From contig JADCFA010000018.1 of NCBI GenBank assembly GCA_020249775.1, forward strand, positions 1 to 64,000: DNA of 64,000 nt. The letters are read 5' to 3'. Each line of letters opens with the position of its first letter. Within the stretch, counting starts at the first letter, position 1. The notes beneath the pieces are model-generated. The model was not told where the DNA came from. It did not search any database and saw only the letters and a program-made list of their open reading frames with translations. This stretch comes from Roseomonas sp. (GTDB lineage: Bacteria > Pseudomonadota > Alphaproteobacteria > Acetobacterales > Acetobacteraceae). This document shows positions 1-64,000 of this stretch, piece by piece. The translations under genes and the position numbers were made by a program.

Positions 1-81
1 AATCAGGCCACCCTTGGCGAATAAGTCCTGCGGCTCTCGCCCAGCCAGAAGCTGGTCCAGTAACGCTTTGTCGATTGCCAT
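1..81 (-). CDS. IS256-family transposase, N-terminal fragment cut by window edge
   Basis: These 27 codons start at an ATG at 81. The peptide begins MAIDKALLDQLL and continues with the GREPQDLF and KGGLI segments characteristic of the extreme N-terminus of IS256/mutator-type DDE transposases. The catalytic DDE residues would lie outside the window. The gene sits just inside the IS terminal repeat at 111-140, as expected for this family. It may be intact beyond the edge; nothing here shows a disruption. Confidence 0.75.
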   Translation of the reverse strand, partial: MAIDKALLDQLLAGREPQDLFAKGGLI

Positions 82-140
82 ATCGATGGGTCCTTCCATT
101 CCATCCATATGACCCCAGGCACAAAATTACTGATAGGCCC
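1..140 (-). mobile_element. IS256-family insertion sequence, one end only
   Basis: The left edge of the window holds the 5' end of a transposase reading leftward. Outside it lies a typical IS256-type terminal inverted repeat at about 111-140; read on the minus strand it contains TCAGTAATTTTGTGCCTGGG. The IS boundary is therefore near base 140, and the next chromosomal gene ends at 164. The other end and any target duplication lie outside the window. The repeat assignment rests on remembered IS256 ends, not on an alignment. Confidence 0.7.
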
Positions 141-163
141 GCGAACGCAAACCGCTCTACGCC

Positions 164-505
164 TCACGGCAAATCGAAGCGCACCGCAATGGCGGCAGAG
201 GCGATCACCGCCTTGTCATGCGCGCCTTCTTCCGGAACATCCAAGCCACCCTTCACCGCGCGCGCTGTCACCACGCCGTAAGGCAGGGATTTGCGCACGG
301 CTTCAATATCCACCTTGTCAGGCTGCTGAACGCCAATGGTCACTTCCACCTGCATGGTCTTGATATCAAGCCCGAGCGTGCGAATGAACGCGAGCGACGA
401 ATGATGCAAGGCATCCTGCACCGCACGCAAGGCAGCCTTGGTGTAATCCCCGCCATGAAGATCATTGCCGCTGCCCATTTCCAGGATGATGCGCTTCAAG
501 GCCAT
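164..505 (-). CDS. Lin0512 family protein (copy 1)
   Basis: A 113-residue protein starting at ATG 505. It resembles the Lin0512 family of small proteins of unknown biochemical role. The N-terminus is ILEMGSGNDLHG, followed by an alternating helix/strand pattern (TMQVEVTIGV, then KSLPYGVVTARAVKGGL) and an alanine-rich C-terminal strand. The next gene upstream (518-856) is a clear paralogue in the same orientation, 12 bases away. The pair is probably co-transcribed and could form a hetero-oligomer, since family members are thought to act as small ring-type assemblies; that last point is inference. No signal peptide or membrane segment is visible. Confidence 0.65.
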   Translation of the reverse strand: MALKRIILEMGSGNDLHGGDYTKAALRAVQDALHHSSLAFIRTLGLDIKTMQVEVTIGVQQPDKVDIEAVRKSLPYGVVTARAVKGGLDVPEEGAHDKAVIASAAIAVRFDLP

Positions 506-517
506 TGTCGGTCTCCC

Positions 518-856
518 TCACACATCCAGGCGCACAATGGCGCAGCAATTGGCGATCACGGTGCTATTGGTGCCCTCATCATTCGGAATCTCAAGGCCGC
601 CTTCCACCAGCGTCACGGTGCCGCTGCCATGCGGCAGAATGGCCAGCACCTGGTCCTTGTCCACCAGATCGGGCTTGGGCACGCCGATCAGCACTTCAAC
701 CTGCATGGCATCAGCATCCTGCCCAACCGCGGCGCCGATGGTGAGCGAATTATGCCAAAGCGCATCGCGCAGCGCACGCACCGCAGCCTTGGTGTAATCC
801 GCGCCGCGAATATCGGTGCCCATGCCAATTTCAAGCACCATGCGTTGCAGGGCCAT
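518..856 (-). CDS. Lin0512 family protein (copy 2)
   Basis: A 112-residue paralogue of the neighbouring gene. Shared segments are ILEMG/VLEIG near the start, GxDYTKAA(L/V)RA, the MQVEV(T/L)IGV strand and the GGLE/GGLD turn. I chose ATG 856 over an in-frame ATG at 874 because it aligns the start with that of copy 1 (MALKR against MALQR). It lies upstream of copy 1 in a two-gene unit. The function of Lin0512 proteins is not established, so none is assigned. Confidence 0.65.
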   Translation of the reverse strand: MALQRMVLEIGMGTDIRGADYTKAAVRALRDALWHNSLTIGAAVGQDADAMQVEVLIGVPKPDLVDKDQVLAILPHGSGTVTLVEGGLEIPNDEGTNSTVIANCCAIVRLDV

Positions 857-922
857 GATCCTGTCCTTATCCAAACCAGACCATAGCGTGATCCATTTCG
901 ACTGATCGCGCCATAGGCAGCA

Positions 923-1486
923 TCACCGCCCGACCAACGCCGCAATCGCCTCCAACCCACGATCCCGCACGCCCATCTCACCCAAGTGATCGAGCGTATT
1001 GAACAAATAATCCCGGTTTGACCCCATCTGCCCATGGCCGGCATCAATGGCGCGCGCCAAGACCTCGGCCGGTTGCTTGCCGCAATAAAGCCGGCAGGCC
1101 CGGTTCGCGACATAGGCAATGGCCGGCACGCGCTGCCCATTATCCAATAGCGTCAACGGCAAAAGCTGGCGGCGATAGACAACCTCTCCCCCATCGGGCA
1201 ATTCGCGCGCATCAAGATAGGCGAGTGTTTCCACCGCCGCGCGCCCCGGCACACGAAACACGGCGCCGCGACAGGCGCCGCCGCGATCCAGCCCCAAAAC
1301 CAACCCGGGGCGTTCCGGCGTGCCGCGGTAACGGTGGCTCCATAGGCAAAAGCGCCGGTGAAAGCCGCGCAGCAACGCCGGGTGACGCGCGGCATGGTCA
1401 AAGCCTGGCCGCCAGATCAGCGAACCATAGGCAAAGACGTAAAAATCTCCATCCGGGGCCAATAAGGATGCGATATCGGTTGTCAT
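923..1486 (-). CDS. chaC: Gamma-glutamylcyclotransferase, ChaC family
   Basis: A 187-residue cytosolic enzyme predicted to cleave glutathione to 5-oxoproline and Cys-Gly. The nucleotide/gamma-glutamyl binding motif YGSLIW is near residue 25. An arginine-rich strand follows (RRFCLWSHRYRGT), and the YLDARE segment carries the glutamate expected to be the general base of ChaC enzymes. Length matches the family. The longest frame starts at a TTG (1501); ATG 1486 is preferred because it precedes the conserved region by about 20 residues, as in homologues. It is divergent from the DUF2125 gene at 1525. The glutathione synthesis gene gshA is also in the window but not linked. Confidence 0.85.
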   Translation of the reverse strand: MTTDIASLLAPDGDFYVFAYGSLIWRPGFDHAARHPALLRGFHRRFCLWSHRYRGTPERPGLVLGLDRGGACRGAVFRVPGRAAVETLAYLDARELPDGGEVVYRRQLLPLTLLDNGQRVPAIAYVANRACRLYCGKQPAEVLARAIDAGHGQMGSNRDYLFNTLDHLGEMGVRDRGLEAIAALVGR

Positions 1487-1524
1487 GGCGGGCGCGTTCA
1501 AACCTCGCTATATCGGGCACCAGC

Positions 1525-2601
1525 ATGAACGCCAAGCCAGCCAGCCCCCCACGCACGCCCTTACTTGGGCGTTTGCTATTTGGCGTGCTGATCCTGCTCG
1601 CCGCGCTGGTCGCCGGCCAAAGCCTGCTCTGGCGTTGGAGCACTGGCGCGCTGGCAGAAGGCTTTAGCGATTGGGTGGTGCAGCATCGCGCCCAGGGCTG
1701 GCGCATCCGCCACGAAACGCCAGAACGCAGCGGCTGGCCCTTCGCCGCACGGCTTTCCATCCCACGGCTTTCCATCGAAAGCCCGGGCGATGAGACCTCA
1801 GGCCAGGGGCTGGGCTGGGCGACCGAGGCGCTGGCGCTGACGACCCCCCTGCCCTGGCCGGATGCGCTGCGCCTGGAAGCAACAGGCCAACAGGCGCTGC
1901 GCATTGGCGCCACGCAAATCCCTTTCATCGCCACCAGCTTCAAGGCCTTGCTGCCGCTTGAAATGGGCCAACCGCCGCGCCGGGCCAATGCGCTGTTGCA
2001 GGGCATGGTGGCGCAAACCCCCGATGGCGTGCTGAGCGTGCAGCAGCTTGGCATGGATGCGAATTGGACGCGCGCGGCCGAAGCGGCGCTAACGCTGCAA
2101 TTCGCCGCCGAAAACGCTGCCCTGCCGCCGGCCTGGCTTCAGGCTCCGGCCCTTGCCGGCTTTGGCCCCCGGATTGCCCGGTTTGAATTCGATGGCGCGC
2201 TTTACGGCAGCGTGCTGCCGCTGCCGAGCCTGCGTGAGCAATTGGATGCCTGGCGCGCTTCAGAAGGCAAGCTGGATGTGCGGCAATTGCGCCTGGCCTG
2301 GGGGGATTTGGATGCGGGGCTCCGGCTTTCCGCGCGGCTTGATCCCGCTTTGCAGCCGGCTTTGGGGGGCACGCTTTCTGTTACCAATCCCAATGCGGCG
2401 CTCGATTCCCTTGCACGGTCCGGTCTGATTCAGCGGCGCGCTTTGGATGGTACGAAATTCGCCGTGGGGCTGCTGACGCGCCGCCCGCCCAATGGCGGCC
2501 CGCCTGTCGCGGAAATTCCCATCGCGCTGCAAAATGGTGTGGTGAGCGTGGCGCAAATCCCGCTGACGCGCCTGCCGCCGATTGTCTGGCCGCAGCATTA
2601 A
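1525..2601 (+). CDS. DUF2125 domain-containing membrane-anchored protein
   Basis: A 358-residue protein. An N-terminal hydrophobic anchor at about residues 14-32 (LLFGVLILLAALVAGQSLLW) is followed by a periplasmic beta-rich domain. The GWRI and SGWPFAA segments shortly after the anchor are typical of DUF2125, a family found mainly in alphaproteobacteria with no proven function. The open frame extends upstream to 1018, but that part overlaps chaC in antisense; ATG 1525 directly precedes the anchor. The gene ends 10 bases from the stop of the convergent recJ. An envelope role is inference from topology alone. Confidence 0.7.
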   Translation: MNAKPASPPRTPLLGRLLFGVLILLAALVAGQSLLWRWSTGALAEGFSDWVVQHRAQGWRIRHETPERSGWPFAARLSIPRLSIESPGDETSGQGLGWATEALALTTPLPWPDALRLEATGQQALRIGATQIPFIATSFKALLPLEMGQPPRRANALLQGMVAQTPDGVLSVQQLGMDANWTRAAEAALTLQFAAENAALPPAWLQAPALAGFGPRIARFEFDGALYGSVLPLPSLREQLDAWRASEGKLDVRQLRLAWGDLDAGLRLSARLDPALQPALGGTLSVTNPNAALDSLARSGLIQRRALDGTKFAVGLLTRRPPNGGPPVAEIPIALQNGVVSVAQIPLTRLPPIVWPQH

Positions 2602-2611
2602 ATCTGGGCGG

Positions 2612-4393
2612 TTACACCCGCGCTGCATCCACAATCTGAAACCCGACGCTGACATCACCATTCCAGCTTTCCGCGCGCAAATGCCCGCAGAGATGCAAGG
2701 GCGTGCGATCAGGCGACAACAACGCCTCAGCGAGCGGACCTTCCTTGGCGCGAAAGCAAATGGTCTTGAGCCGCCCGCCGCCTTCGCCTTCGACAAAGGC
2801 GCGTATTGTCGCGCCTTCCTTGCCGATACGATCCGCACGCACCACCCGCGCGCGGGCGAGTGCAAAAATCGGCTCCTCATTCCCCGCACCGAAGGGTGCA
2901 AGGCGCCCGATCTCCTGCGCCAGCGCCGTTGTTGCCGCAGGCACGGTGATGGCGCCTTCCACCAGCAAATCCGCTGCACTCGGCAGGTGCGCCGCATGGG
3001 CAAGGCGTTCTTCCAGAAAGGCGTGGAGTGCTTCGCCCTTCTCCGCCTGATAGGAAAACCCCGCCGCCATCGGATGCCCGCCGCCGGTTTCCAGCAAGCC
3101 AGACTCGCGCGCGGCGATGATGGCAGCACCAAGATCAACACCGGTGACAGAACGGCCTGAACCCTTGGCGATGCCGCCCGCAATGCCCGCCACACAGGCG
3201 GGACGATTGAATTTTTCCTTGACCCGGCCAGCGACAATGCCAACCACGCCGGGGTGCCAGCCTTCCGCCGCCACCAGCAGCACGGCATGGCCGGCCTTGA
3301 CCTGCGCTTCCGCCATCGCCAGCGCCGTGCCCAGCATATCGCCTTCCACTTCCTGTCGGCGCTTATTCACCTCATCCAATTTTTCCGCCATGGCGCGCGC
3401 TTCAATGCCATCTTCGGACAGCAATAGCCGCAAGCCCAAATCCGCCTCCGCAATGCGGCCAGAGGCATTGATGCGCGGACCCAACATGAAGCCGAGCGTA
3501 TGCGCGCTTGGCATATCCTTCTGCCCCGCGACATCCAACAACGCCGCAAGTCCAATCCGCCCGCGCTTGGCGAGCACCTTCAAGCCTTGCGCCACCAGCG
3601 CGCGATTGAAACCCGTGAGTGGCATGACATCGCACACCGTTGCGAGTGCCACGATATCAAGCAGCGCGAGCAGATCAGGTTCTTGCCGGCGCGTGAACCA
3701 CCCGGCACGGCGCAGCACGCGCAAGGTGGCCGTTGCCGCCAGAAATGCGACTGCCGCCGCGCAAATATGCCGCAAGCCTGATGGGCAATCCAAGCGATTG
3801 GGATTGACCACAGCCAGCACAGCCGGCAGCGCGCCTTCGGCCTTGTGATGATCCAACACCACAACATCAGCGCGGCCATCAGCGGCGGCCAAAGCGACAC
3901 CCGCTGCAATGCCGCAATCCACGCAAATGATCAGCGAAGCGCCGGCATCACAAAGGGCGGCAATGGCCGGCGCATTCGGCCCATAGCCTTCCTTGATGCG
4001 ATCCGGCACGTAAGGGGTTACTTGGCAGCCCAGATCACGCAAAAACCGTGTCATCAACGCGCCAGCACAGGCGCCATCCACATCATAATCGCCAAATACC
4101 GCGACATGTTCACCGCTGCGTACCGCAACCGCGATGCGATCCGCCGCCGCTTCCATATCGGCAAGCCGAGCCGGGTCCGGCATCAGCGCGCGCAGTTTCG
4201 GTTCCAGAAAATCCGCCGCATCATCAAGGCCAATGCCGCGCGCCGCGAGCAAGCGTCCCAGCATCTCAGGCAATTCCAAACGCTGCGCGATGCCAAGCCC
4301 AATCCGCGCATCGCCCGCGCGCCATTGCCAGCTACGCCCGGTGACGCTGCGCGCCACGCCAAGCACTGGCCCGGTCAGCGCGCTATCATCCAT
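2612..4393 (-). CDS. recJ: Single-stranded-DNA-specific exonuclease RecJ
   Basis: A 593-residue 5'-3' single-strand DNA exonuclease of the DHH superfamily, used in recombination and mismatch repair. The metal-binding motif GDYDVDG is at residues 101-107 and the DHH triad at 181-183. A DHHA1 region contains GGGHPMAAGF, followed by a C-terminal OB-type domain. Length is normal for RecJ. It starts at ATG 4393, 18 bases downstream of the glpX stop on the same strand, so the two are probably co-transcribed. No missing catalytic residue was seen. Confidence 0.95.
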   Translation of the reverse strand: MDDSALTGPVLGVARSVTGRSWQWRAGDARIGLGIAQRLELPEMLGRLLAARGIGLDDAADFLEPKLRALMPDPARLADMEAAADRIAVAVRSGEHVAVFGDYDVDGACAGALMTRFLRDLGCQVTPYVPDRIKEGYGPNAPAIAALCDAGASLIICVDCGIAAGVALAAADGRADVVVLDHHKAEGALPAVLAVVNPNRLDCPSGLRHICAAAVAFLAATATLRVLRRAGWFTRRQEPDLLALLDIVALATVCDVMPLTGFNRALVAQGLKVLAKRGRIGLAALLDVAGQKDMPSAHTLGFMLGPRINASGRIAEADLGLRLLLSEDGIEARAMAEKLDEVNKRRQEVEGDMLGTALAMAEAQVKAGHAVLLVAAEGWHPGVVGIVAGRVKEKFNRPACVAGIAGGIAKGSGRSVTGVDLGAAIIAARESGLLETGGGHPMAAGFSYQAEKGEALHAFLEERLAHAAHLPSAADLLVEGAITVPAATTALAQEIGRLAPFGAGNEEPIFALARARVVRADRIGKEGATIRAFVEGEGGGRLKTICFRAKEGPLAEALLSPDRTPLHLCGHLRAESWNGDVSVGFQIVDAARV

Positions 4394-4411
4394 GAAATAC
4401 GCGCGCCCTGA

Positions 4412-5422
4412 TCAAGCGATGAAGGCGCTGGGCTTGCGCGCGAAATTATGGTGCCCTTCCACATAACGCACCGTGCCGGATTTGGACCGCATGACGATGG
4501 AATGTGTGTAAGCCCCACCGGCAAAGCGCCGCACGCCGCGCAGCATGGCGCCACTTGTCACACCCGTCGCCGCAAACATCACATCGCCCTTGGCCATTTC
4601 CTCCACGCTGTATTTGCGGTTGGGATCACTGATTCCCATGGCACGCGCGCGTGCGATCTGTTCTTCGTTTTCGAACATCAGCCGGCCTTGCATCTGCCCG
4701 CCAATGCACCGCAACGCCGCCGCAGCCAACACACCCTCGGGCGCGCCGCCCGAGCCCATATAGATATCCACACCCGCTTCAGGCTGGCTGACGGCAATCA
4801 CGCCCGAAACATCGCCATCACCCAGCAGCATGATGCGCGCCCCAGCCGCACGGCAGGCGCGGATCATTTCCTTATGCCGGTCGCGATCCAGTGTGCAGAC
4901 CATCAAATCGCCAATGTCGCATTTCTTGGCGCGCGCCAATTCGCGGAGGTTTTCCTCAGGCTTCGCATCCAGATCCACAATGCCATCCGGCAGGCCAGGC
5001 CCGATTGCGAGCTTGTCCATGTAGATATCCGGCGCGTGCAAAAACCCGCCCTTTTCCGCCAGCGCCACGGTCGCAATCGCATTCGGCCCGCCCTTGGCGG
5101 TGATGGAAGTGCCCTCCAGCGGGTCAACCGCAATATCCACTTCCGGCCCGCCGCCGGCCTTGGCGTAAAGCCCGACCTTTTCGCCGATATAAAGCATCGG
5201 CGCCTCATCCATCTCGCCTTCGCCAATCACCACCGTGCCGGTGATGGCAACCGTATCAAAAGCCTTGCGCATGGCTTCCACCGCGGCGCCATCGGCGGCG
5301 TTCTTGTCGCCCCGGCCAATCCAGCGGGAAGCGGCGAGCGCCGCGGCTTCCGTCACGCGCACCAATTCAAGCGCGAGGTTGCGATCAACCACGAGGCCGG
5401 GCGAGGGGGCGGGCTTGGACAT
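4412..5422 (-). CDS. glpX: Class II fructose-1,6-bisphosphatase
   Basis: A 336-residue GlpX-type phosphatase converting fructose 1,6-bisphosphate to fructose 6-phosphate in gluconeogenesis or, in autotrophs, the Calvin cycle. Metal- and substrate-binding segments are visible: GRGDKNAADGAAV near residue 36, IGEGEMDEAP near residue 66 and VDPLEGTS near residue 98, plus MGSGGAPEGVLAAAALRC further on. Length matches the family. It is upstream of recJ on the same strand, an arrangement I believe is common in alphaproteobacteria, often preceded by homoserine dehydrogenase, which is absent here. Confidence 0.95.
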   Translation of the reverse strand: MSKPAPSPGLVVDRNLALELVRVTEAAALAASRWIGRGDKNAADGAAVEAMRKAFDTVAITGTVVIGEGEMDEAPMLYIGEKVGLYAKAGGGPEVDIAVDPLEGTSITAKGGPNAIATVALAEKGGFLHAPDIYMDKLAIGPGLPDGIVDLDAKPEENLRELARAKKCDIGDLMVCTLDRDRHKEMIRACRAAGARIMLLGDGDVSGVIAVSQPEAGVDIYMGSGGAPEGVLAAAALRCIGGQMQGRLMFENEEQIARARAMGISDPNRKYSVEEMAKGDVMFAATGVTSGAMLRGVRRFAGGAYTHSIVMRSKSGTVRYVEGHHNFARKPSAFIA

Positions 5423-5483
5423 GGGCAGGGCGTCTCCGATTCGTTCAAACGGGATTTAGCATGGCCTGGGGCAAAACGCGGCG

Positions 5484-6527
5484 TCAGGCCGAGACTTCCA
5501 CCAGAAAGCCCTGCACCGCCTGAAACAGCGCGCCGCGATTGCGTTCCATCACAATGGTATGCGTGCCCTCCCCCAGCACCACCAGGCGCTTGCCGGGGCT
5601 ATTGGTCAGCAGCGGGAAGATCGCAAGCGCCATGCTGGGCGGTGTATCGCGGTCCCATTCCGCCACCACCAGCAGGGTGGGTGCCGTGACCTTGGCGGGG
5701 TCCCAAAAGGGCCGGCCGGCTTGGCCGTATTCGCGGCTATCCAGCAGCACGCCATTTGGCGCACGCAGCGTCTGCGGATTGCGCCGCATGCCTTCCGGAT
5801 CGGTCGCCCAGGTCAGGCCGGCCCAATGTTCAAACCAGCCGGGCGGGATCAGGCCAGCGCGCTTGGCCTCCGGCACGCCGGTCATCCAGCGTTCGCGCGC
5901 CTGCGCCTGGGTCACGCTGCGATAGGCACCGAGCGTGGCAGGTGCCGCCCCGGCAGCAAGGCTTGGCCCATCACGCAGCCAGGGCGGCGCGAATAGCACC
6001 AGGCGCTCCACCAAGCCGGGGTTATCGGCGGCGAAGCGGCCCATTAACGTGCTGCCCCAGGACCAGCCGATATGCACCAGCTTCCCGACATTCTGCCTTT
6101 CGCGAATGAAGGCGGCTGCGGCGGCAATATCCTTCACCGCGGTCTCACCACGCACGATGGGCGGATTGGCTTCTGGCGCTTGGCTCATTTCCGGGGGGCG
6201 CGTGCTGCGGCCATAGCCGCGAATATCAAGGCACCAAACGTCAAACCCTTGGCCGGCGATGTAATCCATCCAGGACAGGCCCCCCAAGGGCAGGTCAAAG
6301 GCCGTATGCGCTGGATAGGTCGCGCCATGGACAAAGATCACTGTCCGCGCCGGGGAAAAGGCGGTCAGGTTTTCCGGGCGCTTATTGCGCAGGAACAGTT
6401 CAATCCCCGCATCCCCGGCGGGGATCATGAATTCCTCGGTCACCAGCGCGGCCTGGGCCTGGGCGGTGGTGGCAGAGGCTAGCAGCGGCGCAGCCAAGGG
6501 CGCGGCCAGCATGGTGCGTCTATTCAT
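5484..6527 (-). CDS. Secreted alpha/beta hydrolase
   Basis: A 347-residue protein with a probable Tat- or Sec-type signal (MNRRTMLAAPLAAPLLASA, cleaved near AQAQA). The oxyanion strand VIFVHGATYP is followed by the nucleophile elbow GWSWGS, giving a predicted catalytic serine. The C-terminal region contains VVAEWDRDTPP, the usual place of the acid, and GEGTHTI, the likely catalytic histidine. The fold is that of esterases, haloalkane dehalogenases and related hydrolases; the substrate cannot be read from sequence. The glpX start lies 61 bases downstream of its stop. Confidence 0.85.
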   Translation of the reverse strand: MNRRTMLAAPLAAPLLASATTAQAQAALVTEEFMIPAGDAGIELFLRNKRPENLTAFSPARTVIFVHGATYPAHTAFDLPLGGLSWMDYIAGQGFDVWCLDIRGYGRSTRPPEMSQAPEANPPIVRGETAVKDIAAAAAFIRERQNVGKLVHIGWSWGSTLMGRFAADNPGLVERLVLFAPPWLRDGPSLAAGAAPATLGAYRSVTQAQARERWMTGVPEAKRAGLIPPGWFEHWAGLTWATDPEGMRRNPQTLRAPNGVLLDSREYGQAGRPFWDPAKVTAPTLLVVAEWDRDTPPSMALAIFPLLTNSPGKRLVVLGEGTHTIVMERNRGALFQAVQGFLVEVSA

Positions 6528-6591
6528 CTGAAACCCTCTGTCTTTTGCCGCAACATATAGCCCCGTCCCGCCCGGAAATCAGCCCGCCCGA

Positions 6592-7602
6592 TCAATCAGA
6601 CTCGGGCGGGATGACATTGGTGTTCAGCCCCTCCACCAGCACATCACGCATCGTCTCCGCACTTTTCAGGCGAATATCATCCCAGGCTTGCGGCGTATGG
6701 AAGGCGATATGCGGCGTGATGATCAGCCGGCCCGCCAGCCATTCTTCCTTGTTGCGATAGGCTTGCAGCAGGGATGGCACGGGTTCCACCGGCGGTTCGA
6801 CCGGGATCACATCCAGCCCCGCCGCCGCGACATGCCCATCGCGCAGCACCCGTTCCAAGGCATCAATATCCAGAATGGGGCCGCGCGCCGTATTCACCAC
6901 CACGGCATTTTTGGGGAGCAGGCGCAATTCACGCTCCCCAATCAAACCCCGCGTTTTGCGCGTGAGGGGACAATGGATCGAAAGCACTTCAGCTTGTGCC
7001 AGCATTTCATCCATGCTGCGGCAGCGTGTGACGCCAATGGCGCGGTCTGACCCATTGGGCAAAGCGGGATCATAAAACACCACGCGATAGCCCAGCGCCT
7101 TGGCGCGCAAGGCAGCGGCCGTGCCGATGCGCCCCAGGCCCAGAATGCCGAAGGTTTGCACTTCCTGCCGGCGCACTGCCGGGTGCGGCATCACCGCCCA
7201 TTTCGCCGGGTTCGGGCCGCGTTGTGTGTCATGATACAGCGTCAAACCGCGCCTTAACCCAAGCGCCATCAGCACCGCGAATTCCGCCACTTCCTGCGTG
7301 CCGTAATCGGGCACATTGCAGACCTTGATGCCCCGCGCCGCGCAGGCCGCGCGATCCACCCGGTCATACCCCACCCCCATGCGGATCACGACCTTGAGCT
7401 TCGGGAAGCGCGCAATCTGATCCGCCGGCACCGCCATCCTCAGCGTCATCAAGCCTTCCGCCTGTTGGCAGAGCTCATCGGGCAATTCCGCGAGTGAGGT
7501 TTTGCACGCCCCCTGTAGGATGCGCACGCCTGGCCCCATGATGCGCTGTTCCAAATCCGTCTCGGGATAGAGCCCTTCCGGTTCAAGCACGGTCAATGTC
7601 AT
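6592..7602 (-). CDS. D-2-hydroxyacid dehydrogenase (C-terminal-binding-protein-like)
   Basis: A 336-residue NAD(P)-dependent oxidoreductase of the D-isomer-specific 2-hydroxyacid dehydrogenase family. The nucleotide-binding motif GLGRIG lies in the FGILGLGRIG strand. The catalytic Arg is in VNTARGP, the Glu in the IPVEPPVE stretch and the His in TPHIAFH. The longest frame begins at 7722, but the extra 40 residues are low-complexity; ATG 7602 starts the conserved MTLTVLEPEG. It is divergent from the SDR gene at 7713 with 110 bases between starts. Possible substrates include glyoxylate, hydroxypyruvate or phosphoglycerate; none is proven. Confidence 0.88.
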   Translation of the reverse strand: MTLTVLEPEGLYPETDLEQRIMGPGVRILQGACKTSLAELPDELCQQAEGLMTLRMAVPADQIARFPKLKVVIRMGVGYDRVDRAACAARGIKVCNVPDYGTQEVAEFAVLMALGLRRGLTLYHDTQRGPNPAKWAVMPHPAVRRQEVQTFGILGLGRIGTAAALRAKALGYRVVFYDPALPNGSDRAIGVTRCRSMDEMLAQAEVLSIHCPLTRKTRGLIGERELRLLPKNAVVVNTARGPILDIDALERVLRDGHVAAAGLDVIPVEPPVEPVPSLLQAYRNKEEWLAGRLIITPHIAFHTPQAWDDIRLKSAETMRDVLVEGLNTNVIPPESD

Positions 7603-7712
7603 CTGGCATTCCCTTGGATGAGTGATTGCAGGCCAGGATGGGGCGCGCGGGCGGGGCTGGCAATGCCGCCGCGCTGGCTTATCCTGACGCGAAACAGGAA
7701 AGGCGCGGAACC

Positions 7713-8462
7713 ATGGCAGCAAGACGCATTCTGATTACCGGGGCAGCCAGCGGCATTGGTGCGGCAACCGCCCGCGCCTTTGCCGCCCCCGGCGTGGCGC
7801 TGATGCTGCACACGCGCGCTAATCGCGAAGCCCTGGCGCGGGTTGCCGCCGCCGCGCGGGACAAAGGCGCGCAGGTTGCCGAAGCCTTTGGCGATTTCAC
7901 CGAGGCCGAGGCGCCGGCGCGGCTGGTGGCGGAAAGCGTCGCCGTACTCGGCGGCCTTGATGTGCTGGTGGCCAATGCCGGCTTTGCTGATCGCACCCAA
8001 ATCAGCGCCCTCACCGATGCAGGCTTTGCCAAAAGCCATGAGGCGATCACCTTCAGCCTGCTGAGGCTTGCGCGCGCTGCCGCGCCGCATCTGGCGGCGG
8101 GAAGTGATCCACGCCTGATCGCGGTTTCGTCCTTCGTCGCACATCTTTTCCGCAATGATGTCACGACCTTCCCGGCCTCAGCCGCCGCCAAGGCCGCGGT
8201 TGAGGCGCTGGTGCGTGCACTCGCCATTGAATGGGCGCCGAAGGTCACCGTGAATGCGGTGGTGCCTGGCTATACGCGCAAAGACCCCGGCGCCCATGCC
8301 GCGCTATCGGCGGCGCAATGGGAGGAAATCACCGCGCGCATCCCGCTTAGACGCCTTGGCACGCCCGATGATGTAGCCGCCACCATTGCGTTTTTAGCTT
8401 CAGCGGGTGCGGGCTACATCACCGGCCAATCCATCCATGTCAGCGGCGGCGTGGTGATGTGA
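7713..8462 (+). CDS. Short-chain dehydrogenase/reductase
   Basis: A 249-residue classical SDR. The cofactor motif TGAASGIG is at residues 9-16 and the NAG-type motif appears as VANAG. The serine-tyrosine-lysine region is unusual: a serine occurs in VSSFVAH, but where YxxxK is expected the sequence reads FPASAAAKAAV, so the catalytic Tyr seems replaced by Ser or Ala while the Lys remains. The C-terminus has the common GYITGQSIHVSGG. ATG 7713 is chosen because the SDR fold begins there. The last base of its TGA is the first base of the next gene's ATG. Confidence 0.85.
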   Translation: MAARRILITGAASGIGAATARAFAAPGVALMLHTRANREALARVAAAARDKGAQVAEAFGDFTEAEAPARLVAESVAVLGGLDVLVANAGFADRTQISALTDAGFAKSHEAITFSLLRLARAAAPHLAAGSDPRLIAVSSFVAHLFRNDVTTFPASAAAKAAVEALVRALAIEWAPKVTVNAVVPGYTRKDPGAHAALSAAQWEEITARIPLRRLGTPDDVAATIAFLASAGAGYITGQSIHVSGGVVM

Positions 8463-9718
8463 TGCGCCGCCTGTTCTGGGTGTTCCTGCTGCTGGCCGCG
8501 CCTGCGCTGGCGCAGGATTTGTCAGGGCATGGCGGACCAGTGCGCGCCGTTTTGCCCCTGCCCGATGGGCAGCACATTGTCTCGGCCGGGTTTGATCACG
8601 CCGTCATTCTTTGGGATGCACGCGCCGGGCAGGCACGCGCCGTTGCGCGCTGGCATCGTGGCAGCGTCAATGCCCTCGCCCTGCTGCCGGATGGGCGCAT
8701 CGCGAGCGCCGGTGAAGGCGGGCGCATCGCGCTTTGGGCGCCGGGGCTTGGCACAACCCCCGCACAAATCCTGGAGGGGCATAGCGGGCAGATCGCCGGG
8801 CTTGCGGCGCGCGATGGGTTTTTGGCCTCGGCCGCCTGGGATGGCTCCGTGCGGCTTTGGAACCTTGCCAATGGCAGCGCGCAAATCCTGGAAGGCCATC
8901 GCGGCCAGGTGAATGCCGTCGCCTTCCGCCCCGATGGCGCGCTGGTGAGTGCAGGCTTTGGCGGCACTATTCGCCTTTGGGCCGCCAATGGCAGCAACCA
9001 GATCATCGCCGAAGCCGGCCTGCCGCTGAACGCCCTTACTGCCCTGCCTGATGGTGGCCTCGCCGCCGGCGGCGTGGATGGCGTGCTGCGCCTGATCGCG
9101 CCCAATGGCGCCATGCGCGAAATAGAGGCTGGTAGCCGGCCCATCGTGGCGCTCAGCCTTGATGGCGCGGGCGCGCGGCTGGCGGTTGCGTCCTTGGGCG
9201 GCAATGTGACGATCTGGGGCGTGGAGGCAGCGCGCCTGCTGCACACGCTGGAAGGCCCGGGCCTGCCGGTTTGGTCCGTGGCCTTCGCCCCAGATGGGCG
9301 GCTGTTATGGACTGGCGGCGCGGACCGCCAAGTGCGCCGCTGGAACGCGCTGAGTGGCCGCGCCATTGGCCCCATCGCTGCCCCCGCCACCACTGACCTG
9401 CCGCCAGGGCTTGATGCCCATGGCGCGCAAGTCTTTCGCGCTTGCAGCGCCTGCCATGCGCTCGCACCCGATGCCGGCCCCATGGCCGGGCCACATCTGC
9501 ACGGCATTTTCGGCCGCCGCATGGGCTCGCTGCCCGGCTATACCTATTCCGAACGCCTGGCGCGTGGAGATATCATTTGGGACGCGACCACCATCGGCGA
9601 TCTGTTCACGCGCGGCCCCGATGTGGTGACGCCAGGCACAAAAATGCCGGTACAGCGCGTGGATAATGCCGAGGATCTGGCGGCGCTGCTGCGGTTTTTG
9701 GAGCAGGCCACACGATAA
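8462..9718 (+). CDS. WD40 beta-propeller fused to C-terminal cytochrome c
   Basis: A 418-residue exported protein. It has a signal peptide (about residues 1-18, ending ALAQD), then about seven WD40-like blades from residue 20 to 310 with repeated D(G/A)x(I/L)xSAG...(I/V)xLW units. A class I cytochrome c domain follows: heme-binding CSACH at about 328-332 and a distal methionine in the TPGTKMPV segment. It is translationally coupled to the SDR gene (TGATG). Such hybrids are presumed periplasmic electron carriers with a protein- or ligand-binding propeller. The electron donor and acceptor are not apparent from neighbours. Confidence 0.88.
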   Translation: MRRLFWVFLLLAAPALAQDLSGHGGPVRAVLPLPDGQHIVSAGFDHAVILWDARAGQARAVARWHRGSVNALALLPDGRIASAGEGGRIALWAPGLGTTPAQILEGHSGQIAGLAARDGFLASAAWDGSVRLWNLANGSAQILEGHRGQVNAVAFRPDGALVSAGFGGTIRLWAANGSNQIIAEAGLPLNALTALPDGGLAAGGVDGVLRLIAPNGAMREIEAGSRPIVALSLDGAGARLAVASLGGNVTIWGVEAARLLHTLEGPGLPVWSVAFAPDGRLLWTGGADRQVRRWNALSGRAIGPIAAPATTDLPPGLDAHGAQVFRACSACHALAPDAGPMAGPHLHGIFGRRMGSLPGYTYSERLARGDIIWDATTIGDLFTRGPDVVTPGTKMPVQRVDNAEDLAALLRFLEQATR

Positions 9719-9720
9719 TC

Positions 9721-10596
9721 TTAGCCGACCTCCATCGGCAGGCTTTCATCCTTCGCCCATTCATTCATGGAGGCATCATAAACCGCGATATCCTCATGCC
9801 CCAGCTGATGCAGGAGAAAGGCATCAAGGGTCGCGGCAATGCCGCCGCCGCAATAGATCAGCTTGCGCTTGGCCTTATCCGCGCCAATCGCGGCAAAGGC
9901 GGCCGCCACCTGGTCCGGCGCCTTCAGCTTGAAGCTGCCCGCTTCAAACAGGGATGCCGCCGGCAGATTGACGCTGCCGGGGATGCGCCCGGGCCGGCCA
10001 TAGCGCGGGTTTTCCCCATTATGCAGATCAGGTGCGAGCGCATTGATGGAACAGGTGCCGCCATCACCAATCGCCGCCAGCATTTCATCCCGCCCCACAA
10101 ATAATCCAGGCCGCGGCTTGGCGCGGAGCGTTGCGGGGGCATAACGCGTCTCATCGGTCGCAATCGCGCGGCCTTCTGCCATCCAGGCATCAATCCCGCC
10201 ATCCAATATCGCGGCATTGTCAAAGCCAATCGCGCGCATCATCCACCAAACCCGCGTCGCCCATTGCGGGGTCTTGCGGGAATAGAGCACCACGCGCGTG
10301 CCATCGCCGATACCACGCGCAGCCAAGCGCGCCGCCAGATCATCCGGCGCCGGCATGGTGAAGTTGAAACGGCTTGAACGATCGGAAAGCTCGGCTTGCA
10401 GATCAAGAAAGCCGGCGCCGGGGATATGGCCGGCATCGTAATCCTCGCGCCCGCTTTTGATCGTATAGGGGCGGCCCGTGCCAGTTTCATACAAAAGATA
10501 GGTGGTGCAATCGAAGATGCGAAGTGATGGGTCATCCAGATTGGCCGCAAGCCATGCGGTGCTGACAATCGCTTCGGGGTGGGCGTAAGCGGCCAT
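9721..10596 (-). CDS. sseA: Thiosulfate/3-mercaptopyruvate sulfurtransferase, two rhodanese domains
   Basis: A 291-residue protein with tandem rhodanese domains: an inactive N-terminal one (DCTTYLL near residue 30, GHIPGA near 70) and an active C-terminal one. The catalytic cysteine is Cys249 in the loop CGGGIAA. Mercaptopyruvate enzymes usually read CGSGVTA and thiosulfate enzymes CRKGVTA, so this loop is closer to the former, with Ser to Gly and Val-Thr to Ile-Ala changes. A strong AGGAGG lies about 8 bases before ATG 10596. It is convergent with the WD40-cytochrome gene, with only 2 bases between. Confidence 0.85.
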   Translation of the reverse strand: MAAYAHPEAIVSTAWLAANLDDPSLRIFDCTTYLLYETGTGRPYTIKSGREDYDAGHIPGAGFLDLQAELSDRSSRFNFTMPAPDDLAARLAARGIGDGTRVVLYSRKTPQWATRVWWMMRAIGFDNAAILDGGIDAWMAEGRAIATDETRYAPATLRAKPRPGLFVGRDEMLAAIGDGGTCSINALAPDLHNGENPRYGRPGRIPGSVNLPAASLFEAGSFKLKAPDQVAAAFAAIGADKAKRKLIYCGGGIAATLDAFLLHQLGHEDIAVYDASMNEWAKDESLPMEVG

Positions 10597-10656
10597 GGGA
10601 TCCTCCTGATTTGTTGCGGCAAGCCTGCACTGATCGCGGCGCGCACCGCAAGCGCA

Positions 10657-11298
10657 TCACGCGCGCAAGCGATGGATTGTCACTTCGCGTGTTTCGCGAT
10701 CTTCCAATTCGCGCGTGGTCGGCACGCTATAGCGCGCGATGGGATCAAGCCCCGCTTTGGGCAAATAGGCGCGGCCCGGATCGGCGATCAGCACCTCTGC
10801 CCCCGCCGCCACCAGACCGCGCAGCCAGGGCAAGATATGCGCGGTCATGGGCGCTTCGTAGCAGACGTCACCCGCGAAAATTACATCCCAGCGGCAGGGC
10901 GCGCCCACCACATCACCGGGCGGCGTTGCCACCGCAACGCCATTCAAGGCCGCATTCAGCCGCACGGCGGCCAGTGCCAGCGGGTCAATCTCCGCCGCTT
11001 CCACCAAAGCGGCGCCGGCTTGCGCGGCAGCAATGGCGGCAATGCCGCAGCCGGCGGCGAAATCCAGCACGCGCTTGCCGACCACCAGCTTCGGGTCATC
11101 CAGCACCGCCCGCGCGAGCGCCTGCCCGCCCGGCCAGGCGAAGGCCCAGAAGGGCGGTTCAATGTTGTGTTCCGCCAACCAAGCCTCGGTCGCTTGCCAG
11201 ATTGGCGTGATCTCACTCGCCAGATGGAGCGCGATTTCCGGCACCAGGGGCGCGCGCGCAATCACCGTTTGCGCCGCGACGAATTCTTCTGCCGTCAC
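10657..11298 (-). CDS. Class I SAM-dependent methyltransferase (PrmA/ETFB-like)
   Basis: A 213-residue predicted protein methyltransferase. SAM motif I reads VLDFAAGCGIAAIAAA, motif II has an acidic residue in AEIDPLA, and the post-II segment is DVIFAGDVCYE. The PFWAFAWPGGQALAR stretch upstream is shared with ribosomal protein L11 and ETF-beta lysine methyltransferase relatives. The frame is open to 11511, but GTG 11298 is preferred: it overlaps the ubiA stop by four bases (GTGA), indicating translational coupling. The target protein is not determined; L11 methylation is normally by a longer PrmA. Confidence 0.8.
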   Translation of the reverse strand: MTAEEFVAAQTVIARAPLVPEIALHLASEITPIWQATEAWLAEHNIEPPFWAFAWPGGQALARAVLDDPKLVVGKRVLDFAAGCGIAAIAAAQAGAALVEAAEIDPLALAAVRLNAALNGVAVATPPGDVVGAPCRWDVIFAGDVCYEAPMTAHILPWLRGLVAAGAEVLIADPGRAYLPKAGLDPIARYSVPTTRELEDRETREVTIHRLRA

Positions 11299-12194
11299 AG
11301 CCGGCCCAATAGGAAGGCCGCAGCAATCGCCAGCCCAACATCGCGATTCGCCTTGAACAGACGCAAGCACAACGCCGGGTCGGCAATATCTAGCTGGATC
11401 ACCTGCCGCGCCAACATCGCGCCGGGGAAAGCGAGCCCGAGCAAATGCCAAGGCGTGAGCCCGGCGAGCCACCCGGCCAAAGCCAGCAATGCCATGGTCA
11501 GCCCGTAGCAAAGGATCAGAAAGGGCCGGGTCTTGTCGCCCAAGCGGAGCGCGGAAGAACGAATGCCCACCAGCGCATCATCTTCCCGGTCCTGATGCGC
11601 ATAGATCGTGTCATAGCCCAGGATCCAGAAGAACCCAGCGGCCCAAAGCGCGAATGCCGCCAGATCGAGCCCGCCCGTCACCGCCGCATATCCCATGGGC
11701 GCGGCCCAGGAGAAAATCACCCCAAGTACCGCTTGCGGCCAATCCGTCACGCGCTTGGCCAGCGGGTAAAGCACCACTGGCAGCAGGGATGCGATACCCA
11801 ACCACTGCGCCGTGCGGTTCAATTGCAGCAGGATCAGCAAGGCCGCCGCCAGCACCAGCGCGAGGAACACCAAAGCGTGGCGTGCCCGCAGCGCCCCGGA
11901 AGCGAGCGGCCGCCCCGCCGTGCGTTCCACCTGCCGGTCCAAATCCCGATCCCAGAGATCATTCACCACGCAACCCGCGCCGCGCATCAGTACCGCGCCC
12001 AGGCCGAATAGCGCGGTCAGCCACAGCCCCTGGCGCCAATCCGGCGCCACCAGGGCAAAGGCCCAAAGCCCCGGCAGGAACAGCAGCCAGGACCCGATGG
12101 GCCGATCCAGGCGCATCAGCAGCGCATAGGGGCGCCAGGCCTGCGGCAGGCGCGCCACCCAGCCTGTAGTGCGGATATCGGTATGGCCTTTCAT
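11295..12194 (-). CDS. ubiA: 4-hydroxybenzoate polyprenyltransferase
   Basis: A 299-residue integral membrane prenyltransferase that attaches the polyprenyl tail to 4-hydroxybenzoate in ubiquinone synthesis. The first Asp-rich motif is in GCVVNDLWDRDLD and the second in YDTIYAHQDREDD. LMRLDRPIGSWLLFLPGLW is typical of the N-terminal helix. About eight hydrophobic helices follow. Two starts are possible: 12230, and ATG 12194, which leaves 28 bases to the divergent rsmE start. I favour 12194. It is coupled to the methyltransferase downstream. Confidence 0.92.
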   Translation of the reverse strand: MKGHTDIRTTGWVARLPQAWRPYALLMRLDRPIGSWLLFLPGLWAFALVAPDWRQGLWLTALFGLGAVLMRGAGCVVNDLWDRDLDRQVERTAGRPLASGALRARHALVFLALVLAAALLILLQLNRTAQWLGIASLLPVVLYPLAKRVTDWPQAVLGVIFSWAAPMGYAAVTGGLDLAAFALWAAGFFWILGYDTIYAHQDREDDALVGIRSSALRLGDKTRPFLILCYGLTMALLALAGWLAGLTPWHLLGLAFPGAMLARQVIQLDIADPALCLRLFKANRDVGLAIAAAFLLGRL

Positions 12195-12222
12195 GGGGCT
12201 ATAAGGACTGGGGAGCCACAGC

Positions 12223-12942
12223 ATGTCCACCCCACGTCTTTATCTTGAAACCCACCTTGCCGCCGGCCTTGAGATCGAGGCTGAACCCGGCCAGGCGCAT
12301 CATCTGGGCGCCGTGCTGCGCCGGGGCGTGGGGGATGCCGTGGCCGTCTTCAATGCACAAGACGGCGAATGGGCGGGGCGAATCGCGACGCTGAGGAAGG
12401 ATCGCTGCCGCATCGCACTGGAAGCGCAAAGCCGCGCGCCAGCACCAGAACCCGATCTCCGCCTGATGGTCGCCGCGCTGAAGCGCGATGCCATGGAATG
12501 GCTGGTGGAAAAGGCGACCGAATTGGGCGTTGAGGCCATCCACCCCGTCATCACGCGCCGGTCCGTCGCGGATCGGGTGAACCAGGCGCGGCTCACTGCC
12601 ATTGCCCGCGGCGCGGCGGAGCAATGTGAAAGGCTCAGCCTGCCCGTGATCCACGCCGCCACGCCTTTGCATGCGGCGCTTGGTTCCTGGGATGGCACGC
12701 CGATTTTCATGGCGGCAGAGCGCGCCGGCGCGCCCGCCTTGCCGCAAGCCCTTGCTGGGCAGCGCTTGCCGCTTGGCCTATTGATCGGGCCGGAAGGTGG
12801 CTTTGATCGCGCTGAACTTGACGCCGCGCGAAGCTACGCCTTTGTTAAGACCATCGGCCTTGGCCCCCGCATCCTGCGGGCGGAAACGGCGGCGGTTGCG
12901 GGGCTTGCGGTCCTCGCCGCCCTGGCGGGTGACTGGTCCTGA
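12223..12942 (+). CDS. rsmE: 16S rRNA (uracil-1498-N3)-methyltransferase
   Basis: A 239-residue SPOUT-class enzyme methylating U1498 of 16S rRNA. It has an N-terminal PUA-like domain (HHLGAVLRRGVGD) and a C-terminal knotted SAM-binding domain with LLIGPEGGF and LGPRILRAETA, both diagnostic of RsmE. A GGGGAG ribosome-binding site lies 7 bases before ATG 12223. It is divergent from ubiA and followed 42 bases later by gshA; the rsmE-gshA order is common in alphaproteobacteria and suggests co-transcription. Confidence 0.94.
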   Translation: MSTPRLYLETHLAAGLEIEAEPGQAHHLGAVLRRGVGDAVAVFNAQDGEWAGRIATLRKDRCRIALEAQSRAPAPEPDLRLMVAALKRDAMEWLVEKATELGVEAIHPVITRRSVADRVNQARLTAIARGAAEQCERLSLPVIHAATPLHAALGSWDGTPIFMAAERAGAPALPQALAGQRLPLGLLIGPEGGFDRAELDAARSYAFVKTIGLGPRILRAETAAVAGLAVLAALAGDWS

Positions 12943-12984
12943 TTACGTTTTGCGCCGTCCCGGCGGCGCCCCTGGAAGGTTTTG

Positions 12985-14328
12985 ATGTCCAATCCCGGCG
13001 AGTCCGATCCCACGCCCATCACCTCCTCCCGCCAAATGGCGGAATGGTTCGCCGCCGGCTGCAAGCCCAAATCCGCCTGGCGCATTGGGACCGAGCATGA
13101 AAAATTCGGCTTCCGCCTGACGGATTACGCACCGCCACCCTACGAACCCCAGGGCATCCGCGCCATGCTGGAAGGGCTGATGGCGAAGGGCTGGGAGCCG
13201 ATTCTGGATCGCGGCAACCCAATTGGCCTGAAGCGCGGTGCGGCTTCCGTCAGCCTGGAACCTGGCGGGCAGTTTGAGCTTTCCGGCGCGGCCCTGCCCA
13301 ATCTGCACGAAGTATCCGCCGAGCTGTTCCAGCATTTGGATGAGGTACGCGACGTCGCTGCCCCGTTGGGCCTTGGCTTCGCGCCGATTGGCTTTCATCC
13401 GCTCGCGAAGCGCGAGGATATGCCCTGGATGCCGAAAGGTCGCTACGCGATCATGCGCCAATATATGCCGCGCGTCGGCGCCATGGGCCTTGATATGATG
13501 CTCCGCACTTGCACCGTGCAGGTGAACCTCGATTTCGGGGATGAGGCGGATATGGTGGAAAAGCTTCGCGTGTCGCTCGCGCTGCAACCCCTCGCCACCG
13601 CGCTCTTTGCCAATTCACCGATTTCGGAGGGCAAAAAGAACGGCTATCGCAGCCTGCGCGCCCGGGTTTGGACAGATACGGACCCGGACCGCACCGGCAT
13701 TCCCGCCGTGGTGTTTGAAGATGGCTTCGGCTTTGAACGCTTCGCCGAATGGGTGCTGGATGTGCCCATGTATTTCATCATGCGCGATGGCCAATGGCTG
13801 GATGCGGCGGGGCAGAGCTTCCGCGCTTTTCTGGAAGGGCGCGCGGAAAAGCTGGTTGGGCAATCCGCCACCATGGGCGATTGGGCGGATCATGTGACGA
13901 CGGTTTTCACCGATGTGCGGCTAAAACGCTTTCTGGAAATGCGCGGCGCAGATGCTGGCGCGCCTTCCATGCTGAATGCGCTGCCGGCCTTTTGGGTTGG
14001 CTTGATCTATGATGATGCCGCGCAAAAGGCAGCGCGCGCGCTGACACGCGGTTGGAGCCTTGCTGAAATCCGTGCGCTGCGTGAAGCCGTGCCGCGTGAG
14101 GGCCTGACCGCGACCATTCAGGGCCGGAGCTTGCGCGATGTCGGGCGCGATGTGCTGGCGATTGCGCGTGATGGGCTTGCTGCGCGCGGGCTGGATGAAG
14201 GGTTATTCCTTGACCCGCTTGATGCAATTTTAGCCAGCGGAGAAACCCAGGCGGATCGTTGGCTGCAACGATTTGATAAGATTTGGCGTGGCGATGCCCG
14301 GATGATGCTGCGGGAAGCGGCGATTTAG
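12985..14328 (+). CDS. gshA: Glutamate-cysteine ligase, alphaproteobacterial/plant type
   Basis: A 447-residue first enzyme of glutathione synthesis, of the GCS2-related class shared by alphaproteobacteria and plants. Diagnostic segments are the GTEHEKFGF ATP/glutamate-binding strand, EPGGQFELSG, a MRTCTVQVNLDF-like strand (MLRTCTVQVNLDF here), NSPISEGKKNGY and, near the C-terminus, SLRDVGRDVLAIA. ATG 12985 follows an AAGG 8 bases upstream; a TTG three bases earlier is less likely. It is downstream of rsmE on the same strand. Confidence 0.93.
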   Translation: MSNPGESDPTPITSSRQMAEWFAAGCKPKSAWRIGTEHEKFGFRLTDYAPPPYEPQGIRAMLEGLMAKGWEPILDRGNPIGLKRGAASVSLEPGGQFELSGAALPNLHEVSAELFQHLDEVRDVAAPLGLGFAPIGFHPLAKREDMPWMPKGRYAIMRQYMPRVGAMGLDMMLRTCTVQVNLDFGDEADMVEKLRVSLALQPLATALFANSPISEGKKNGYRSLRARVWTDTDPDRTGIPAVVFEDGFGFERFAEWVLDVPMYFIMRDGQWLDAAGQSFRAFLEGRAEKLVGQSATMGDWADHVTTVFTDVRLKRFLEMRGADAGAPSMLNALPAFWVGLIYDDAAQKAARALTRGWSLAEIRALREAVPREGLTATIQGRSLRDVGRDVLAIARDGLAARGLDEGLFLDPLDAILASGETQADRWLQRFDKIWRGDARMMLREAAI

Positions 14329-14398
14329 CTAAAATTTGTGCAATCAAGGCGCGTGTCACGAGACTGAAACTTTTTTTTCATCCCCTTCCACGATGATG

Positions 14399-14418
14399 CC
14401 ACCAGCTTTTGCTGGAGG
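14399..14418 (+). promoter_or_regulatory. Hairpin that occludes the ribosome-binding site of the chemotaxis receptor
   Basis: CCACCAGC (14399-14406), TTTT loop, GCTGGAGG (14411-14418): an eight-base stem with one A-A mismatch. The 3' arm contains the GGAGG Shine-Dalgarno of the receptor gene (ATG 14426). In the folded transcript the ribosome-binding site would be base-paired, so translation could be temperature- or structure-controlled. The pairing is seen directly; the regulatory effect is inference. Confidence 0.4.
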
Positions 14419-14425
14419 ATTTTCC

Positions 14426-16726
14426 ATGGCTATTGTCGCGCGTCGCTTTTCGGGTTTGCGCCCCCGCTTGCTCATGCTGGCCTTGGTGCCGGCGGTTTTC
14501 GCGGCCTTGCTCGCCGCAACCGGCGCCTTCTGGGCGGTCAGGAGTGATCACGATACTCAGATGGATCAGGCGCTGACCCGCGCCGTTGGGCTGGCCGAAC
14601 GCGACCTGGAGGCCGCCGGCCAACGCATGGCGGGTTATGCCGCCACCTTCACACAAAGAGCCAATCTGGTCTCAGCCATGGCGACACGCGATGAGTCCAG
14701 GCTGCGCGATCTTCTGGTCAACGCATTGGCCGCGTTGCGCGCCGCAGATGCCTCTGTTTCGGTTTTGGAGGTCACTGATAAGGCGGGGCGGGTCATGATG
14801 CGCGGCCATGATCCCAGCCGTTTCGGCGATGATAAATCCCGCGTGCCCGATGTTGCCTCGGCGCTGGGTGGCACCGCGAAGATCGGCGGCGAAGTATCAC
14901 CTACCTCCGGCCAATTCGCGACTGGCGCGGTGATGCCAATCATGGACCCATCAGGCCAGATCATTGGCACCGTGAAAGTGGCAACCCGCCTGAATGCGGC
15001 TGTGGTTACGGAACTCGGCCGTCTTGTAGGGGGTGAAGCCGCCGTGTTTGGTGCCGGAAAGCTTGTGGCTTCCACCGTGAATGGCCTGACATTGGAAGCT
15101 TTGCCTGCAAGCGTGGTGGCCGCCCAACGTGATGGCCAAGCCTTAAGCGGGCTTAGGATCAATCTTGCCGGGCGCGGCAACCATATGGTCGCGGTACAGC
15201 CGATACGCGATTTGGCAGGGAACGCGAGTGCGGCCATGATGATTGCCCTGCCGACCTCCGGCTTTGACGCGGCGATGGACAAGGTGCTTTCCATCATTGG
15301 CTTTTCTGCGCTTGCCGTACTGGGCCTCACCATTCCGGTGGCGCTGATTGCGGCGCGGCGCATCGCCAATCCGCTGACCGAAATGGCCGGCGCCATGGGC
15401 CGCTTGGCCAAGGGCGATACGGCGCTGGACATTCCTGGCCGCGGCCGGAGTGATGAGGTCGGCACCATGGCCGAAGCGCTGGAGAAATTCCGCGAACAGG
15501 CGGAAGCCAATGCTGCCTTTGAAGCCGCAGCCGCCATTGAACGCGCGGCACGGGATCGCCGCCAAGCCATGGTGGAAAGCCTGACGCAGGAATTCGGTGG
15601 CTCGGTCGCGTCCATCATGGATCGGCTCCGCGAATCCGCAGGCGGCATGCGTGAAGCCTCGGTCTCCATGGCATCGGCGACGGAGCAGACGCGCAATCGC
15701 GTGGCTGATACGGCAAATGGCGCGCAACAGAATTCCAGCAATCTTTCCGCAGTTGCTGCTGCGACCGAGGAAATGACCGCGTCAGTCACCGAAATCTCAC
15801 GCCAGGTGGCGGAAGCGGCGCGCGCGGCGCAGGATGCGGTAGAACGCGCCCATGCTACTGGGGCTACGGTGCGGGGCCTTGCTGAATCGGCCGATCAGAT
15901 CGGCGATGTGGTGCGGCTGATCACTGATATCGCAGGCCAGACCAATCTTCTTGCCTTGAATGCCACGATTGAAGCTGCACGTGCTGGCGATGCCGGCAAG
16001 GGCTTCGCGGTTGTGGCATCCGAAGTGAAGGCGCTGGCCTCACAAACTGCGCGCGCGACAGAACAGATCAGCGCACAGATCACCGCCATTCAGGCCGCGA
16101 CCGGCGATGCGGTGGGCGCAGTGCAGGAAGTGGCCAATGCCATTCAGCGCGTGAATGGCGTGGCCGGCGCGATTGCCGCCGCCGTTGAAGAACAGGATGC
16201 GGTGACGCGCGATATCTCGGCCAGTGTGCAATCTGTTGCCAAGCAGAATGACGAAGCCGCCCGCGCCATGCGGGAAGTATCCGAGGTGGCTGAAGGGGCG
16301 CGCGCTTCCAGCGGCACGGTCAAAACCGCGGCCGAGACCGTGGCCGATGTCACCGGCCGGCTTGGTGAACAGGTGGATGGCTTCCTGACCGGTATGCGCA
16401 CCGATTGGGAAAGGGTGGATGGCGGTGGCCTTTCACTGCTGATCGCCACGAAAGGCGGCAAGGCCGAAGGTGCGCAGCTTATTGAAATCGCGCGTGATGG
16501 CGCGAGCCTGAAGGGTGACGGTGCTTTTGCGCCCGGCATGATGGTGGAACTGGCCCTGTCGGGTGCCGGGGCGGCCTTGCCAGCGCGCGTGGTCTTGGCG
16601 GAAGGCGGGCGCATCGGCCTTGCCTTTGCTCAAAATGCCGAAAACTTGGCGGCGGTGGATCGGCTGATCGCGGCGGTGCAGGCGGCAATCGGCGCCGATC
16701 GGCAAGGGGCCAAACTCGCGGCCTGA
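14426..16726 (+). CDS. Methyl-accepting chemotaxis protein with cache sensor and C-terminal PilZ-like tail
   Basis: A 766-residue receptor. TM1 is at about residues 12-35, then a periplasmic region of about 250 residues resembling a Cache sensor ([26 protein letters not shown]). TM2 is at about 285-305, followed by a HAMP domain ([14 protein letters not shown]) and a long methyl-accepting coiled coil. The hairpin tip contains an [20 protein letters not shown]-type signature near residue 505-525. After the signalling domain comes a tail of about 100 residues with ISRDG-like ([10 protein letters not shown]) and GRIGLAFA segments reminiscent of PilZ. No CheA/CheW gene is nearby, so this is an orphan receptor. 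The preferred ATG has GGAGG 7 bases upstream. Confidence 0.9.
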
Positions 16727-16746
16727 TCAACAGCGCCATAACTGTA

Positions 16747-16779
16747 AGAAGCCCGCCTGCAATGGCGGGCTTCTTTTTT
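16747..16779 (+). terminator. Rho-independent terminator after the chemotaxis receptor
   Basis: AGAAGCCCGCC (16747-16757), a 6-base loop, then GGCGGGCTTCT (16764-16774) and a T-run to 16779. The 11-base perfect stem with a U-tract sits 20 bases after the receptor stop codon. Because the stem is symmetrical and ends in A-rich bases on the other side, it may also act for the convergent binding-protein gene that ends at 16794. Confidence 0.88.
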
Positions 16780-16793
16780 GCCCCCATGGGCGA

Positions 16794-17762
16794 TCAATCC
16801 GCCGTCGCGCCGGAACTCCGCACCACCTCGGCCCAGATTTGCGCTTCCCGCCGCACGAAATCTGCCGCAGCGGTGCCCGAAAGCCCAGGATCGGTCAGCG
16901 AAAGCGTCGCCAACCGCGCTTTCAATTCCGCATCCGCCATGGCGCGCGGCACTTCGGTGGCAAGCCGCGCCAATGCTTCGGATGATTGCCGCGCCGGCGC
17001 GAAAAGCCCGAACCAGGTGGAAGCGGCAAAGCCTGGGAAGCCCTGTTCGGCCACCGTCGGCACATCGGGGAGCGTCGGGTCACGCTCGGCCCCCGCGACT
17101 GCAATCGGGCGCACGCGGCCTTCTCGGATCAGGGGCAAAGCGGGCGGCAGGCTCGTGCTGCCGATGGGTGCCTGATTGGCCAGCACCGCGGTCGCGGCCT
17201 GGGCAGGGCCGAAGGCAACGGGGGTCGCCTCCACCTTGGCGAGCGTTCGGAACAGCAATTCCGCCCCCAGATGCGGCGTGGTGCCTGTGCCGGAATGGGC
17301 ATAGGCCATACCGGGATTGGCCCGCATAAGGGCCAATAGCTCGGTCAGGTTGCGCGCCGGCACGGAAGGATGGACGAAAAACGCATTGGGCGCTGTCGCC
17401 ACCACTGCGATGGTGGCGAAATCATCCAGGCCATAGCCAGCCGCGCGATAGAGCGATGGGTTCACGCAAAACGCCGTGCTGTGCATCAGCAGCGTATGGC
17501 CATCGGTCGCCCCCTTCACCGCCTGGGTGCCGATATTGCCCCCCGCGCCGCCGCGATTTTCGACCGGCACGGATTGACCAAGCAGCACCTCAAGCCTGGC
17601 CGCCAAGGCGCGGGCCACGACATCGGTGGAACTGCCGGGCGGGAAGGCGACGATGATGCGCACCGGCCGCTCTGGCCAGGCGGCGCGGGCCAGTCGGGGC
17701 GCTGCCAAAAGCGCCCCAGCAGTAACTAAGGCCGCGCGCCGACCCCATGTGTGCTTGGTCAT
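16794..17762 (-). CDS. Tripartite tricarboxylate transporter substrate-binding protein (TctC/Bug family)
   Basis: A 322-residue periplasmic binding protein. It has a Tat-like signal (RRAALVTAGALLAAPRLARA), then WPERPVRIIVAFPPGSSTD, the standard start of Bug proteins. NRGGAGGNIGTQAV and the GTGTTPHLGAELL segment, which contacts carboxylate ligands, follow. ATG 17762 is chosen because GGAGG lies 6 bases upstream; the ATG at 17768 leaves no spacing. No TctA/TctB membrane genes are adjacent, which is usual for this expanded family. It is divergent from the molybdenum hydroxylase genes, suggesting that its ligand feeds that enzyme (inference). Confidence 0.88.
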   Translation of the reverse strand: MTKHTWGRRAALVTAGALLAAPRLARAAWPERPVRIIVAFPPGSSTDVVARALAARLEVLLGQSVPVENRGGAGGNIGTQAVKGATDGHTLLMHSTAFCVNPSLYRAAGYGLDDFATIAVVATAPNAFFVHPSVPARNLTELLALMRANPGMAYAHSGTGTTPHLGAELLFRTLAKVEATPVAFGPAQAATAVLANQAPIGSTSLPPALPLIREGRVRPIAVAGAERDPTLPDVPTVAEQGFPGFAASTWFGLFAPARQSSEALARLATEVPRAMADAELKARLATLSLTDPGLSGTAAADFVRREAQIWAEVVRSSGATAD

Positions 17763-17962
17763 GTCCATCCTCCTTAGACGCATATTTTCCTTTAGCACGA
17801 CCCTGACGCCAAAGACCGAAAGGCGCGAATCGCGGCCAATTGTCAGCCGGGGGCTATGCCGATCTTGCGCGTCCCTATAGCCTTGTTCCAGTGTAACTGC
17901 CTGAGGAAGAATGGCCCCCTGACCCGGGGTGTCAGAGCAAGGCAAGGACGACAGGAACGCTC

Positions 17963-18832
17963 ATGACGGATACTCGATATTTGGCGCCGCAGACGCTTGA
18001 TGAAGCGGTCAGCGCCTTTGCCGCGGCCCAGGGGGCTGCGCGGATTCTGGCTGGCGGGACGGATCTGCTGGTGCAGATGCGCGCCGGCATCGCGCGCCCG
18101 GGCTTGATTGTGGATATCAAGAAGATCGGCGAAATGAACCGCATCACGGAAAATGCCGATGGCAGTTTCACGATTGGTGCGGCGGTATCCGCTGCCGCGC
18201 TCGCGGATCATCCGCGTTTCGGCAAGGTCTGGCCGGGCGTGCTGGAAGCGGTGAACCTGATCGGGTCAAAGCAGGTGCAGGGCCGCGCCTCGCCGGGTGG
18301 GAATCTCTGCAATGGCTCGCCCGCCGGTGACAGCGTACCGGCCATGGTCGCCGCCGGCGCGGTGGTGACGGTGCAGGGCCCGAATGGCCGCCGGCAAATG
18401 CCGGTGGAAGCCTTCCCCGCCGGCCCGGGCAAGACCAACCTCGCCCCCGGTGAAATCCTGGTGAGCTTCACCCTGCCCGCGCGCCCCGCCGGTTCGGGCG
18501 ATGCGTATCTGCGCATGATTCCGCGCACGGAAATGGATATCGCGGTGGTTGGCTGCGGTGTCAGCCTGACCATGAAGGATGGCGTTTGCACTGCCGCCCG
18601 CGTCGGCCTTGGCGCCGTGGCGCCGACCGTGATGCTGGTGGAAGACGCCGCCAAAGCGCTGATCGGCAGCCGGCTTGAACCCGCCGCCATTGAAGCGGCC
18701 GCCGCTGCCTGCCGCGCCGCCTGCCGCCCCATCAATGACAAGCGTGGCACCATTGCCTATCGCACCAAGGTTGCGGGCGTGCTGCTGAAGCGCACCGTTG
18801 CCATTGCCGCTGAACGCGCGAGCCGGAGCTGA
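17963..18832 (+). CDS. Molybdenum hydroxylase FAD-binding medium subunit (CoxM/CutM-like)
   Basis: A 289-residue FAD subunit of a xanthine-oxidase-family enzyme. The FAD pyrophosphate motif AGGTDLLVQMR is near residue 31 and the second FAD segment appears as GNLCNGSPAGDSVPA. A C-terminal CO-dehydrogenase FAD-type domain follows (RTEMDIAVVGCGVSL). It is first of three genes in the order medium-small-large, the order of coxMSL operons, with 4 bases before the small-subunit start. It transfers electrons from the Fe-S subunit to an acceptor. The substrate is unknown; it should not be called CO dehydrogenase because the large subunit lacks the CO-specific active-site loop. Confidence 0.9.
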   Translation: MTDTRYLAPQTLDEAVSAFAAAQGAARILAGGTDLLVQMRAGIARPGLIVDIKKIGEMNRITENADGSFTIGAAVSAAALADHPRFGKVWPGVLEAVNLIGSKQVQGRASPGGNLCNGSPAGDSVPAMVAAGAVVTVQGPNGRRQMPVEAFPAGPGKTNLAPGEILVSFTLPARPAGSGDAYLRMIPRTEMDIAVVGCGVSLTMKDGVCTAARVGLGAVAPTVMLVEDAAKALIGSRLEPAAIEAAAAACRAACRPINDKRGTIAYRTKVAGVLLKRTVAIAAERASRS

Positions 18833-18836
18833 TTCC

Positions 18837-19316
18837 ATGTCCAAAATGCATGTTTCGACGACCATTAACGGGGAACCGATGGAGTTCCTGTGCGACGCGC
18901 ATGACAGCATGCTGGATGCGCTGCGCGGCCCGCTTGGCCTGACCGGCGCCAAGGAAGGCTGCGGCACCGGCGATTGCGGTGCCTGTTCCATCACCGTGGA
19001 TGGCCGCCTGGTTTGCGCCTGCCTGATGCTGGCGGTGGAATCCGAAGGCAAGTCACTCGGCACCATTGAAGGCATGTCGCAGGGCGGCGAATTGCACCCG
19101 CTGCAGCGCAAATTCCTGGAAATGGCAGCGCTGCAATGCGGCATCTGCACGCCGGGCGTGTTGATTGCCGCGAAATCGCTGCTCGAGAAAAACCCGAACC
19201 CGACCGAAACCGAAGTGCGCTTCGGCCTTGCTGGCAATCTTTGCCGCTGCACGGGTTACGACAAGATTGTTCGCGCCGTGCTTGAAACCGCCGCTGAAAT
19301 GAGGGGGGCCGCCTGA
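18837..19316 (+). CDS. Molybdenum hydroxylase 2Fe-2S small subunit (CoxS-like)
   Basis: A 159-residue electron-transfer subunit with two [2Fe-2S] clusters. The N-terminal plant-ferredoxin-type motif is GCGTGDCGACSITVDG with a fourth cysteine in VCACL. The C-terminal helical domain has QCGICTPG and NLCRCTGY. All eight cluster cysteines appear present. ATG 18837 follows the medium-subunit stop by 4 bases. Its TGA shares one base with the ATG of the large subunit, so the three subunits are translationally linked. Confidence 0.93.
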   Translation: MSKMHVSTTINGEPMEFLCDAHDSMLDALRGPLGLTGAKEGCGTGDCGACSITVDGRLVCACLMLAVESEGKSLGTIEGMSQGGELHPLQRKFLEMAALQCGICTPGVLIAAKSLLEKNPNPTETEVRFGLAGNLCRCTGYDKIVRAVLETAAEMRGAA

Positions 19317-21556
19317 TGAACGATATGTCCAACAAATGGATCGGCAAAAGCACGATCCGTCCCGATGGCGCGGAAAAGGTGACAGGCCGCGCTGCCTATG
19401 CCGCCGATACCAATATGCCCGGCATGATCTGGGGCAAGGTGCTGCGCAGCCCGCACCCGCATGCGCGCATCATTTCCATCAATACTGCGAAGGCAGAAGC
19501 GCATCCCGGCGTGAAGGCCGTGGTGACGCATAAGGATGTGGTGGATTTCCCGCTCGATAAATCGGTTATGCTCGGCATTCAGGATATGCGCTGGATGTGC
19601 CGCAACATCATGGCGCGCGAAAAGGCGCTGTTCCATGGCCATCCGATTGCCGCCATTGCCGCGATTTCCGAAAAAGTGGCGGCCGAGGCGCTGCAACTGA
19701 TTGAAGTGGAATATGAGGTTCTGCCTTGGGTGATTGACGCGGAAGACGCGATCAAGCCAGATGCGCCGATCCTGCATGATTTCATCAAGTTCGATGGCAA
19801 GCCTTCGAACATCGCGGGCAAGCTGGAACACAAGCTTGGCGATGTGGATAAGGGTTTCGCCGAAGCCGAAGTGGTGGTGGAACGCAGCTTCCGCACCGCG
19901 CCGGTGCATCAGGGCTATATTGAAACCCATGCCTGCCTGGTCAGTGTGGCCGATGGCAAGGCAACGATCTGGAGTTCAAGCCAGGGCCAATTCATGGTCC
20001 GCGCGATGTGTTCCTACCTGACGGGCCTGCCGCAAAGCGATATCCGCGCCATTCCGGCGGAAATCGGCGGCGGCTTTGGCGGCAAGACGATTGTCTATCT
20101 GGAACCGGTGGCGCTGCTGCTCGCCAAGAAATCCGGCCGCCCGGTGAAGATGGTGATGACGCGCGAAGAGGTGATGCGCGCGACTGGCCCAACCTCGGGT
20201 TCCTTCAGCACCGTCAAGATTGGCGCGAAGAAGGATGGCACCATCGTGGCCGCGCAGGGCACTTTCTACCTGCAAGCGGGCGCGCTGCCGGGTTCGCCCA
20301 TTCGCGGTGCGGCGGGCTGCGCCTTCGCGCCCTATAACATCCCGAATGTGCACTCACTTGGCTTTGATGTGGTGTCCAACCGGTCAAAGGTTGCGGCCTA
20401 TCGCGCGCCGGGTGCACCGATTGGTGCCTATGGTGTGGAATGCGTCTTGGATGAAGTGGCCGAAAAGCTTGGCATGGACCCGCTGGCGCTCCGCCTGAAA
20501 AACGCTGCGGAAGAAGGCACCAAGGCCGCGCATGGCCCGGTTTATCCGCGCATCGGCTATAAGGAAACCATCGAAGCCGCCATGGCGCATCCGCATTACA
20601 GTGCGCCGCTTGGCCCCAATCAGGGCCGCGGCGTTGCGAGCGGCTTCTGGTTCAACGCCGGCGGTGAATCTTCCGCGCAGGTGAACATCACGGAAGATGG
20701 CAATGTGGTTGTCACCACCGGGCATCCGGATATTGGTGGCTCACGCGCGTCCATCGCCAATATCACGGCGGAATTGCTTGGTATTGATTACAAGCGCGTC
20801 TCCGTGCTGATCGGCGATACCGCAACGATTGGCTATTCCAACCTGACCGGCGGTAGCCGCGTGCTGTTCGCTTCCGCGATGGTGGTGACGCAATCTTCGG
20901 AAAAGGTCATCACGCAACTCAAGGAACGTGCGGCGAAGATCTGGAAAATTGATCCCGAAGCGGTGATTTGGGATAATGGCGAAGCGCGTCCTGCCGGCGC
21001 CAATGCGGGGCAATTCCCGCCACTCAGCCTCAAGGAAATCGCTGCCAAGGCAACGGAAACCGGCGGGCCGATTGGGGCTGGCGTGCAGTTGAACACAACC
21101 GGCGCCGAAGGCGGTTTCGCGACCCATATCTGCGATGTGGAAGTGGACCCGGAACTCGGCACCGTGAAGGTGTTGCGCTATACCTCCTTCCAGGATGTCG
21201 GGCGTGCAGTACATCCGGCCTATGTGGAAGGGCAGATGCAGGGCGGCGCGGCGCAGGGCATCGGCTGGGCGCTGAACGAAGAATATATCTACAACGCCAA
21301 GGGCCAGGTGGATAATCCTGCCTTCCTTGATTATCGCATGCCGGTCTGTTCGGACCTGCCGATGCTGGATGCGGTGATGCTGGAAATCCCCAATCCGAAG
21401 CACCCGCAAGGCGTGCGTGGCGTGGGTGAAGTGCCGCTGGTGCCGCCGCTGGCCGCGATTTCCAACGCCATGTATCGCGCGACGCATAAGCGCTTCTACG
21501 CGCTGCCCATGTCGCCGCCGCGTGTTTTGGAAAAGCTGGAACAGGCGGCCGAATAA
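19316..21556 (+). CDS. Molybdenum hydroxylase molybdopterin-binding large subunit (CoxL/XdhB-like)
   Basis: A 746-residue catalytic subunit carrying molybdopterin cytosine dinucleotide. IRPDGAEKVTGRAAYAAD opens the first domain, IGGGFGGKT is the glycine-rich Mo-cofactor loop, and AYRAPGAPIGAYGVE occupies the active-site position. The CO-oxidising form I enzyme carries AYRCSFR there, so this is another aldehyde or N-heterocycle hydroxylase. The C-terminus contains GVGEVPLVPPLAAISNA, with the glutamate expected to act as base in GVGE. No maturation genes (coxDEF, xdhC) follow; a terminator is at 21581. Divergence from a TctC-type binding protein hints at a carboxylated aromatic or heterocyclic substrate. 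Confidence 0.9.
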   Translation: MNDMSNKWIGKSTIRPDGAEKVTGRAAYAADTNMPGMIWGKVLRSPHPHARIISINTAKAEAHPGVKAVVTHKDVVDFPLDKSVMLGIQDMRWMCRNIMAREKALFHGHPIAAIAAISEKVAAEALQLIEVEYEVLPWVIDAEDAIKPDAPILHDFIKFDGKPSNIAGKLEHKLGDVDKGFAEAEVVVERSFRTAPVHQGYIETHACLVSVADGKATIWSSSQGQFMVRAMCSYLTGLPQSDIRAIPAEIGGGFGGKTIVYLEPVALLLAKKSGRPVKMVMTREEVMRATGPTSGSFSTVKIGAKKDGTIVAAQGTFYLQAGALPGSPIRGAAGCAFAPYNIPNVHSLGFDVVSNRSKVAAYRAPGAPIGAYGVECVLDEVAEKLGMDPLALRLKNAAEEGTKAAHGPVYPRIGYKETIEAAMAHPHYSAPLGPNQGRGVASGFWFNAGGESSAQVNITEDGNVVVTTGHPDIGGSRASIANITAELLGIDYKRVSVLIGDTATIGYSNLTGGSRVLFASAMVVTQSSEKVITQLKERAAKIWKIDPEAVIWDNGEARPAGANAGQFPPLSLKEIAAKATETGGPIGAGVQLNTTGAEGGFATHICDVEVDPELGTVKVLRYTSFQDVGRAVHPAYVEGQMQGGAAQGIGWALNEEYIYNAKGQVDNPAFLDYRMPVCSDLPMLDAVMLEIPNPKHPQGVRGVGEVPLVPPLAAISNAMYRATHKRFYALPMSPPRVLEKLEQAAE

Positions 21557-21580
21557 GCCGCCTTTCTGCGCAAGGTTTCA

Positions 21581-21616
21581 GGCCCGGAGGCTTCGGCTTC
21601 CGGGCCTTACTTTTTT
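21581..21616 (+). terminator. Rho-independent terminator after the hydroxylase operon
   Basis: GGCCCGGAGGC (21581-21591), loop TTCG, GCTTCCGGGCC (21596-21606), with one G-T pair, followed shortly by a run of six T at 21611-21616. It lies 24 bases after the large-subunit stop and 27 bases before the FKBP start, separating the two transcription units. Confidence 0.85.
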
Positions 21617-21642
21617 CGTTAGATGCTTGAAAGGAGAAAACC

Positions 21643-21975
21643 ATGATTGACACGAAACTCGGCACCGGGGCCGAAGCCATGCCGGGGCAGCACATCACAG
21701 TGCATTACACGGGCTGGCTGTTTGATGGCGCGGCACCCGAAAACAAGGGCCGCAAATTTGACAGTTCTCGCGACCGTGCCGAGCCCTTTTCCTTCCTGCT
21801 TGGCGCCGGCCATGTCATTGGCGGCTGGGATCAGGGTTTTGCAGGGATGAAGGTGGGCGGGCAGCGGACGCTGATTATCCCGCCGGAGCTTGGCTATGGC
21901 GCACGCGGCGCAGGTGGTGTCATTCCGCCCAATGCAACGCTGATTTTTGAGGTGGAATTGCTCGGCGTTGAGTGA
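21643..21975 (+). CDS. FKBP-type peptidyl-prolyl cis-trans isomerase
   Basis: A 110-residue single FKBP domain without a signal peptide, so probably cytosolic. It contains the canonical [34 protein letters not shown] and IPPELGYG segments and ends in [13 protein letters not shown]. An AAGGAG lies 7 bases before ATG 21643. It stands alone between a terminator and a 616-bp gene-free region. It catalyses proline isomerisation in protein folding; nothing in context points to a specific client. Confidence 0.93.
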
Positions 21976-22591
21976 GGCAGCGCGAAGTCGCGTGATCCAT
22001 GGTAATGGAACAAGCGAAGCCCTGGTGGTGCGATTCATGCTGACCTGTCCCGGTCCTGGGGCGGTCCCGCGCACCACGAACAGCATATTCGGTGGGCCGG
22101 TTCACGCTGCGCGCGGGAACTGACAGCAGCGATCGGGCCACTAGGTTGTTCACGATGGTTTCCAGTTGTCGAAACGCAATGGAAGGAGAACCGCCATCCA
22201 CCTTCAGATGGCAAGCGCCCGGACGACAAGGCTGCGGGCTAGAGCATGTTGCGTTCGCGTAGGTTCACGCAACACGCTCTACGCCGTTGTTTTTCGAGCA
22301 TCTTCACACGTTCAGATGATTCCATCTGAACGTGATATGCTCTAGGGCGACGCGGTGGGGCTGCACCCCCCGGTCCATGCCATGCTGGCGCAAGCTCTTC
22401 TCCTCGCGGCCCATCTACATGCCGTAGCCATGGATCAAGGAGATGGCGATGGACAGGATCTCCAAAGGCGTTTTGTCCTGTCATCAAGCTGAAACTTTCG
22501 GCCTCGCCATTTTTGAGGTTCCGGCCATGCTTTGACGGTCGCCCCTCGCCCTATCTTGCGCGCTGCGCCCCTCTCTTGCAGGTTGCCTCCC
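21976..22591. other. Gene-free region with a palindromic repeat
   Basis: This is 616 bases without a convincing gene. Reading frames here (for example minus strand 22239-22487) have no recognisable motif and run across the palindromic element at 22239-22345. The segment 22000-22230 looks like degraded DNA, with no start site, terminator or RNA fold that I can support. The start of the permease gene that follows is uncertain, so up to 60 bases at the right end may be coding. Confidence 0.6.
22239..22345. repeat. MITE-like element made of two AGAGC-ended hairpins
   Basis: The outer ends are inverted: CTAGAGCATGT at 22239 and its near-complement ATATGCTCTAG ending at 22345. Inside are two stems. 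The first is AGAGCATGTTGCGT (22241-22254) against ACGCAACACGCTCT (22267-22280), 14 bases with one G-T type mismatch. The second is a perfect 12-base stem CACGTTCAGATG (22307-22318), loop ATTC, CATCTGAACGTG (22323-22334). Such non-coding palindromic units are dispersed in many alphaproteobacterial genomes. Confidence 0.7.
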
Positions 22592-23119
22592 GTGTTGAAC
22601 GTGCTCCGCCGCCACGCCTCGCTCGTGGTCATTTCCCTGATTGCCGTGACCGCCGGGTTTGCGACCTTGCAGCTCAGGGGCACGGATGCCTTCATGACGG
22701 CGCTTTGGCATGCCTGGGACTTGTTCCTGTTTATTGTGCCATCCCTGGTGGCGGGCTTGCTCCTGGCCTCGGCGCTTCGGCAATTGCTTTCCCCGGATGC
22801 GCTGGCCCGCTGGATGGGGGCGGAAAGCGGGATTTTCGGCCTGTTCATCGCAACGCTGGTCGGCACGCTCTCGCCGGGCGGTCCCATGGCCGCCTTTCCG
22901 CTGGTGCTGGTGCTGGCCGGCGCCGGGGCGGATCGGGGCGCGCTGGTCGCCTTCATCCTGGCCTGGTCGCTCAATGGCTTCCAAAAACTGCTGGTCTATG
23001 AAGCGCCGTTGCTTGGCCTTGATTTCGCGCTGCTGCGCACGCTGATCACCTTCCCCATGCCGATGATCGCGGGCTGGTTGGCGCGGCGCGTGCCGATTGC
23101 GTGGGAGCCGCCGAAATGA
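22592..23119 (+). CDS. Permease half, ArsP/DUF318 type (first half)
   Basis: A 175-residue membrane protein with four to five hydrophobic helices. The region LSPDALARWMG, the amphipathic link typical of the predicted permease family PF03773, is followed by TLVGTLSPGGPMAAFPLVLVLAG, a conserved glycine-proline pore-type motif. Full-length relatives are about 300-350 residues with two such halves on one chain; here each half is a separate gene. The frame is open to a TTG at 22532; GTG 22592 is preferred. Its TGA overlaps the next ATG (ATGA). The substrate is unknown; relatives export organoarsenicals or other small molecules. Confidence 0.75.
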   Translation: MLNVLRRHASLVVISLIAVTAGFATLQLRGTDAFMTALWHAWDLFLFIVPSLVAGLLLASALRQLLSPDALARWMGAESGIFGLFIATLVGTLSPGGPMAAFPLVLVLAGAGADRGALVAFILAWSLNGFQKLLVYEAPLLGLDFALLRTLITFPMPMIAGWLARRVPIAWEPPK

Positions 23120-23631
23120 GCGGACCGCAAATCATCCTTTGGGTCATTGCGCTGGCGGTGCTGGCGCTTTGCATCCGCCGCGGCATGCCCCAGGCCAGGC
23201 GCGTGGTGGCCGAGACCAATCGCGGCTTTTGGCGCATCCTGCCGATGTTCTGCGTGGCGCTGCCGATGGCGGCGTTCTTGTCTGAGCTTGTGCCGGCGGA
23301 TATCGCAACCGCCTGGCTTGGCGATGATTCTGGCCTGAATGGCATCATGATCGCGGCCTTGGCCGGCGGCATCATGCCGGGTGGGCCCTTCGTGACCTTC
23401 CCGCTGGTGATCACCTTCAGCAAGGCGGGCGCGGGGGTAGCGCAAATGACCGCGCTGCTCACCGCCTGGTCGGTCTATGCGCTACACCGGATTCTGACAT
23501 GGGAATACCCGGTGCTGGGCTGGCGCTTTGTGGCGATGCGCTTGGCGTCATCCTTTTTTCTGCCCGTGCTGGCAGGCTTGATCATGCAGGCGCTGCTGCC
23601 ATTCTTTACGATTAATCTCGCGGTGCCTTGA
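23116..23631 (+). CDS. Permease half, ArsP/DUF318 type (second half)
   Basis: A 171-residue membrane protein, homologous in layout to the preceding gene. ELVPADIATAWLGDDSG corresponds to the link of the first half and ALAGGIMPGGPFVTFPLVI to its pore motif (against TLSPGGPMAAFPLVL). It has five hydrophobic helices. Four-base overlap (ATGA) with the first half implies coupled translation and a heterodimeric transporter. It is the last clearly chromosomal gene before the integrase remnant and the defence island. Confidence 0.78.
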   Translation: MSGPQIILWVIALAVLALCIRRGMPQARRVVAETNRGFWRILPMFCVALPMAAFLSELVPADIATAWLGDDSGLNGIMIAALAGGIMPGGPFVTFPLVITFSKAGAGVAQMTALLTAWSVYALHRILTWEYPVLGWRFVAMRLASSFFLPVLAGLIMQALLPFFTINLAVP

Positions 23632-23890
23632 ACATTTTTCTCCTATGAGCCGCATGAAGCGGTAGTGGCTGTCTTTCCCATACCCAAAGCTGTCATGGAT
23701 CATTTGCCGGGTTTGAGTGATGCCATTTTCCATTGATGAGTTGCCAAGCATTCATTCGCGCAGCCCGGAAGACGCGATGCGCCTTGAGGAAGTAGTGCCG
23801 AGCGAGTCTGCGCTGCCGCCATTCATCCCCGCCCAACCGCTGCGCAACGCGGTCGCAATAGGTGCAGACGGCCATGAGGCATGCGGCCAC

Positions 23891-24223
23891 TTATTGTGCT
23901 TCGAATGTTGAGCGGCGGAAGGCCTCATCGTTCCTGTCCAGCTGGGGCAGCCTGCGGAAGTCGAAAGTGTCAATCTGGCTGTCGCCCTGCTGGGCGTTGA
24001 CGAAGAAGTAGCGCTTGCCGGCGCGCAGCGGCGCCATGATGTCGAGGTCCCGATCACGCTCACGCTCAATGGCGGTGCGCTTGTGGTGGGTATTAAGCCT
24101 GCGCCTTGCATACTTACCCTCGCCGGGGAGCCACGAGCGGAACTGCCAATGCTCACCGCGGAGATAGATCACGGCTTCATCGAAGATCGGTATCTCGTCC
24201 TCGGCGAATGCCTGCTTCCTCAT
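23891..24223 (-). pseudogene. Truncated tyrosine-type site-specific integrase (N-terminal arm only)
   Basis: This 110-codon frame starts at ATG 24223. It opens with PIFDEAVIYLRGEHWQFRSW and GKYARRRLNT, then KRTAIERERD and LRAGKRYF. That succession matches the N-terminal arm-binding part of a family of phage-type integrases (PIFD..AV.Y.RG.YWQFR.W, GKYAR.SL.TR, AIEK). After GKRYF the match fades, and the frame stops where about 300 more residues with the catalytic R-H-R-Y should follow. None of those are visible downstream (23632-23890). Identification is from memory of the family pattern. Confidence 0.6.
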
Positions 24224-24782
24224 GCCCCCGTGCCCGCCCTGGGCCTTCACCAAATGCCATAGCTGCAGCGATGCGCGGCTGAGCGGGTATTTAGTTGCGA
24301 AATACCAGGGAGAGCAACGGCTTCTTGTTTATTTCATTTTTTGCAACAGAACTATTTTCCAACGGAAGATCCACGCCCTATTGGCAACCCCTCACTCCCA
24401 CTCGATTGTCTGAATTTCCCATAAGTCTCTGAAAACTCTATGGTAAGCGCCCATTCTGACGGTCATTCTCCGACTGTGAGGCCGTCAAAATGCTACGCTT
24501 TTGATTTCATTGAGAAATCGGTCAAAAAAATATTTTCGTGGGTTCTGCATCTATCGGCATCGATTGCCCCCAAAGAGCATATTCAAGCGCATCTGCGGGT
24601 GCTCATGACGTGCCAATAAAGTACCGACGCATGTCTTCGGATACCAGATCTGTGACGCCGACGCGAGGCTCGCAGTTCATGCCTCGGCTCCCGTCGCCAA
24701 CCTACCCCTGACGATGCCAGGCGACGAAGGCCAAAGCCAACTGAGCCCCGCCGCGCATGTTTGATCACTCGTCCTGACAAGC
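24224..24782. other. Gene-free, AT-richer junction before the BREX operon
   Basis: Between the integrase remnant and the end of brxL I see no supported gene. 24300-24560 is visibly richer in A and T than either side and contains the guaA-like 18-mer. The 67-codon frame at 24583-24786 (minus) has no motif and overlaps the end of brxL. No clear terminator for the BREX operon was found. Confidence 0.55.
24392..24409 (-). repeat. Possible attachment site: copy of the guaA 3' end
   Basis: Read on the minus strand the 18 bases encode Thr-Ile-Glu-Trp-Glu-stop, the invariant C-terminus of GMP synthetase (guaA). The codons before it do not continue guaA, so this is only the terminal segment, as expected for the direct repeat left by an element integrated into the 3' end of guaA. 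It sits at the chromosome/island junction, 169 bases outside the integrase remnant. The partner copy, and guaA itself, are not in the window. Confidence 0.45.
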
Positions 24783-26861
24783 TCAATCTGATCGAATGCC
24801 GCTTCGCAGATACGTGACCTCAAAGGCTTTCACTTGCCGAAAGCGCTGCAGCCTATTTGCGAGGCTAAAGGCATCGTTCATTTCGAACTTCTGGTAGATG
24901 TCCAAGCCGCGATCGAGACTGATTTTCCAGCCTGTGTCGCTCAAAATGTGGCGCGCATGGATCGTGTTTGTTCCGTCAAACTCCCATGAAAACTTGATCC
25001 CGGCTGCTGTGCAGGCGCTTTCAACGGAAGCCAAGTTCGCTTGCTGCTTTTCCGGGTAGATTTCGTCTGGCGAGGTGATGAGGCGTACGGTGACCTCATC
25101 CTCCGGCGCTTTCCGCACGGCGATCATCTCTATGAACTCCATCAGATTCCGCACCTGATGGAACATCCGGATATAAGGATCAGTGATTACGATCTTTGTC
25201 GCGCCATCGAGCCAGGGCCAGAACAGATCAGCGAAGGTGACGCCCTTTTGGTTTTCGCTGAAAACCTTATGCCCCTCTCTTGGACCGACACGAGTGTCCT
25301 CAGGCTCGGCTGAGCTCTTCACACCCGTCGACAAGGGCTTGTCACCGCGCTGCTTCACGCCTTCAGGCACGGGCTCCTCATTGGTAGGCGCGCGCTTGAG
25401 ATAGTATTGCGGATACTCCGTTTCCTCGAGTGTCTTCACGACCACCTTGCGGCCGTCGTGAGCAGTGAACGAGAAGTCCGTCTCTGGATAAGTGCTGTCA
25501 ATACGCAGAAGCTGGTCCTTGACCCGCTTTCGTCCTTCAACGGCAAGATGCAGGAGCTCCTCCACCTCGGCCTCTGTTGCATTGTCCGCTGGGAAAAGCA
25601 GCTTCATCAACCCGGAGAATGTCTTGTTCACCCCATCGCGGTCGCGCGTCGAAATATCAGATGAAAGCGTGAACATGCTCTGGTAGCGATTGGAGTAGTC
25701 ATCATTGCGCATGTGCCGAAGGATTTCGGCGAGGTAATCGACGACGAAACCGTACCCGGAAGCGAACATTTCTCCGCGGATGACATCGATCTCCCAACCT
25801 GGGACGTAGGTGTGGAGCCGATCGATGAAGGCCGAATCGTAATATTTCTCTGGAAGCTCCTCAAATAAGTCGGTGTGCTTCAGCATGTACGGGACATTGT
25901 GCTTGGTGTTGCCGACAAAGACCATCGACGCTTCGGCGCCAAGTGTCTCTACTCCGCGCGAGAAGGTTTTATTGGCCATGTAGTTTTTCATAATATCGAC
26001 AAGCGCCTTGTCGACTCGCTTTTGCCGGCCAGCAAACTCATCGAAGGCTACAACATCCCAGTAGCCGACCAATCCAATCTTTCCCGAGCTGTTGTTGACG
26101 AACAGCTTCGGCACAGTAACTTCGCCTCCGGAAATCAGAATGCCATGCGGCGAGAACTCCGAGAAGATGTGCGACTTGCCAGTCCCCTTCGGCCCTAGCT
26201 CAATCAGGTTGTAGTTCCGCTCGACGAATGGAATGAGGCGCATCAGTTGGAGGAGCTTGCTGCGCCGACCGAACATCTCCGGGTCGAAGCCAACCGTCTG
26301 GAACAGCAGGTCGATCCACTCGTCGGTTGTGAACCCCGCGCGTGCACCGAGAAAAGCCTCATAGTCAAACTTAGAGAGCTGGATCGGCTTGATGCTCCCC
26401 ATAATCCAGGGTTCGACGTTCTTGTCCTCGCTGTGCTCGTATTCGACGTCGGCAATACACCAAACACCGCTAACTAGCAGCTTGGGATGAGCCTTCACGG
26501 TGTCGGAGTCGATGATGACCTTCTTGATGCCCAGATTAGCGAAGGTCGCCTCATAGGCGTCCTTATCGGTGTTGAGATCGACGCTGATCTTGTCGATCAC
26601 CTTCCATCGGCCCTTTTCCCGGATGTTCGATCGGATCAGCCCCGCCTCGTTGCGATGGACGTAGTGCTTGCGAAGGATTTCCTTGACGGTCTCGATCCCA
26701 GATTGGATCGAGCTCTCATCATTGGTGGCGCAGTATTGCCCGAGCAGGAACTCCAACACATAGGACGGGACAATGGCATTACCCTTTACCGCCTTGACCA
26801 GGTCCTTCCGAACCACGAGGCCCGGGAAGCGTTCGTTGATTTTGTCATCCAGCGCGGTCAT
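24783..26861 (-). CDS. brxL: BREX protein BrxL, AAA+ core with PLD/MIT_C-like C-terminus
   Basis: A 692-residue last gene of the BREX operon. The N-terminal DNA-binding-type region reads RFPGLVVRKDLVKAVKGN and VPSYVLEFLLGQYCAT. The Walker A motif GPKGTGKS is at 223-230 and Walker B VVAFDEF at 270-276. Canonical BrxL ends in a Lon-like protease domain. Here residues 535-692 instead contain TKIVITDPYIR and an HARHILSDTGWKISLDRGL motif like the PLD-related MIT_C domain, and I find no Lon Ser-Lys site. ATG 26861 with GGGGAAG just upstream is preferred over a TTG (26876) that overlaps pglZ. In type 1 BREX, BrxL is needed for phage restriction, not for methylation. Confidence 0.88.
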   Translation of the reverse strand: MTALDDKINERFPGLVVRKDLVKAVKGNAIVPSYVLEFLLGQYCATNDESSIQSGIETVKEILRKHYVHRNEAGLIRSNIREKGRWKVIDKISVDLNTDKDAYEATFANLGIKKVIIDSDTVKAHPKLLVSGVWCIADVEYEHSEDKNVEPWIMGSIKPIQLSKFDYEAFLGARAGFTTDEWIDLLFQTVGFDPEMFGRRSKLLQLMRLIPFVERNYNLIELGPKGTGKSHIFSEFSPHGILISGGEVTVPKLFVNNSSGKIGLVGYWDVVAFDEFAGRQKRVDKALVDIMKNYMANKTFSRGVETLGAEASMVFVGNTKHNVPYMLKHTDLFEELPEKYYDSAFIDRLHTYVPGWEIDVIRGEMFASGYGFVVDYLAEILRHMRNDDYSNRYQSMFTLSSDISTRDRDGVNKTFSGLMKLLFPADNATEAEVEELLHLAVEGRKRVKDQLLRIDSTYPETDFSFTAHDGRKVVVKTLEETEYPQYYLKRAPTNEEPVPEGVKQRGDKPLSTGVKSSAEPEDTRVGPREGHKVFSENQKGVTFADLFWPWLDGATKIVITDPYIRMFHQVRNLMEFIEMIAVRKAPEDEVTVRLITSPDEIYPEKQQANLASVESACTAAGIKFSWEFDGTNTIHARHILSDTGWKISLDRGLDIYQKFEMNDAFSLANRLQRFRQVKAFEVTYLRSGIRSD

Positions 26862-26872
26862 CGCTTCCCCCG

Positions 26873-29374
26873 TCAAAAATCGAAATCACTCGAGAAGCTG
26901 CGACGCAGCGTATAACGAGCCGTGCGGTACTCCCTGAAGTGGGACGTATCGCCATGCCGCTCTTCAAGCTTCAGGATCACCTCCTGGCCGTTGAATTCGT
27001 CGGCCCGGCGGAGAAGGAGAAACCGGACTGGGACTTCGCGCTCGCGCGCGTTTTCGGATCGGAAGTCGAACACAAGCTCGTGGCTGTCCGAGATCAATTC
27101 GCCCGACTGGGCATAAATCCCCGCCCGGAGCGTGCGCGCTTGGGTTTTCTCCGTGACGGCCTCCACTTGATAGAAACGAACCGAGATCTGGCTCGACGTG
27201 ATCAACTGGTTGGAGCTTCCGATGATCTCCACCCCAACCGCGGTCGTGTCGCTCTGCCGCTTCTTGTTGATCTTGACGACGGGAACGACAACCTCTTGAA
27301 GGGTCGCGCCGCCATGCACAAACCGGCTCCCCGATCCCTGTCGGCGAAGACGGTTGATAGATTTCGGGATGAGCAATTCCACCGAGCCTTCGAGACTGGC
27401 TTGCTCCGGCGTGAATCGTCGCAGACCATGATTGGCTTTCAGACCGTGGCCGAGGATGAAACGCCGGTCGCGAAAAAGGATCACGTCACCTTCGACCTGC
27501 GCGGAGGAGAAGTCGCTCTCCTCAATGGGGCGATGTTGGTAGATGAAGCCATGATCGGACGTCACGATCATGTTGTTGGCGTTCGCGCCGTTTAGCTTTT
27601 TGACGATCCGCACAATCTCCTCGATCGTGTCTTCGGCGGCCTCGAAAACGCGCTCCTCTGAATCCCGCTTGTCGCCGATTGCGTCGATCAAATTGTGATA
27701 GACGTAAACGACATCATGATCGCGAACGAGTGCTCGCGCCTCGTCCTTGTCCAGAGCCATGAGGTCCTCCGACTTCACGGCCGTGGTTCGGTCGCCCGTC
27801 CTTCCCGTCGCCAGGATTTTCTTGCGGTTCTCGGTTCCCTGCGAGCTCTGGCCGTTCACAAGCACGGTGCCGCTATCGTTGTCCGCAATCTGCAACTCGC
27901 CATTGGGTAGCAGCGCCGCCATCCCGAGCTGTGTATAGCTCGGCAGGCAGCCGAACATCGGATCGATGCCAGCCTCGTAACGGTCCAGGCTGAGGATGCG
28001 TCCCCGCAGCTCCTCTGCCACCTCGTAGCGAAGGGCGTCGGAAATGATGACACACACCTTCTGATCGCGTCGGCGAAACTCGCCGACATGCTCCCTGTAG
28101 AATGTGCGCTGCGCGGGGATCGGGGGAGCCGACCAGGTTTCAGCCCCGTCGACATGCGTCTGCCAAGCCTCGTTCAGGCGTAGGAGGTAGCTGTTGACGT
28201 AGTGGTTCTCAACCTGCTCGAACAACTCGCGCATGAGCGTCGCCTGCCCGGACTTCTGCATGCGCCAGATGAATTTCCGGTAGAGTTGATCGATCCGGAA
28301 CCAGCTCTTCGCATAGCGCTCCACTCCCTCCGCGAGGCTCGTCATGCCGAGCGTGATATGCGCCATGGCTTTCTGGAACTCAGCGGCGAAGCCGATCGCT
28401 TCGTAGAGGTCTTGGTACGCCCCATACCAATGGCTCTGCCGACGCTGGCGGATCCAGTTCATGACATCTCCTTGCGCCAATGTTTGGCTGCCGACCTCAT
28501 GGACCAATGCGCGGATGATGGCGCGGTCGACCTCCTCGAAGTAGTCAACGTCGATCAGCGTTCGGAAGTCGCGCTTGGCAAGATCCTGGGCCACCCCTAG
28601 TGCCTCGGCATATTCAGCCGAGAGGGTCGCAAAAGCCTCCTCCGCATTCCGGTTGTTCTTCCAACGACGGAAGAACACCAGGGCCTCGGGAGCCAGCATC
28701 GCTTCGCCGCCGACCGCGCCCTGGTAGCAGGATTTGAACAGCGTGATCGCGAAGTCGCCGATGCTCGCCTTTTCGGTGCGGTAGCCGAAGAGCCGTTGCA
28801 TCTGCTCCCAGAGGAAACCGCTTAAGCCGACACGATCAATCAACCGCAGGCTGTCATCCTTACCGACAGCCAGCTCTCCCAACAGAGCCTCGACGACCGT
28901 ATCGAAGTCACCATCGGCCCCAGCGCACACGCTGAGCATCCTCAGGCGCAACTTCGCCTTGGTGTCGTCTCCCCGGACGGCGGCTTTGAGCTTCTCCAAC
29001 CGACGCCCAGAGCGGAAGAATTCCTGGTGCTCCCGAACCACGTCCTCGAAACTGATCGGCAACCCCAGGTCCGCCAGCCAGATCGCGACCTGGTCGCTCT
29101 TAAACACCCCGTGCGCCAACTCGATGTCGAGCAGCCAGTTATCGATGTCGGCCGGACGCGGTCCGCACCGATAGAGCAAAAAGCGCCGCTTCGGCTCCGC
29201 ACGCAGGACACGATGCTTCACTGCGAACTCGGTGTTCGCCACTTCGATCTTTTCGACGCCATCGAGCCTCAGCGCCTCGAATGCCTGTCGGAATTCGTGC
29301 GCCGGATCGTACCAGAAAACGATCCGGTGCTTGTCGAACTGGGCTTCGAGCCCCTTGGCGATCCGGTCCTGCAT
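26873..29374 (-). CDS. pglZ: BREX-1 phosphatase-fold protein PglZ, type A
   Basis: An 833-residue protein. It opens with the signature GLEAQFDKHRIVFWYDPAHE region of BREX-1 PglZ. Alkaline-phosphatase-superfamily metal sites are visible: IISDALRYEVAEEL near residue 440, YHNLIDAIGD and, near 605, VTSDHGFIY. A C-terminal beta-rich domain follows. PglZ is required both for BREX methylation and for restriction. The frame can begin at a TTG (29380) overlapping the pglX stop; ATG 29374 is preferred. It overlaps or abuts both neighbours, consistent with a single transcript. Confidence 0.93.
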   Translation of the reverse strand: MQDRIAKGLEAQFDKHRIVFWYDPAHEFRQAFEALRLDGVEKIEVANTEFAVKHRVLRAEPKRRFLLYRCGPRPADIDNWLLDIELAHGVFKSDQVAIWLADLGLPISFEDVVREHQEFFRSGRRLEKLKAAVRGDDTKAKLRLRMLSVCAGADGDFDTVVEALLGELAVGKDDSLRLIDRVGLSGFLWEQMQRLFGYRTEKASIGDFAITLFKSCYQGAVGGEAMLAPEALVFFRRWKNNRNAEEAFATLSAEYAEALGVAQDLAKRDFRTLIDVDYFEEVDRAIIRALVHEVGSQTLAQGDVMNWIRQRRQSHWYGAYQDLYEAIGFAAEFQKAMAHITLGMTSLAEGVERYAKSWFRIDQLYRKFIWRMQKSGQATLMRELFEQVENHYVNSYLLRLNEAWQTHVDGAETWSAPPIPAQRTFYREHVGEFRRRDQKVCVIISDALRYEVAEELRGRILSLDRYEAGIDPMFGCLPSYTQLGMAALLPNGELQIADNDSGTVLVNGQSSQGTENRKKILATGRTGDRTTAVKSEDLMALDKDEARALVRDHDVVYVYHNLIDAIGDKRDSEERVFEAAEDTIEEIVRIVKKLNGANANNMIVTSDHGFIYQHRPIEESDFSSAQVEGDVILFRDRRFILGHGLKANHGLRRFTPEQASLEGSVELLIPKSINRLRRQGSGSRFVHGGATLQEVVVPVVKINKKRQSDTTAVGVEIIGSSNQLITSSQISVRFYQVEAVTEKTQARTLRAGIYAQSGELISDSHELVFDFRSENAREREVPVRFLLLRRADEFNGQEVILKLEERHGDTSHFREYRTARYTLRRSFSSDFDF

Positions 29375-29376
29375 GC

Positions 29377-32300
29377 TCAATCGTCCGAGTCATTGAGGCC
29401 CTTGATGGGCTTTAGAGCAGCACCGAACTTCGGATAGTTGGCCTTCACCCCGTCATCGAGGTCGATCTCGATCTTTTGGGTCGCCAACGGGAACAGGACA
29501 TCACGCTCCCAGGTATCAAGCTCCTCGATTTGGCGGGCAGTCGCCTCGATCTCTTTCAACGCCTTCGTCTTCTGCGCGGGCGATGCGTCCCCGCTGATGC
29601 TGAGTGCCTCCTGCGCCCGGCGATAGACCTCGAGCTTGGAGCGGAACTCCCGAAGATAATCATTCAGCACGATGCTCACCGTGTCAGGGCGGTAGCGGTG
29701 CATGTAGATCAGCGCGTTGAAGGTGCCCTTCGGGCTCGAGAACAGCCAGTAGATGGGCCGCTTCTTGTACCGCTTCACATGATCGTTGAAAAAGTCGCGC
29801 GTAAAGTAACGGCGCATGTCCTTGCCCAGCGCCTCCTCTACGAAGGCCAGGTTTTCCTGGAAATGCTCCTCTCCGAAAGTGACGCGCAGGAACCGGCGGA
29901 AGCGATCGGTGATGTCGTCGGCGAACCAGTCACCATCGAGCACAGGGATGACGTTGTCTTCATCCGGCATGAAGGAAGGACTCGGCACGCGGGCGAGGTA
30001 ATCTGCCAGCGTCTCGCCCTGGTTGGCGAGGATCAGTCCCGGCGAGTCGAGACTGTAGCGGCCGAACATGCAGCCTACGGCAAAGCTGAGGAACTCGGCC
30101 ATGGTGTCAGCGAGCAGGCGGGTTTCGCGATCTTCCTCGGTTCCCTTCACGCCATAGCGATAGGCGGGGTTGCAGGTGAGGGTGATCTCCTCGATCGGCA
30201 CCTCGGGGGTCAGTTCGTCAGCCAAGCCATAGGCGTCTATGAAGATGCGGTTGTTCTCTTCCTCCAACGCTCGCATCTTGTCCGTCATGCCCTGCCAGTG
30301 GGCGCGCAGGCGGGCATAGGTGGCGTGCAGCGTCTCGGCACGATGATCGGGCGAGAGCAGCGGGAGCGTGGTGAAATCCCACGAGGTTTCGAAGGCGTCC
30401 CAGTCGGCACGGTGAGTTTTCACCAATGGACGCAAATTATTCAATTGATGAGCTACATCTGTGGGCATTGTCGGGATGCGCGCAATATCGCCGACCTGAT
30501 TTGCAAGCGTAGGATTTACAAGATCTTTGAAGTAGATTGCTGGCTTGGAGTTAAGGTAATGCAGCGCCTCATCAGAATGGTCGGAGAAGAAGCAAGGCGA
30601 AAGATCGCCAGGCAATACCCCAGCAGGGTGCAGCCGGAAAGACTCGATTCCGCTTGTAACTCGGCCCCAGCAGACGCCGGACAAGAAATAGGTATGTTCG
30701 CTTGGAATAATAGCTTTACCAGATGCCTTAATTGTTGATCCGGCGTTTTCCCATTCAACTACAAGATCGAGATTGCCATACCACTTCCGAAAGCTGCCGC
30801 CGTTGTTAAATCGGAACCACTTGCGGTCCGATGAGAGTGCTTGTTCGCGGGTCTCGCTCTCCCAATCCACCGCCCTTGCAGACACCTCGTGCCAAGAGCG
30901 AATGAAGCGATCCTTGTTGCCTGTCTGAAGGCCGCGGCGGGTATCGCCCTGAGACGATATGGAGCCGTGCGAGAACGCCACGTAGGCGGGCTCGGAAGCC
31001 CAATACGAAATTGGGTTGCCGGGAATTTTCATCAACGTGGCGCCACTGACTGATCTTCGCCGTTCGTTCTGAACTGGGAAGATAAACGGCACACCATTTT
31101 CGTCAGTTTCAAAATATCTAACACATGTAAACTCAGCTTTCGGTTGGTTATTCGGATTTTTTTCAAGCACAAATGCCGAAGTCCCAAAACTTATTCCCAT
31201 ACTGGTTCCACCCTTTCCCAAATAAGGCATGTGAACCAGAGACTGTAGGTTGGTAAGACTGAGCACTTTCGTCCTGAGAGCCTCGAAGGACGATAGAAAC
31301 ATCCAGCCTTCCATTGTGACCAGCGCAGAGAAAGCGTTTCGGCTCGAAAGAACTAAGGCGCGATCAATGAATGCTGCAAATAGATCCAGCTTCCCATCTG
31401 GATAATGCTCTTTGATCCAATTGGAAGCAGCTTCATTCATGCCCTTGCTGCCCATGTATGGCGGGTTAGCCACCACCACGTGATACTTCGACGACAGCGC
31501 CTCGGCCATGCGCAGCACGGCCACAACGCGCGCCTGCACCTCCTTTAGCAACAGGTCAAAGCCGAAATCCCGCGCCTGGACTACCCGCAGCGCCTCGGTT
31601 GGGTCTCGCAGCTTCGGCACGATCAGCGAACCGAAGTTCTTGGCCTGCTCGAACTGCCCCAGCGTCTCGCGCAGCTCGTCGGTGAACAGGTCGCGCCCTA
31701 CCACAGCGGCCACGTCCCGCAACTCGGCGGGGATGAAGGTCACGTTCTGCAGCACGCAGATGTTGGGCTTCGCCTCCATCCGTAGGAACCGCCGCCGCCC
31801 CAGTCGCGCCGCCGCCTTCATCGCCACCGCAAAGGCCGCCAGCGCGCCCGCGCGGTCGTCGATTTCAACCCCGGTCAGGTTGTGCTGTAGTATCAGCGCG
31901 GGGATCTTGTCAGCCTCATATCCTTCTTCTTCGTAGATCGCATAGAGCAGGTCGAAAGCATACGTCAGCATGTGCCCCGATCCGCAGGCCGGATCGCAGA
32001 CTTTGATCTCCTCCGGCTTGCCGATCTTCAGGTAATCCGTCTCGGGCTCTTCAGGCGCGATGTAATAGTCCATCCGCGCGACCAGTTTCGACCCCGGCCG
32101 GTTCAGCAGCCATAGCCGTCCCAGCGAGTTCTCGACCAGGTAGCGGACGATCCAGTGCGGGGTGAACAATTGCGTGGCTGCCGGGATGTTCTCGGCCGTG
32201 ATCTTCACGTTCTTCTTCAGCCCTGCGAAGACCTCGTCCTTCTTCTCGGAGATGTAGAACTGATAGAGCCATCCAATGACCTCGACATCCTTACAGACGT

Positions 32301-32865
32301 CCGGCGTCATCGCCTCACGCAAATAGGCGAGGATGGAGGCGTTCGATAATAGATCCTCGGGCAACAGCAGCTCAGTGTAGTCGTCGATCCGCTCAAAGAG
32401 GAAAGGCATGACCCGGTGCCAATCGTTACAGATCGCAACGAGCAGGAGCCGGTAAGCCTCGGCCTGCGCATCGGGGCTGGGCGCTCGACCATCCAGAAGG
32501 GCACGGACCTGAGCGCGAACCTTCTCGGGGACGCGGTCCTCGTCGATGTTCCCGGCTTTGGCCTCAGCCAGGATTTCCGGTTGGAATTGACCCGACAAGG
32601 GCGAGATGACGCGAACGGGATTGAGGTCGTTCACGTCCATGAAGCGCAAAGCCGTAAAGCGGTTGAACCAAATATAGGCCACCCGCTCGATCACCTGGGT
32701 CTTGCCGTCCCGGGCGATGGCCGCATCGAGCTTTTTCATCGCCTCGGGATGCTCTCGCCGCGCCGCGGCGCCAGGAGCAAGCACGGAATCCAGCTTGGCG
32801 CTTACCTGACCGATCAAGGTACGGCGGGCGAACTGCGCGAACTTCTTGAGCTTAGAGGTATCCAT
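29377..32865 (-). CDS. pglX: BREX-1 adenine-specific DNA methyltransferase PglX
   Basis: A 1162-residue N6-adenine methyltransferase that marks self DNA for the BREX system. SAM motif I is in DPACGSGHML (about residue 293-302) and the catalytic motif IV NPPY near residue 467. The target-recognition region runs from there to about residue 815, with a helical C-terminal tail. ATG 32865 shares one base with the TGA of the preceding gene (TGATG). DNA for residues about 455-815 is clearly lower in GC than the flanks (45 G+C of 120 bases at 31081-31200, against 77 of 120 at 32041-32160), suggesting exchange of the specificity region. All core motifs look intact. Confidence 0.95.
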   Translation of the reverse strand: MDTSKLKKFAQFARRTLIGQVSAKLDSVLAPGAAARREHPEAMKKLDAAIARDGKTQVIERVAYIWFNRFTALRFMDVNDLNPVRVISPLSGQFQPEILAEAKAGNIDEDRVPEKVRAQVRALLDGRAPSPDAQAEAYRLLLVAICNDWHRVMPFLFERIDDYTELLLPEDLLSNASILAYLREAMTPDVCKDVEVIGWLYQFYISEKKDEVFAGLKKNVKITAENIPAATQLFTPHWIVRYLVENSLGRLWLLNRPGSKLVARMDYYIAPEEPETDYLKIGKPEEIKVCDPACGSGHMLTYAFDLLYAIYEEEGYEADKIPALILQHNLTGVEIDDRAGALAAFAVAMKAAARLGRRRFLRMEAKPNICVLQNVTFIPAELRDVAAVVGRDLFTDELRETLGQFEQAKNFGSLIVPKLRDPTEALRVVQARDFGFDLLLKEVQARVVAVLRMAEALSSKYHVVVANPPYMGSKGMNEAASNWIKEHYPDGKLDLFAAFIDRALVLSSRNAFSALVTMEGWMFLSSFEALRTKVLSLTNLQSLVHMPYLGKGGTSMGISFGTSAFVLEKNPNNQPKAEFTCVRYFETDENGVPFIFPVQNERRRSVSGATLMKIPGNPISYWASEPAYVAFSHGSISSQGDTRRGLQTGNKDRFIRSWHEVSARAVDWESETREQALSSDRKWFRFNNGGSFRKWYGNLDLVVEWENAGSTIKASGKAIIPSEHTYFLSGVCWGRVTSGIESFRLHPAGVLPGDLSPCFFSDHSDEALHYLNSKPAIYFKDLVNPTLANQVGDIARIPTMPTDVAHQLNNLRPLVKTHRADWDAFETSWDFTTLPLLSPDHRAETLHATYARLRAHWQGMTDKMRALEEENNRIFIDAYGLADELTPEVPIEEITLTCNPAYRYGVKGTEEDRETRLLADTMAEFLSFAVGCMFGRYSLDSPGLILANQGETLADYLARVPSPSFMPDEDNVIPVLDGDWFADDITDRFRRFLRVTFGEEHFQENLAFVEEALGKDMRRYFTRDFFNDHVKRYKKRPIYWLFSSPKGTFNALIYMHRYRPDTVSIVLNDYLREFRSKLEVYRRAQEALSISGDASPAQKTKALKEIEATARQIEELDTWERDVLFPLATQKIEIDLDDGVKANYPKFGAALKPIKGLNDSDD

Positions 32866-33416
32866 CAGGCGGCTGCCTCCCCATTTGCGGCCGCAGCAGG
32901 AACCCGGGTCACGGGCCAGTCGGCGAATGTTTTGTTCCAGATGTCTACGGAAAGCACGACGCAATCCGCGATGTGTTGGCGTCGCCAGGGCGTATCCGTC
33001 TCACACCGAATGTCGGCCAGCAGCCGATCCTTAAACCCGGTAAGAAGCGCCTTCTGTTGGGCGCCATCGAACGCGTCGAGACCTAGCAGCACGACATACT
33101 TGAACGGCTTGGCATCGCGCTCCATGAGGTGGAGAAACGTGTATGAACTGCGGGCCTTAGGCGTCAGCTCCTGCGTCAGGATTGAATTGTCCGACAGCCG
33201 CTTGAAATACGCCTGCTGTTCCTCAGCGGGCGCCCTTTTGTTGGACGGATCCTTGATCTCGACCAATAGGACGTCCTCGTCTCTCTCGATCACGAGATCG
33301 ACGAACTTCATTTGTATCGGCAGCTTAACGCCCTGACGGTCCAACTCCTCCCAAACGAGCTCGTCGGGAAAGGAGAATTCCAAATCGGCGTTCGGTTCAG
33401 CCTTGTATGCCTTCAT
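32865..33416 (-). CDS. PD-(D/E)XK-like protein embedded in the BREX operon
   Basis: A 183-residue protein not part of core BREX. The segment KFVDLVIERDEDVLLVEIKD fits a PD-(D/E)XK nuclease core: Asp40, then Glu53-Ile-Lys55, followed by a helix with QQAYFKRLSDN. The C-terminal 60 residues are Trp/Val-rich with no motif I know. It overlaps the upstream ATPase gene by four bases (ATGA) and pglX by one base (TGATG), so it is translated with BREX. By analogy with ATPase/nuclease pairs such as PtuAB or GajAB, it may be the effector of the ATPase next door. Nuclease activity is inference from three residues. Confidence 0.6.
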   Translation of the reverse strand: MKAYKAEPNADLEFSFPDELVWEELDRQGVKLPIQMKFVDLVIERDEDVLLVEIKDPSNKRAPAEEQQAYFKRLSDNSILTQELTPKARSSYTFLHLMERDAKPFKYVVLLGLDAFDGAQQKALLTGFKDRLLADIRCETDTPWRRQHIADCVVLSVDIWNKTFADWPVTRVPAAAANGEAAA

Positions 33417-34585
33417 GGTTTGGCACCGCCGAGAGCCCGCGCCACATCCTCGTCAAACAGCTCGGCAAAGGTGTCGGAGATTGCCGATTTTGAGATCAGC
33501 GAGTAGCTGTCGGCACTCTCCACCGCCAACTTCTGAGAGTCTGGATCGCGATAGAGCGCGTGAAACCGGACATGGTCGTCCTTGCCCTTGTCGATCAGCA
33601 GGTCCAGCCATTTCAAAAGAACGTAGTCGTGCGTGGCGAGGACGATCTGCTGGCCGTTGCGTGACAACTCCAGCAGCACCTGCACGAGCTTCTTCATAAG
33701 CTTCGGATTGAGATTTGCCTCCGGTTCATCCCACAGCAGAACACCAGTGGTGCCGGGGCTGATCGACCCGTTGCTGAGCAGGCGATGCAGAACACCGATT
33801 TTTCTGTACCCCTCGGCAGTCATGCCGCTCGACAGCGAATGCTCGCCTTTCGGCACGAAGCGGGTGACGGTCGAGTCCTGGTAGGCCTGAGCGGCCTTCG
33901 ACTTCGAGCGCGCCGGATCTGCCTTTTCCTCGTAGCGGCCAGGCTCAAAGCGAAAAGCGCCTTCGCTCGTCCAGCGATACCGCCCGCCGACGAGGTCGAC
34001 CAATTCGCGGACGACGCTCGATAGCCTCGGATCCTCATCGAGGCTCGAAGCCTCGTCCTCGAAACCTGGACGGACGAGGAGCTCAGCAAGGTCGATATAG
34101 CTGTCGTCGAAGATCATCTCGACGGTAGCACGATCATGATCCGGGTGGCGCATGCCACGGACGAGCGACAGCACCTCCTTCGTCGGAATGAAAACGGGCT
34201 GCAGTTCGTGGCCTGGGCCGCCGGAATCCACCTTGGTCTGTACCGCTTGGGAGCGACTGCCGAACGAGATCGTTACGCGGGTCTCATCGCTGCTTACCAA
34301 GCTAAGCCGCGTTGATGGATTCGCGCCGCTGGCTCGCAGGACGCCTATCCTGCTTTCCTCGGGCGAGAAGAGCCGCAGGAGCTTCCTTGATATGTCAGCC
34401 GCCACCTCCTTGGCCGAACGATCAGCAGATACCGGCAGGCCCGCGAGCGCCAGGCCATAGATCGCCTTTAGGAGGTGAGTCTTGCCCGTCCCGTTGGAAC
34501 CTATGACGACATTCACGCGCGGAGACAGCGATAGCTGCAAGCTCCCGAACGCCGTGAAATTCTCGATCTCGACGCCGGCAATCAT
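33413..34585 (-). CDS. ABC/SMC-type AAA ATPase embedded in the BREX operon
   Basis: A 390-residue ATPase of the AAA_15/21, OLD-like class. The N-terminal strand IENFTAFGSLQLSL is typical of RecF/SMC-like proteins. Walker A GSNGTGKT is at residues 29-36, the signature-like LSSGM at 251-255, Walker B VLLWDEPEANLNP at 282-294 and the H-loop THDY with His319. There is no TOPRIM domain after the ATPase, unlike OLD or GajA. It overlaps brxC and the nuclease-like gene by ATGA on both sides. It probably senses or remodels DNA or protein and controls its partner, but no specific trigger can be read. Confidence 0.82.
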   Translation of the reverse strand: MIAGVEIENFTAFGSLQLSLSPRVNVVIGSNGTGKTHLLKAIYGLALAGLPVSADRSAKEVAADISRKLLRLFSPEESRIGVLRASGANPSTRLSLVSSDETRVTISFGSRSQAVQTKVDSGGPGHELQPVFIPTKEVLSLVRGMRHPDHDRATVEMIFDDSYIDLAELLVRPGFEDEASSLDEDPRLSSVVRELVDLVGGRYRWTSEGAFRFEPGRYEEKADPARSKSKAAQAYQDSTVTRFVPKGEHSLSSGMTAEGYRKIGVLHRLLSNGSISPGTTGVLLWDEPEANLNPKLMKKLVQVLLELSRNGQQIVLATHDYVLLKWLDLLIDKGKDDHVRFHALYRDPDSQKLAVESADSYSLISKSAISDTFAELFDEDVARALGGAKP

Positions 34586-37500
34586 CCCACAGTCACCCGC
34601 TTGCCTGCTTGAATCTCAGCGATCAGGGTCTCGCGCAGGGTCTCCAGATAGGCGTCAATGTCCCGTTCGTCGGCGAGGTACGGCTTGGCATAGGTGACGC
34701 GCAGCGCACTGGCGGCCACATATTCCGGTTGGGTCTGCGTCGCCGGTGCGCCGCTCGCGCTGTCTCTGAAGCCGCGCGGCTTGTCGCCGTCACCGTCCTT
34801 CTTCGTAGAAGGCGGCGCCGTTAGGCGGCCGAGCAACGTCGGATAGCCGGACGCCCGGAATCCGCTCACGCGCTCCCGGATCACCGCGATCAGCTTGCTG
34901 GTCCCGATGGTATCAAGAACATTTGTGAAGGCTGCCTCAATTTCACGGCGGTCAGCCTCCGACAAGGAAGCAAATTCGGGGAGCGACCGCAGCTTGGCGC
35001 GAAGTTCCTCGACATCGGCAATCGCCGTCTTGCGTGCCGCCGCGAGCCGATTGTCAACCTCCGCCCTCAGGGCATCAAGGGTACCCTTGATCTGCTGGAT
35101 GGCATTGCCCTTGAAGCAATTGGGATCGACCAAAACCTCGTGGATTGCCCGGGCCTGATCTTCGCCGCCATATCCGAAATTGGCGCTTTGATCGGCCAGA
35201 TAGCTCCGCGCCTCGTCATAGATCGCCTTCTGACCACCGCCCATAAAGCGACGGATCGGATCGAGAAGGCCCTCCTTCAGATCGAGTAGTCGATCCTCGT
35301 GCCGACCGAGATCCTGAAGATACCAGGCATAGGGCTTGCCCGTGACCTCGCGGAGCGCGTCCTGGAGATGGCTCAGGTCAGACAGAAAGGGGTAACGCGA
35401 CGATTGCCCTTCCAGGATCGTGAGTTCGGTCTTGAGCGCTCCGAAGGCTTCGGCTGTCTCGATTCCAAGTGCTTTGCCCTCGGTGCCCGCCGGCTGCGCA
35501 TCGAAAAACTCGCGGAAGAATTCCTTGAGCTTGCGCGTCTGAGCCGGCGTGAACTCCACCTGAAGCTCGAGCACGATATTGCCGAGGGCGTGGGCGTTCT
35601 GCAGCCCGCGCAGCAAGGCATCGCCTTCCAACGGGCTGCCGTCCGAGCGCGCTTCGATCTTGCCGCGGCCAAGCAGGCTAGCCGTGGTGCAAAGGATGGC
35701 GGCGTAGGACCAGCCATAGGGCTTGCGCTCGAAGCGCTCCACGACGGCTTTTGCCGTCGTCCTGATGCCGTTGCGCGCGTTTGACTGCGCGAAGTTGAGA
35801 ATCTCCTGCTCGGCTTCCGTGAGATTGGCGGCATCCTCGCCGAACATGCCGTCATTGCCGTGCGTGAGGAACCGGCCGATCTCGTTATCGGAATAGGCAG
35901 CACCGCGCAGCATGCCGAGATTGACGTGGACCTTGTCGACAAGGGTCTGGAACGCACGCTCGACACGCGCCTGAGCATCCTCGGAGCGAACCTCGATTTC
36001 CTCCCCGCGCACGAACAGCCGCGCATCGCCCACCAGAGCGCGAACCTTGAGGGTGAGATCGCGCTGCCGGCTGTTATTCTGCTCGCCCTTCTCGCGGACG
36101 ATGCGCTCGATGCTCGCCTGCTGCGTCACGGACCGCGCCTGACGGACATATTTATCCGTCCGCTTGAAGGTCATCAGGTCGCTGACGAAGCGGTTGTCGG
36201 CATTGAGAACGATGGCGAGTTCGTCCCTCGACATGGTGCGCATGGCGGTCGCTTCGGCGTTGCCGCTCTGTTCGTGAAAGGGCGTGATGACGTTGATCGC
36301 CAGCTCGTAGTCGCGGCCGAGCAGCCGGTCATCGAGGTAGCGCGCAAAGGCGTAGTCCTGCGAGGACGCCTCGTGCTTAAGCTTGCGGCTCTTGATGACC
36401 CCATCGAAAATCAGCGTCTCCAGCTCCTTGGCGATTTCTGCCGTGTCGACTTCGATCGCTTTGATCTCCTGTTCGACGTCCTTCTCCTCATCGGTCAGGA
36501 ACTCGAACAGCTCGCTATTGCGCTGGATGTAGGTGTTCTGCTCAAGCAGGCTCAGCGCCTCATCAACGCGCCGCTTATGCTTTGTTAGGTCCGTGTCGAA
36601 CCTGTCGAGCATTAGGACGGCGATATTGCGGGCAGTCGGCTTGAAGCCCTTGACGTATTTGACCAGAAACAGCGCCTTCAGAATCCGAGTGGCGAATTCG
36701 TCACCCAAGTTCTTCTCGGCAATCAGGATCGATTGCTGGACATTCGATTTGAGCGCAGTGCGGATACCCTCGAACAACTGATCGAATGTCGCAAGCCCAC
36801 CGACCGGCAGTTCCGCCAGCCGCACCGCGACTTCCTGAAAAACGCCCAGCATGGACCGTTCACCGACCGAGCTGTGCTTTCCCTCGAAAGCGTTGTGCTG
36901 AGACAGGTTCTGAATCGACAACTGGAACAGCGGGTACTGGTAGGGAACAAAAGGATAGCTGTGAATGAAATGATCGCGGTCGCGGAAGTTCTCCAGCCGG
37001 ATCGAACCATCCGTGAAGTCGAACAGCGTCTTCAGGTTGTTCGACTCGCGGTGGTAGAGGTCGGACAGAATGCTGATGCCGAACTCGGTCTTTTTGAGCA
37101 GCCGCTTCTGAATCACCTCGGCGACATCAGCGCTGTTGAGTGGCATCCGATTGGCGAAGCGTGCCTGAATCTTGGAGAAGTCGTTCTCCTGTCGCTGGTT
37201 CATATCGCCGATAACTGACGCCATATCCTGCTGCGCCGTGACGATGATCCAGGCCCGACCGCGGCACTTGGTGTTCAAACTCTCCGCAATCGTCTGGAGG
37301 TTCGTCATGAGCTTGACGTTGTCGGCGATGTACTGACCCACCTCATCGACGAAGAAATTCAGCCGGAAGCCAGGCTTCTGGGTTTCGATGTAAGCCCTGA
37401 CCTTCTCGGCAAAATCCTCGATCGACGACCGGAAGTCCTGGCGATACCGCGTCAGGATGCCTTCGCCCTCGGAGGGATTGGCGCCGGTGGCTTGGGCATA

Positions 37501-38118
37501 GGCCTTGGCGACATTCGCGTTCTCCAGCAGTGCCTGCTCGCGTCCGCGCTCCCAGGGTTTCCCCGCAACAGCCTGATAGGCTTCCCTGAACGCCTCAAGC
37601 ACACCGCGACTGTCTAGATCGCGCTCGAACTGCGCGATGTGCGGCTGCTTGCCATAATAGCCGCCCACTTCGTCGAAGACTTTCTGGAATACGGAAAGCA
37701 GGGCGTCGGTCTGCCCCTTGGAAATCACGTCGGCTTTCTGGTCGATATTGAACAGGATGCTCTTCGATGGGATCGACACGGCCTTGCGCAAGTCGGCTGC
37801 GAGAATCTCATTGTGCGCGCACTTCTGTTTGAAAACCTCATAGGCGGGGCTTCCGCCGATGTCCCGGTTCTCCAGTAGGAGTGCCAGCATTTTCAGCAGA
37901 TGCGATTTGCCTGAGCCGAAGAAACCAGAAATCCAGACTCCATTGGCAGTGCCATAATTGTTGTAAGCATCAAGAAATTTTTCGAACTGGCGCTCGATCT
38001 CATTCGTGATGACATATTCCTCAAGCTCAACTTTGAGGCTGGCTTCGTCATCGGCCTTTATGACTCCTTCGATCGCACGATCGACGGGCTTTTCGAAAAT
38101 GTCGCGAAGTGTGGTCAT
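34582..38118 (-). CDS. brxC: BREX P-loop ATPase BrxC
   Basis: A 1178-residue large ATPase of BREX. The N-terminus TLRDIFEKPVDRAIEGVIKAD is typical of the family and Walker A GFFGSGKS is at residues 65-72. A predicted Walker B-type strand is in LNFFVDEVGQYI. Long helical and coiled-coil regions follow. It is required for type 1 BREX function. ATG 38118 is chosen because the conserved N-terminus begins there and the brxB stop lies 8 bases upstream. Its last bases form an ATGA overlap with the inserted ATPase gene, so the insertion did not cost the brxC C-terminus. Confidence 0.94.
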   Translation of the reverse strand: MTTLRDIFEKPVDRAIEGVIKADDEASLKVELEEYVITNEIERQFEKFLDAYNNYGTANGVWISGFFGSGKSHLLKMLALLLENRDIGGSPAYEVFKQKCAHNEILAADLRKAVSIPSKSILFNIDQKADVISKGQTDALLSVFQKVFDEVGGYYGKQPHIAQFERDLDSRGVLEAFREAYQAVAGKPWERGREQALLENANVAKAYAQATGANPSEGEGILTRYRQDFRSSIEDFAEKVRAYIETQKPGFRLNFFVDEVGQYIADNVKLMTNLQTIAESLNTKCRGRAWIIVTAQQDMASVIGDMNQRQENDFSKIQARFANRMPLNSADVAEVIQKRLLKKTEFGISILSDLYHRESNNLKTLFDFTDGSIRLENFRDRDHFIHSYPFVPYQYPLFQLSIQNLSQHNAFEGKHSSVGERSMLGVFQEVAVRLAELPVGGLATFDQLFEGIRTALKSNVQQSILIAEKNLGDEFATRILKALFLVKYVKGFKPTARNIAVLMLDRFDTDLTKHKRRVDEALSLLEQNTYIQRNSELFEFLTDEEKDVEQEIKAIEVDTAEIAKELETLIFDGVIKSRKLKHEASSQDYAFARYLDDRLLGRDYELAINVITPFHEQSGNAEATAMRTMSRDELAIVLNADNRFVSDLMTFKRTDKYVRQARSVTQQASIERIVREKGEQNNSRQRDLTLKVRALVGDARLFVRGEEIEVRSEDAQARVERAFQTLVDKVHVNLGMLRGAAYSDNEIGRFLTHGNDGMFGEDAANLTEAEQEILNFAQSNARNGIRTTAKAVVERFERKPYGWSYAAILCTTASLLGRGKIEARSDGSPLEGDALLRGLQNAHALGNIVLELQVEFTPAQTRKLKEFFREFFDAQPAGTEGKALGIETAEAFGALKTELTILEGQSSRYPFLSDLSHLQDALREVTGKPYAWYLQDLGRHEDRLLDLKEGLLDPIRRFMGGGQKAIYDEARSYLADQSANFGYGGEDQARAIHEVLVDPNCFKGNAIQQIKGTLDALRAEVDNRLAAARKTAIADVEELRAKLRSLPEFASLSEADRREIEAAFTNVLDTIGTSKLIAVIRERVSGFRASGYPTLLGRLTAPPSTKKDGDGDKPRGFRDSASGAPATQTQPEYVAASALRVTYAKPYLADERDIDAYLETLRETLIAEIQAGKRVTVG

Positions 38119-38125
38119 GTGCCCC

Positions 38126-38737
38126 TCAGATCTCATAATGCGTGATATCGAATGCCCGGTAGTATTTGTCGTCGTGCAGGATACCGAACAAATCGAGTGA
38201 AGCACCGGTATCCAAGCTTTGTGTGTATTTGCCGGGAAAGAACATCACCGTTGGCTTTTCCTTGGCGGTGCTCTGGAGGTTATTCAACACATTGTGGGAT
38301 CGGATATAGGGGTAGACCTCGCCGACACCGGACAGGAACAGAACGTCGAACTCCCGCTGCGCAAGAAGGGCACCAATTTCTGGAATGAGATGAGTTTCCG
38401 GATCGAGAACCCCTTGCAAAAGCTCTTTCAACTCGTCCTTTCCAATGCTTGGCTCCGCCGCGAGAACGTCATCCCAAATGCCACGGTTGTGCAGCAGCGA
38501 GATGCTGAGGTCATAGAGGTTGATCTCAAACACTCGTACGCCGCGGTTCTCGAGTTGCTTCACGAGGCTCGCGCGCAACGTCTCCATGCCGTCCGCCTCC
38601 TCAGCCGGATAAGGGCAAATGAAGAACGGCACTTCATTGCCGAGGCCCTGCTTCTTCAAGAATCTGTCGCTGGCGATCACCCTGAGAAGGTGGTCGAAGC
38701 GGTCCTTAGCAGTTGCCGTCTTGCTCAACCGCGCCAT
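38126..38737 (-). CDS. brxB: BREX protein BrxB (DUF1788)
   Basis: A 203-residue DUF1788 protein. Family features include the FDHLLRVIASDRFL start, the VPFFICPYPAEE strand, FEINLYDLSISLL, a DVLFLSGVGEVYPYIRSH segment and the C-terminal VMFFPGKYTQSL with YRAFDI. It is a small core component of type 1 BREX with no known catalytic activity. Its ATG shares one base with the brxA stop (TAATG). Confidence 0.93.
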   Translation of the reverse strand: MARLSKTATAKDRFDHLLRVIASDRFLKKQGLGNEVPFFICPYPAEEADGMETLRASLVKQLENRGVRVFEINLYDLSISLLHNRGIWDDVLAAEPSIGKDELKELLQGVLDPETHLIPEIGALLAQREFDVLFLSGVGEVYPYIRSHNVLNNLQSTAKEKPTVMFFPGKYTQSLDTGASLDLFGILHDDKYYRAFDITHYEI

Positions 38738-39357
38738 TATCTTTTCCTCCCCACAAGCCGTGCGGTCCCTGGGAAGTATCCGAGTTCATCGGGGTCTCCG
38801 GCGTCAATCGCAGCCAGAACTCGTGGCGACAACATCGCCCCGAGTATTCGGTTGTCCTGCGACACGATCTCAGCTTCGCGCATCAGGCGAAACAGCACCG
38901 CACGAAGCTTGGCGCGCGTAGACTCCGACAGCGCCGAGAGCTTCGGCGACCATTCCTCCTTCGCTGACAGAAAGGCGTCGAAATCGTCGTAAGTGAGGGT
39001 TGTGCGAAGCGATAAGAACCTGTCGCCCACCACCTCGACGGCAAACTCGGCGATGAACCGGTAGGTACGGCAGGCCGCGAGCCATAGAAGTGCTGCCTGC
39101 TCGCTCCGCTCGCCTTCCATCAGCAGCGCTAGTTCATAGCTAGAAAGTCGCTTCAAGCGATTTACGATCTCCCGAATGGACCGGCGCGCGGAACTGGCCT
39201 TCCGCACGGGAAACGCCCCCCTCTCTTGGGCGGCGATTACCGTCGCTTCCCAATCGCTGCCGGATGCATGCAGGCGGGCAATGGCCACGCTTTCGTTGAT
39301 GTAGAGACCGCCGGTCCCAAAGGACATCAGATACGGCTGTTCCTGCGAACGCTCCAT
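38737..39357 (-). CDS. brxA: BREX protein BrxA (DUF1819)
   Basis: A 206-residue DUF1819 protein. The characteristic start is SFGTGGLYINESVAIA, then REIVNRLKRLSSYELALL, WLAACRTYRFIAEFAVEVV and a helical C-terminus. BrxA is a small, possibly DNA-binding core BREX component. ATG 39357 shares one base with the stop of the regulator gene upstream; a TTG 3 bases earlier is less likely. Order regulator-brxA-brxB-brxC matches regulated type 1 BREX loci. Confidence 0.92.
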   Translation of the reverse strand: MERSQEQPYLMSFGTGGLYINESVAIARLHASGSDWEATVIAAQERGAFPVRKASSARRSIREIVNRLKRLSSYELALLMEGERSEQAALLWLAACRTYRFIAEFAVEVVGDRFLSLRTTLTYDDFDAFLSAKEEWSPKLSALSESTRAKLRAVLFRLMREAEIVSQDNRILGAMLSPRVLAAIDAGDPDELGYFPGTARLVGRKR

Positions 39358-40280
39358 CAAGCCTCTCCGACCTTTTTCGGAGTCTGCTCGACCTCGCCGA
39401 ACTCAAAATCCGCGCGGCGCAACGCCCGTTCTGTCTCATGGGGATTGAGCGCAACGATATGCTGGGCGCGCGCATTCTGCTGGCTTGCGTCCCCCAAGAG
39501 ACCGAGCCGCTTGAGTACGTAGAACAGCATGGCATAGCGAACCGAGAGGACGGCACGCTCATTCGTCATCCCATAGTCCTTCGCAACCACTGCGCGTTGA
39601 CTTTGGGTCAGCCCTGGATGCGGGCCGATTTCAATATCGAATGTCTTTTTCCACAAGGCATCCTGATCACCCCCTGGGCCAGGCACGTCCATGTGGCGCA
39701 CGCCGAGAATCCTCGGCAGCAGGAAATCCTTGTACTTTTCATCGATATGACAATAGCCGCGCACATGCCAACGGAAGCCATCGTAGCCGAAGGCATGCGG
39801 CGTCATGCGCCGCCACATTGGATCGGTTCGCCTGCTTCCCATCGACTGATAATAGATTTCGAGCGAACGGTTCTCGCGAACCGCTTGGAGAACGGCCTTC
39901 AACACACCTGTATCCACCTCGCGGCGCGGCGTCAGTGCGATGTCGGTCTCAGGCGGATTCGCGATCCAGGAGTCGCCGGGATCAGCAAGGCCTTCCGCCA
40001 ATGATCGTAGACGCGACAGATACCCGTCTGGATCCGGCTTAAGGAAAACCGGCGAGAACTGAGGCCCAGCGACATACCGCTTTGCGCTCTTGTCATAGAT
40101 CGCGTTCTGGGGCGCTCGCTCCTGATAGAGCGTCAAGTCCTTCGAAGCCTGGGGAACGGACACGTCGAACGTCTCGATGATGTCGGAGCGGTTGACCCCG
40201 CCCTCCCAGAGCAGCCGAAATTCAATGAACTCGAGCCGGCGCTCCACCCCCCATTTCAACGTCGCAGCGACCGCTCGCAT
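39357..40280 (-). CDS. brxR: WYL-domain transcriptional regulator, BrxR-like
   Basis: A 307-residue regulator at the head of the BREX operon. It has an N-terminal winged helix-turn-helix (RLEFIEFRLLWEGGVNRSDI, FDVSVPQASKDL), a middle WYL domain (HAFGYDGFRWHVRGYCHID) and a C-terminal extension. Known BrxR proteins have the same wHTH-WYL-WCX layout and repress their own BREX operon by binding an operator upstream. It overlaps brxA by one base, so it should autoregulate the whole unit. The divergent region 40281-40408 is where its operator would lie; it could then also govern the plus-strand genes. The symbol is given by analogy of position and architecture. Confidence 0.85.
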   Translation of the reverse strand: MRAVAATLKWGVERRLEFIEFRLLWEGGVNRSDIIETFDVSVPQASKDLTLYQERAPQNAIYDKSAKRYVAGPQFSPVFLKPDPDGYLSRLRSLAEGLADPGDSWIANPPETDIALTPRREVDTGVLKAVLQAVRENRSLEIYYQSMGSRRTDPMWRRMTPHAFGYDGFRWHVRGYCHIDEKYKDFLLPRILGVRHMDVPGPGGDQDALWKKTFDIEIGPHPGLTQSQRAVVAKDYGMTNERAVLSVRYAMLFYVLKRLGLLGDASQQNARAQHIVALNPHETERALRRADFEFGEVEQTPKKVGEA

Positions 40281-40408
40281 CACCTTCAGTCTCTCCGTCG
40301 ACGATGGGGATAAAATCTATATGGACACATCAGAGTGACCCGTGTAATTATTATTCTCATCAGCGGCGCTCGTCAATGGGGATCAGCGTTCGGATTGGGA
40401 GGCGACAG
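40281..40408. promoter_or_regulatory. Divergent promoter region between BREX and the AddAB-like operon
   Basis: 128 bases separate the starts of the WYL regulator and the small basic protein. The middle (40305-40370) is AT-rich (TATATGG, TAATTATTATTC), in contrast with both operons. An interrupted inverted repeat ACAC-13-GTGT is present at 40325-40345, a weak operator candidate. I cannot assign -35/-10 boxes with confidence. A GGGAGG at 40397-40402 serves the plus-strand start. Confidence 0.5.
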
Positions 40409-40561
40409 ATGCCGAAGCACGGTTCGAAAGGCGAAGTCACCAGCAGGCCAGCAGCCACGGCCGCCTCGATGGTTTTGCGGGCCCCCAAGAGCGACAAGGT
40501 TGCGAAGACGGCCGCCGCGTCGGCGCTAACCCAGCGTCCAAATAAGAAGAAGCACCCGTAA
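40409..40561 (+). CDS. Small basic protein at the head of the nuclease-helicase operon
   Basis: A 50-residue, lysine-, alanine- and serine-rich peptide (MPKHGSKGEV at the start, KTAAASALTQ and PNKKKHP at the end). GGGAGG lies 6 bases before ATG 40409, and the AddB-like gene follows after 11 bases with its own AGGAGG, so it is probably expressed. The KTAAASALTQ pattern recalls short uncharacterised bacterial proteins with KSAAGSALSQ-like segments. No function is known; a nucleic-acid- or protein-binding accessory role is only a guess from charge. Confidence 0.65.
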   Translation: MPKHGSKGEVTSRPAATAASMVLRAPKSDKVAKTAAASALTQRPNKKKHP

Positions 40562-40572
40562 GGAGGGCGGCC

Positions 40573-43227
40573 ATGACCATCGCGCTTCGCTCCACCCTGG
40601 TCGTTCACGGTCGTCTCGCCATGCGGGAGCGCCGGCTGGCGGCTGGCCGTGACCGTCGTCATGGCCTTCAGATCATGTCGTTCGAGCAGGCCGCCGTCCG
40701 GCTGGCTGGAGGCTTCGTTCGCCCTATCGACGACGAGAGCCTGCGTGCGGCCATCCAGGCCGTCCTGCCCGCCACGCCGATGGGCGAACTTGAGAGCATC
40801 AAGGCTCTTCCCGGCATGATCGACGCGGCGGCCGACACGCTGCACAAAGTCTGGCGCGCGGGAATTGATCTTGCCGCATGCGCGGGCGACCATCCGCGTC
40901 TCGCCGCCATCGCGCGCCTAGAATCGGCCGTCCTCGATCAACTTCCGCCCGGGATGATGCGGCCTGTCGACATCGTTGCAGCCGCGACCGCCCGCATCGC
41001 TCATGCGCCGGCCATCCTCGGGCCGATGGAGATCGTCGGTCTTACCGAACTTTCGCCCTGCTGGCGGCCACTGCTCCAGGACCTAACTGCCCATATCCCG
41101 GTGCAGTGGACGGCCGGCCCGAGAAGCGTTCCCGCCTGGCTGGACGGCATCGGCGTCACGGTCGCGCATGCAGCGGCACAATCGCCAGCGATCAGCACCG
41201 TCAGCGCCGCGACCGCCTATCATGAGGCCATCGAGGCGATGCGCTGGGCGCGCAGCCTGCTCGCCAGTGGCGTCTCACCCTCGGAGATCGCCATCGCGAC
41301 CGCATCGCCGGCCGACTATGACGATCATTTCCTGGCCCTGCGCGCCGACGCCAACATCGACCTGCACTTCGTCCACGGCGTGCGCACCGTCACCACCCGC
41401 GAGGGCCAGACGGCCGCAGCGCTGGCCGACATCGTGGTCCGTGGCCTGTCGCAATCGCGGCTGCGTCGCCTCGCGGCGCTCTGCCGGGACAGCCGGCCAT
41501 TGGAGACCCTGCCTGAAGGCTGGCTGCGCGCCCTGCCGACCGATGCGCCGCTCTCGACGCCGGGCGCCTGGAACCGCCTGCTGAGCCGGTTGGCGCCCGA
41601 AGACTGGCCCGACGGTGCCGACCATGTCCCGGCGCTGCGCGCGGCGGTCGAGATTATGGCGAAAGGGCCAGACGGCGCCAGCGAGATCGGAGAAGCCTTC
41701 CTCAAAGGCCGCGCGCTCGCGATCTGGCGCAAGGCGCTGCTCGCCGGCCCTGCTGCCTCGATCGACGCGACTCTGGAAACCTTGAAGCAGGACGACGGAC
41801 TGGAAGCATGCGTCTCCGTCGCCTGGATGCCCGCCAGCGCGCTCGCAGCTTCGCCTCGCCGCTTTGTGCGGCTCCTCGGCCTCAACTCCTCGCGTTGGCC
41901 GCGGGGGATCGCCGAGGACCGGCTGATCCCGGACCACATCATCCCGACCCCTGTGCTCGACCCGCTGCCGGTCAATCTCGCCGATCGCCGCGATTTCGAA
42001 ACAATCCTCGCCACGACGGCCGACACCGTCGTTGTCTCGCGCGCCCGGCGCGACAGCGATGGGCGTCTCCTGGGACGAAGTCCCTTGCTCGCCGAACATG
42101 GCGACGAAACCTATCTGCGCCGGAATGCGCCGCCAGGACACGCCTTCAGCGAGACCGACCGCCTCATGGCCCAGCCCCAGGAGTTTGCCAATGATCCGCA
42201 AGCGGTCAGCACGCGCGGTTGCTGGCGCGACTGGCGGCAGGCGGAGATCACCCCTCATGACGGACTCGTGAGGGCGGATCATCCGCTCATTCTCGCCATC
42301 CTCAGCCGCACCCAATCGGCCAGCTCGTTGCGCCGCTTGCTGCGAAATCCGCTTAGCTTCCTGTGGGTCTATGCGTTCGGATGGCGTGAACCTCAGAGCA
42401 GCGCAGAACCGCTTGTGCTCGACGCACTCGGGATCGGTGACCTCGTCCACATGGTTCTCGACCGCGCCTTGCGCAAACTCGAAACCGGAGGCGGCCTTGT
42501 GTCCGCCAACATCGAAGCCATCGAAACAGCGGTAGCAGAGGCCGCGCAGGCCGTCGCCGCTGATTGGGAAAGCGAACGTCCGGTTCCACCGGCCGTCATC
42601 TGGCGGCGCACACTCGAAGACGCTCGCGTGATGGCGGGCCGAGCCCTGTCCTATGGCGAAGATGTCCTGCCGGGCGCGCGATCCTACGGTGAGGTACCCT
42701 TCGGTGGATCGGAGCCGAAATCCGATGCAGAAACGCCTTGGGATGCGCGCAAGCCAGTCACGATTCCCGACACGGGCTTCAGCATCGCCGGCTATATCGA
42801 CCGGCTGGATATCTCGGGCGACGGCAAACGTGCGCTGGTGCGCGACTACAAGACCGGCAAGCCGCTAGGTAGTGGCGCCCAGCTGAACGGCGGACGCGAG
42901 CTTCAACGCTGCCTCTATGCTTTCGCGGTTAAGGCGCTCCTCGGCGACGACGTCGCCATCAGCGCCTCGCTGCTCTATCCCCGCGAGCCTGTGGATCTTC
43001 AGCTCGACGATCCCGAAGCCGTTCTGGCTGAGATCAAAGGCTTTCTGCGCGCGGCAAGGTCGAGTCTCGCCGGCGGCGCGGCCCTGCCTGGCCCGGACAC
43101 CGGCGGCGACTATGACGACCTCGCCTTCGCCCTGCCAGCCAACGCCACCGCCACCTATTGCAAACGCAAAATGCCGGCAGCCACGGAGCGGCTTGGCGAA
43201 GTCGCTCAGGTCTGGGAGGCGGAATGA
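40573..43227 (+). CDS. AddB-like protein with C-terminal PD-(D/E)XK nuclease
   Basis: An 884-residue protein. The N-terminal part resembles an inactivated UvrD-like fold: no Walker A is visible where AddB or RexB would have one. The C-terminal nuclease core shows GYIDRLDIS (Asp743/Asp746) and VRDYKTGKP (Asp758-Tyr-Lys760), the usual PD-(D/E)XK arrangement. Housekeeping AddB ligates an Fe-S cluster with four cysteines around the nuclease. Here the first position reads RNPLSFLW, without cysteine, and only one cysteine (TYCKRK) lies near the C-terminus, so the cluster is absent. It is coupled by ATGA to the AddA-like gene; the two should form a heterodimer. Confidence 0.82.
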   Translation: MTIALRSTLVVHGRLAMRERRLAAGRDRRHGLQIMSFEQAAVRLAGGFVRPIDDESLRAAIQAVLPATPMGELESIKALPGMIDAAADTLHKVWRAGIDLAACAGDHPRLAAIARLESAVLDQLPPGMMRPVDIVAAATARIAHAPAILGPMEIVGLTELSPCWRPLLQDLTAHIPVQWTAGPRSVPAWLDGIGVTVAHAAAQSPAISTVSAATAYHEAIEAMRWARSLLASGVSPSEIAIATASPADYDDHFLALRADANIDLHFVHGVRTVTTREGQTAAALADIVVRGLSQSRLRRLAALCRDSRPLETLPEGWLRALPTDAPLSTPGAWNRLLSRLAPEDWPDGADHVPALRAAVEIMAKGPDGASEIGEAFLKGRALAIWRKALLAGPAASIDATLETLKQDDGLEACVSVAWMPASALAASPRRFVRLLGLNSSRWPRGIAEDRLIPDHIIPTPVLDPLPVNLADRRDFETILATTADTVVVSRARRDSDGRLLGRSPLLAEHGDETYLRRNAPPGHAFSETDRLMAQPQEFANDPQAVSTRGCWRDWRQAEITPHDGLVRADHPLILAILSRTQSASSLRRLLRNPLSFLWVYAFGWREPQSSAEPLVLDALGIGDLVHMVLDRALRKLETGGGLVSANIEAIETAVAEAAQAVAADWESERPVPPAVIWRRTLEDARVMAGRALSYGEDVLPGARSYGEVPFGGSEPKSDAETPWDARKPVTIPDTGFSIAGYIDRLDISGDGKRALVRDYKTGKPLGSGAQLNGGRELQRCLYAFAVKALLGDDVAISASLLYPREPVDLQLDDPEAVLAEIKGFLRAARSSLAGGAALPGPDTGGDYDDLAFALPANATATYCKRKMPAATERLGEVAQVWEAE

Positions 43228-46200
43228 TGAGCGGCGTGTCTAAGGTGCTGAAGGACGACGGCGCGCGCCGCGATGCGATCAGCCTGCATGATCGCTCGAT
43301 CCTGGTTGAGGCCGGCGCGGGTTCGGGCAAGACCGCCGTCATGGCCGGCCGCATCGCCGCGATGCTGGCCGAAGGCGTCGCGCCGCGTTCCATCGCCGCC
43401 GTCACCTTCACCGAACTCGCTGCGAGCGAGCTGCTGTCGCGCGTCCGCGAGTTCGTCGCCGACCTCTCGGCCGGCGCGATCGCGACCGATCTGCGCGTGG
43501 CGTTCCCCAATGGGCTGACCCAGGCCCATCGAAGCAATCTCGCCGCCGCCAGCGCGGCGATCGACGAGATCACCTGCTCGACCATCCACGGCTTCTGCCA
43601 GCGCCTCATTAAGCCCTATCCGGCGGAGGCCAACATCGATCCCGGCGCAGGGGTCATGGATCGCAACCAGGCCGATCTTACCTTCCTCGAGATTGTCGAT
43701 GGCTGGCTGCGCGAACGCCTTTCCAGCGGCCAGGAAGGCATCCTGGCCGAGATGGTGCTGCACAGCCCCGGCGAAACCGTGGCGCTAATCCATAAGATCG
43801 CCGAGAACCTGCGCCGCCGCCCCACGCTCGCGGCCCCGCCCGTCTCCCCGCTTGACGGCCACATGACGGCGTTCCGGCAGGCCGCTGCGGATTTCGAAGG
43901 CTTCATGGATGGTTTGGCGGCGGCCGAGCCGGAAACGGTGACGATCGTCGAGCGGCTGACCGAGATGGCGACCGCCTTGGCCAACGGTCCCGATCCCGCA
44001 ACGCCTGCGGGCCTCGTCCACCTCCTGACCTTGCGGCCACATCCGGACCTTTGCACCAAGGCCGGGGCCTTCGCCTCCTATCGCAAGAAGGGCAAATGGG
44101 CCGCTGCCGCCAAGCAGGCCGGTCTCTCCAAGGCCGATGGCGACCGGCTGAACGACGGTGCCGAGTCCCACTACACCGCCTGCTGCGATACCTGGCTCGC
44201 GCTGGCGCAGGCCGCCGCCGGCCATGCCCTGGCGGCGCTAATCGACGAAGCGCGTCCGATCCTGCAACGCTATCGCGACCACAAACGCTCCAGCGCCCAG
44301 CTCGATTTCGACGATCTAATTTTCGCCGCCCGCGACTTGCTGCGCGACCATGATGCCGTGCGCCGGGCGCTGGGGCAGCGTTTTGCCCATGTCCTCGTCG
44401 ACGAGTTCCAGGACACAGATCCCCTGCAAACCGAAATCTTCTGGCGGCTTTGCGGCGAACCGGCCGATGGCGATGACGACTGGACCCGCTTCCGGATCCG
44501 GCCGGGCGCGCTCTTCCTGGTGGGCGACCCCAAGCAGGCGATCTATCGCTTCCGGGGCGCGGATGTCGGAGCCTATGTGCAGGCGCGCGACGCCTTCCGC
44601 GCCCAGGACCCCGGCAGCCTCCTGTCGATCTCCACCAACTTCCGCTCCTACGCCTCGATCCTCACCTTCGTCAACGAGCGCTTCGAGGCCGTCCTCTCGT
44701 CCGATGGGCAGCCGGGCTTCACCGCTCTCGACCCGTTCCATGACGACCGGGGCGGCCTGTGCGTCGCGGCCCTCGACATCGCCGTGGCTGACGAAAACGG
44801 CAAGGCCAGCGCCGAACGGCAGCGCGATGCCGAAGCGGACGCCGTCGCCGATCTGTGCGCCAGGCTGATCGCAAGCCATCCCATCATCGACCGTCGCAGC
44901 GGTGCGGAGCGTCCCTGCCAACCGGGCGACATCGCCTTGCTGGCGCCGACCGGTGCGGAGCTGTGGCGCTATGAGGAAGCCCTGGAGCGCCGCGGCATCC
45001 CCGTCGCGACGCAGGCCGGCAAGGGGCTGTTCCGCCGCCAGGAAATTCAGGACCTGATCGCCCTGACCCGTGTTCTGGCCGATCGCCGCGACACGCTGGC
45101 GCTCGGTGCGCTGCTGCGGGGGCCTCTGGTCGGCCTCACTGAAGAAGAATTGCTGGACATCATCTGGACGCTTCCGCGCTCGGAGGAAGAGCCGGATCGG
45201 ATTCCGCGCCTGGATCTCAGCATCGACCCAGCGATCGTCGCGCACCCGCTCGCGCGCGAAGTCATCGAGCGGCTGCAATCGCTCTCCCGGCGCGGCAACA
45301 GCACGACGCCGCACGCACTGCTTTCGCAGGCAGTGGACGTGATGCGCGTCCGTCCGCTCCTCCTTGAGCGTCATCGCGGTCAGGCGGAGCGCGCGCTCGC
45401 CAATGTAGATCTCTATCTCAGCCTATCGACCGGCTACGCCGTGCGTGGCCTGCGCGCCTTTGCCGAGGCGATGGCAGCGGCATGGTTCGACGAGGCCCGC
45501 GCCGTCGAGGGACGACCCGACGCCCAGGAGGAAGCCGTCGCGCTCTTCACCATGCACGCGGCCAAGGGGCTGGAATGGCCGATCGTCATTCCGGTCAACA
45601 CCATGACCGGCGTCATGGCGCCCGACAGCGCCGTCATCGACCGCCAGGCCGAGACCTTCTATTGCCCGGTCTTGGGTGTCACGCCCGAGGGCTACGAAGC
45701 CGCGCGCCAGGCGGAAAAGGACGAGCTGGACCGCGAACGCATCCGGCTCTGGTATGTCGCGGCAACCCGCGCTCGCGAACTCCTCGTTCTGCCCCGCCTC
45801 GACGCCACGCCGTCGAAGTCGGCCTGGATCGGCCTCGTCGATCTGTCGCTCACCGGCCTACCCCGCCTTGACGTCTCTCACCTGCCTGCCGGCCTCACGG
45901 CCGCAGGTGCGGGCGTGGGCAACACCCAGACGCGAGCGAGCTTCGCCGCCGAAGCCGAAGCCATCGCGGCCGCGCAGACGCGGTTGACCTGGCTTGCGCC
46001 CAGTCGCGATGAAAGCACCGCCGGGACCGTGTTGCGAGAAGAAGAAGCCGCGCTCTGGACGGGGGCGGCCGACGAGCAGCCTCCCGAACTGGAAGCCGCG
46101 GTTCTCGTGCAGGGCGGCCGCGAACGCGGGCTGATTCTCCATAAGCTCATGGAAGAGGTACTGACCGGCGAAACCCCAGAGACGGAGGCTGCCCTAATCG

Positions 46201-46619
46201 AACGAGCAGCGGACCTTATCCGTGCTCTCGGTCAGTCTCCGGTCGCCGACCCGGCGACGGGACTGTCGGCTGATGAACTGGCTCTCTGTGTCGTCCGGAC
46301 CTTGGCCCTGCCTGACATCGCGGCCCTACGGCCGGGTCTTCTGGCCGAATTCCCCGTCTATGCCGCACAGTCGAAGGATGGCGTGGAAACCGCAACGGCC
46401 GGGATCGCGGACGCCCTGACCGTCGGGGAGGATGGCCGACCGGTCGTGGTCGTCGACTGGAAGAGCGACGTGAATCCCGAGGCTCAGACGCTCGAGCACT
46501 ATCGGGCTCAGGTCCGCGCCTATCTCGATATGACCGGTGCGGAGCGCGGACTGATAGTTCTGATGACGAGGGGAACGGTGATTACCGTCTCGCCCTCGAC
46601 GCAGACGGTGACGGCCTGA
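43224..46619 (+). CDS. AddA-like UvrD helicase with C-terminal PD-(D/E)XK nuclease
   Basis: A 1131-residue SF1 helicase-nuclease. Walker A GAGSGKT is at residues 31-37, motif Ia in VTFTELAASEL, motif II VDEFQDTDP near 392-400, motif III GDPKQAIYRFRGAD and motif V/VI FTMHAAKGLEWP with LWYVAATRARELL. The C-terminal nuclease shows GIADALTV then VVVDWKSD (Asp1078-Trp-Lys1080). Length and layout match AddA/RecB relatives. ATG 43224 overlaps the AddB-like stop. Its island location, partner lacking Fe-S cysteines and linked third helicase suggest a defence exonuclease, not the housekeeping recombination enzyme. Confidence 0.88.
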   Translation: MMSGVSKVLKDDGARRDAISLHDRSILVEAGAGSGKTAVMAGRIAAMLAEGVAPRSIAAVTFTELAASELLSRVREFVADLSAGAIATDLRVAFPNGLTQAHRSNLAAASAAIDEITCSTIHGFCQRLIKPYPAEANIDPGAGVMDRNQADLTFLEIVDGWLRERLSSGQEGILAEMVLHSPGETVALIHKIAENLRRRPTLAAPPVSPLDGHMTAFRQAAADFEGFMDGLAAAEPETVTIVERLTEMATALANGPDPATPAGLVHLLTLRPHPDLCTKAGAFASYRKKGKWAAAAKQAGLSKADGDRLNDGAESHYTACCDTWLALAQAAAGHALAALIDEARPILQRYRDHKRSSAQLDFDDLIFAARDLLRDHDAVRRALGQRFAHVLVDEFQDTDPLQTEIFWRLCGEPADGDDDWTRFRIRPGALFLVGDPKQAIYRFRGADVGAYVQARDAFRAQDPGSLLSISTNFRSYASILTFVNERFEAVLSSDGQPGFTALDPFHDDRGGLCVAALDIAVADENGKASAERQRDAEADAVADLCARLIASHPIIDRRSGAERPCQPGDIALLAPTGAELWRYEEALERRGIPVATQAGKGLFRRQEIQDLIALTRVLADRRDTLALGALLRGPLVGLTEEELLDIIWTLPRSEEEPDRIPRLDLSIDPAIVAHPLAREVIERLQSLSRRGNSTTPHALLSQAVDVMRVRPLLLERHRGQAERALANVDLYLSLSTGYAVRGLRAFAEAMAAAWFDEARAVEGRPDAQEEAVALFTMHAAKGLEWPIVIPVNTMTGVMAPDSAVIDRQAETFYCPVLGVTPEGYEAARQAEKDELDRERIRLWYVAATRARELLVLPRLDATPSKSAWIGLVDLSLTGLPRLDVSHLPAGLTAAGAGVGNTQTRASFAAEAEAIAAAQTRLTWLAPSRDESTAGTVLREEEAALWTGAADEQPPELEAAVLVQGGRERGLILHKLMEEVLTGETPETEAALIERAADLIRALGQSPVADPATGLSADELALCVVRTLALPDIAALRPGLLAEFPVYAAQSKDGVETATAGIADALTVGEDGRPVVVVDWKSDVNPEAQTLEHYRAQVRAYLDMTGAERGLIVLMTRGTVITVSPSTQTVTA

Positions 46620-46633
46620 CGGAGAGAGACACG

Positions 46634-49600
46634 ATGGCCTCGCGCAAGCCCCCGACCGGCTCCAACCAGGACGATCTCTTTAACCCCGAGGTCGAACTCC
46701 TGCTGCCGGCTCGGCTTGCCATCGACGGCAAAGTGCTGGGAAGCCTCGTGCGCCAGTTGGCGGTTCCGGCGCGACGAGTGCGTTGCCGGCTGCGCCCCTT
46801 TGCCATCCGCCGCGTCAATGGCTACGAGACGAGCCTGGAATCCGGCGAGACTCTAAAGATCATCAGTGCGAAGACGGCGACGCCCCTGGAAGCCGATCTC
46901 ATTCTCATAGCGCCCGGAGCAACGGAGCCGGAACGGATCGCCGAAATACTGAAGCTCGGTGAATGCCAGTGGATGAATGCGCCGCCGACCAGAATCGACA
47001 CATTAGATCGTTCTGCGCGCGCCGAGCGTCTGAAGGCTGTCTCCGATTCCTGGATCGATGCGGTTCATCTGCGCGAGGGACGAGCTGCCGCGAACGGCGA
47101 GGCGGCGCCGCCCGGGCTGCGGCGCCCACAGATCGGCGCGCTTCATGCTGCGCTTGCCCACGCGACGCGATCGACAGATCCGGCGACCATCGTCATGCCA
47201 ACGGGGACGGGCAAGACGGAGACAATGCTGGCGCTCAATGCCAAGCAGGGGTTCGAGCGCCTGCTGGTGGTGGTGCCTACCGACGCGCTGCGCGAGCAGA
47301 TCGCGAGCAAATTCGAGACCTTCGGCGTCCTGAAACAGCAGAAATGCCTCGATGAGACGGCAGCTTTCCCTCTGGTCATGCGGCTCTCGCATATCCCGAC
47401 CAGCCAGGCCGAAGTCGATGAAATCTTCGACAGCGCCAATGTCGTCGTCACCACAATGCAAATTGCTGGCCGGGCGGATGCCCCAGTTCAGGAACAGATG
47501 GCGGCCCGCGCATCGGCATTGTTCATCGACGAGGCACACCATATCGGCGCACCTACTTGGTCGCGATTCCGCGGCCTCTTCATCGACCGCGACCCGCCGC
47601 TTCCGATCGTCCAGTTCACCGCCACCCCCTTCCGGGAGGACGGCCGACGCGTCGACGGTGAGTTCATCTACACCTACCCGCTCAAAAAGGCCCAGGCCGA
47701 GGGCTATTTCAAGCCGATCCGGTTCGAGGCGGTATTCGGGCTCGATCAGCCCGATGCAGACCTTGCGATCGCCGAGAAGCTCGGCGAAGTCCTTCAGGCC
47801 GATCTAGAGGCCGGTCTCAATCATCTCGCAATGGCGCGTTGCCAGACGATCGAGCGCGCTAAGGATCTCCACCAGCTCTACAGCACGATGTTCCCCGAGT
47901 TCCGCCCGGTCATCGTTCATAGCCAGCAGTCAATCCGCGAGCGCCGCGAGAGCCTTGCCGCGCTGCGGCGTTTCGAGAGCCGGATCATCGTGTGCGTCGA
48001 CATGTTGGGCGAAGGCTTCGATCTCCCAGAACTGAAGATCGCGGGACTTCATGATCCGCACAAAAGCATCGCCGTGACCATCCAGTTCGTCGGCCGCTTC
48101 ACCCGGCAGGACCCGCGCTTGGGTGACGCGACTGTCATTGCCAATACCGGTGTGGACGACATCGATCGGTCGCTCGCCAAACTCTATGCCGAGGACGCCG
48201 ACTGGAACGCACTGGTCGAGGCGCTCAGCACAGCCAAAATCGACCGGCAAGTTCGGCGCGCCGAGATGTTTAAGGGCTTTGTCGGCGATCTCAGCGACAT
48301 TCCCTTGCAAACGCTCGAACCGAAGATGAATGCCGTGGTCTATCGCACCGCTTGCGAGGCCTGGGAGCCGCTACGCGCGGAAGACCTGTATAACCCCGGC
48401 GTCTATCTCGGCATGAAAGTCAACCCGCATCAGCGGGTGGCCATCTTCGTCACCCGCTCGGAGGAGCAGGCGGGCTGGACGACCGCACAACACGCCACCA
48501 ACGTCATCTGGGACCTGCATATGATGCACTGGGACCCCGACAAGAAGCTCCTCTATATAAGCAGCTCGGCAAAGGGGCCCTATGACCGTCTGGCCAAGGC
48601 TGTCTGCGGTGACACGACACGGCGCGTTGAAGGTGAGGAGGTCTTTCGAAGTCTTCATGGCTTCAATCGCCTCATCCTGCGCAACCTTGGGCTCACCCAC
48701 CATCAGGGTCGGGGCGTGCGCTATTCGATGTATATGGGCGTGGACGTCGCCGACGGGTTGGACACTGCGAAATCGCAATCGCGGATCAAGAACAACGTCT
48801 TTGCGACCGGCTTCCTCGATGGCGTGCCGGCCTCGCGCGGCTGCTCCGCCAAAGGAAAGTTCTGGTCGATCTCTCCCGTTCGCGACCTCACCGACTGGGT
48901 CGAGTGGTGCAGCGACATCGGCACAGCCGTAAACGATCCCGGCATCACCACCGATGGCGTCTTCAAGAGCGCCATGCGCCCTCGTCAGATCAATGAGCGG
49001 CCGAGCGTTCCGCCCGTTGCAATTCACTGGCCGGAATCTCTGCTGACGCAGATCGAGGACCGGATCGAGATCAGCTTCGACGACACCGCCGCACCGTTTG
49101 CGGAATGCGACATCGAGCTCGTGGACCACCAAGCCACCGGGCCGCTGCGCTTCGCGGTGCGCAGCGATGCCCAGAACGCCGAGTTCGAAATCGTGTTCGC
49201 GGAAGGCGGCGCCCGCTATCCACAACGATCAGGGCCGAAGACGACGATCAAGGTCGGCGGTAAGGTAAAGACGCTGTCGGAATCCTTTGGCGAAGACTCC
49301 CCGCAGATTGATTTCGGAGACGGCTCTTTGCTGATCTACAGCCATCTCTATGCCTTGCCCGATGGTGTTCAGGTCGAGCCTTATCCTTCAGAACGGATCG
49401 AGATTTGGGACTGGTCGGGGACAAACATCCGAACAGAATCGCAAGGATCAGAAAAACGAGCCGATTCCGTCCAGCGACGCGTCATCGAGACCCTGCTCGC
49501 CGACGCTAACGCCTACGATCTGATTTTCGACGACGATGGAGCTGGCGAGATCGCCGATGTGGTTACGCTCCGCGTCACAGAGGGCCTTGTCCAGGTCACG

Positions 49601-49975
49601 CTCCATCATTGCAAGTTCTCGAGCGCCGACACACCTGGCGCACGCGTCAAAGATCTCTACGAAGTGTGCGGGCAGGCTCAAAAATCCGCCCGCTGGCGCG
49701 ACCGTCCCAACCGCATGTTCACGCATATGCTGAGGCGCGAGAAACTGCGCCTCGACAAGGGGCAAAGCTCTCGCTTCGAACATGGGAACGCCGCGTTCCT
49801 CAAGCGGCTGAAAGCAAGCTGGCAGGACTATCGCTACGAATTTGACGTCCGCATCATTCAGCCCGGCCTGTCACGGGCCGCGATTACCGAAGAAGGGCTG
49901 CACTTGCTCGCTGGAGTCGAGACCTACTTGCTGGAGACCCGCGCGATGAAATTGCGGGTCTTGGGCAGCGCATAG
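46634..49975 (+). CDS. SF2 DEAD/DEAH helicase with C-terminal nuclease-like domain
   Basis: An 1113-residue protein, third large gene of the plus-strand operon. Walker A MPTGTGKTE is at residues 188-196, DEAH at 299-302, and the SAT-equivalent QFTATPFREDG follows. Motifs V-VI appear as VDMLGEGFDLPEL and QFVGRFTRQD. A long middle region has no recognised domain. Near residues 965-995, FDDDGAGEIADVV followed by a strand with LHHCKFS (Lys994) fits a PD-(D/E)XK-like core. It starts 14 bases after the AddA-like stop with GGAGAG upstream. I read it as a restriction-type helicase-nuclease cooperating with the AddAB-like pair; the exact role is unknown. Confidence 0.82.
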   Translation: MASRKPPTGSNQDDLFNPEVELLLPARLAIDGKVLGSLVRQLAVPARRVRCRLRPFAIRRVNGYETSLESGETLKIISAKTATPLEADLILIAPGATEPERIAEILKLGECQWMNAPPTRIDTLDRSARAERLKAVSDSWIDAVHLREGRAAANGEAAPPGLRRPQIGALHAALAHATRSTDPATIVMPTGTGKTETMLALNAKQGFERLLVVVPTDALREQIASKFETFGVLKQQKCLDETAAFPLVMRLSHIPTSQAEVDEIFDSANVVVTTMQIAGRADAPVQEQMAARASALFIDEAHHIGAPTWSRFRGLFIDRDPPLPIVQFTATPFREDGRRVDGEFIYTYPLKKAQAEGYFKPIRFEAVFGLDQPDADLAIAEKLGEVLQADLEAGLNHLAMARCQTIERAKDLHQLYSTMFPEFRPVIVHSQQSIRERRESLAALRRFESRIIVCVDMLGEGFDLPELKIAGLHDPHKSIAVTIQFVGRFTRQDPRLGDATVIANTGVDDIDRSLAKLYAEDADWNALVEALSTAKIDRQVRRAEMFKGFVGDLSDIPLQTLEPKMNAVVYRTACEAWEPLRAEDLYNPGVYLGMKVNPHQRVAIFVTRSEEQAGWTTAQHATNVIWDLHMMHWDPDKKLLYISSSAKGPYDRLAKAVCGDTTRRVEGEEVFRSLHGFNRLILRNLGLTHHQGRGVRYSMYMGVDVADGLDTAKSQSRIKNNVFATGFLDGVPASRGCSAKGKFWSISPVRDLTDWVEWCSDIGTAVNDPGITTDGVFKSAMRPRQINERPSVPPVAIHWPESLLTQIEDRIEISFDDTAAPFAECDIELVDHQATGPLRFAVRSDAQNAEFEIVFAEGGARYPQRSGPKTTIKVGGKVKTLSESFGEDSPQIDFGDGSLLIYSHLYALPDGVQVEPYPSERIEIWDWSGTNIRTESQGSEKRADSVQRRVIETLLADANAYDLIFDDDGAGEIADVVTLRVTEGLVQVTLHHCKFSSADTPGARVKDLYEVCGQAQKSARWRDRPNRMFTHMLRREKLRLDKGQSSRFEHGNAAFLKRLKASWQDYRYEFDVRIIQPGLSRAAITEEGLHLLAGVETYLLETRAMKLRVLGSA

Positions 49976-50005
49976 CCATCATTGGGCCGCCTCGCGTCTC
50001 CCCGA

Positions 50006-53000
50006 TCAGCCAGGCATCAGCCGCTGCTGGGCATCAATGTCGGTTATCGGTGGGTTGGTTGCCGAAGCAGGCGCCACCAAGTCGCCGTGATTTAATGCCG
50101 GAACGCCGGTCTCCGTCATCTGCCCATGTCCGTTGGCCAATGTGTCCGGCGCAGTGATGTGTTGTTGCCGAAGACCCATGGCGGAAAAATCTAGGACCAG
50201 CGGTTGCAACAGCGCGCGGGTCACTTCCCCGCCGCGCGACAGCACGTCGATAAAGTCTTCCTGGTTGGGCTGGCCGAGGGCCAGTCGATAGATCATGCGC
50301 TGTTCCCGAAGTTGCGCGAACCGCAGAATGTCCCGACCAAATGGACGCTCGAAAACATGCCGCCGGATTTCAGCGCCATCGAGCACCCACCACGGGCGAA
50401 GGCCGCTCTCATCAACAAAGCGCTGCGCGTGCCGCTCCACGCATTGCCAGGGCGAGTGTTGAACCACGGCGGGATCGCCAAGCACTTCATCGCGCAGCTC
50501 TTCCGCCAGCTTCCGTCTGACCGACAGACCCGCATAGCGTTGGATGCGGCCTTCGCGTTGCTCGAGGTCGAGCGGGTTGGAGGAAAGGTCCCAATGAACC
50601 ACATGCGAACACCACGGATGAAAATCCAGTCCCTCCTGCCCAACGGATGTCGTCGCCAAGACATGCGGCCAGAAAGGCGTGTTGAAGCTTCGGCGCACTT
50701 CGTCCGGACGCGCCGGGGTGGCCTGCGCCACGCCTCCCTCCACCTTGACCACCGGTTCGGCTTCCGCGTCCCCAAACGGGACGGCGACATGGCAACGGAC
50801 AGGAATCTTGTGCGGCTGTCCGCCGATCCCATGAAAACTGAAACTGCCGGCACGGAGCCCGAGCGACGCCTTCAGATCCCTGGCAAGACCCGCAGCGCCC
50901 TCATGGAGATTCTGGGCGCGGAGCCAGAAATGCTCGTCGAGAACGCTCTCGAAACCGCCGTCGACCACCGCTCCCATGACCTGCTCGACCGCGTTCCTGC
51001 CTGGCAGCGATGACAATATAACCGGGTTGTCGAGATAGGCGCGCAGGCCCTGCCAACTGAGCTGGACCAATTCGAGGTATCGCGGGCCATCCAGGATCGT
51101 CGGGTCATAGCGCCGCAGCGCCCGGCCAAGCACGACGCCCGGCGCGCCAATTGCGTAGTCAACGAGGTCGGAGAGCTCGGCCGGCGAAATCCTGTCGATC
51201 GGCAGCGTCTGGCGCCATTTTCGCACCGCCGATTGCGCGGCGCGATCATCACCGATCGCACTGCTCCATCCCGCCGCCGACTGCTCCGCAATACCCGCCA
51301 TGCGTTCGATGGACGCCAAGACGCGGGCAATCGATCTGTGGCGTCGACGGGCCTTGACGGTGTCCCGTTCGATGATGCCTCTCGGCAATGCAGCGAGAAT
51401 CTGTCGGCGAACTTCCTTGCGGACAGCACCCAGCGGCGCCCCCGCTTTTGCGAGCGGGTCGGTGTTACGGATCAGCCATGGCGAAGGATGAAACGCCGCC
51501 ATGACGGGGCCAGGGACCGCCGCCAGCTTGAAGCGCCGCCGCCTATAGGCTTTTTCGTATCCCCCTTGTTTCTTGGGAAGGCAGCGTGCCTCGACCCCGA
51601 AGCTGAGAAGCGCGGCGACACTGGGGGGCGTTGCGCGGAACCGGCTGAACATAAGGAGCTTGGGATCAGCCCCGCCTTTCTGATCGGCCGTCGCCGCCGC
51701 CCACCCCCCGCGAAGCGGCCACCATGCAAGCGATGGGGCGACCCAAGGCAACGACAACAATGCGGGCGGAGCAACACCGTTCAGCGCACGAAGCTTGGCG
51801 TCCGGCCAGTCGGCCGGCGCGTTGAGCTTGTTGCGGCGCTCGCGAGTCATCCGCGTGAGCTTCGGCGCAGCCTTGATCTTGGCCTTCTTCCAGGCCGCAT
51901 AGCGCGGCCCGAGGGACTGGGCCGGCAACGGAACCGATGACCAGTAGGGCAACGCTTCGTAGCGCACCTGCTCGGCGAAACTCTCCGCCAAATGCCGATA
52001 TACCTGAAAATCCTCGGGCAGCGGGTCCGCATGGAGAAACTTGGTGCCGGCGAGCGGATCGGATGAAGCCACGCTGTCCCGCTCCGTGCGCGACATCACC
52101 GGCGTCATAAGCCGCCGAAGCTCATCCCTGAGCCGACGCGCCTCCGCCACCTCTTCCATCAGTTCCGGGCGGTTTGCATCGGAATGGGCGGAGATGGCGC
52201 GCAACTTGTCCCCAAAATCCGCAAAGAGATCCTTTGCGCGATCACGCGCGTCCGAGCCGGCGAGAAACTCGATCAATTTCAGAAGCTCCGCGTGAGCGAG
52301 CGCGCCGCGCGCTTCCTCCCATCGCGTGGTCAGATACGGATATGGCGTGGCGCTCAGCAGCAGGATCGCCGGACGTCTGGCCGAGCCTTCAGGCTCCAGC
52401 AGCGCCTTCAGGAGCGGGTCGGCGTCCTTCTCGTCCAGAAGCTGCCGGTAGCGCTGGAACTCGTCGAGAATGACAAGGTCCGGGGGTTGATGGCGCAACG
52501 TCGCCAAGGCCAAGGCTCGCCGGAGACGGCCAACGAAGGTGGTCGGCCTGAGCGGCTTGATCCTTCGCTCGGTGTCGCCGTACAGAGCCAGATCTAGCAT
52601 CGCACGCACAGGTTCGCCAAACTCAACCTCCAGCGCCTCACGAAACCTCTGCCGCAAGCCATGTGGCGACGCCGCAAACTTCTTCTCGGCCTCTGTAACG
52701 GCCCAGTCCCAAGAGCCGCGCGCACTAAGACGCAAGAGGTCGGGATCGAGATCGCGAGCGAAAGCCGGGTAGCTCTGTTCGAGCAGCACCTTCAGAAACG
52801 CCCGTTCTTCCTTGCGACCGCCGGTCAGGCGAGCCTTCGCGCCCGGAAACGAGGTCGCAGGGGTGAGCGCATAGATCAAAACCGGTGTGGCGGGCCGCTT
52901 CTCGACGGCGATCAGCGAAAGCCGATCGGGCGTCTTGATTGCATCCCGTAGCTGCGAGTCGCCCAGGAAGCCGACAACCCGGCTCTTGTTCTGGTGCGAC

Positions 53001-53203
53001 ACAGCGTGTCCGTTGGCGATGTAGTAGATGGTAAGAGGCCGGCGACCGCCATCAGCCATGCGGCAAGCCAGCTCCTTCGCCACGACGGTTTTTCCAAGGC
53101 CGACTTCATCAGCGACAAGAAAGCGCCGTCGGCCGTCAGGGTCGGCAAAAGCCGCAGACGCCGCATCCACGGCCGCCTTCTGAAATGGCTTTGGGGCGCT
53201 CAT
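50006..53203 (-). CDS. SNF2-type helicase/translocase
   Basis: A 1065-residue SF2 ATPase. Walker A DEVGLGKT is at residues 32-39, DEFQRY near 247, LLLSATPYP soon after, and the C-terminal helicase half has SVGQEGLDFHPW and LEQREGRIQRYAG near 880. A basic middle section (about 430-640) carries no motif I know. Start ATG 53203 overlaps the PLD gene's stop (ATGA). It is last in a minus-strand operon and faces the SF2 helicase gene with 30 bases between stops. DISARM's DrmD is also SNF2-like, but here the partners differ (DUF6361, no methyltransferase). Confidence 0.85.
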   Translation of the reverse strand: MSAPKPFQKAAVDAASAAFADPDGRRRFLVADEVGLGKTVVAKELACRMADGGRRPLTIYYIANGHAVSHQNKSRVVGFLGDSQLRDAIKTPDRLSLIAVEKRPATPVLIYALTPATSFPGAKARLTGGRKEERAFLKVLLEQSYPAFARDLDPDLLRLSARGSWDWAVTEAEKKFAASPHGLRQRFREALEVEFGEPVRAMLDLALYGDTERRIKPLRPTTFVGRLRRALALATLRHQPPDLVILDEFQRYRQLLDEKDADPLLKALLEPEGSARRPAILLLSATPYPYLTTRWEEARGALAHAELLKLIEFLAGSDARDRAKDLFADFGDKLRAISAHSDANRPELMEEVAEARRLRDELRRLMTPVMSRTERDSVASSDPLAGTKFLHADPLPEDFQVYRHLAESFAEQVRYEALPYWSSVPLPAQSLGPRYAAWKKAKIKAAPKLTRMTRERRNKLNAPADWPDAKLRALNGVAPPALLSLPWVAPSLAWWPLRGGWAAATADQKGGADPKLLMFSRFRATPPSVAALLSFGVEARCLPKKQGGYEKAYRRRRFKLAAVPGPVMAAFHPSPWLIRNTDPLAKAGAPLGAVRKEVRRQILAALPRGIIERDTVKARRRHRSIARVLASIERMAGIAEQSAAGWSSAIGDDRAAQSAVRKWRQTLPIDRISPAELSDLVDYAIGAPGVVLGRALRRYDPTILDGPRYLELVQLSWQGLRAYLDNPVILSSLPGRNAVEQVMGAVVDGGFESVLDEHFWLRAQNLHEGAAGLARDLKASLGLRAGSFSFHGIGGQPHKIPVRCHVAVPFGDAEAEPVVKVEGGVAQATPARPDEVRRSFNTPFWPHVLATTSVGQEGLDFHPWCSHVVHWDLSSNPLDLEQREGRIQRYAGLSVRRKLAEELRDEVLGDPAVVQHSPWQCVERHAQRFVDESGLRPWWVLDGAEIRRHVFERPFGRDILRFAQLREQRMIYRLALGQPNQEDFIDVLSRGGEVTRALLQPLVLDFSAMGLRQQHITAPDTLANGHGQMTETGVPALNHGDLVAPASATNPPITDIDAQQRLMPG

Positions 53204-55053
53204 GGGCGTTTGCCCTTGATTTCGGCAACCCCCAGCCCGCTGCGGAGCTTGCCCCACAAATCATCGAAGCGGCGCAGCATATCCGCGGTCTGAGGGTCTT
53301 CCCGCCTGGCCTCCTCAAGCACCGTAGGTAGATACTGAGATACCCGCCGCTCGATCTGGCGAAACTTCTCGGGATCACGCGCCCATGCTGCCAACATCTC
53401 CTCCAGTGTCGGCAGCGAGGAATCGAGCGCCGGATTTATTCCCGGATCGGCGCGATCCCGTGGTTCGTCATGCGTCCAGTCGCCTTCCCCCTCGCGGCCG
53501 TCGTCCGCCAGCAATCCGGCCAGCCACAAGAGGAACCCTCTGGCGCCCAGAAAGCGAACGAACGCTGCGCGGTCGCGATCCTCCCCAAATGGCGGATCTG
53601 CGGGCGCGCGTTGCAGCCAAGAAAGCCCCTTTCCCCCACGGCTCACGCGCAGCCGCACGAACTCGCTGCGCTCCGCTGCAGGCATCGGTCCCAGAGGCAC
53701 GACGGTTTGCCCGCAGGGCCACGCAACCAACTCGCCGTGGAGCGTGCCCACCTCGAGCGCGATGTTCCGCTCGTCCGGATGAGGACCGCCTGGATGGAGA
53801 TCGGAACGATGCACGAGGCGCGCGCCTTCGTCGTCAAAGCCGAGCTGAGCGGCCCATCGGGCCGCGACCTGTGCGCGCGCGCGTTCGAGCGCCTCCTCCT
53901 CTAGGGCTACGGCGTCGGGCGCATGTTCCACGAGGGGCGCCTCTACCAACCGAGCTGATCCGATAAGTGCTTTCAGTCCTCTCTCGACAGGCTCCGTGAC
54001 GACCAGCTCGGCGGTCACTTCGACGTTGCGGCCAGTCCAAGCGCGCATGGTCGCATTCGCGCTGCCGAGCCACAGCCGCCGCTTTTGTCCCGATCGCATG
54101 AACAGCAGCTTCGCGTGAAGGCCACGGCCAAGTTCTTCTTCCTCGTCATCAGCCGGATCACGATCGGAAGCCGCCACGGCGATGTCTGCAACAGGCTCGG
54201 GGTCGCCGACTGGATAGTCCGGTGCGTCCAGCACGAGCAGATCATCGAACGCTGCAAGCGAGGGACCAATCCGCTCGATTTCGCGCATTGTCGTCAACAG
54301 CACGCGACGCGTCGGTTTCGACCCCTGTGGCGCTTGTCGAGCGATGAACGTTTTGTCGAGGAACGGACTCACCACCACGACTTCATCCGTTGCTGCCGTG
54401 GGCATGGGGACCGCCATTTCTCCAACCCCGACCGACCAGCGAAGCCGCTCGACGCGCACGCCTGTCGGAGCGCGCCAGGCTACCTTTGCGACGGCAGCGC
54501 CCAATGAAGCAGGCCGTACGCCTTTGAACGCCGCTCTCTCGGCCAGCGCACGCGCCAAGTCCTCTGCGCCTGGGACAAAAGCGCCACCTTTCTCCGCGGA
54601 CAGGAGCAGCAGTCCGATGTCCCGGTTCACATTTTCGGTTAGATTGCGGCTCCCGATCCAAAGGCGCCAGCCGACGTTCCCGCCCGCATTGCGCGTGCGA
54701 ACAAGGGCTGCTTTGGGATGCCAACTATGGATAGCTTCATCAAAATCGACTTCGCGCACGAACTGGTCGAGGACGGCCGCGATACGCGGTGTCCGACGCA
54801 TTTTCGCCAGCCGCCCTCGCTGAATGATGATGCGCACCTTTCCACGAAGGCGTTCGACCGCATCGGCGAAGTCGGAGGGGCTTCCACGGCCTGCATCTGT
54901 GTCCTTGCCAGCCAAGGCAAGCAGCGTCGCGCCAATAGTCCCCAGATCCGCCGAATAGGCCGCCAGCAAGGCCAGTTCGACGTTCTCGTCGGGGCCGGGA
55001 CGAAGGCCCTCGAGAAACGAGAGCGCCGGCCAGCTGTCGACCGTCCCGCTCAT
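53200..55053 (-). CDS. Phospholipase D-like protein with two HxK motifs
   Basis: A 617-residue protein of the PLD superfamily. The first motif is His112-x-Lys114 with GSRNLTEN about 22 residues later; the second is His313-x-Lys315 with GSANATMRAW. That is the two-site arrangement of PLD-type phosphodiesterases and nucleases, all on one chain. The aspartate of classical HKD is replaced by the GS-N element, as in many PLD-like nucleases. Residues 350-617 have no recognised domain. ATGA overlaps at both ends link it to DUF6361 upstream and SNF2 downstream. DNA or RNA cleavage is likely, given the helicase partner, but not shown. Confidence 0.82.
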   Translation of the reverse strand: MSGTVDSWPALSFLEGLRPGPDENVELALLAAYSADLGTIGATLLALAGKDTDAGRGSPSDFADAVERLRGKVRIIIQRGRLAKMRRTPRIAAVLDQFVREVDFDEAIHSWHPKAALVRTRNAGGNVGWRLWIGSRNLTENVNRDIGLLLLSAEKGGAFVPGAEDLARALAERAAFKGVRPASLGAAVAKVAWRAPTGVRVERLRWSVGVGEMAVPMPTAATDEVVVVSPFLDKTFIARQAPQGSKPTRRVLLTTMREIERIGPSLAAFDDLLVLDAPDYPVGDPEPVADIAVAASDRDPADDEEEELGRGLHAKLLFMRSGQKRRLWLGSANATMRAWTGRNVEVTAELVVTEPVERGLKALIGSARLVEAPLVEHAPDAVALEEEALERARAQVAARWAAQLGFDDEGARLVHRSDLHPGGPHPDERNIALEVGTLHGELVAWPCGQTVVPLGPMPAAERSEFVRLRVSRGGKGLSWLQRAPADPPFGEDRDRAAFVRFLGARGFLLWLAGLLADDGREGEGDWTHDEPRDRADPGINPALDSSLPTLEEMLAAWARDPEKFRQIERRVSQYLPTVLEEARREDPQTADMLRRFDDLWGKLRSGLGVAEIKGKRP

Positions 55054-56267
55054 TCGGCGTCCGCCAGATCATTAAGGAGCGTGCTGACCTGCTCCCATCT
55101 ATAGTGGAGAGGTCCAGCTAGACCATGCTCGTCGTTCGCCCATTCGAGCCGCCGCGCGCGACCATTGGGCGTCAGGGGGAGCCGCGCGCGGGGCCCTTTT
55201 CGGGCTTCGGCCGCCTCATAGACCTCGAAAAGCGGTCGGGGATCAGTCGGCTTCGAAGCGATCCAATCCTTCGTCGCCGCTACGACGGCGCGCAACTTCG
55301 ACGGCAGTGCGCCAATGTCTGCCTCAAGCGCGTCGACATCGAGTTTGGCCGCGACGGCGCCGTACACGGCAACCGTCGAGGCGAGGTGATCACGATGTCG
55401 GGTTGACGTCTCCCGTTTGTCGTAGGCCTCGACGATATGTTCGAGGAGAGCGTCATAGATGGCGCGCCCCACGCCAGCCAGATTGGCCGCCTGATGGGCA
55501 CGCGCCAGCGGCCCCCGGTCGGGACCGGCGATCGCACGGGTCTCATCGGCCCACATTCCCGGCGGTGATGCGGCCTCTGTCCGAACGAGGCGCGCGAGCA
55601 AGGAAAGCTCATGACCTCCGCTGCCGCGCAATTGCGCGAGGCGCTCGCGAAGAAATGTGGCCTCCGCGGCCGCCAACCGGAGAGTGATCGATCCATCACG
55701 CCAGCCAGCCGGACGCTTGGGTAGCGGAACGAACGGCAGATCGAAGCCGAGGAGTGGCTGTCCGTCATCGTCAGTCGCCGCGCTCACGCTCTTCAGCAGC
55801 CGATGCGCGTGCGCCCGAGAAATCGTCCGCCCGTCAAGACGCGGGCGCAGGATTCCCCACACCGCGAGAGCATTCCAATAAACGGTCGATGGCGGCTGAC
55901 TGGAAGGCTTGGGAAAAACACGACTGCCAATCACCTGGGATTCGCCGGCATCCCGAAGCCGCCCTGCAAGCACCCTTTCGCGTTCGCGTAGTGCACGCTC
56001 AGCAGCCGGTCCGGTCAAACCCGCGAGATCCTCGAATAACCAAGGCACGAAGATCGCGTACCGCGCCCGAGTGTGCAGAACGGACGTGCCTGGAAAGAAG
56101 TGATCCGCGTATCGCTGATGGATAGTCAGAAAGCCGATCTCGTCGCGCACGCCCATGGATTCTACGTCCATTTGCGCCTTGGCGCGGGCCAGCGACTCGC
56201 GGGACAGATAGGTCCATCCCAAGGATGGCTCGACGAGCGCCGCGCGCTGCACCTGCGGTGATCTCAT
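55050..56267 (-). CDS. DUF6361 family protein
   Basis: A 405-residue protein resembling DUF6361: an N-terminal SLGWTYLSRESLARA segment, DEIGFLTIHQRYADHFFPGTSVLHTRARYAIFVPW in outline (GT-S and TRARY are the strongest marks), then YWNALAVWGIL and a mostly helical C-terminus. No enzyme motif is visible. ATG 56267 is chosen; the frame extends upstream to 56387, but that stretch overlaps the AAA/DUF4143 gene. In this operon it precedes the PLD and SNF2 genes with an ATGA overlap, so it is probably a structural or recognition subunit of that complex. Confidence 0.7.
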   Translation of the reverse strand: MRSPQVQRAALVEPSLGWTYLSRESLARAKAQMDVESMGVRDEIGFLTIHQRYADHFFPGTSVLHTRARYAIFVPWLFEDLAGLTGPAAERALRERERVLAGRLRDAGESQVIGSRVFPKPSSQPPSTVYWNALAVWGILRPRLDGRTISRAHAHRLLKSVSAATDDDGQPLLGFDLPFVPLPKRPAGWRDGSITLRLAAAEATFLRERLAQLRGSGGHELSLLARLVRTEAASPPGMWADETRAIAGPDRGPLARAHQAANLAGVGRAIYDALLEHIVEAYDKRETSTRHRDHLASTVAVYGAVAAKLDVDALEADIGALPSKLRAVVAATKDWIASKPTDPRPLFEVYEAAEARKGPRARLPLTPNGRARRLEWANDEHGLAGPLHYRWEQVSTLLNDLADAE

Positions 56268-56283
56268 AGGTCGAGACACCGGG

Positions 56284-57504
56284 TCACCTCCAGAGAGACG
56301 ACAGGGGCGCCGCTGCCAACCGATCGCCAAACGGCACGACGTCCGTGCTGTCGTACAGGACCACGCCAAACGCGAAGCGGTCCCCACAAGCCTCTGCCAG
56401 TGCGCGCAAGCCCGAGAAGTCGCTGGCCTTGACCGTTGCGCTCGCCTTCACCTCGATGGCGGCAATCATGCCGTCATCGCGTTCGAGCACGATGTCGACC
56501 TCGCGCATGTCCCGATCGCGGAAATGATGTGGCGTCAGACGCAGGTCTGAGGCCGTCATCAGCTTCAGAACTTCGGAGAACACGAAGCTCTCGAGCAGCG
56601 CGCCAAACGCCCCCCGATCCGCCTTGATCCGATCAAAAGTCAGCCCGCGCGCAGCGGCCAGCAGGCCGGAATCAAGGAAATGCAGTTTGGGTGTCTTGAC
56701 GATGCGCTTTAGCGCATTGGTGAACCAGGGCTGCAGGGTCGCGATCAGGAACACCTGTTCGAGCAGACCGACATAGCGCTGACCGGTCCTGTGGTTGACG
56801 TTGATGCCGCTCGCGAGCTGGGAATAGTTGACGAGCTGCCCGGAATGCTCGGCCAGAAGTCGCACGAATTTCGGGAGTTCAGTGAGCTTTTCCACCTCGG
56901 CGATATCGCGAAGATCACGGGTCAGGATCGAGGTGAGATACGACCGCGCCCAATCTTGTCGCCGCCGTTCGCTGTCACGGCTGATCGCTTCAGGAAAGCC
57001 GCCGCGCAGTGCCAGTTGCACCAGATCATCGCCGACGATCGCGTCACTCTGGCTGTGCAAACTCCCCTCGAACAGGCGTTCCAGAAAGGTAGGCGCTCGG
57101 TTCTCGATTTCCGCCCGAGCCAAGGGCAGCATCCGGATGGTTTCCATTCGGCCAGCGAGGCTGTCGGCGACGCGCGGCAAGGTCAGCACATTGGCCGATC
57201 CGGTGAGCAGGAAACGGCCAGGTCGATAGTCTTCGTCGACCGTCTTCTTGATCGCCAGCAACAGATTGGGCGCGCGCTGGATCTCGTCGATGATGGCGCG
57301 ATCCAGACCTCGGATGAAGCCGGCCGGATCGGACTGGGCGGCCTCAAGGACGGTCTGGTCGTCGAGGGTGCTGTAGGTCCAGCCGGTTTCTCCCATCTTT
57401 CGCACCAGCGTCGTCTTGCCGGCGCGGCGCGGTCCGACGATGAGGACGACCGGCGTGTCCGCAAGCGCCTCCTCCGCCCTCCGCTCAACGAATCGCTGGA
57501 ACAT
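56284..57504 (-). CDS. AAA ATPase with DUF4143 domain
   Basis: A 406-residue protein of the widespread AAA_14-DUF4143 family. Walker A GPRRAGKTT is at residues 24-32, Walker B is in AIIDEIQRAP, LLTGSANVL is a sensor-type strand, and the C-terminal DUF4143 has a restriction-nuclease-like fold with EVDIVLERDDGMIAAIEVKAS (Glu-Val-Asp then Glu-Val-Lys). ATG 57504 with GGAGATGTC upstream replaces a much longer start at 57918 that overlaps ardC. It ends 16 bases before DUF6361, so it may head that operon; but members of this family are common singletons in mobile DNA, so membership is uncertain. Confidence 0.85.
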   Translation of the reverse strand: MFQRFVERRAEEALADTPVVLIVGPRRAGKTTLVRKMGETGWTYSTLDDQTVLEAAQSDPAGFIRGLDRAIIDEIQRAPNLLLAIKKTVDEDYRPGRFLLTGSANVLTLPRVADSLAGRMETIRMLPLARAEIENRAPTFLERLFEGSLHSQSDAIVGDDLVQLALRGGFPEAISRDSERRRQDWARSYLTSILTRDLRDIAEVEKLTELPKFVRLLAEHSGQLVNYSQLASGINVNHRTGQRYVGLLEQVFLIATLQPWFTNALKRIVKTPKLHFLDSGLLAAARGLTFDRIKADRGAFGALLESFVFSEVLKLMTASDLRLTPHHFRDRDMREVDIVLERDDGMIAAIEVKASATVKASDFSGLRALAEACGDRFAFGVVLYDSTDVVPFGDRLAAAPLSSLWR

Positions 57505-57692
57505 GACATCTCCGATTACCGGCTGATTGGCACTATCAGCTTCGGCAGATTTGTAGTCAATGGCCCGCTGATTGGTATCGTGAGCATCACCAGGATCTGA
57601 GGGGAAAGCCTTCCCCTGCGGCCGAGCCTTGTCTCTGCCGACCCCTTCCGTGGGGAGCCCCCTGCAACACCCCCGAGAGTGAGAGTGCAGAC

Positions 57693-57757
57693 CGGCTGTG
57701 CCGTGACGGGTTGAAGGCTGGGAGAGAGGCTTCCGGCGCCCGTCGCGGAGACCCGCG
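57693..57757 (+). promoter_or_regulatory. Conserved leader, copy A, before ardC
   Basis: From GGCTGTGCCG to the ardC ATG the sequence is nearly identical to that before the ParB-like gene (58806-58874). Shared blocks are CGTGACGGGTTG, GGGAGAGAGGCT and GCCCGTCGCGGAGACC. The GGAG at the end is the likely ribosome-binding site. Conservation across all of about 60 non-coding bases implies a common promoter, operator or RNA leader. Confidence 0.65.
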
Positions 57758-58714
57758 ATGTCGAAACGTGATCCACGCGGCCGGCCGAGCGCCGACCGGA
57801 CAAGCCTGTATGACGAAATCACCGGCAAAATTCTTGCCGAACTGGAAGCCGGGCGGCTGCCCTGGGTCCAGCCCTGGGGGACGACAGCGGCCAAGGCGCC
57901 GCTCGCCATGCCGACCAACGCTGCAACCGGGCGCGGCTACTCCGGGGTCAATGTGCTGATCCTCTGGGGCGCGGTGATCTCTCATGGCTTCCCGAGCCAG
58001 GGCTGGCTCACCTTCCGCCAGGCCCTGTCGCTTGGCGGCAATGTCCGCAAGGGCGAGCGTGGCACCACCGTCGTTTATGCAGACCGATTCGTGCCGGACG
58101 ATGAACGCCGGCGTGCCCGAGAGACCGGCGACGAAGCCCACGCGATCCCGTTCCTGAAGCGCTTCACGGTTTTCAATGTCGCTCAGTGTGACGGCCTGCC
58201 TGAGGACCTCGTGGCGGCCGTGCCGCCTCCGGAGCCCGGGCTGATCGAGCCCACCGTCGATGCGCTGATCCGGGCAAGCGGAATCGACTTTCGCGTCGGC
58301 GGTGACCGGGCCTACTACGCGCCTTCGCCCGACTATGTGATGGTGCCGCCGCCGCAGGCCTTCTTCGAGCCCATCAACTGGCATCGCACGGCGCTCCACG
58401 AATGCGCCCATGCCAGCGGCGCGGCCCATCGGTTGGGCCGCGATCTCACAGGATCGTTCGGCTCCAAGAAATATGCGTTCGAGGAACTGGTGGCCGAGAT
58501 CGCCTCGGCCTTCTGCTGCGCCGCCCTCGGCATCGCCCCGACCGTCCGCCATGCAGACTACATCGGATCCTGGGCCGAAGTCCTTCGCGAAGACAATCGC
58601 GCCATCGTCCGGGCAGCCAGCCAGGCGAGCAAAGCGGCAGACTGGCTGCTGGCCTTCGCACCAAGCGCCGGCGCCGCTGGTCAGGCGATTGCCACAACCT
58701 CCGAGGCGGCCTGA
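57758..58714 (+). CDS. ardC: ArdC-like antirestriction protein
   Basis: A 318-residue protein. The N-terminal ssDNA-binding domain (YDEITGKILAELEAGRLPWVQPW, GRGYSGVNVLILW, FRQALSLGG, VRKGERGT) is joined to a zincin-type metallopeptidase domain with HECAH at residues 214-218 and SYAFEELVAE-like YAFEELVAEIAS, the third ligand region. It is carried by conjugative plasmids and ICEs to protect incoming DNA from restriction. It is preceded by the conserved leader. Its position directly beside BREX and the nuclease blocks suggests a mobile element transferring both a shield and the defence island. Confidence 0.9.
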   Translation: MSKRDPRGRPSADRTSLYDEITGKILAELEAGRLPWVQPWGTTAAKAPLAMPTNAATGRGYSGVNVLILWGAVISHGFPSQGWLTFRQALSLGGNVRKGERGTTVVYADRFVPDDERRRARETGDEAHAIPFLKRFTVFNVAQCDGLPEDLVAAVPPPEPGLIEPTVDALIRASGIDFRVGGDRAYYAPSPDYVMVPPPQAFFEPINWHRTALHECAHASGAAHRLGRDLTGSFGSKKYAFEELVAEIASAFCCAALGIAPTVRHADYIGSWAEVLREDNRAIVRAASQASKAADWLLAFAPSAGAAGQAIATTSEAA

Positions 58715-58805
58715 CGCACTCGCTGCCGCTCCAAGCATCGGCGCAGTCCCGTCTTTCCGGCTCTACGGCGTTCCGGCTTTCCGGAAGCGATGAGAGGAAG
58801 AGGGC

Positions 58806-58874
58806 TGCGCCGATTTTCGTGACGGGTTGGAGGTCGGGAGAGAGGCTCCCGGCCGCCCGTCGCGGAGACCTGTC
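58806..58874 (+). promoter_or_regulatory. Conserved leader, copy B, before the ParB-like gene
   Basis: It corresponds to copy A base by base from GACGGGTTG to GCCCGTCGCGGAGACC, with only a few substitutions (for example AGGTCGGG for AGGCTGGG). GGAGACC lies about 7 bases before ATG 58875. A looser relative, GACGGGTTTGAG with GAGAGAGAGCGCCC, precedes the methylase-helicase gene (62220-62262). Confidence 0.65.
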
Positions 58875-61019
58875 ATGGCCACTGCCATTCAGAAGATCAC
58901 CCTGTCGCCATCGCGCGACATCCCCTTCAACAAGCTCACGCTCTCGCAATCGAACGTCCGGCGCGTCAAAGCCGGCGTGTCGATCGAAGAACTCGCCGAG
59001 GATATTGCCCGCCGCGGCCTCCTGCAGAGCCTCAACGTCCGTCCCATCCTCGATGCCGACGGCGCCGAGACCGGCCTCTACGAAATCCCGGCTGGCGGCC
59101 GTCGCTACCGGGCGCTCGAGCGTCTGGTGAAGCAGAAGCGCCTCGCCAAGACAGCCCCCGTGCCGTGTGTGGTGCGCGATCCCGCGACATCGATCCTGGC
59201 CGAAGATGACTCCCTCGCGGAGAACCTTCAGCGTGCCCCGCTGCATCCGCTTGATCAGTTCCGGGCGTTCCAGGCGCTGCGCGACAAGGGCCAGTCCGAG
59301 GAAGACATCGCCGCGGCCTTCTTTACCTCCGCCCATGTGGTGAAGCAGCGTCTGCGCCTTGCGGGCGTCTCGCCGAAACTTCTCGACATCTACGCCGAGG
59401 ACGGCATGACGCTGGAGCAGCTGATGGCCTTCACGGTCAGCGCCGACCATCCGAGGCAGGAACAGGTCTGGGAGACGATCGCAGGCTCCTGGTCCAAGGA
59501 GCCCTATCAGATCCGCCGCATGCTGACCGAGAAGACGGTGCGCGCGTCGGACCGCCGGGCCGTGTTCGTGGGGCTCGATGCTTATGAAGCGGCCGGCGGC
59601 ACCGTCCTGCGCGATCTCTTCCAACAGGACGATGGCGGCTGGCTCGCCGATGTCGCCCTGCTCGAGACCCTGGTTGCCGCCAAGCTGAAGACAGAGGCCG
59701 AGGCCATCGCGGCCGAAGGCTGGAAGTGGATCGAGGTCGCTGCAGACTTCCCCTACGGTCACACGCAAGGCCTGAGACAGATCGACGGCGTCGCCGCCGA
59801 ACGATCGGCAGACGAGCAGTCGACGATCGACGCGCTCAACGCCGAGTATCAGCGTCTCGAAGCGGAGTATGAAGACGCTGACGAACTGCCCGACGAGGTC
59901 GATGCGCGGCTTGGCGAGATTGAAGCGCTGCTTGGCGAGCACGACAACCGGCCGGTGATCTTTGACCCGAGCGACATCACCCGTGCAGGCGTTTTCCTGA
60001 GCGTCGGCGCAGACGGCAAGCTCGTGGTCGAGCGCGGCTATGTTCGCCCGGAAGACGAGGCGCCTGTCGTCCTTCCCGATGACGAGACCGATGGCGCTAC
60101 GGCGGCGACCAGCGCTCAAGCAGGCGAACCTCGCCAAAGCGGCACGTCCAGCACCGTCATCACGGTCAGCGGGCAGCCGATCGAAAGCGAGGACGACGAG
60201 GACGACACGATCAGGCCGTTGCCCGAGCGTCTGGTGGTCGAACTGACCGCTCATCGCACGCTCGCGCTGCGCGACGCCGTGGCGAGCAACCCACAGATCG
60301 CGCTGACGGCGCTGCTGCACAAGCTCGTCATCGACACGTTCCAGCGCACCACCACCGGCGGCGGATGCCTGGAAGCGTCCGTGCGACACGTCTTCTTCCC
60401 CGCGCAGGCCGCCGACCTGAAGGACTGCCCCTCCGCCCGCGCGATCGCGGAGCGTCAGGACGCCTGGAAGGCCGATCTTCCGCAGGACGATCAAGCGCTC
60501 TGGGACTGGCTGTCGGCGCTCAACGATGCGAGCCGGCTCTCCCTGCTCGCCCACTGTGTCAGCTTCGGGATCAACGCGCTTTACGAAAAGCCGAACCCCT
60601 ATGGCGGGAACGGCGTATCCCAGCACGGGCTCGAACGCCGTCTCACCCAGGCCGACCGGCTCGCGCGCGCCACCGGTCTCGACATGGTGGAGGCTGGATG
60701 GCGGCCGTCTGTCGACAACTATCTCGGTCGGGTGCCGAAGCGCCGGATCGTCGAGGCCGTGCGTGAAGGCGCCGGAGACCGGGCCGCGCAGCTCATCGAG
60801 CATCTGAAGAAGGGTGACATGGCGAAGGAGGCCGAACGCCTCCTCGCCGACGCCGGGTGGCTGCCCGAACCGCTGCGGCTCGCCGATACGGGCACGTCGT
60901 CTGAACCCGGCGAACCCGAGACCGAGGCAGGCTCCGAGGAATTGCCAGCGTTTCTGTCCGGCGACGAGGAAGCCTTGGACGAAGATGTCGAGCCACTCCC
61001 GGCCATCGCGGCCGAGTAG
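58875..61019 (+). CDS. Large ParB-like partition/nuclease-fold protein of mobile elements
   Basis: A 714-residue protein. The ParB N-terminal domain reads SQSNVRRVKAGVSIEELAEDIARRGLLQSL, then AGGRRYRALERL and ENLQRAPLHPLDQFRAF, with a helix-turn-helix (SEEDIAAAFFTSAHVVKQRLRLAG). Residues beyond about 300 form a long acidic extension not present in chromosomal ParB (about 300 residues). Such large ParB proteins occur on plasmids and ICEs without a ParA next to them; none is seen here. ATG 58875 follows the conserved leader. It probably binds DNA and regulates or stabilises the element. Confidence 0.85.
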   Translation: MATAIQKITLSPSRDIPFNKLTLSQSNVRRVKAGVSIEELAEDIARRGLLQSLNVRPILDADGAETGLYEIPAGGRRYRALERLVKQKRLAKTAPVPCVVRDPATSILAEDDSLAENLQRAPLHPLDQFRAFQALRDKGQSEEDIAAAFFTSAHVVKQRLRLAGVSPKLLDIYAEDGMTLEQLMAFTVSADHPRQEQVWETIAGSWSKEPYQIRRMLTEKTVRASDRRAVFVGLDAYEAAGGTVLRDLFQQDDGGWLADVALLETLVAAKLKTEAEAIAAEGWKWIEVAADFPYGHTQGLRQIDGVAAERSADEQSTIDALNAEYQRLEAEYEDADELPDEVDARLGEIEALLGEHDNRPVIFDPSDITRAGVFLSVGADGKLVVERGYVRPEDEAPVVLPDDETDGATAATSAQAGEPRQSGTSSTVITVSGQPIESEDDEDDTIRPLPERLVVELTAHRTLALRDAVASNPQIALTALLHKLVIDTFQRTTTGGGCLEASVRHVFFPAQAADLKDCPSARAIAERQDAWKADLPQDDQALWDWLSALNDASRLSLLAHCVSFGINALYEKPNPYGGNGVSQHGLERRLTQADRLARATGLDMVEAGWRPSVDNYLGRVPKRRIVEAVREGAGDRAAQLIEHLKKGDMAKEAERLLADAGWLPEPLRLADTGTSSEPGEPETEAGSEELPAFLSGDEEALDEDVEPLPAIAAE

Positions 61020-61078
61020 CCGATCCAGGCGGGGCCGCTCCGGCGGTCCCGTATCTCTCCTTACACGTCCTTTCCATC

Positions 61079-61104
61079 AGCCCGGTCGCCGCGCCGGGCT
61101 TTTC
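61079..61104 (+). terminator. Hairpin terminator after the ParB-like gene
   Basis: AGCCCGG (61079-61085), an 8-base loop and CCGGGCT (61094-61100) followed by TTTT. It lies 60 bases past the ParB-like stop and 21 bases before the next gene. The T-run is short, so it could be an attenuator and not a full stop. Confidence 0.6.
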
Positions 61105-61124
61105 CATGTTCGCGGGAGACTGTC

Positions 61125-61541
61125 ATGGCAGACTATTTCACGCACTTCTCGTGCCTGCTCGACGTCGGCACGCCCCAGAATGCCGCACGCGCGCTCGATC
61201 TCTACAACGCACTGACCGAGGCTGGTGCTGCGGAGGAACCGCCGTCCGAAGGCTTCCTCGTCTCCATCCAGCCCGAGCACGGCGGCTCGCAGCTCTGGCT
61301 GCGGGATGACGTCTCCGGCGATCCCGAACGGCTGATCCAGTTCGTGAAGCTCTGCGCTGCGGAGTTCGGTCTCAAGGGCCGTTGGGGCTTTCAGTACGCC
61401 AACACATGCTCGCGGCCCCGGCTCAATGCCTTCGGTGGCGGCGCGCACATCCTCGACCTCGGCACCGGCGAGACGGTCGGATGGATCGACACGGATGGCT
61501 GGCTCACCACCGCATTGGACGGAGGTGAGCCCGATGCCTGA
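61125..61541 (+). CDS. Conserved hypothetical protein of mobile elements
   Basis: A 138-residue protein with no catalytic motif. The sequence mixes acidic and aromatic residues (ADYFTHFSCLLDVG, SEGFLVSIQPEHGGSQLWLRD, RWGFQYANTCSRPRLN, GGGAHILDL). It has GGGAG 7 bases before ATG 61125. It overlaps the next gene by 8 bases, so both are co-translated. I recognise the type from alphaproteobacterial plasmids and ICEs but not a function. Confidence 0.7.
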   Translation: MADYFTHFSCLLDVGTPQNAARALDLYNALTEAGAAEEPPSEGFLVSIQPEHGGSQLWLRDDVSGDPERLIQFVKLCAAEFGLKGRWGFQYANTCSRPRLNAFGGGAHILDLGTGETVGWIDTDGWLTTALDGGEPDA

Positions 61542-62178
61542 GATCATCGAAACCATCGTCTATCGTCTCGATGAACTCTCCGACGCGGCGAAGGACGCCG
61601 CGCGCGGATGGTATCGCGAAGGCGGCTTCGATCATGACTGGTTCGAGTTCGTCTGTGACGACTTCGAACGCATCTGCACGATCCTGGGCATCAGCCTCCG
61701 GACGCGCCCTGTCCGGCTGTTCGGCGGCGGCACCCGCTCGAAACCCTGCATCTGGTTCTCGGGCTTCTGGAGCCAGGGGGACGGGGCCTGCTTCGAGGGC
61801 GACTACAGACATGCGAGAGCCGCCGCCCGCCGCATCCGGGCCTATGCACCAACGGATACCGCGCTTCACCGGATCGCCGACACCCTCCAGGCCGTTCAGC
61901 GGCGCAACTTCTACCAGCTCCGAGCCACCGTGACCCACCGGGGGCGCTACTATCACGAGCATTGCATAGCCATCACGGTCGATCGCGACAGCCCCACGGG
62001 TCAGGACATGACCACCGATGCGGAAAATACCGTCTCCGAAGCGCTCCGAGATCTGGCCCGCTGGCTCTACCGCCAGCTCCAACGGGAATACGAGCATCTG
62101 ACCTCGGACGAGGCCGTCGACGAGGCGATTGCGGCGAATGGCTACACCTTCACCGAAGCGGGCCGGCGCTTCGGCTGA
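61534..62178 (+). CDS. Conserved hypothetical protein (phage/ICE type)
   Basis: A 214-residue protein beginning PEIIETIVYRLDELSDAAKD, a start shared by proteins of phages and integrated elements that are sometimes labelled, without proof, as toxin-antitoxin components. Other features are WYREGGFDHDWFEFVCDDFERI and a central glycine/tryptophan stretch IWFSGFWSQGDGACFEG. The start (ATG 61534, GGAGG 9 bases upstream) overlaps the previous gene. No enzymatic residues are evident and I assign no function. Confidence 0.72.
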   Translation: MPEIIETIVYRLDELSDAAKDAARGWYREGGFDHDWFEFVCDDFERICTILGISLRTRPVRLFGGGTRSKPCIWFSGFWSQGDGACFEGDYRHARAAARRIRAYAPTDTALHRIADTLQAVQRRNFYQLRATVTHRGRYYHEHCIAITVDRDSPTGQDMTTDAENTVSEALRDLARWLYRQLQREYEHLTSDEAVDEAIAANGYTFTEAGRRFG

Positions 62179-62299
62179 AGCAGGCACGCGTACATCTCAC
62201 GAGAGGGAGAGAGGGGCCGGGACGGGTTTGAGCCCGGACGGTCGAGAGAGAGCGCCCATGGGCTCGTCCTGTTCCCGCTCTCCTTTCGAGGTTTTCCCC

Positions 62300-64000
62300 A
62301 TGTACGATCGTTCCGCGCCAGCCGTACAAGAACATACGCCGGCATCTCATCTGCCACGCACCGACCGAACCGCCGCACTGCTCGGCGCCGCCCGATCCAT
62401 CCTCCCCCATCTCGAAGCCGGCCGACATGTGGACGCCACCCTGCTTCGTGAAGCGATGGAAGCGAGCTTCAGGGCGTCCGACGCTGCCGGAGCCTGGGAT
62501 TGGAAGCTTGCCTATGATGCTTGCGAAGCAGCGACCGTTCTTTTCGTCCGCAAATACGGCAGAGCGCTTTTGCACAAAGCCGGTTCTCCGGCCGCCGCCC
62601 TGCCGCTGATCGCGAAAGTCGCCGGGCTGCTTCCCACGCACACGCGCCGCACGCTCGACAGCGAGACCTTCCAGCAGTTCTCGACGCCCATCCCTCTCGG
62701 ACTCATCGCGGCGACCGCTGCCGCCATCCTGCCCTCCGACCGCGTGCTCGAGCCTTCGGCAGGGACCGGCTTACTCGCGATCCTGTCGGAGATCGCGGGC
62801 GCGACCTTGATCCTCAACGAACTGGCGGAGACCCGGGCCAGCCTCCTCTCCTCGCTCTTTCCGGCCGTTCCCGTCACGCGCTTCGATGCGGCGCAGATCG
62901 ACGATTACCTGGACCCAGCCGCAGTCCCGAACGTCGTGCTGCTGAACCCGCCATTCTCTGCACTTGCAAATGTCTCTGGGCGCATGGGCGACGCGGCACT
63001 GCGGCACATCGCGTCCGCGCTCGCCCGCCTCGCCGAAGGCGGGCGCCTGGTGGCCATCACGGGCGCCAATTGCGGCCCGGACTATCCCGCCTGGCGCGAG
63101 GCGTTCATGCGCCTGCAGGAGCGCGGGCGCGTCGTGTTCACCGCGAGCATCGACGGCGCCGTCTATGCCAAGCACGGCACCGCCATCGACACGCGGCTCA
63201 CCGTCTTCGACAAGCTGCCGGCGGACGATCCGGCCCGGTTTCCGGCATCACCGGGAACCGCACCCGACGCGCGCACACTCATGGATTGGGTCACGAAGCA
63301 GGTTCCGTCGCGCCTCACGCTGGCGGACTCTCTCGCCCTGCCCACGCCGTCGCCGATGACGTCGAAGCGGGTTGCCCGTCCGATTGCGCGCGGTCCCGCG
63401 AATTCAGCTCTCAGATCCTCGCTCGACGAGCCCAGCTACGTGGATCTCGCCTATGAGACCCTCGACTGGCAGCCGGCCGAGGGCGGTCGCCTGACCGACG
63501 CCATCTACGAGGAATACGCACTTCAGACGATCCGCATTCCCGGTTCTCAGGCGCATCCGACCAAGCTCGTGCAATCGGCGGCTATGGCGTCGGTCGCGCC
63601 GCCCAAGCCGAGTTATCGCCCGCGCCTGCCCGAGCGGCTCATCATAGAGGGCGTCCTGTCGGACGCGCAGCTCGAAACCGTGATCTATGCTGGCGAGGCG
63701 CACACGGGCTTCCTCAGCGGCGCCTGGACCGTTGACGCGACATTCGATCTCATTTCCGCGGCAGCCGACGACGCGCCATCCGCCGTCCGCTTTCGGCGCG
63801 GTTTCATGCTGGGCGACGGCACGGGCGCGGGCAAGGGGCGCCAGTCTGCCGCCATCATCCTCGACAACTGGCTGCGCGGACGGCGCAAGGCCCTCTGGAT
63901 CTCGAAGTCCGACAAGCTGATCGAGGACGCGCAGCGCGACTGGTCGGCGCTCGGCATGGAGCGCCTGCTCGTGACGCCGCTCTCCCGCTTCCCGCAAGGA
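62300..64000 (+). CDS. N6-methyltransferase / strawberry-notch-type helicase, cut by window end
   Basis: 567 codons with no stop before the window ends. The first half is a class I DNA methyltransferase: motif I VLEPSAGTG at residues 149-157 and motif IV NPPF at 216-219. After a linker, an SF2 helicase of the strawberry-notch (SNO) type begins, with Walker A GDGTGAGKGR at residues 505-514 preceded by FMLG. Full-length relatives are about 1400 residues and are carried by plasmids and ICEs, where they are thought to modify or protect the element's DNA. ATG 62300 lies after a hairpin-rich leader. The Walker B and later motifs lie beyond the window. Confidence 0.88.
   Translation, partial: MYDRSAPAVQEHTPASHLPRTDRTAALLGAARSILPHLEAGRHVDATLLREAMEASFRASDAAGAWDWKLAYDACEAATVLFVRKYGRALLHKAGSPAAALPLIAKVAGLLPTHTRRTLDSETFQQFSTPIPLGLIAATAAAILPSDRVLEPSAGTGLLAILSEIAGATLILNELAETRASLLSSLFPAVPVTRFDAAQIDDYLDPAAVPNVVLLNPPFSALANVSGRMGDAALRHIASALARLAEGGRLVAITGANCGPDYPAWREAFMRLQERGRVVFTASIDGAVYAKHGTAIDTRLTVFDKLPADDPARFPASPGTAPDARTLMDWVTKQVPSRLTLADSLALPTPSPMTSKRVARPIARGPANSALRSSLDEPSYVDLAYETLDWQPAEGGRLTDAIYEEYALQTIRIPGSQAHPTKLVQSAAMASVAPPKPSYRPRLPERLIIEGVLSDAQLETVIYAGEAHTGFLSGAWTVDATFDLISAAADDAPSAVRFRRGFMLGDGTGAGKGRQSAAIILDNWLRGRRKALWISKSDKLIEDAQRDWSALGMERLLVTPLSRFPQG

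Follow-up and report, generated by a model that had tools for sequence, protein, structure and literature searches.

A mobile AddAB-like gene pair as a candidate plug-in effector of bacterial defence operons

In a 64,000-nucleotide stretch of Roseomonas sp. DNA, hereafter the window, we found two coupled genes, B and A, which probably encode a heterodimeric helicase-nuclease, derived from AddAB and specialised for defence, that moves among defence operons as a plug-in effector. The sequence-only reading of this DNA had proposed a four-gene operon as a candidate undescribed defence module. The candidacy stands, with an antiphage role that is predicted, but its boundaries have changed. Across loci B-A is invariant, and a fixed four-gene module was rejected because the third large gene, H, and a small ORF are optional. 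The conserved evolutionary unit is thus the coupled B-A pair, not the four-gene set.

Gene layout and predicted activities

The window operon consists of four ORFs, all on the + strand, whose number and positions agree with the sequence-only reading. These are an optional small ORF for a 50-residue basic protein (40409..40561), B, an AddB-like subunit of 884 residues (40573..43227), A, an AddA-like UvrD helicase of 1131 residues with a C-terminal nuclease (43224..46619), and H, a RadD/XPB-like SF2 helicase of 1113 residues with a C-terminal nuclease-like domain (46634..49975). The stop codon of B is overlapped by the ATG of A (ATGA), and in the loci compared B and A were always adjacent and translationally coupled, never separated. 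The first nuclease and helicase assignments also hold, with PDDEXK_1 in both B and A, UvrD in A and ResIII/Helicase_C in H.

A matches the UvrD-helicase family (E 2.7e-54), and the NCBI addA_alphas alignment spans its full length. Walker A and DEFQD are invariant in A, and DWKSD is retained in all full-length members. B matches PF12705 (E 5.7e-17), with H626, D743, D758-Y-K760, Q778 and Y782 invariant in 25 sequences. At the level of sequence, this shows that B and A each keep nuclease residues and that A keeps its motor motifs. B had been described as a nuclease-only protein, which proved incorrect, as the model of residues 1 to about 206 confidently shows the SF1 helicase-1A fold, with structural matches to UvrD (Z 12.9) and to AddB (3u4q_B, Z 11.8). 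The AlphaFold model of B has a mean pLDDT of 52 and is usable only at the N-terminus, being poor outside residues 1-200. Walker A is absent from B, leaving no ATP site. Because this SF1-like N-terminal fold is without Walker A, B looks like a motor-dead AddB/RecC-type subunit with a C-terminal RecB-type PD-(D/E)XK nuclease. The motifs, the modelled fold of B and the coupled genes point to an AddAB-like architecture, in which a predicted active SF1 helicase-nuclease and a motor-dead RecB-type nuclease subunit are encoded together.

H often accompanies B-A as a third gene but is optional: it occurs without the pair, as does the pair without it, and it lies inside one HMA operon (L079) and one DISARM operon (L078). 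It matches ResIII (E 8.2e-20), RadD is a fold match (Z 22.3) and SauUSI is among its sequence and Foldseek matches. H shares a RadD-like helicase core with RadD/XPB and SauUSI, but differs from them in a long extra central region and the C-terminal nuclease-like domain. The original count of three nuclease-like domains was upheld by PDDEXK_1 for B and A, while the third, at the C-terminus of H, is putative, proposed from the invariance of Q947, E972, D975, H992, K994 and Q1014 in 30 homologues and from predicted topology. This domain gave no sequence match in Pfam or PDB and no profile match to B; motor matches dominated the fold search with the whole H model, which hardly probed the C-terminal part.

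The 50-residue protein matches phrog_5079 (E 2.6e-10), and a homologue is encoded at roughly half of the B-A loci. The small ORF is a genuine coding gene because pN/pS is 0.20 in frame but 1.98 and 2.65 when the two alternative frames are read, and pN was below pS in 77 of 78 pairs. Despite the PHROG match, the protein gave no tblastn match in phages. Binding of nucleic acid or of a protein complex is our guess at its function.

Relation to housekeeping AddAB and to described systems

A housekeeping operon would be expected at a universal locus as the only AddAB. B was instead present in only 9 of 385 genomes of the class, 7 of 150 of the family and 3 of 398 of the phylum, and the Roseomonas genome carries its own addBA pair on another contig, above both curated NCBIfam cut-offs. 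A scores 302 bits against addA_alphas, below the cut-off of 861, and B scores 18 bits against addB_alphas (cut-off 486), where the housekeeping copy reaches 722. Housekeeping AddA is also kept in all 14 tested genomes that carry B-A, and in the tree the A clade splits cleanly from it (support 100). The view that B-A is housekeeping AddAB or a simple duplicate can draw on the shared domain composition and on the full-length alignment of A. Since the genome has addBA elsewhere and 14 of 14 B-A genomes keep AddA, we ruled it out; given also the separate clade and the patchy distribution, we regard it as extremely improbable. Missing Fe-S cysteines, once thought to set B apart, were rejected as a distinguishing mark, as the C-terminal cysteine cluster is absent from this genome's housekeeping AddB as well.

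B-A thus resembles AddAB, RecBCD and AdnAB in joining a UvrD-type helicase-nuclease to a predicted motor-dead nuclease subunit, in the SF1-like fold of B and in its adjacent, coupled genes. It differs in that addB_alphas hardly detects B, and in that the pair is mobile, occurs on top of the housekeeping copy, lies next to defence operons and may be accompanied by H and the small ORF. An SF1 helicase is likewise joined to a RecB/Cas4-type nuclease in stand-alone UvrD-Cas4 fusions, for which an ancillary role in several defence pathways has been predicted (PMC5704561), whereas B-A is a two-subunit pair that has two nuclease domains, other partners and an operator linked to WYL. Auxiliary nucleases also accompany the cores of BREX and of HMA (type 1 BREX-related), among them HNH, HKD, PD-(D/E)XK, OLD/TOPRIM, HEPN, PIN and Schlafen effectors (PMC12839542); AddA, AddB, RecB and UvrD are absent from the main text of that paper, and the B-A pair is not described there. 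PADLOC models of Gabija GajB, which shares a UvrD-family motor, match the helicase part of A only. Unlike GajB, A is of AddA length, carries a nuclease domain itself and is paired with an AddB-like protein, and no GajA (OLD-type nuclease) lies next to it. No PADLOC (2023) system model covers B, A and H: B matched 0 families, and A and H gave only cross-matches to other helicases. The open literature searched held no description of the pair. Within that scope, the earlier impression that no named system has this gene set is supported.

Defence neighbours, putative shared control region and mobility

As first reported, the operon is divergent from BREX. PADLOC identifies a type I BREX (24783..39360, - strand: brxL, pglZ, pglX, a HEC-02B/A insert, brxC, brxB, brxA), complete in all six of brxA, brxB, brxC, pglX, pglZ and brxL; B, A and H fall outside the set. 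Its first gene encodes a BrxR-like WYL-domain regulator (39357..40283, - strand; PADLOC WYL E 1.1e-13). Between this gene and the operon lies a candidate conserved dyad operator, GATAAAAACTATATGGACA-N13-TCCGTGTAATTATTATTCCCAT (40309..40361, no strand assigned), which could be aligned across 15 intergenic regions of the WYL-B or WYL-H type. A promoter-site scan placed a promoter-like site for the B-A-H operon (TGGACA-18-AATTAT; 40322..40351, + strand) overlapping one for the WYL-BREX operon (TTGACG-18-AATAAT; 40347..40376, - strand), two sites where 0.1 were expected. The window holds no exact second operator copy, only a single half-site with one mismatch at 5014. Where HMA replaces BREX, the WYL gene is still beside B-A. 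The WYL gene and the conserved dyad over divergent promoters thus appear to tie B-A to BREX or HMA.

Convergent to the operon is a complete Zac system, ZacC-ZacB-ZacA (50006..56387, - strand; PADLOC Zac models E 1.7e-266, 1.2e-117 and 8.8e-89), whose models exclude B, A and H. ICE-like genes are found downstream of the window.

A picture of a patchy, mobile pair among defence genes, which supports the sequence-only reading, emerges from the low genome counts, from plasmids and from recurrent defence neighbours. B-A is carried by 63 plasmids, 39 of them predicted to be conjugative, and also by chromosomal islands; one island is shared with Neoroseomonas at 94% identity for B and 97% for H. A phage-borne origin was rejected, since neither 50,697 phage records nor a viral-contig scan yielded a relative of B. 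Six or more types of defence operon recur as immediate neighbours, the partners being BREX, HMA, Shango, Zac, a ubiquitin-like operon, a CBASS-like operon and R-M genes. Zac homologues adjoin B-A in 31 loci. HMA is divergent from the pair in 18-19 other loci and Shango, a system of TerB, ATPase and DEAD helicase genes (PMC10250203), lies upstream in seven others; neither is beside the window operon, nor is any HMA or DISARM core (HmaABC or DrmABC-type genes). In some B-A operons the intergenic gap is just 2 bp to SngC, or 14 bp to H or to ZacA. Because unrelated genes accumulate in defence islands, being neighbours does not by itself prove cooperation.

The B tree implies at least 13 partner switches. 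In the clade at 53% or above, most loci abut a defence operon, not transfer or partition genes. Relatives at 38-41% on rhizobial plasmids lie among toxin-antitoxin and partition genes (repABC, ScpB), mostly with no abutting defence operon. At Pseudomonas locus L027 the layout recurs (nuclease, UvrD, H, convergent Zac), built from a highly divergent pair of A-like and nuclease genes. The exchangeable partners and the separate A clade give sequence-level support for B-A as a plug-in.

Proposed mode of action and alternatives

By homology, B and A would assemble as AddAB does. Foreign DNA marked or broken by the partner (BREX, HMA, Shango, Zac or R-M), or a phage genome entering in linear form, would offer ends on which B-A could load; the motor of A would unwind the DNA and the two nuclease domains would cut both strands, degrading the invader. 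Where present, H would be a RadD/XPB-like dsDNA translocase whose possible role is to open or nick DNA and so create sites of entry. The dyad operator over the two overlapping divergent promoters is a probable binding site of the WYL regulator, and we therefore propose that BREX and the B-A-H operon are controlled together. Self DNA would be spared through the partner's recognition, for example methylation, together with this WYL/operator control.

The pair might instead be a back-up AddAB, providing spare end-processing when phages inhibit AddAB/RecBCD (Gam, Abc2, gp5.9 types) and restoring degradation and repair rather than serving any one system. Its AddAB-like composition, the housekeeping AddA in 14 of 14 tested genomes and the many contexts, which fit partner-independence, agree with this, as does the strong divergence from AddA, which would escape inhibitors; phage inhibition of RecBCD has been reviewed as a theme (PMC12904381). 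Tight operon coupling to specific partners, as in the 2 bp to SngC, and the shared WYL-linked intergenic region suggest co-action, however, and the association with H and Zac is left unexplained, which makes this account rather unlikely. Less likely again is a function for the ICE or plasmid itself (recombination, establishment or plasmid competition) with the defence genes as islandmates. The 63 plasmids, the ICE-like genes and the repABC, ScpB and toxin-antitoxin neighbours of the 38-41% branch speak for it, but chromosomal islands also carry B-A, and the defence operons abutting most loci of the clade at 53% or above argue against it. That B-A and H are unrelated passengers, accumulated in defence islands with no functional link to each other or to their partners, would accommodate their separate occurrences and the many partners. 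This is very doubtful given that B and A are never separated, that the operator and promoters are conserved and that the Pseudomonas locus rebuilds the layout from distant parts.

We know of no settled account of how BREX, HMA, Shango or Zac destroys foreign DNA. A mobile AddAB-like pair swapping among these four is a specific candidate for a degradation step that they have in common. It is possible, and we suggest this more tentatively, that a single AddAB-derived DNA shredder is common to many unrelated antivirus systems, with sensing or marking modules swapped around it. If so, the seemingly separate partner systems named above, from BREX to R-M, would act partly through one plug-in effector, and RecBCD/AddAB-type enzymes, usually viewed as housekeeping repair, would have been domesticated into exchangeable immune parts. 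For annotation, B-A accounts for numerous loci whose only labels are 'PD-(D/E)XK nuclease family protein' and 'UvrD-helicase domain-containing protein'.

The four genes and their products

The four ORFs described in the sequence-only reading are present in the window: a small ORF for a 50-residue basic protein (40409-40561), the AddB-like protein B (40573-43227), the AddA-like protein A (43224-46619), whose start overlaps the end of B as ATGA, and the SF2 helicase H (46634-49975). The small ORF is coding, with an in-frame pN/pS of 0.20 and pN below pS in 77 of 78 pairs; the other two frames of the region give 1.98 and 2.65 and contain stops.

B contains a RecB-type PD-(D/E)XK nuclease domain (PF12705), and its catalytic set (H626, D743, D758-Y-K760, Q778, Y782) is invariant in 25 relatives, down to 37% identity. 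Its predicted structure is poor overall (pLDDT 52), with residues 1-206 mostly confident. In the model these residues match SF1 helicase domain 1A, aligning with UvrD (Z 12.9, 3.2 Å over 192 residues) and with AddB of AddAB (3u4q_B; Z 11.8, 3.2 Å over 202 residues), so the earlier description of B as nuclease-only has to be abandoned. Given this modelled fold and the absence of a Walker A motif from its sequence, B appears to resemble a motor-dead AddB/RecC-type subunit rather than a bare nuclease. Nor is the absence of Fe-S cysteines diagnostic of B, since the housekeeping AddB of the genome also lacks the C-terminal cluster.

A was correctly recognised as an AddA-like helicase-nuclease: its UvrD helicase has invariant Walker A and DEFQD residues, and every full-length member retains the DWKSD nuclease motif. 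The SF2 motor of H is likewise sound, being RadD-like by structure match (Z 22.3 over 318 residues). Its C-terminal domain, previously called PD-(D/E)XK-like, has no sequence match in Pfam or PDB, but Q947, E972, D975, H992, K994 and Q1014 are kept in 30/30 relatives and its elements follow an alpha-beta-beta-beta-alpha order, which suggests a nuclease of PD-(D/E)XK type. In Chelatococcus (L052, 10001-12240) H is a decaying copy lacking residues ~615-977, and the small ORF upstream is internally shortened.

A conserved pair distinct from housekeeping AddAB

A directly follows B at every locus with enough DNA available, whereas the other two genes are optional. The small ORF turned up at roughly half of the B-A loci inspected, and H does not adjoin B-A at L106, L107, L110, L116, L123 and others; among the sampled class genomes three carry H (at E<1e-40), two of them belonging to the nine with B. 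Stand-alone copies of H, at ~44% identity, are found without B-A. Elsewhere H is the final gene of an HMA operon (L079, 1-13153), lies inside a DISARM operon in the order DrmD-like, DrmMI, H, DrmA (L078, 2238-20900), or, in Pseudomonas, comes after the gene for a helicase protein of 1.7 kilo-residues. That protein, encoded directly upstream of H (L028, 4816-9945; L043, 4765-9945), has DpdF-like and UvrD-like helicase parts. Another Pseudomonas locus (L027) matches the layout of the window: a PD-(D/E)XK protein comes first, then a UvrD protein resembling A at 26%, an H at 78% and, convergently, ZacCBA. Its nuclease and A-like proteins are only distantly related, and the nuclease parts of B and the L027 protein align by motif only, at a non-significant profile probability. 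The conserved module is B-A, not four genes as first proposed.

Housekeeping AddAB was considered as an identity for B-A and rejected. The genome has its own addBA pair on contig C12 (198749-205236), with addB at 722 bits and addA at 1090 bits, both over curated cut-offs; in the same profile search B scores 18 bits and A 302 bits. Housekeeping AddA is over the cut-off in 14/14 tested genomes with B-A, and in the A tree one branch with full SH-aLRT support splits 25 B-A members from 14 housekeeping AddA. Consistent with the distinction drawn from sequence alone, distribution is patchy: B is present in 9/385 class, 7/150 family and 3/398 phylum genomes, counts that may be too low because few candidates were scored per genome, and is absent from the only genome of the same genus that the family sample lists. 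It occurs in 63 of 72,556 plasmid records, 39 of these 63 being predicted conjugative, and no relative was found in the phage collection searched.

Defence partners and a putative role

As anticipated, defence genes lie beside B-A loci. Among 62 B loci, about half of which were fetched through H, biasing the partner counts, HMA adjoins B across the WYL regulator gene in 18 and type I BREX does so in 9; Shango is upstream in 7, a multiubiquitin-ThiF-DUF6527 operon is upstream in 6, and a nucleotidyltransferase-ThiF-JAB (CBASS-like) operon and R-M genes each adjoin B in 1. In 5 the neighbours of WYL are of other kinds or not seen, and the remaining 15 have other contexts. ZacABC follows B-A in the same orientation at 20 loci, is convergent with it at 10 (some partial) and divergent from it at 1. 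For representative loci the calls of HmaA, HmaB, HmaC, SngA, SngB and SngC were checked against PADLOC models; the remaining partners were assigned from similarity. Some intergenic gaps are of operon size, with 2 bp between SngC and B and 14 bp both from A to H and from A to ZacA, and others span 100-270 bp.

The B tree, which 61 of the 62 loci were long enough to enter, requires no fewer than 13 switches between six kinds of partner (3 for Shango taken alone, 2 for the ubiquitin-like operon), and close neighbours have unlike partners (L011 with BREX, L013 with HMA; L014 and L108; L024 and L041). These data indicate repeated changes of partner by B-A, accompanied in the BREX/HMA branch by the WYL gene.

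In the rhizobial operon, which is conserved across loci (L122, L123, L134, L135, L136, L143), a UvrD-helicase gene precedes multiubiquitin, ThiF and DUF6527 just upstream of B-A, so that ubiquitin-like conjugation genes adjoin two UvrD helicases. On a Desulfosarcina plasmid (L127, 7516-17155) B-A directly follows the CBASS-like genes, as if in the effector place. On rhizobial plasmids (L138-L142) 38-41% relatives of B-A adjoin ScpB, AbiE, RES-Xre and HipA type genes, possibly an older or different use.

B-A is a real, mobile and defence-associated pair, an AddAB variant rather than a new kind of enzyme, with a putative role in defence. A partner system would recognise foreign DNA, B-A would load on DNA ends, either generated by the partner or carried by injected linear molecules, and degrade the DNA processively, and H might translocate on duplex DNA with nicking or opening. 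The main competing explanation makes B-A a spare AddAB that withstands the inhibitors phages use against the housekeeping one. An anti-phage phenotype would be expected on either account; what sets the two apart is whether it would depend on the partner and on inhibition of AddAB.

UvrD-Cas4 fusions, predicted to be ancillary in several defence systems, are the closest precedent (PMC5704561); ARMADA has its own, different GajB-like UvrD helicase (PMC12458937). B is not covered by any PADLOC 2023 model, and A and H give only cross-matches there; AddA, AddB, RecB and UvrD are absent from the main text of a survey published in 2026 on auxiliary effectors of BREX. The proposal of an undescribed defence module thus survives for B-A as far as PADLOC 2023 and the open PMC literature were searched, with narrower boundaries; it may already be named elsewhere.

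The surrounding island

The operon is, as proposed, divergent from BREX: on that side lies a type I operon (brxA, brxB, brxC, pglX, pglZ, brxL) with WYL as its first gene. Between brxC and pglX sits an inserted HEC-02A/HEC-02B-like pair (32865-34585), an OLD-type ATPase with a small partner. The WYL-B intergenic region has a conserved dyad, GATAAAAACTATATGGACA-N13-TCCGTGTAATTATTATTCCCAT, in BREX and HMA loci alike, which in the window coincides in part with a pair of promoter-like sites pointing in opposite directions (0.1 expected against 2 found). BrxR, the WYL protein of Acinetobacter BREX, binds upstream of its own start (PMC9122589). The simplest reading is that the BREX and B-A-H operons would be jointly controlled via this putative operator.

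The other flank carries, convergently, ZacC, ZacB and ZacA, followed by genes for a PDC-S01 AAA/DUF4143 protein and a ParB-like protein. Given that RecJ and GlpX (2612-5422) are ordinary chromosomal genes, the island probably starts somewhere from ~22 to 24.8 kb. Downstream, on contig C10 (74912-101544; L144-L146), ParA-like and conjugation-like genes and an integrase (phrog_1) suggest that the island belongs to an integrative conjugative element; the conjugation-like genes, a ~812-residue TrbE-size ORF and a VirB11-size ORF, were called from size and sequence start only. Neoroseomonas nitratireducens has the same island, BREX through ParB, at 81-99% protein identity. The ParB-like protein (58827-61019) matches phrog_7783, of unknown function, over near full length, and its gene recurs next to the island in several genomes.
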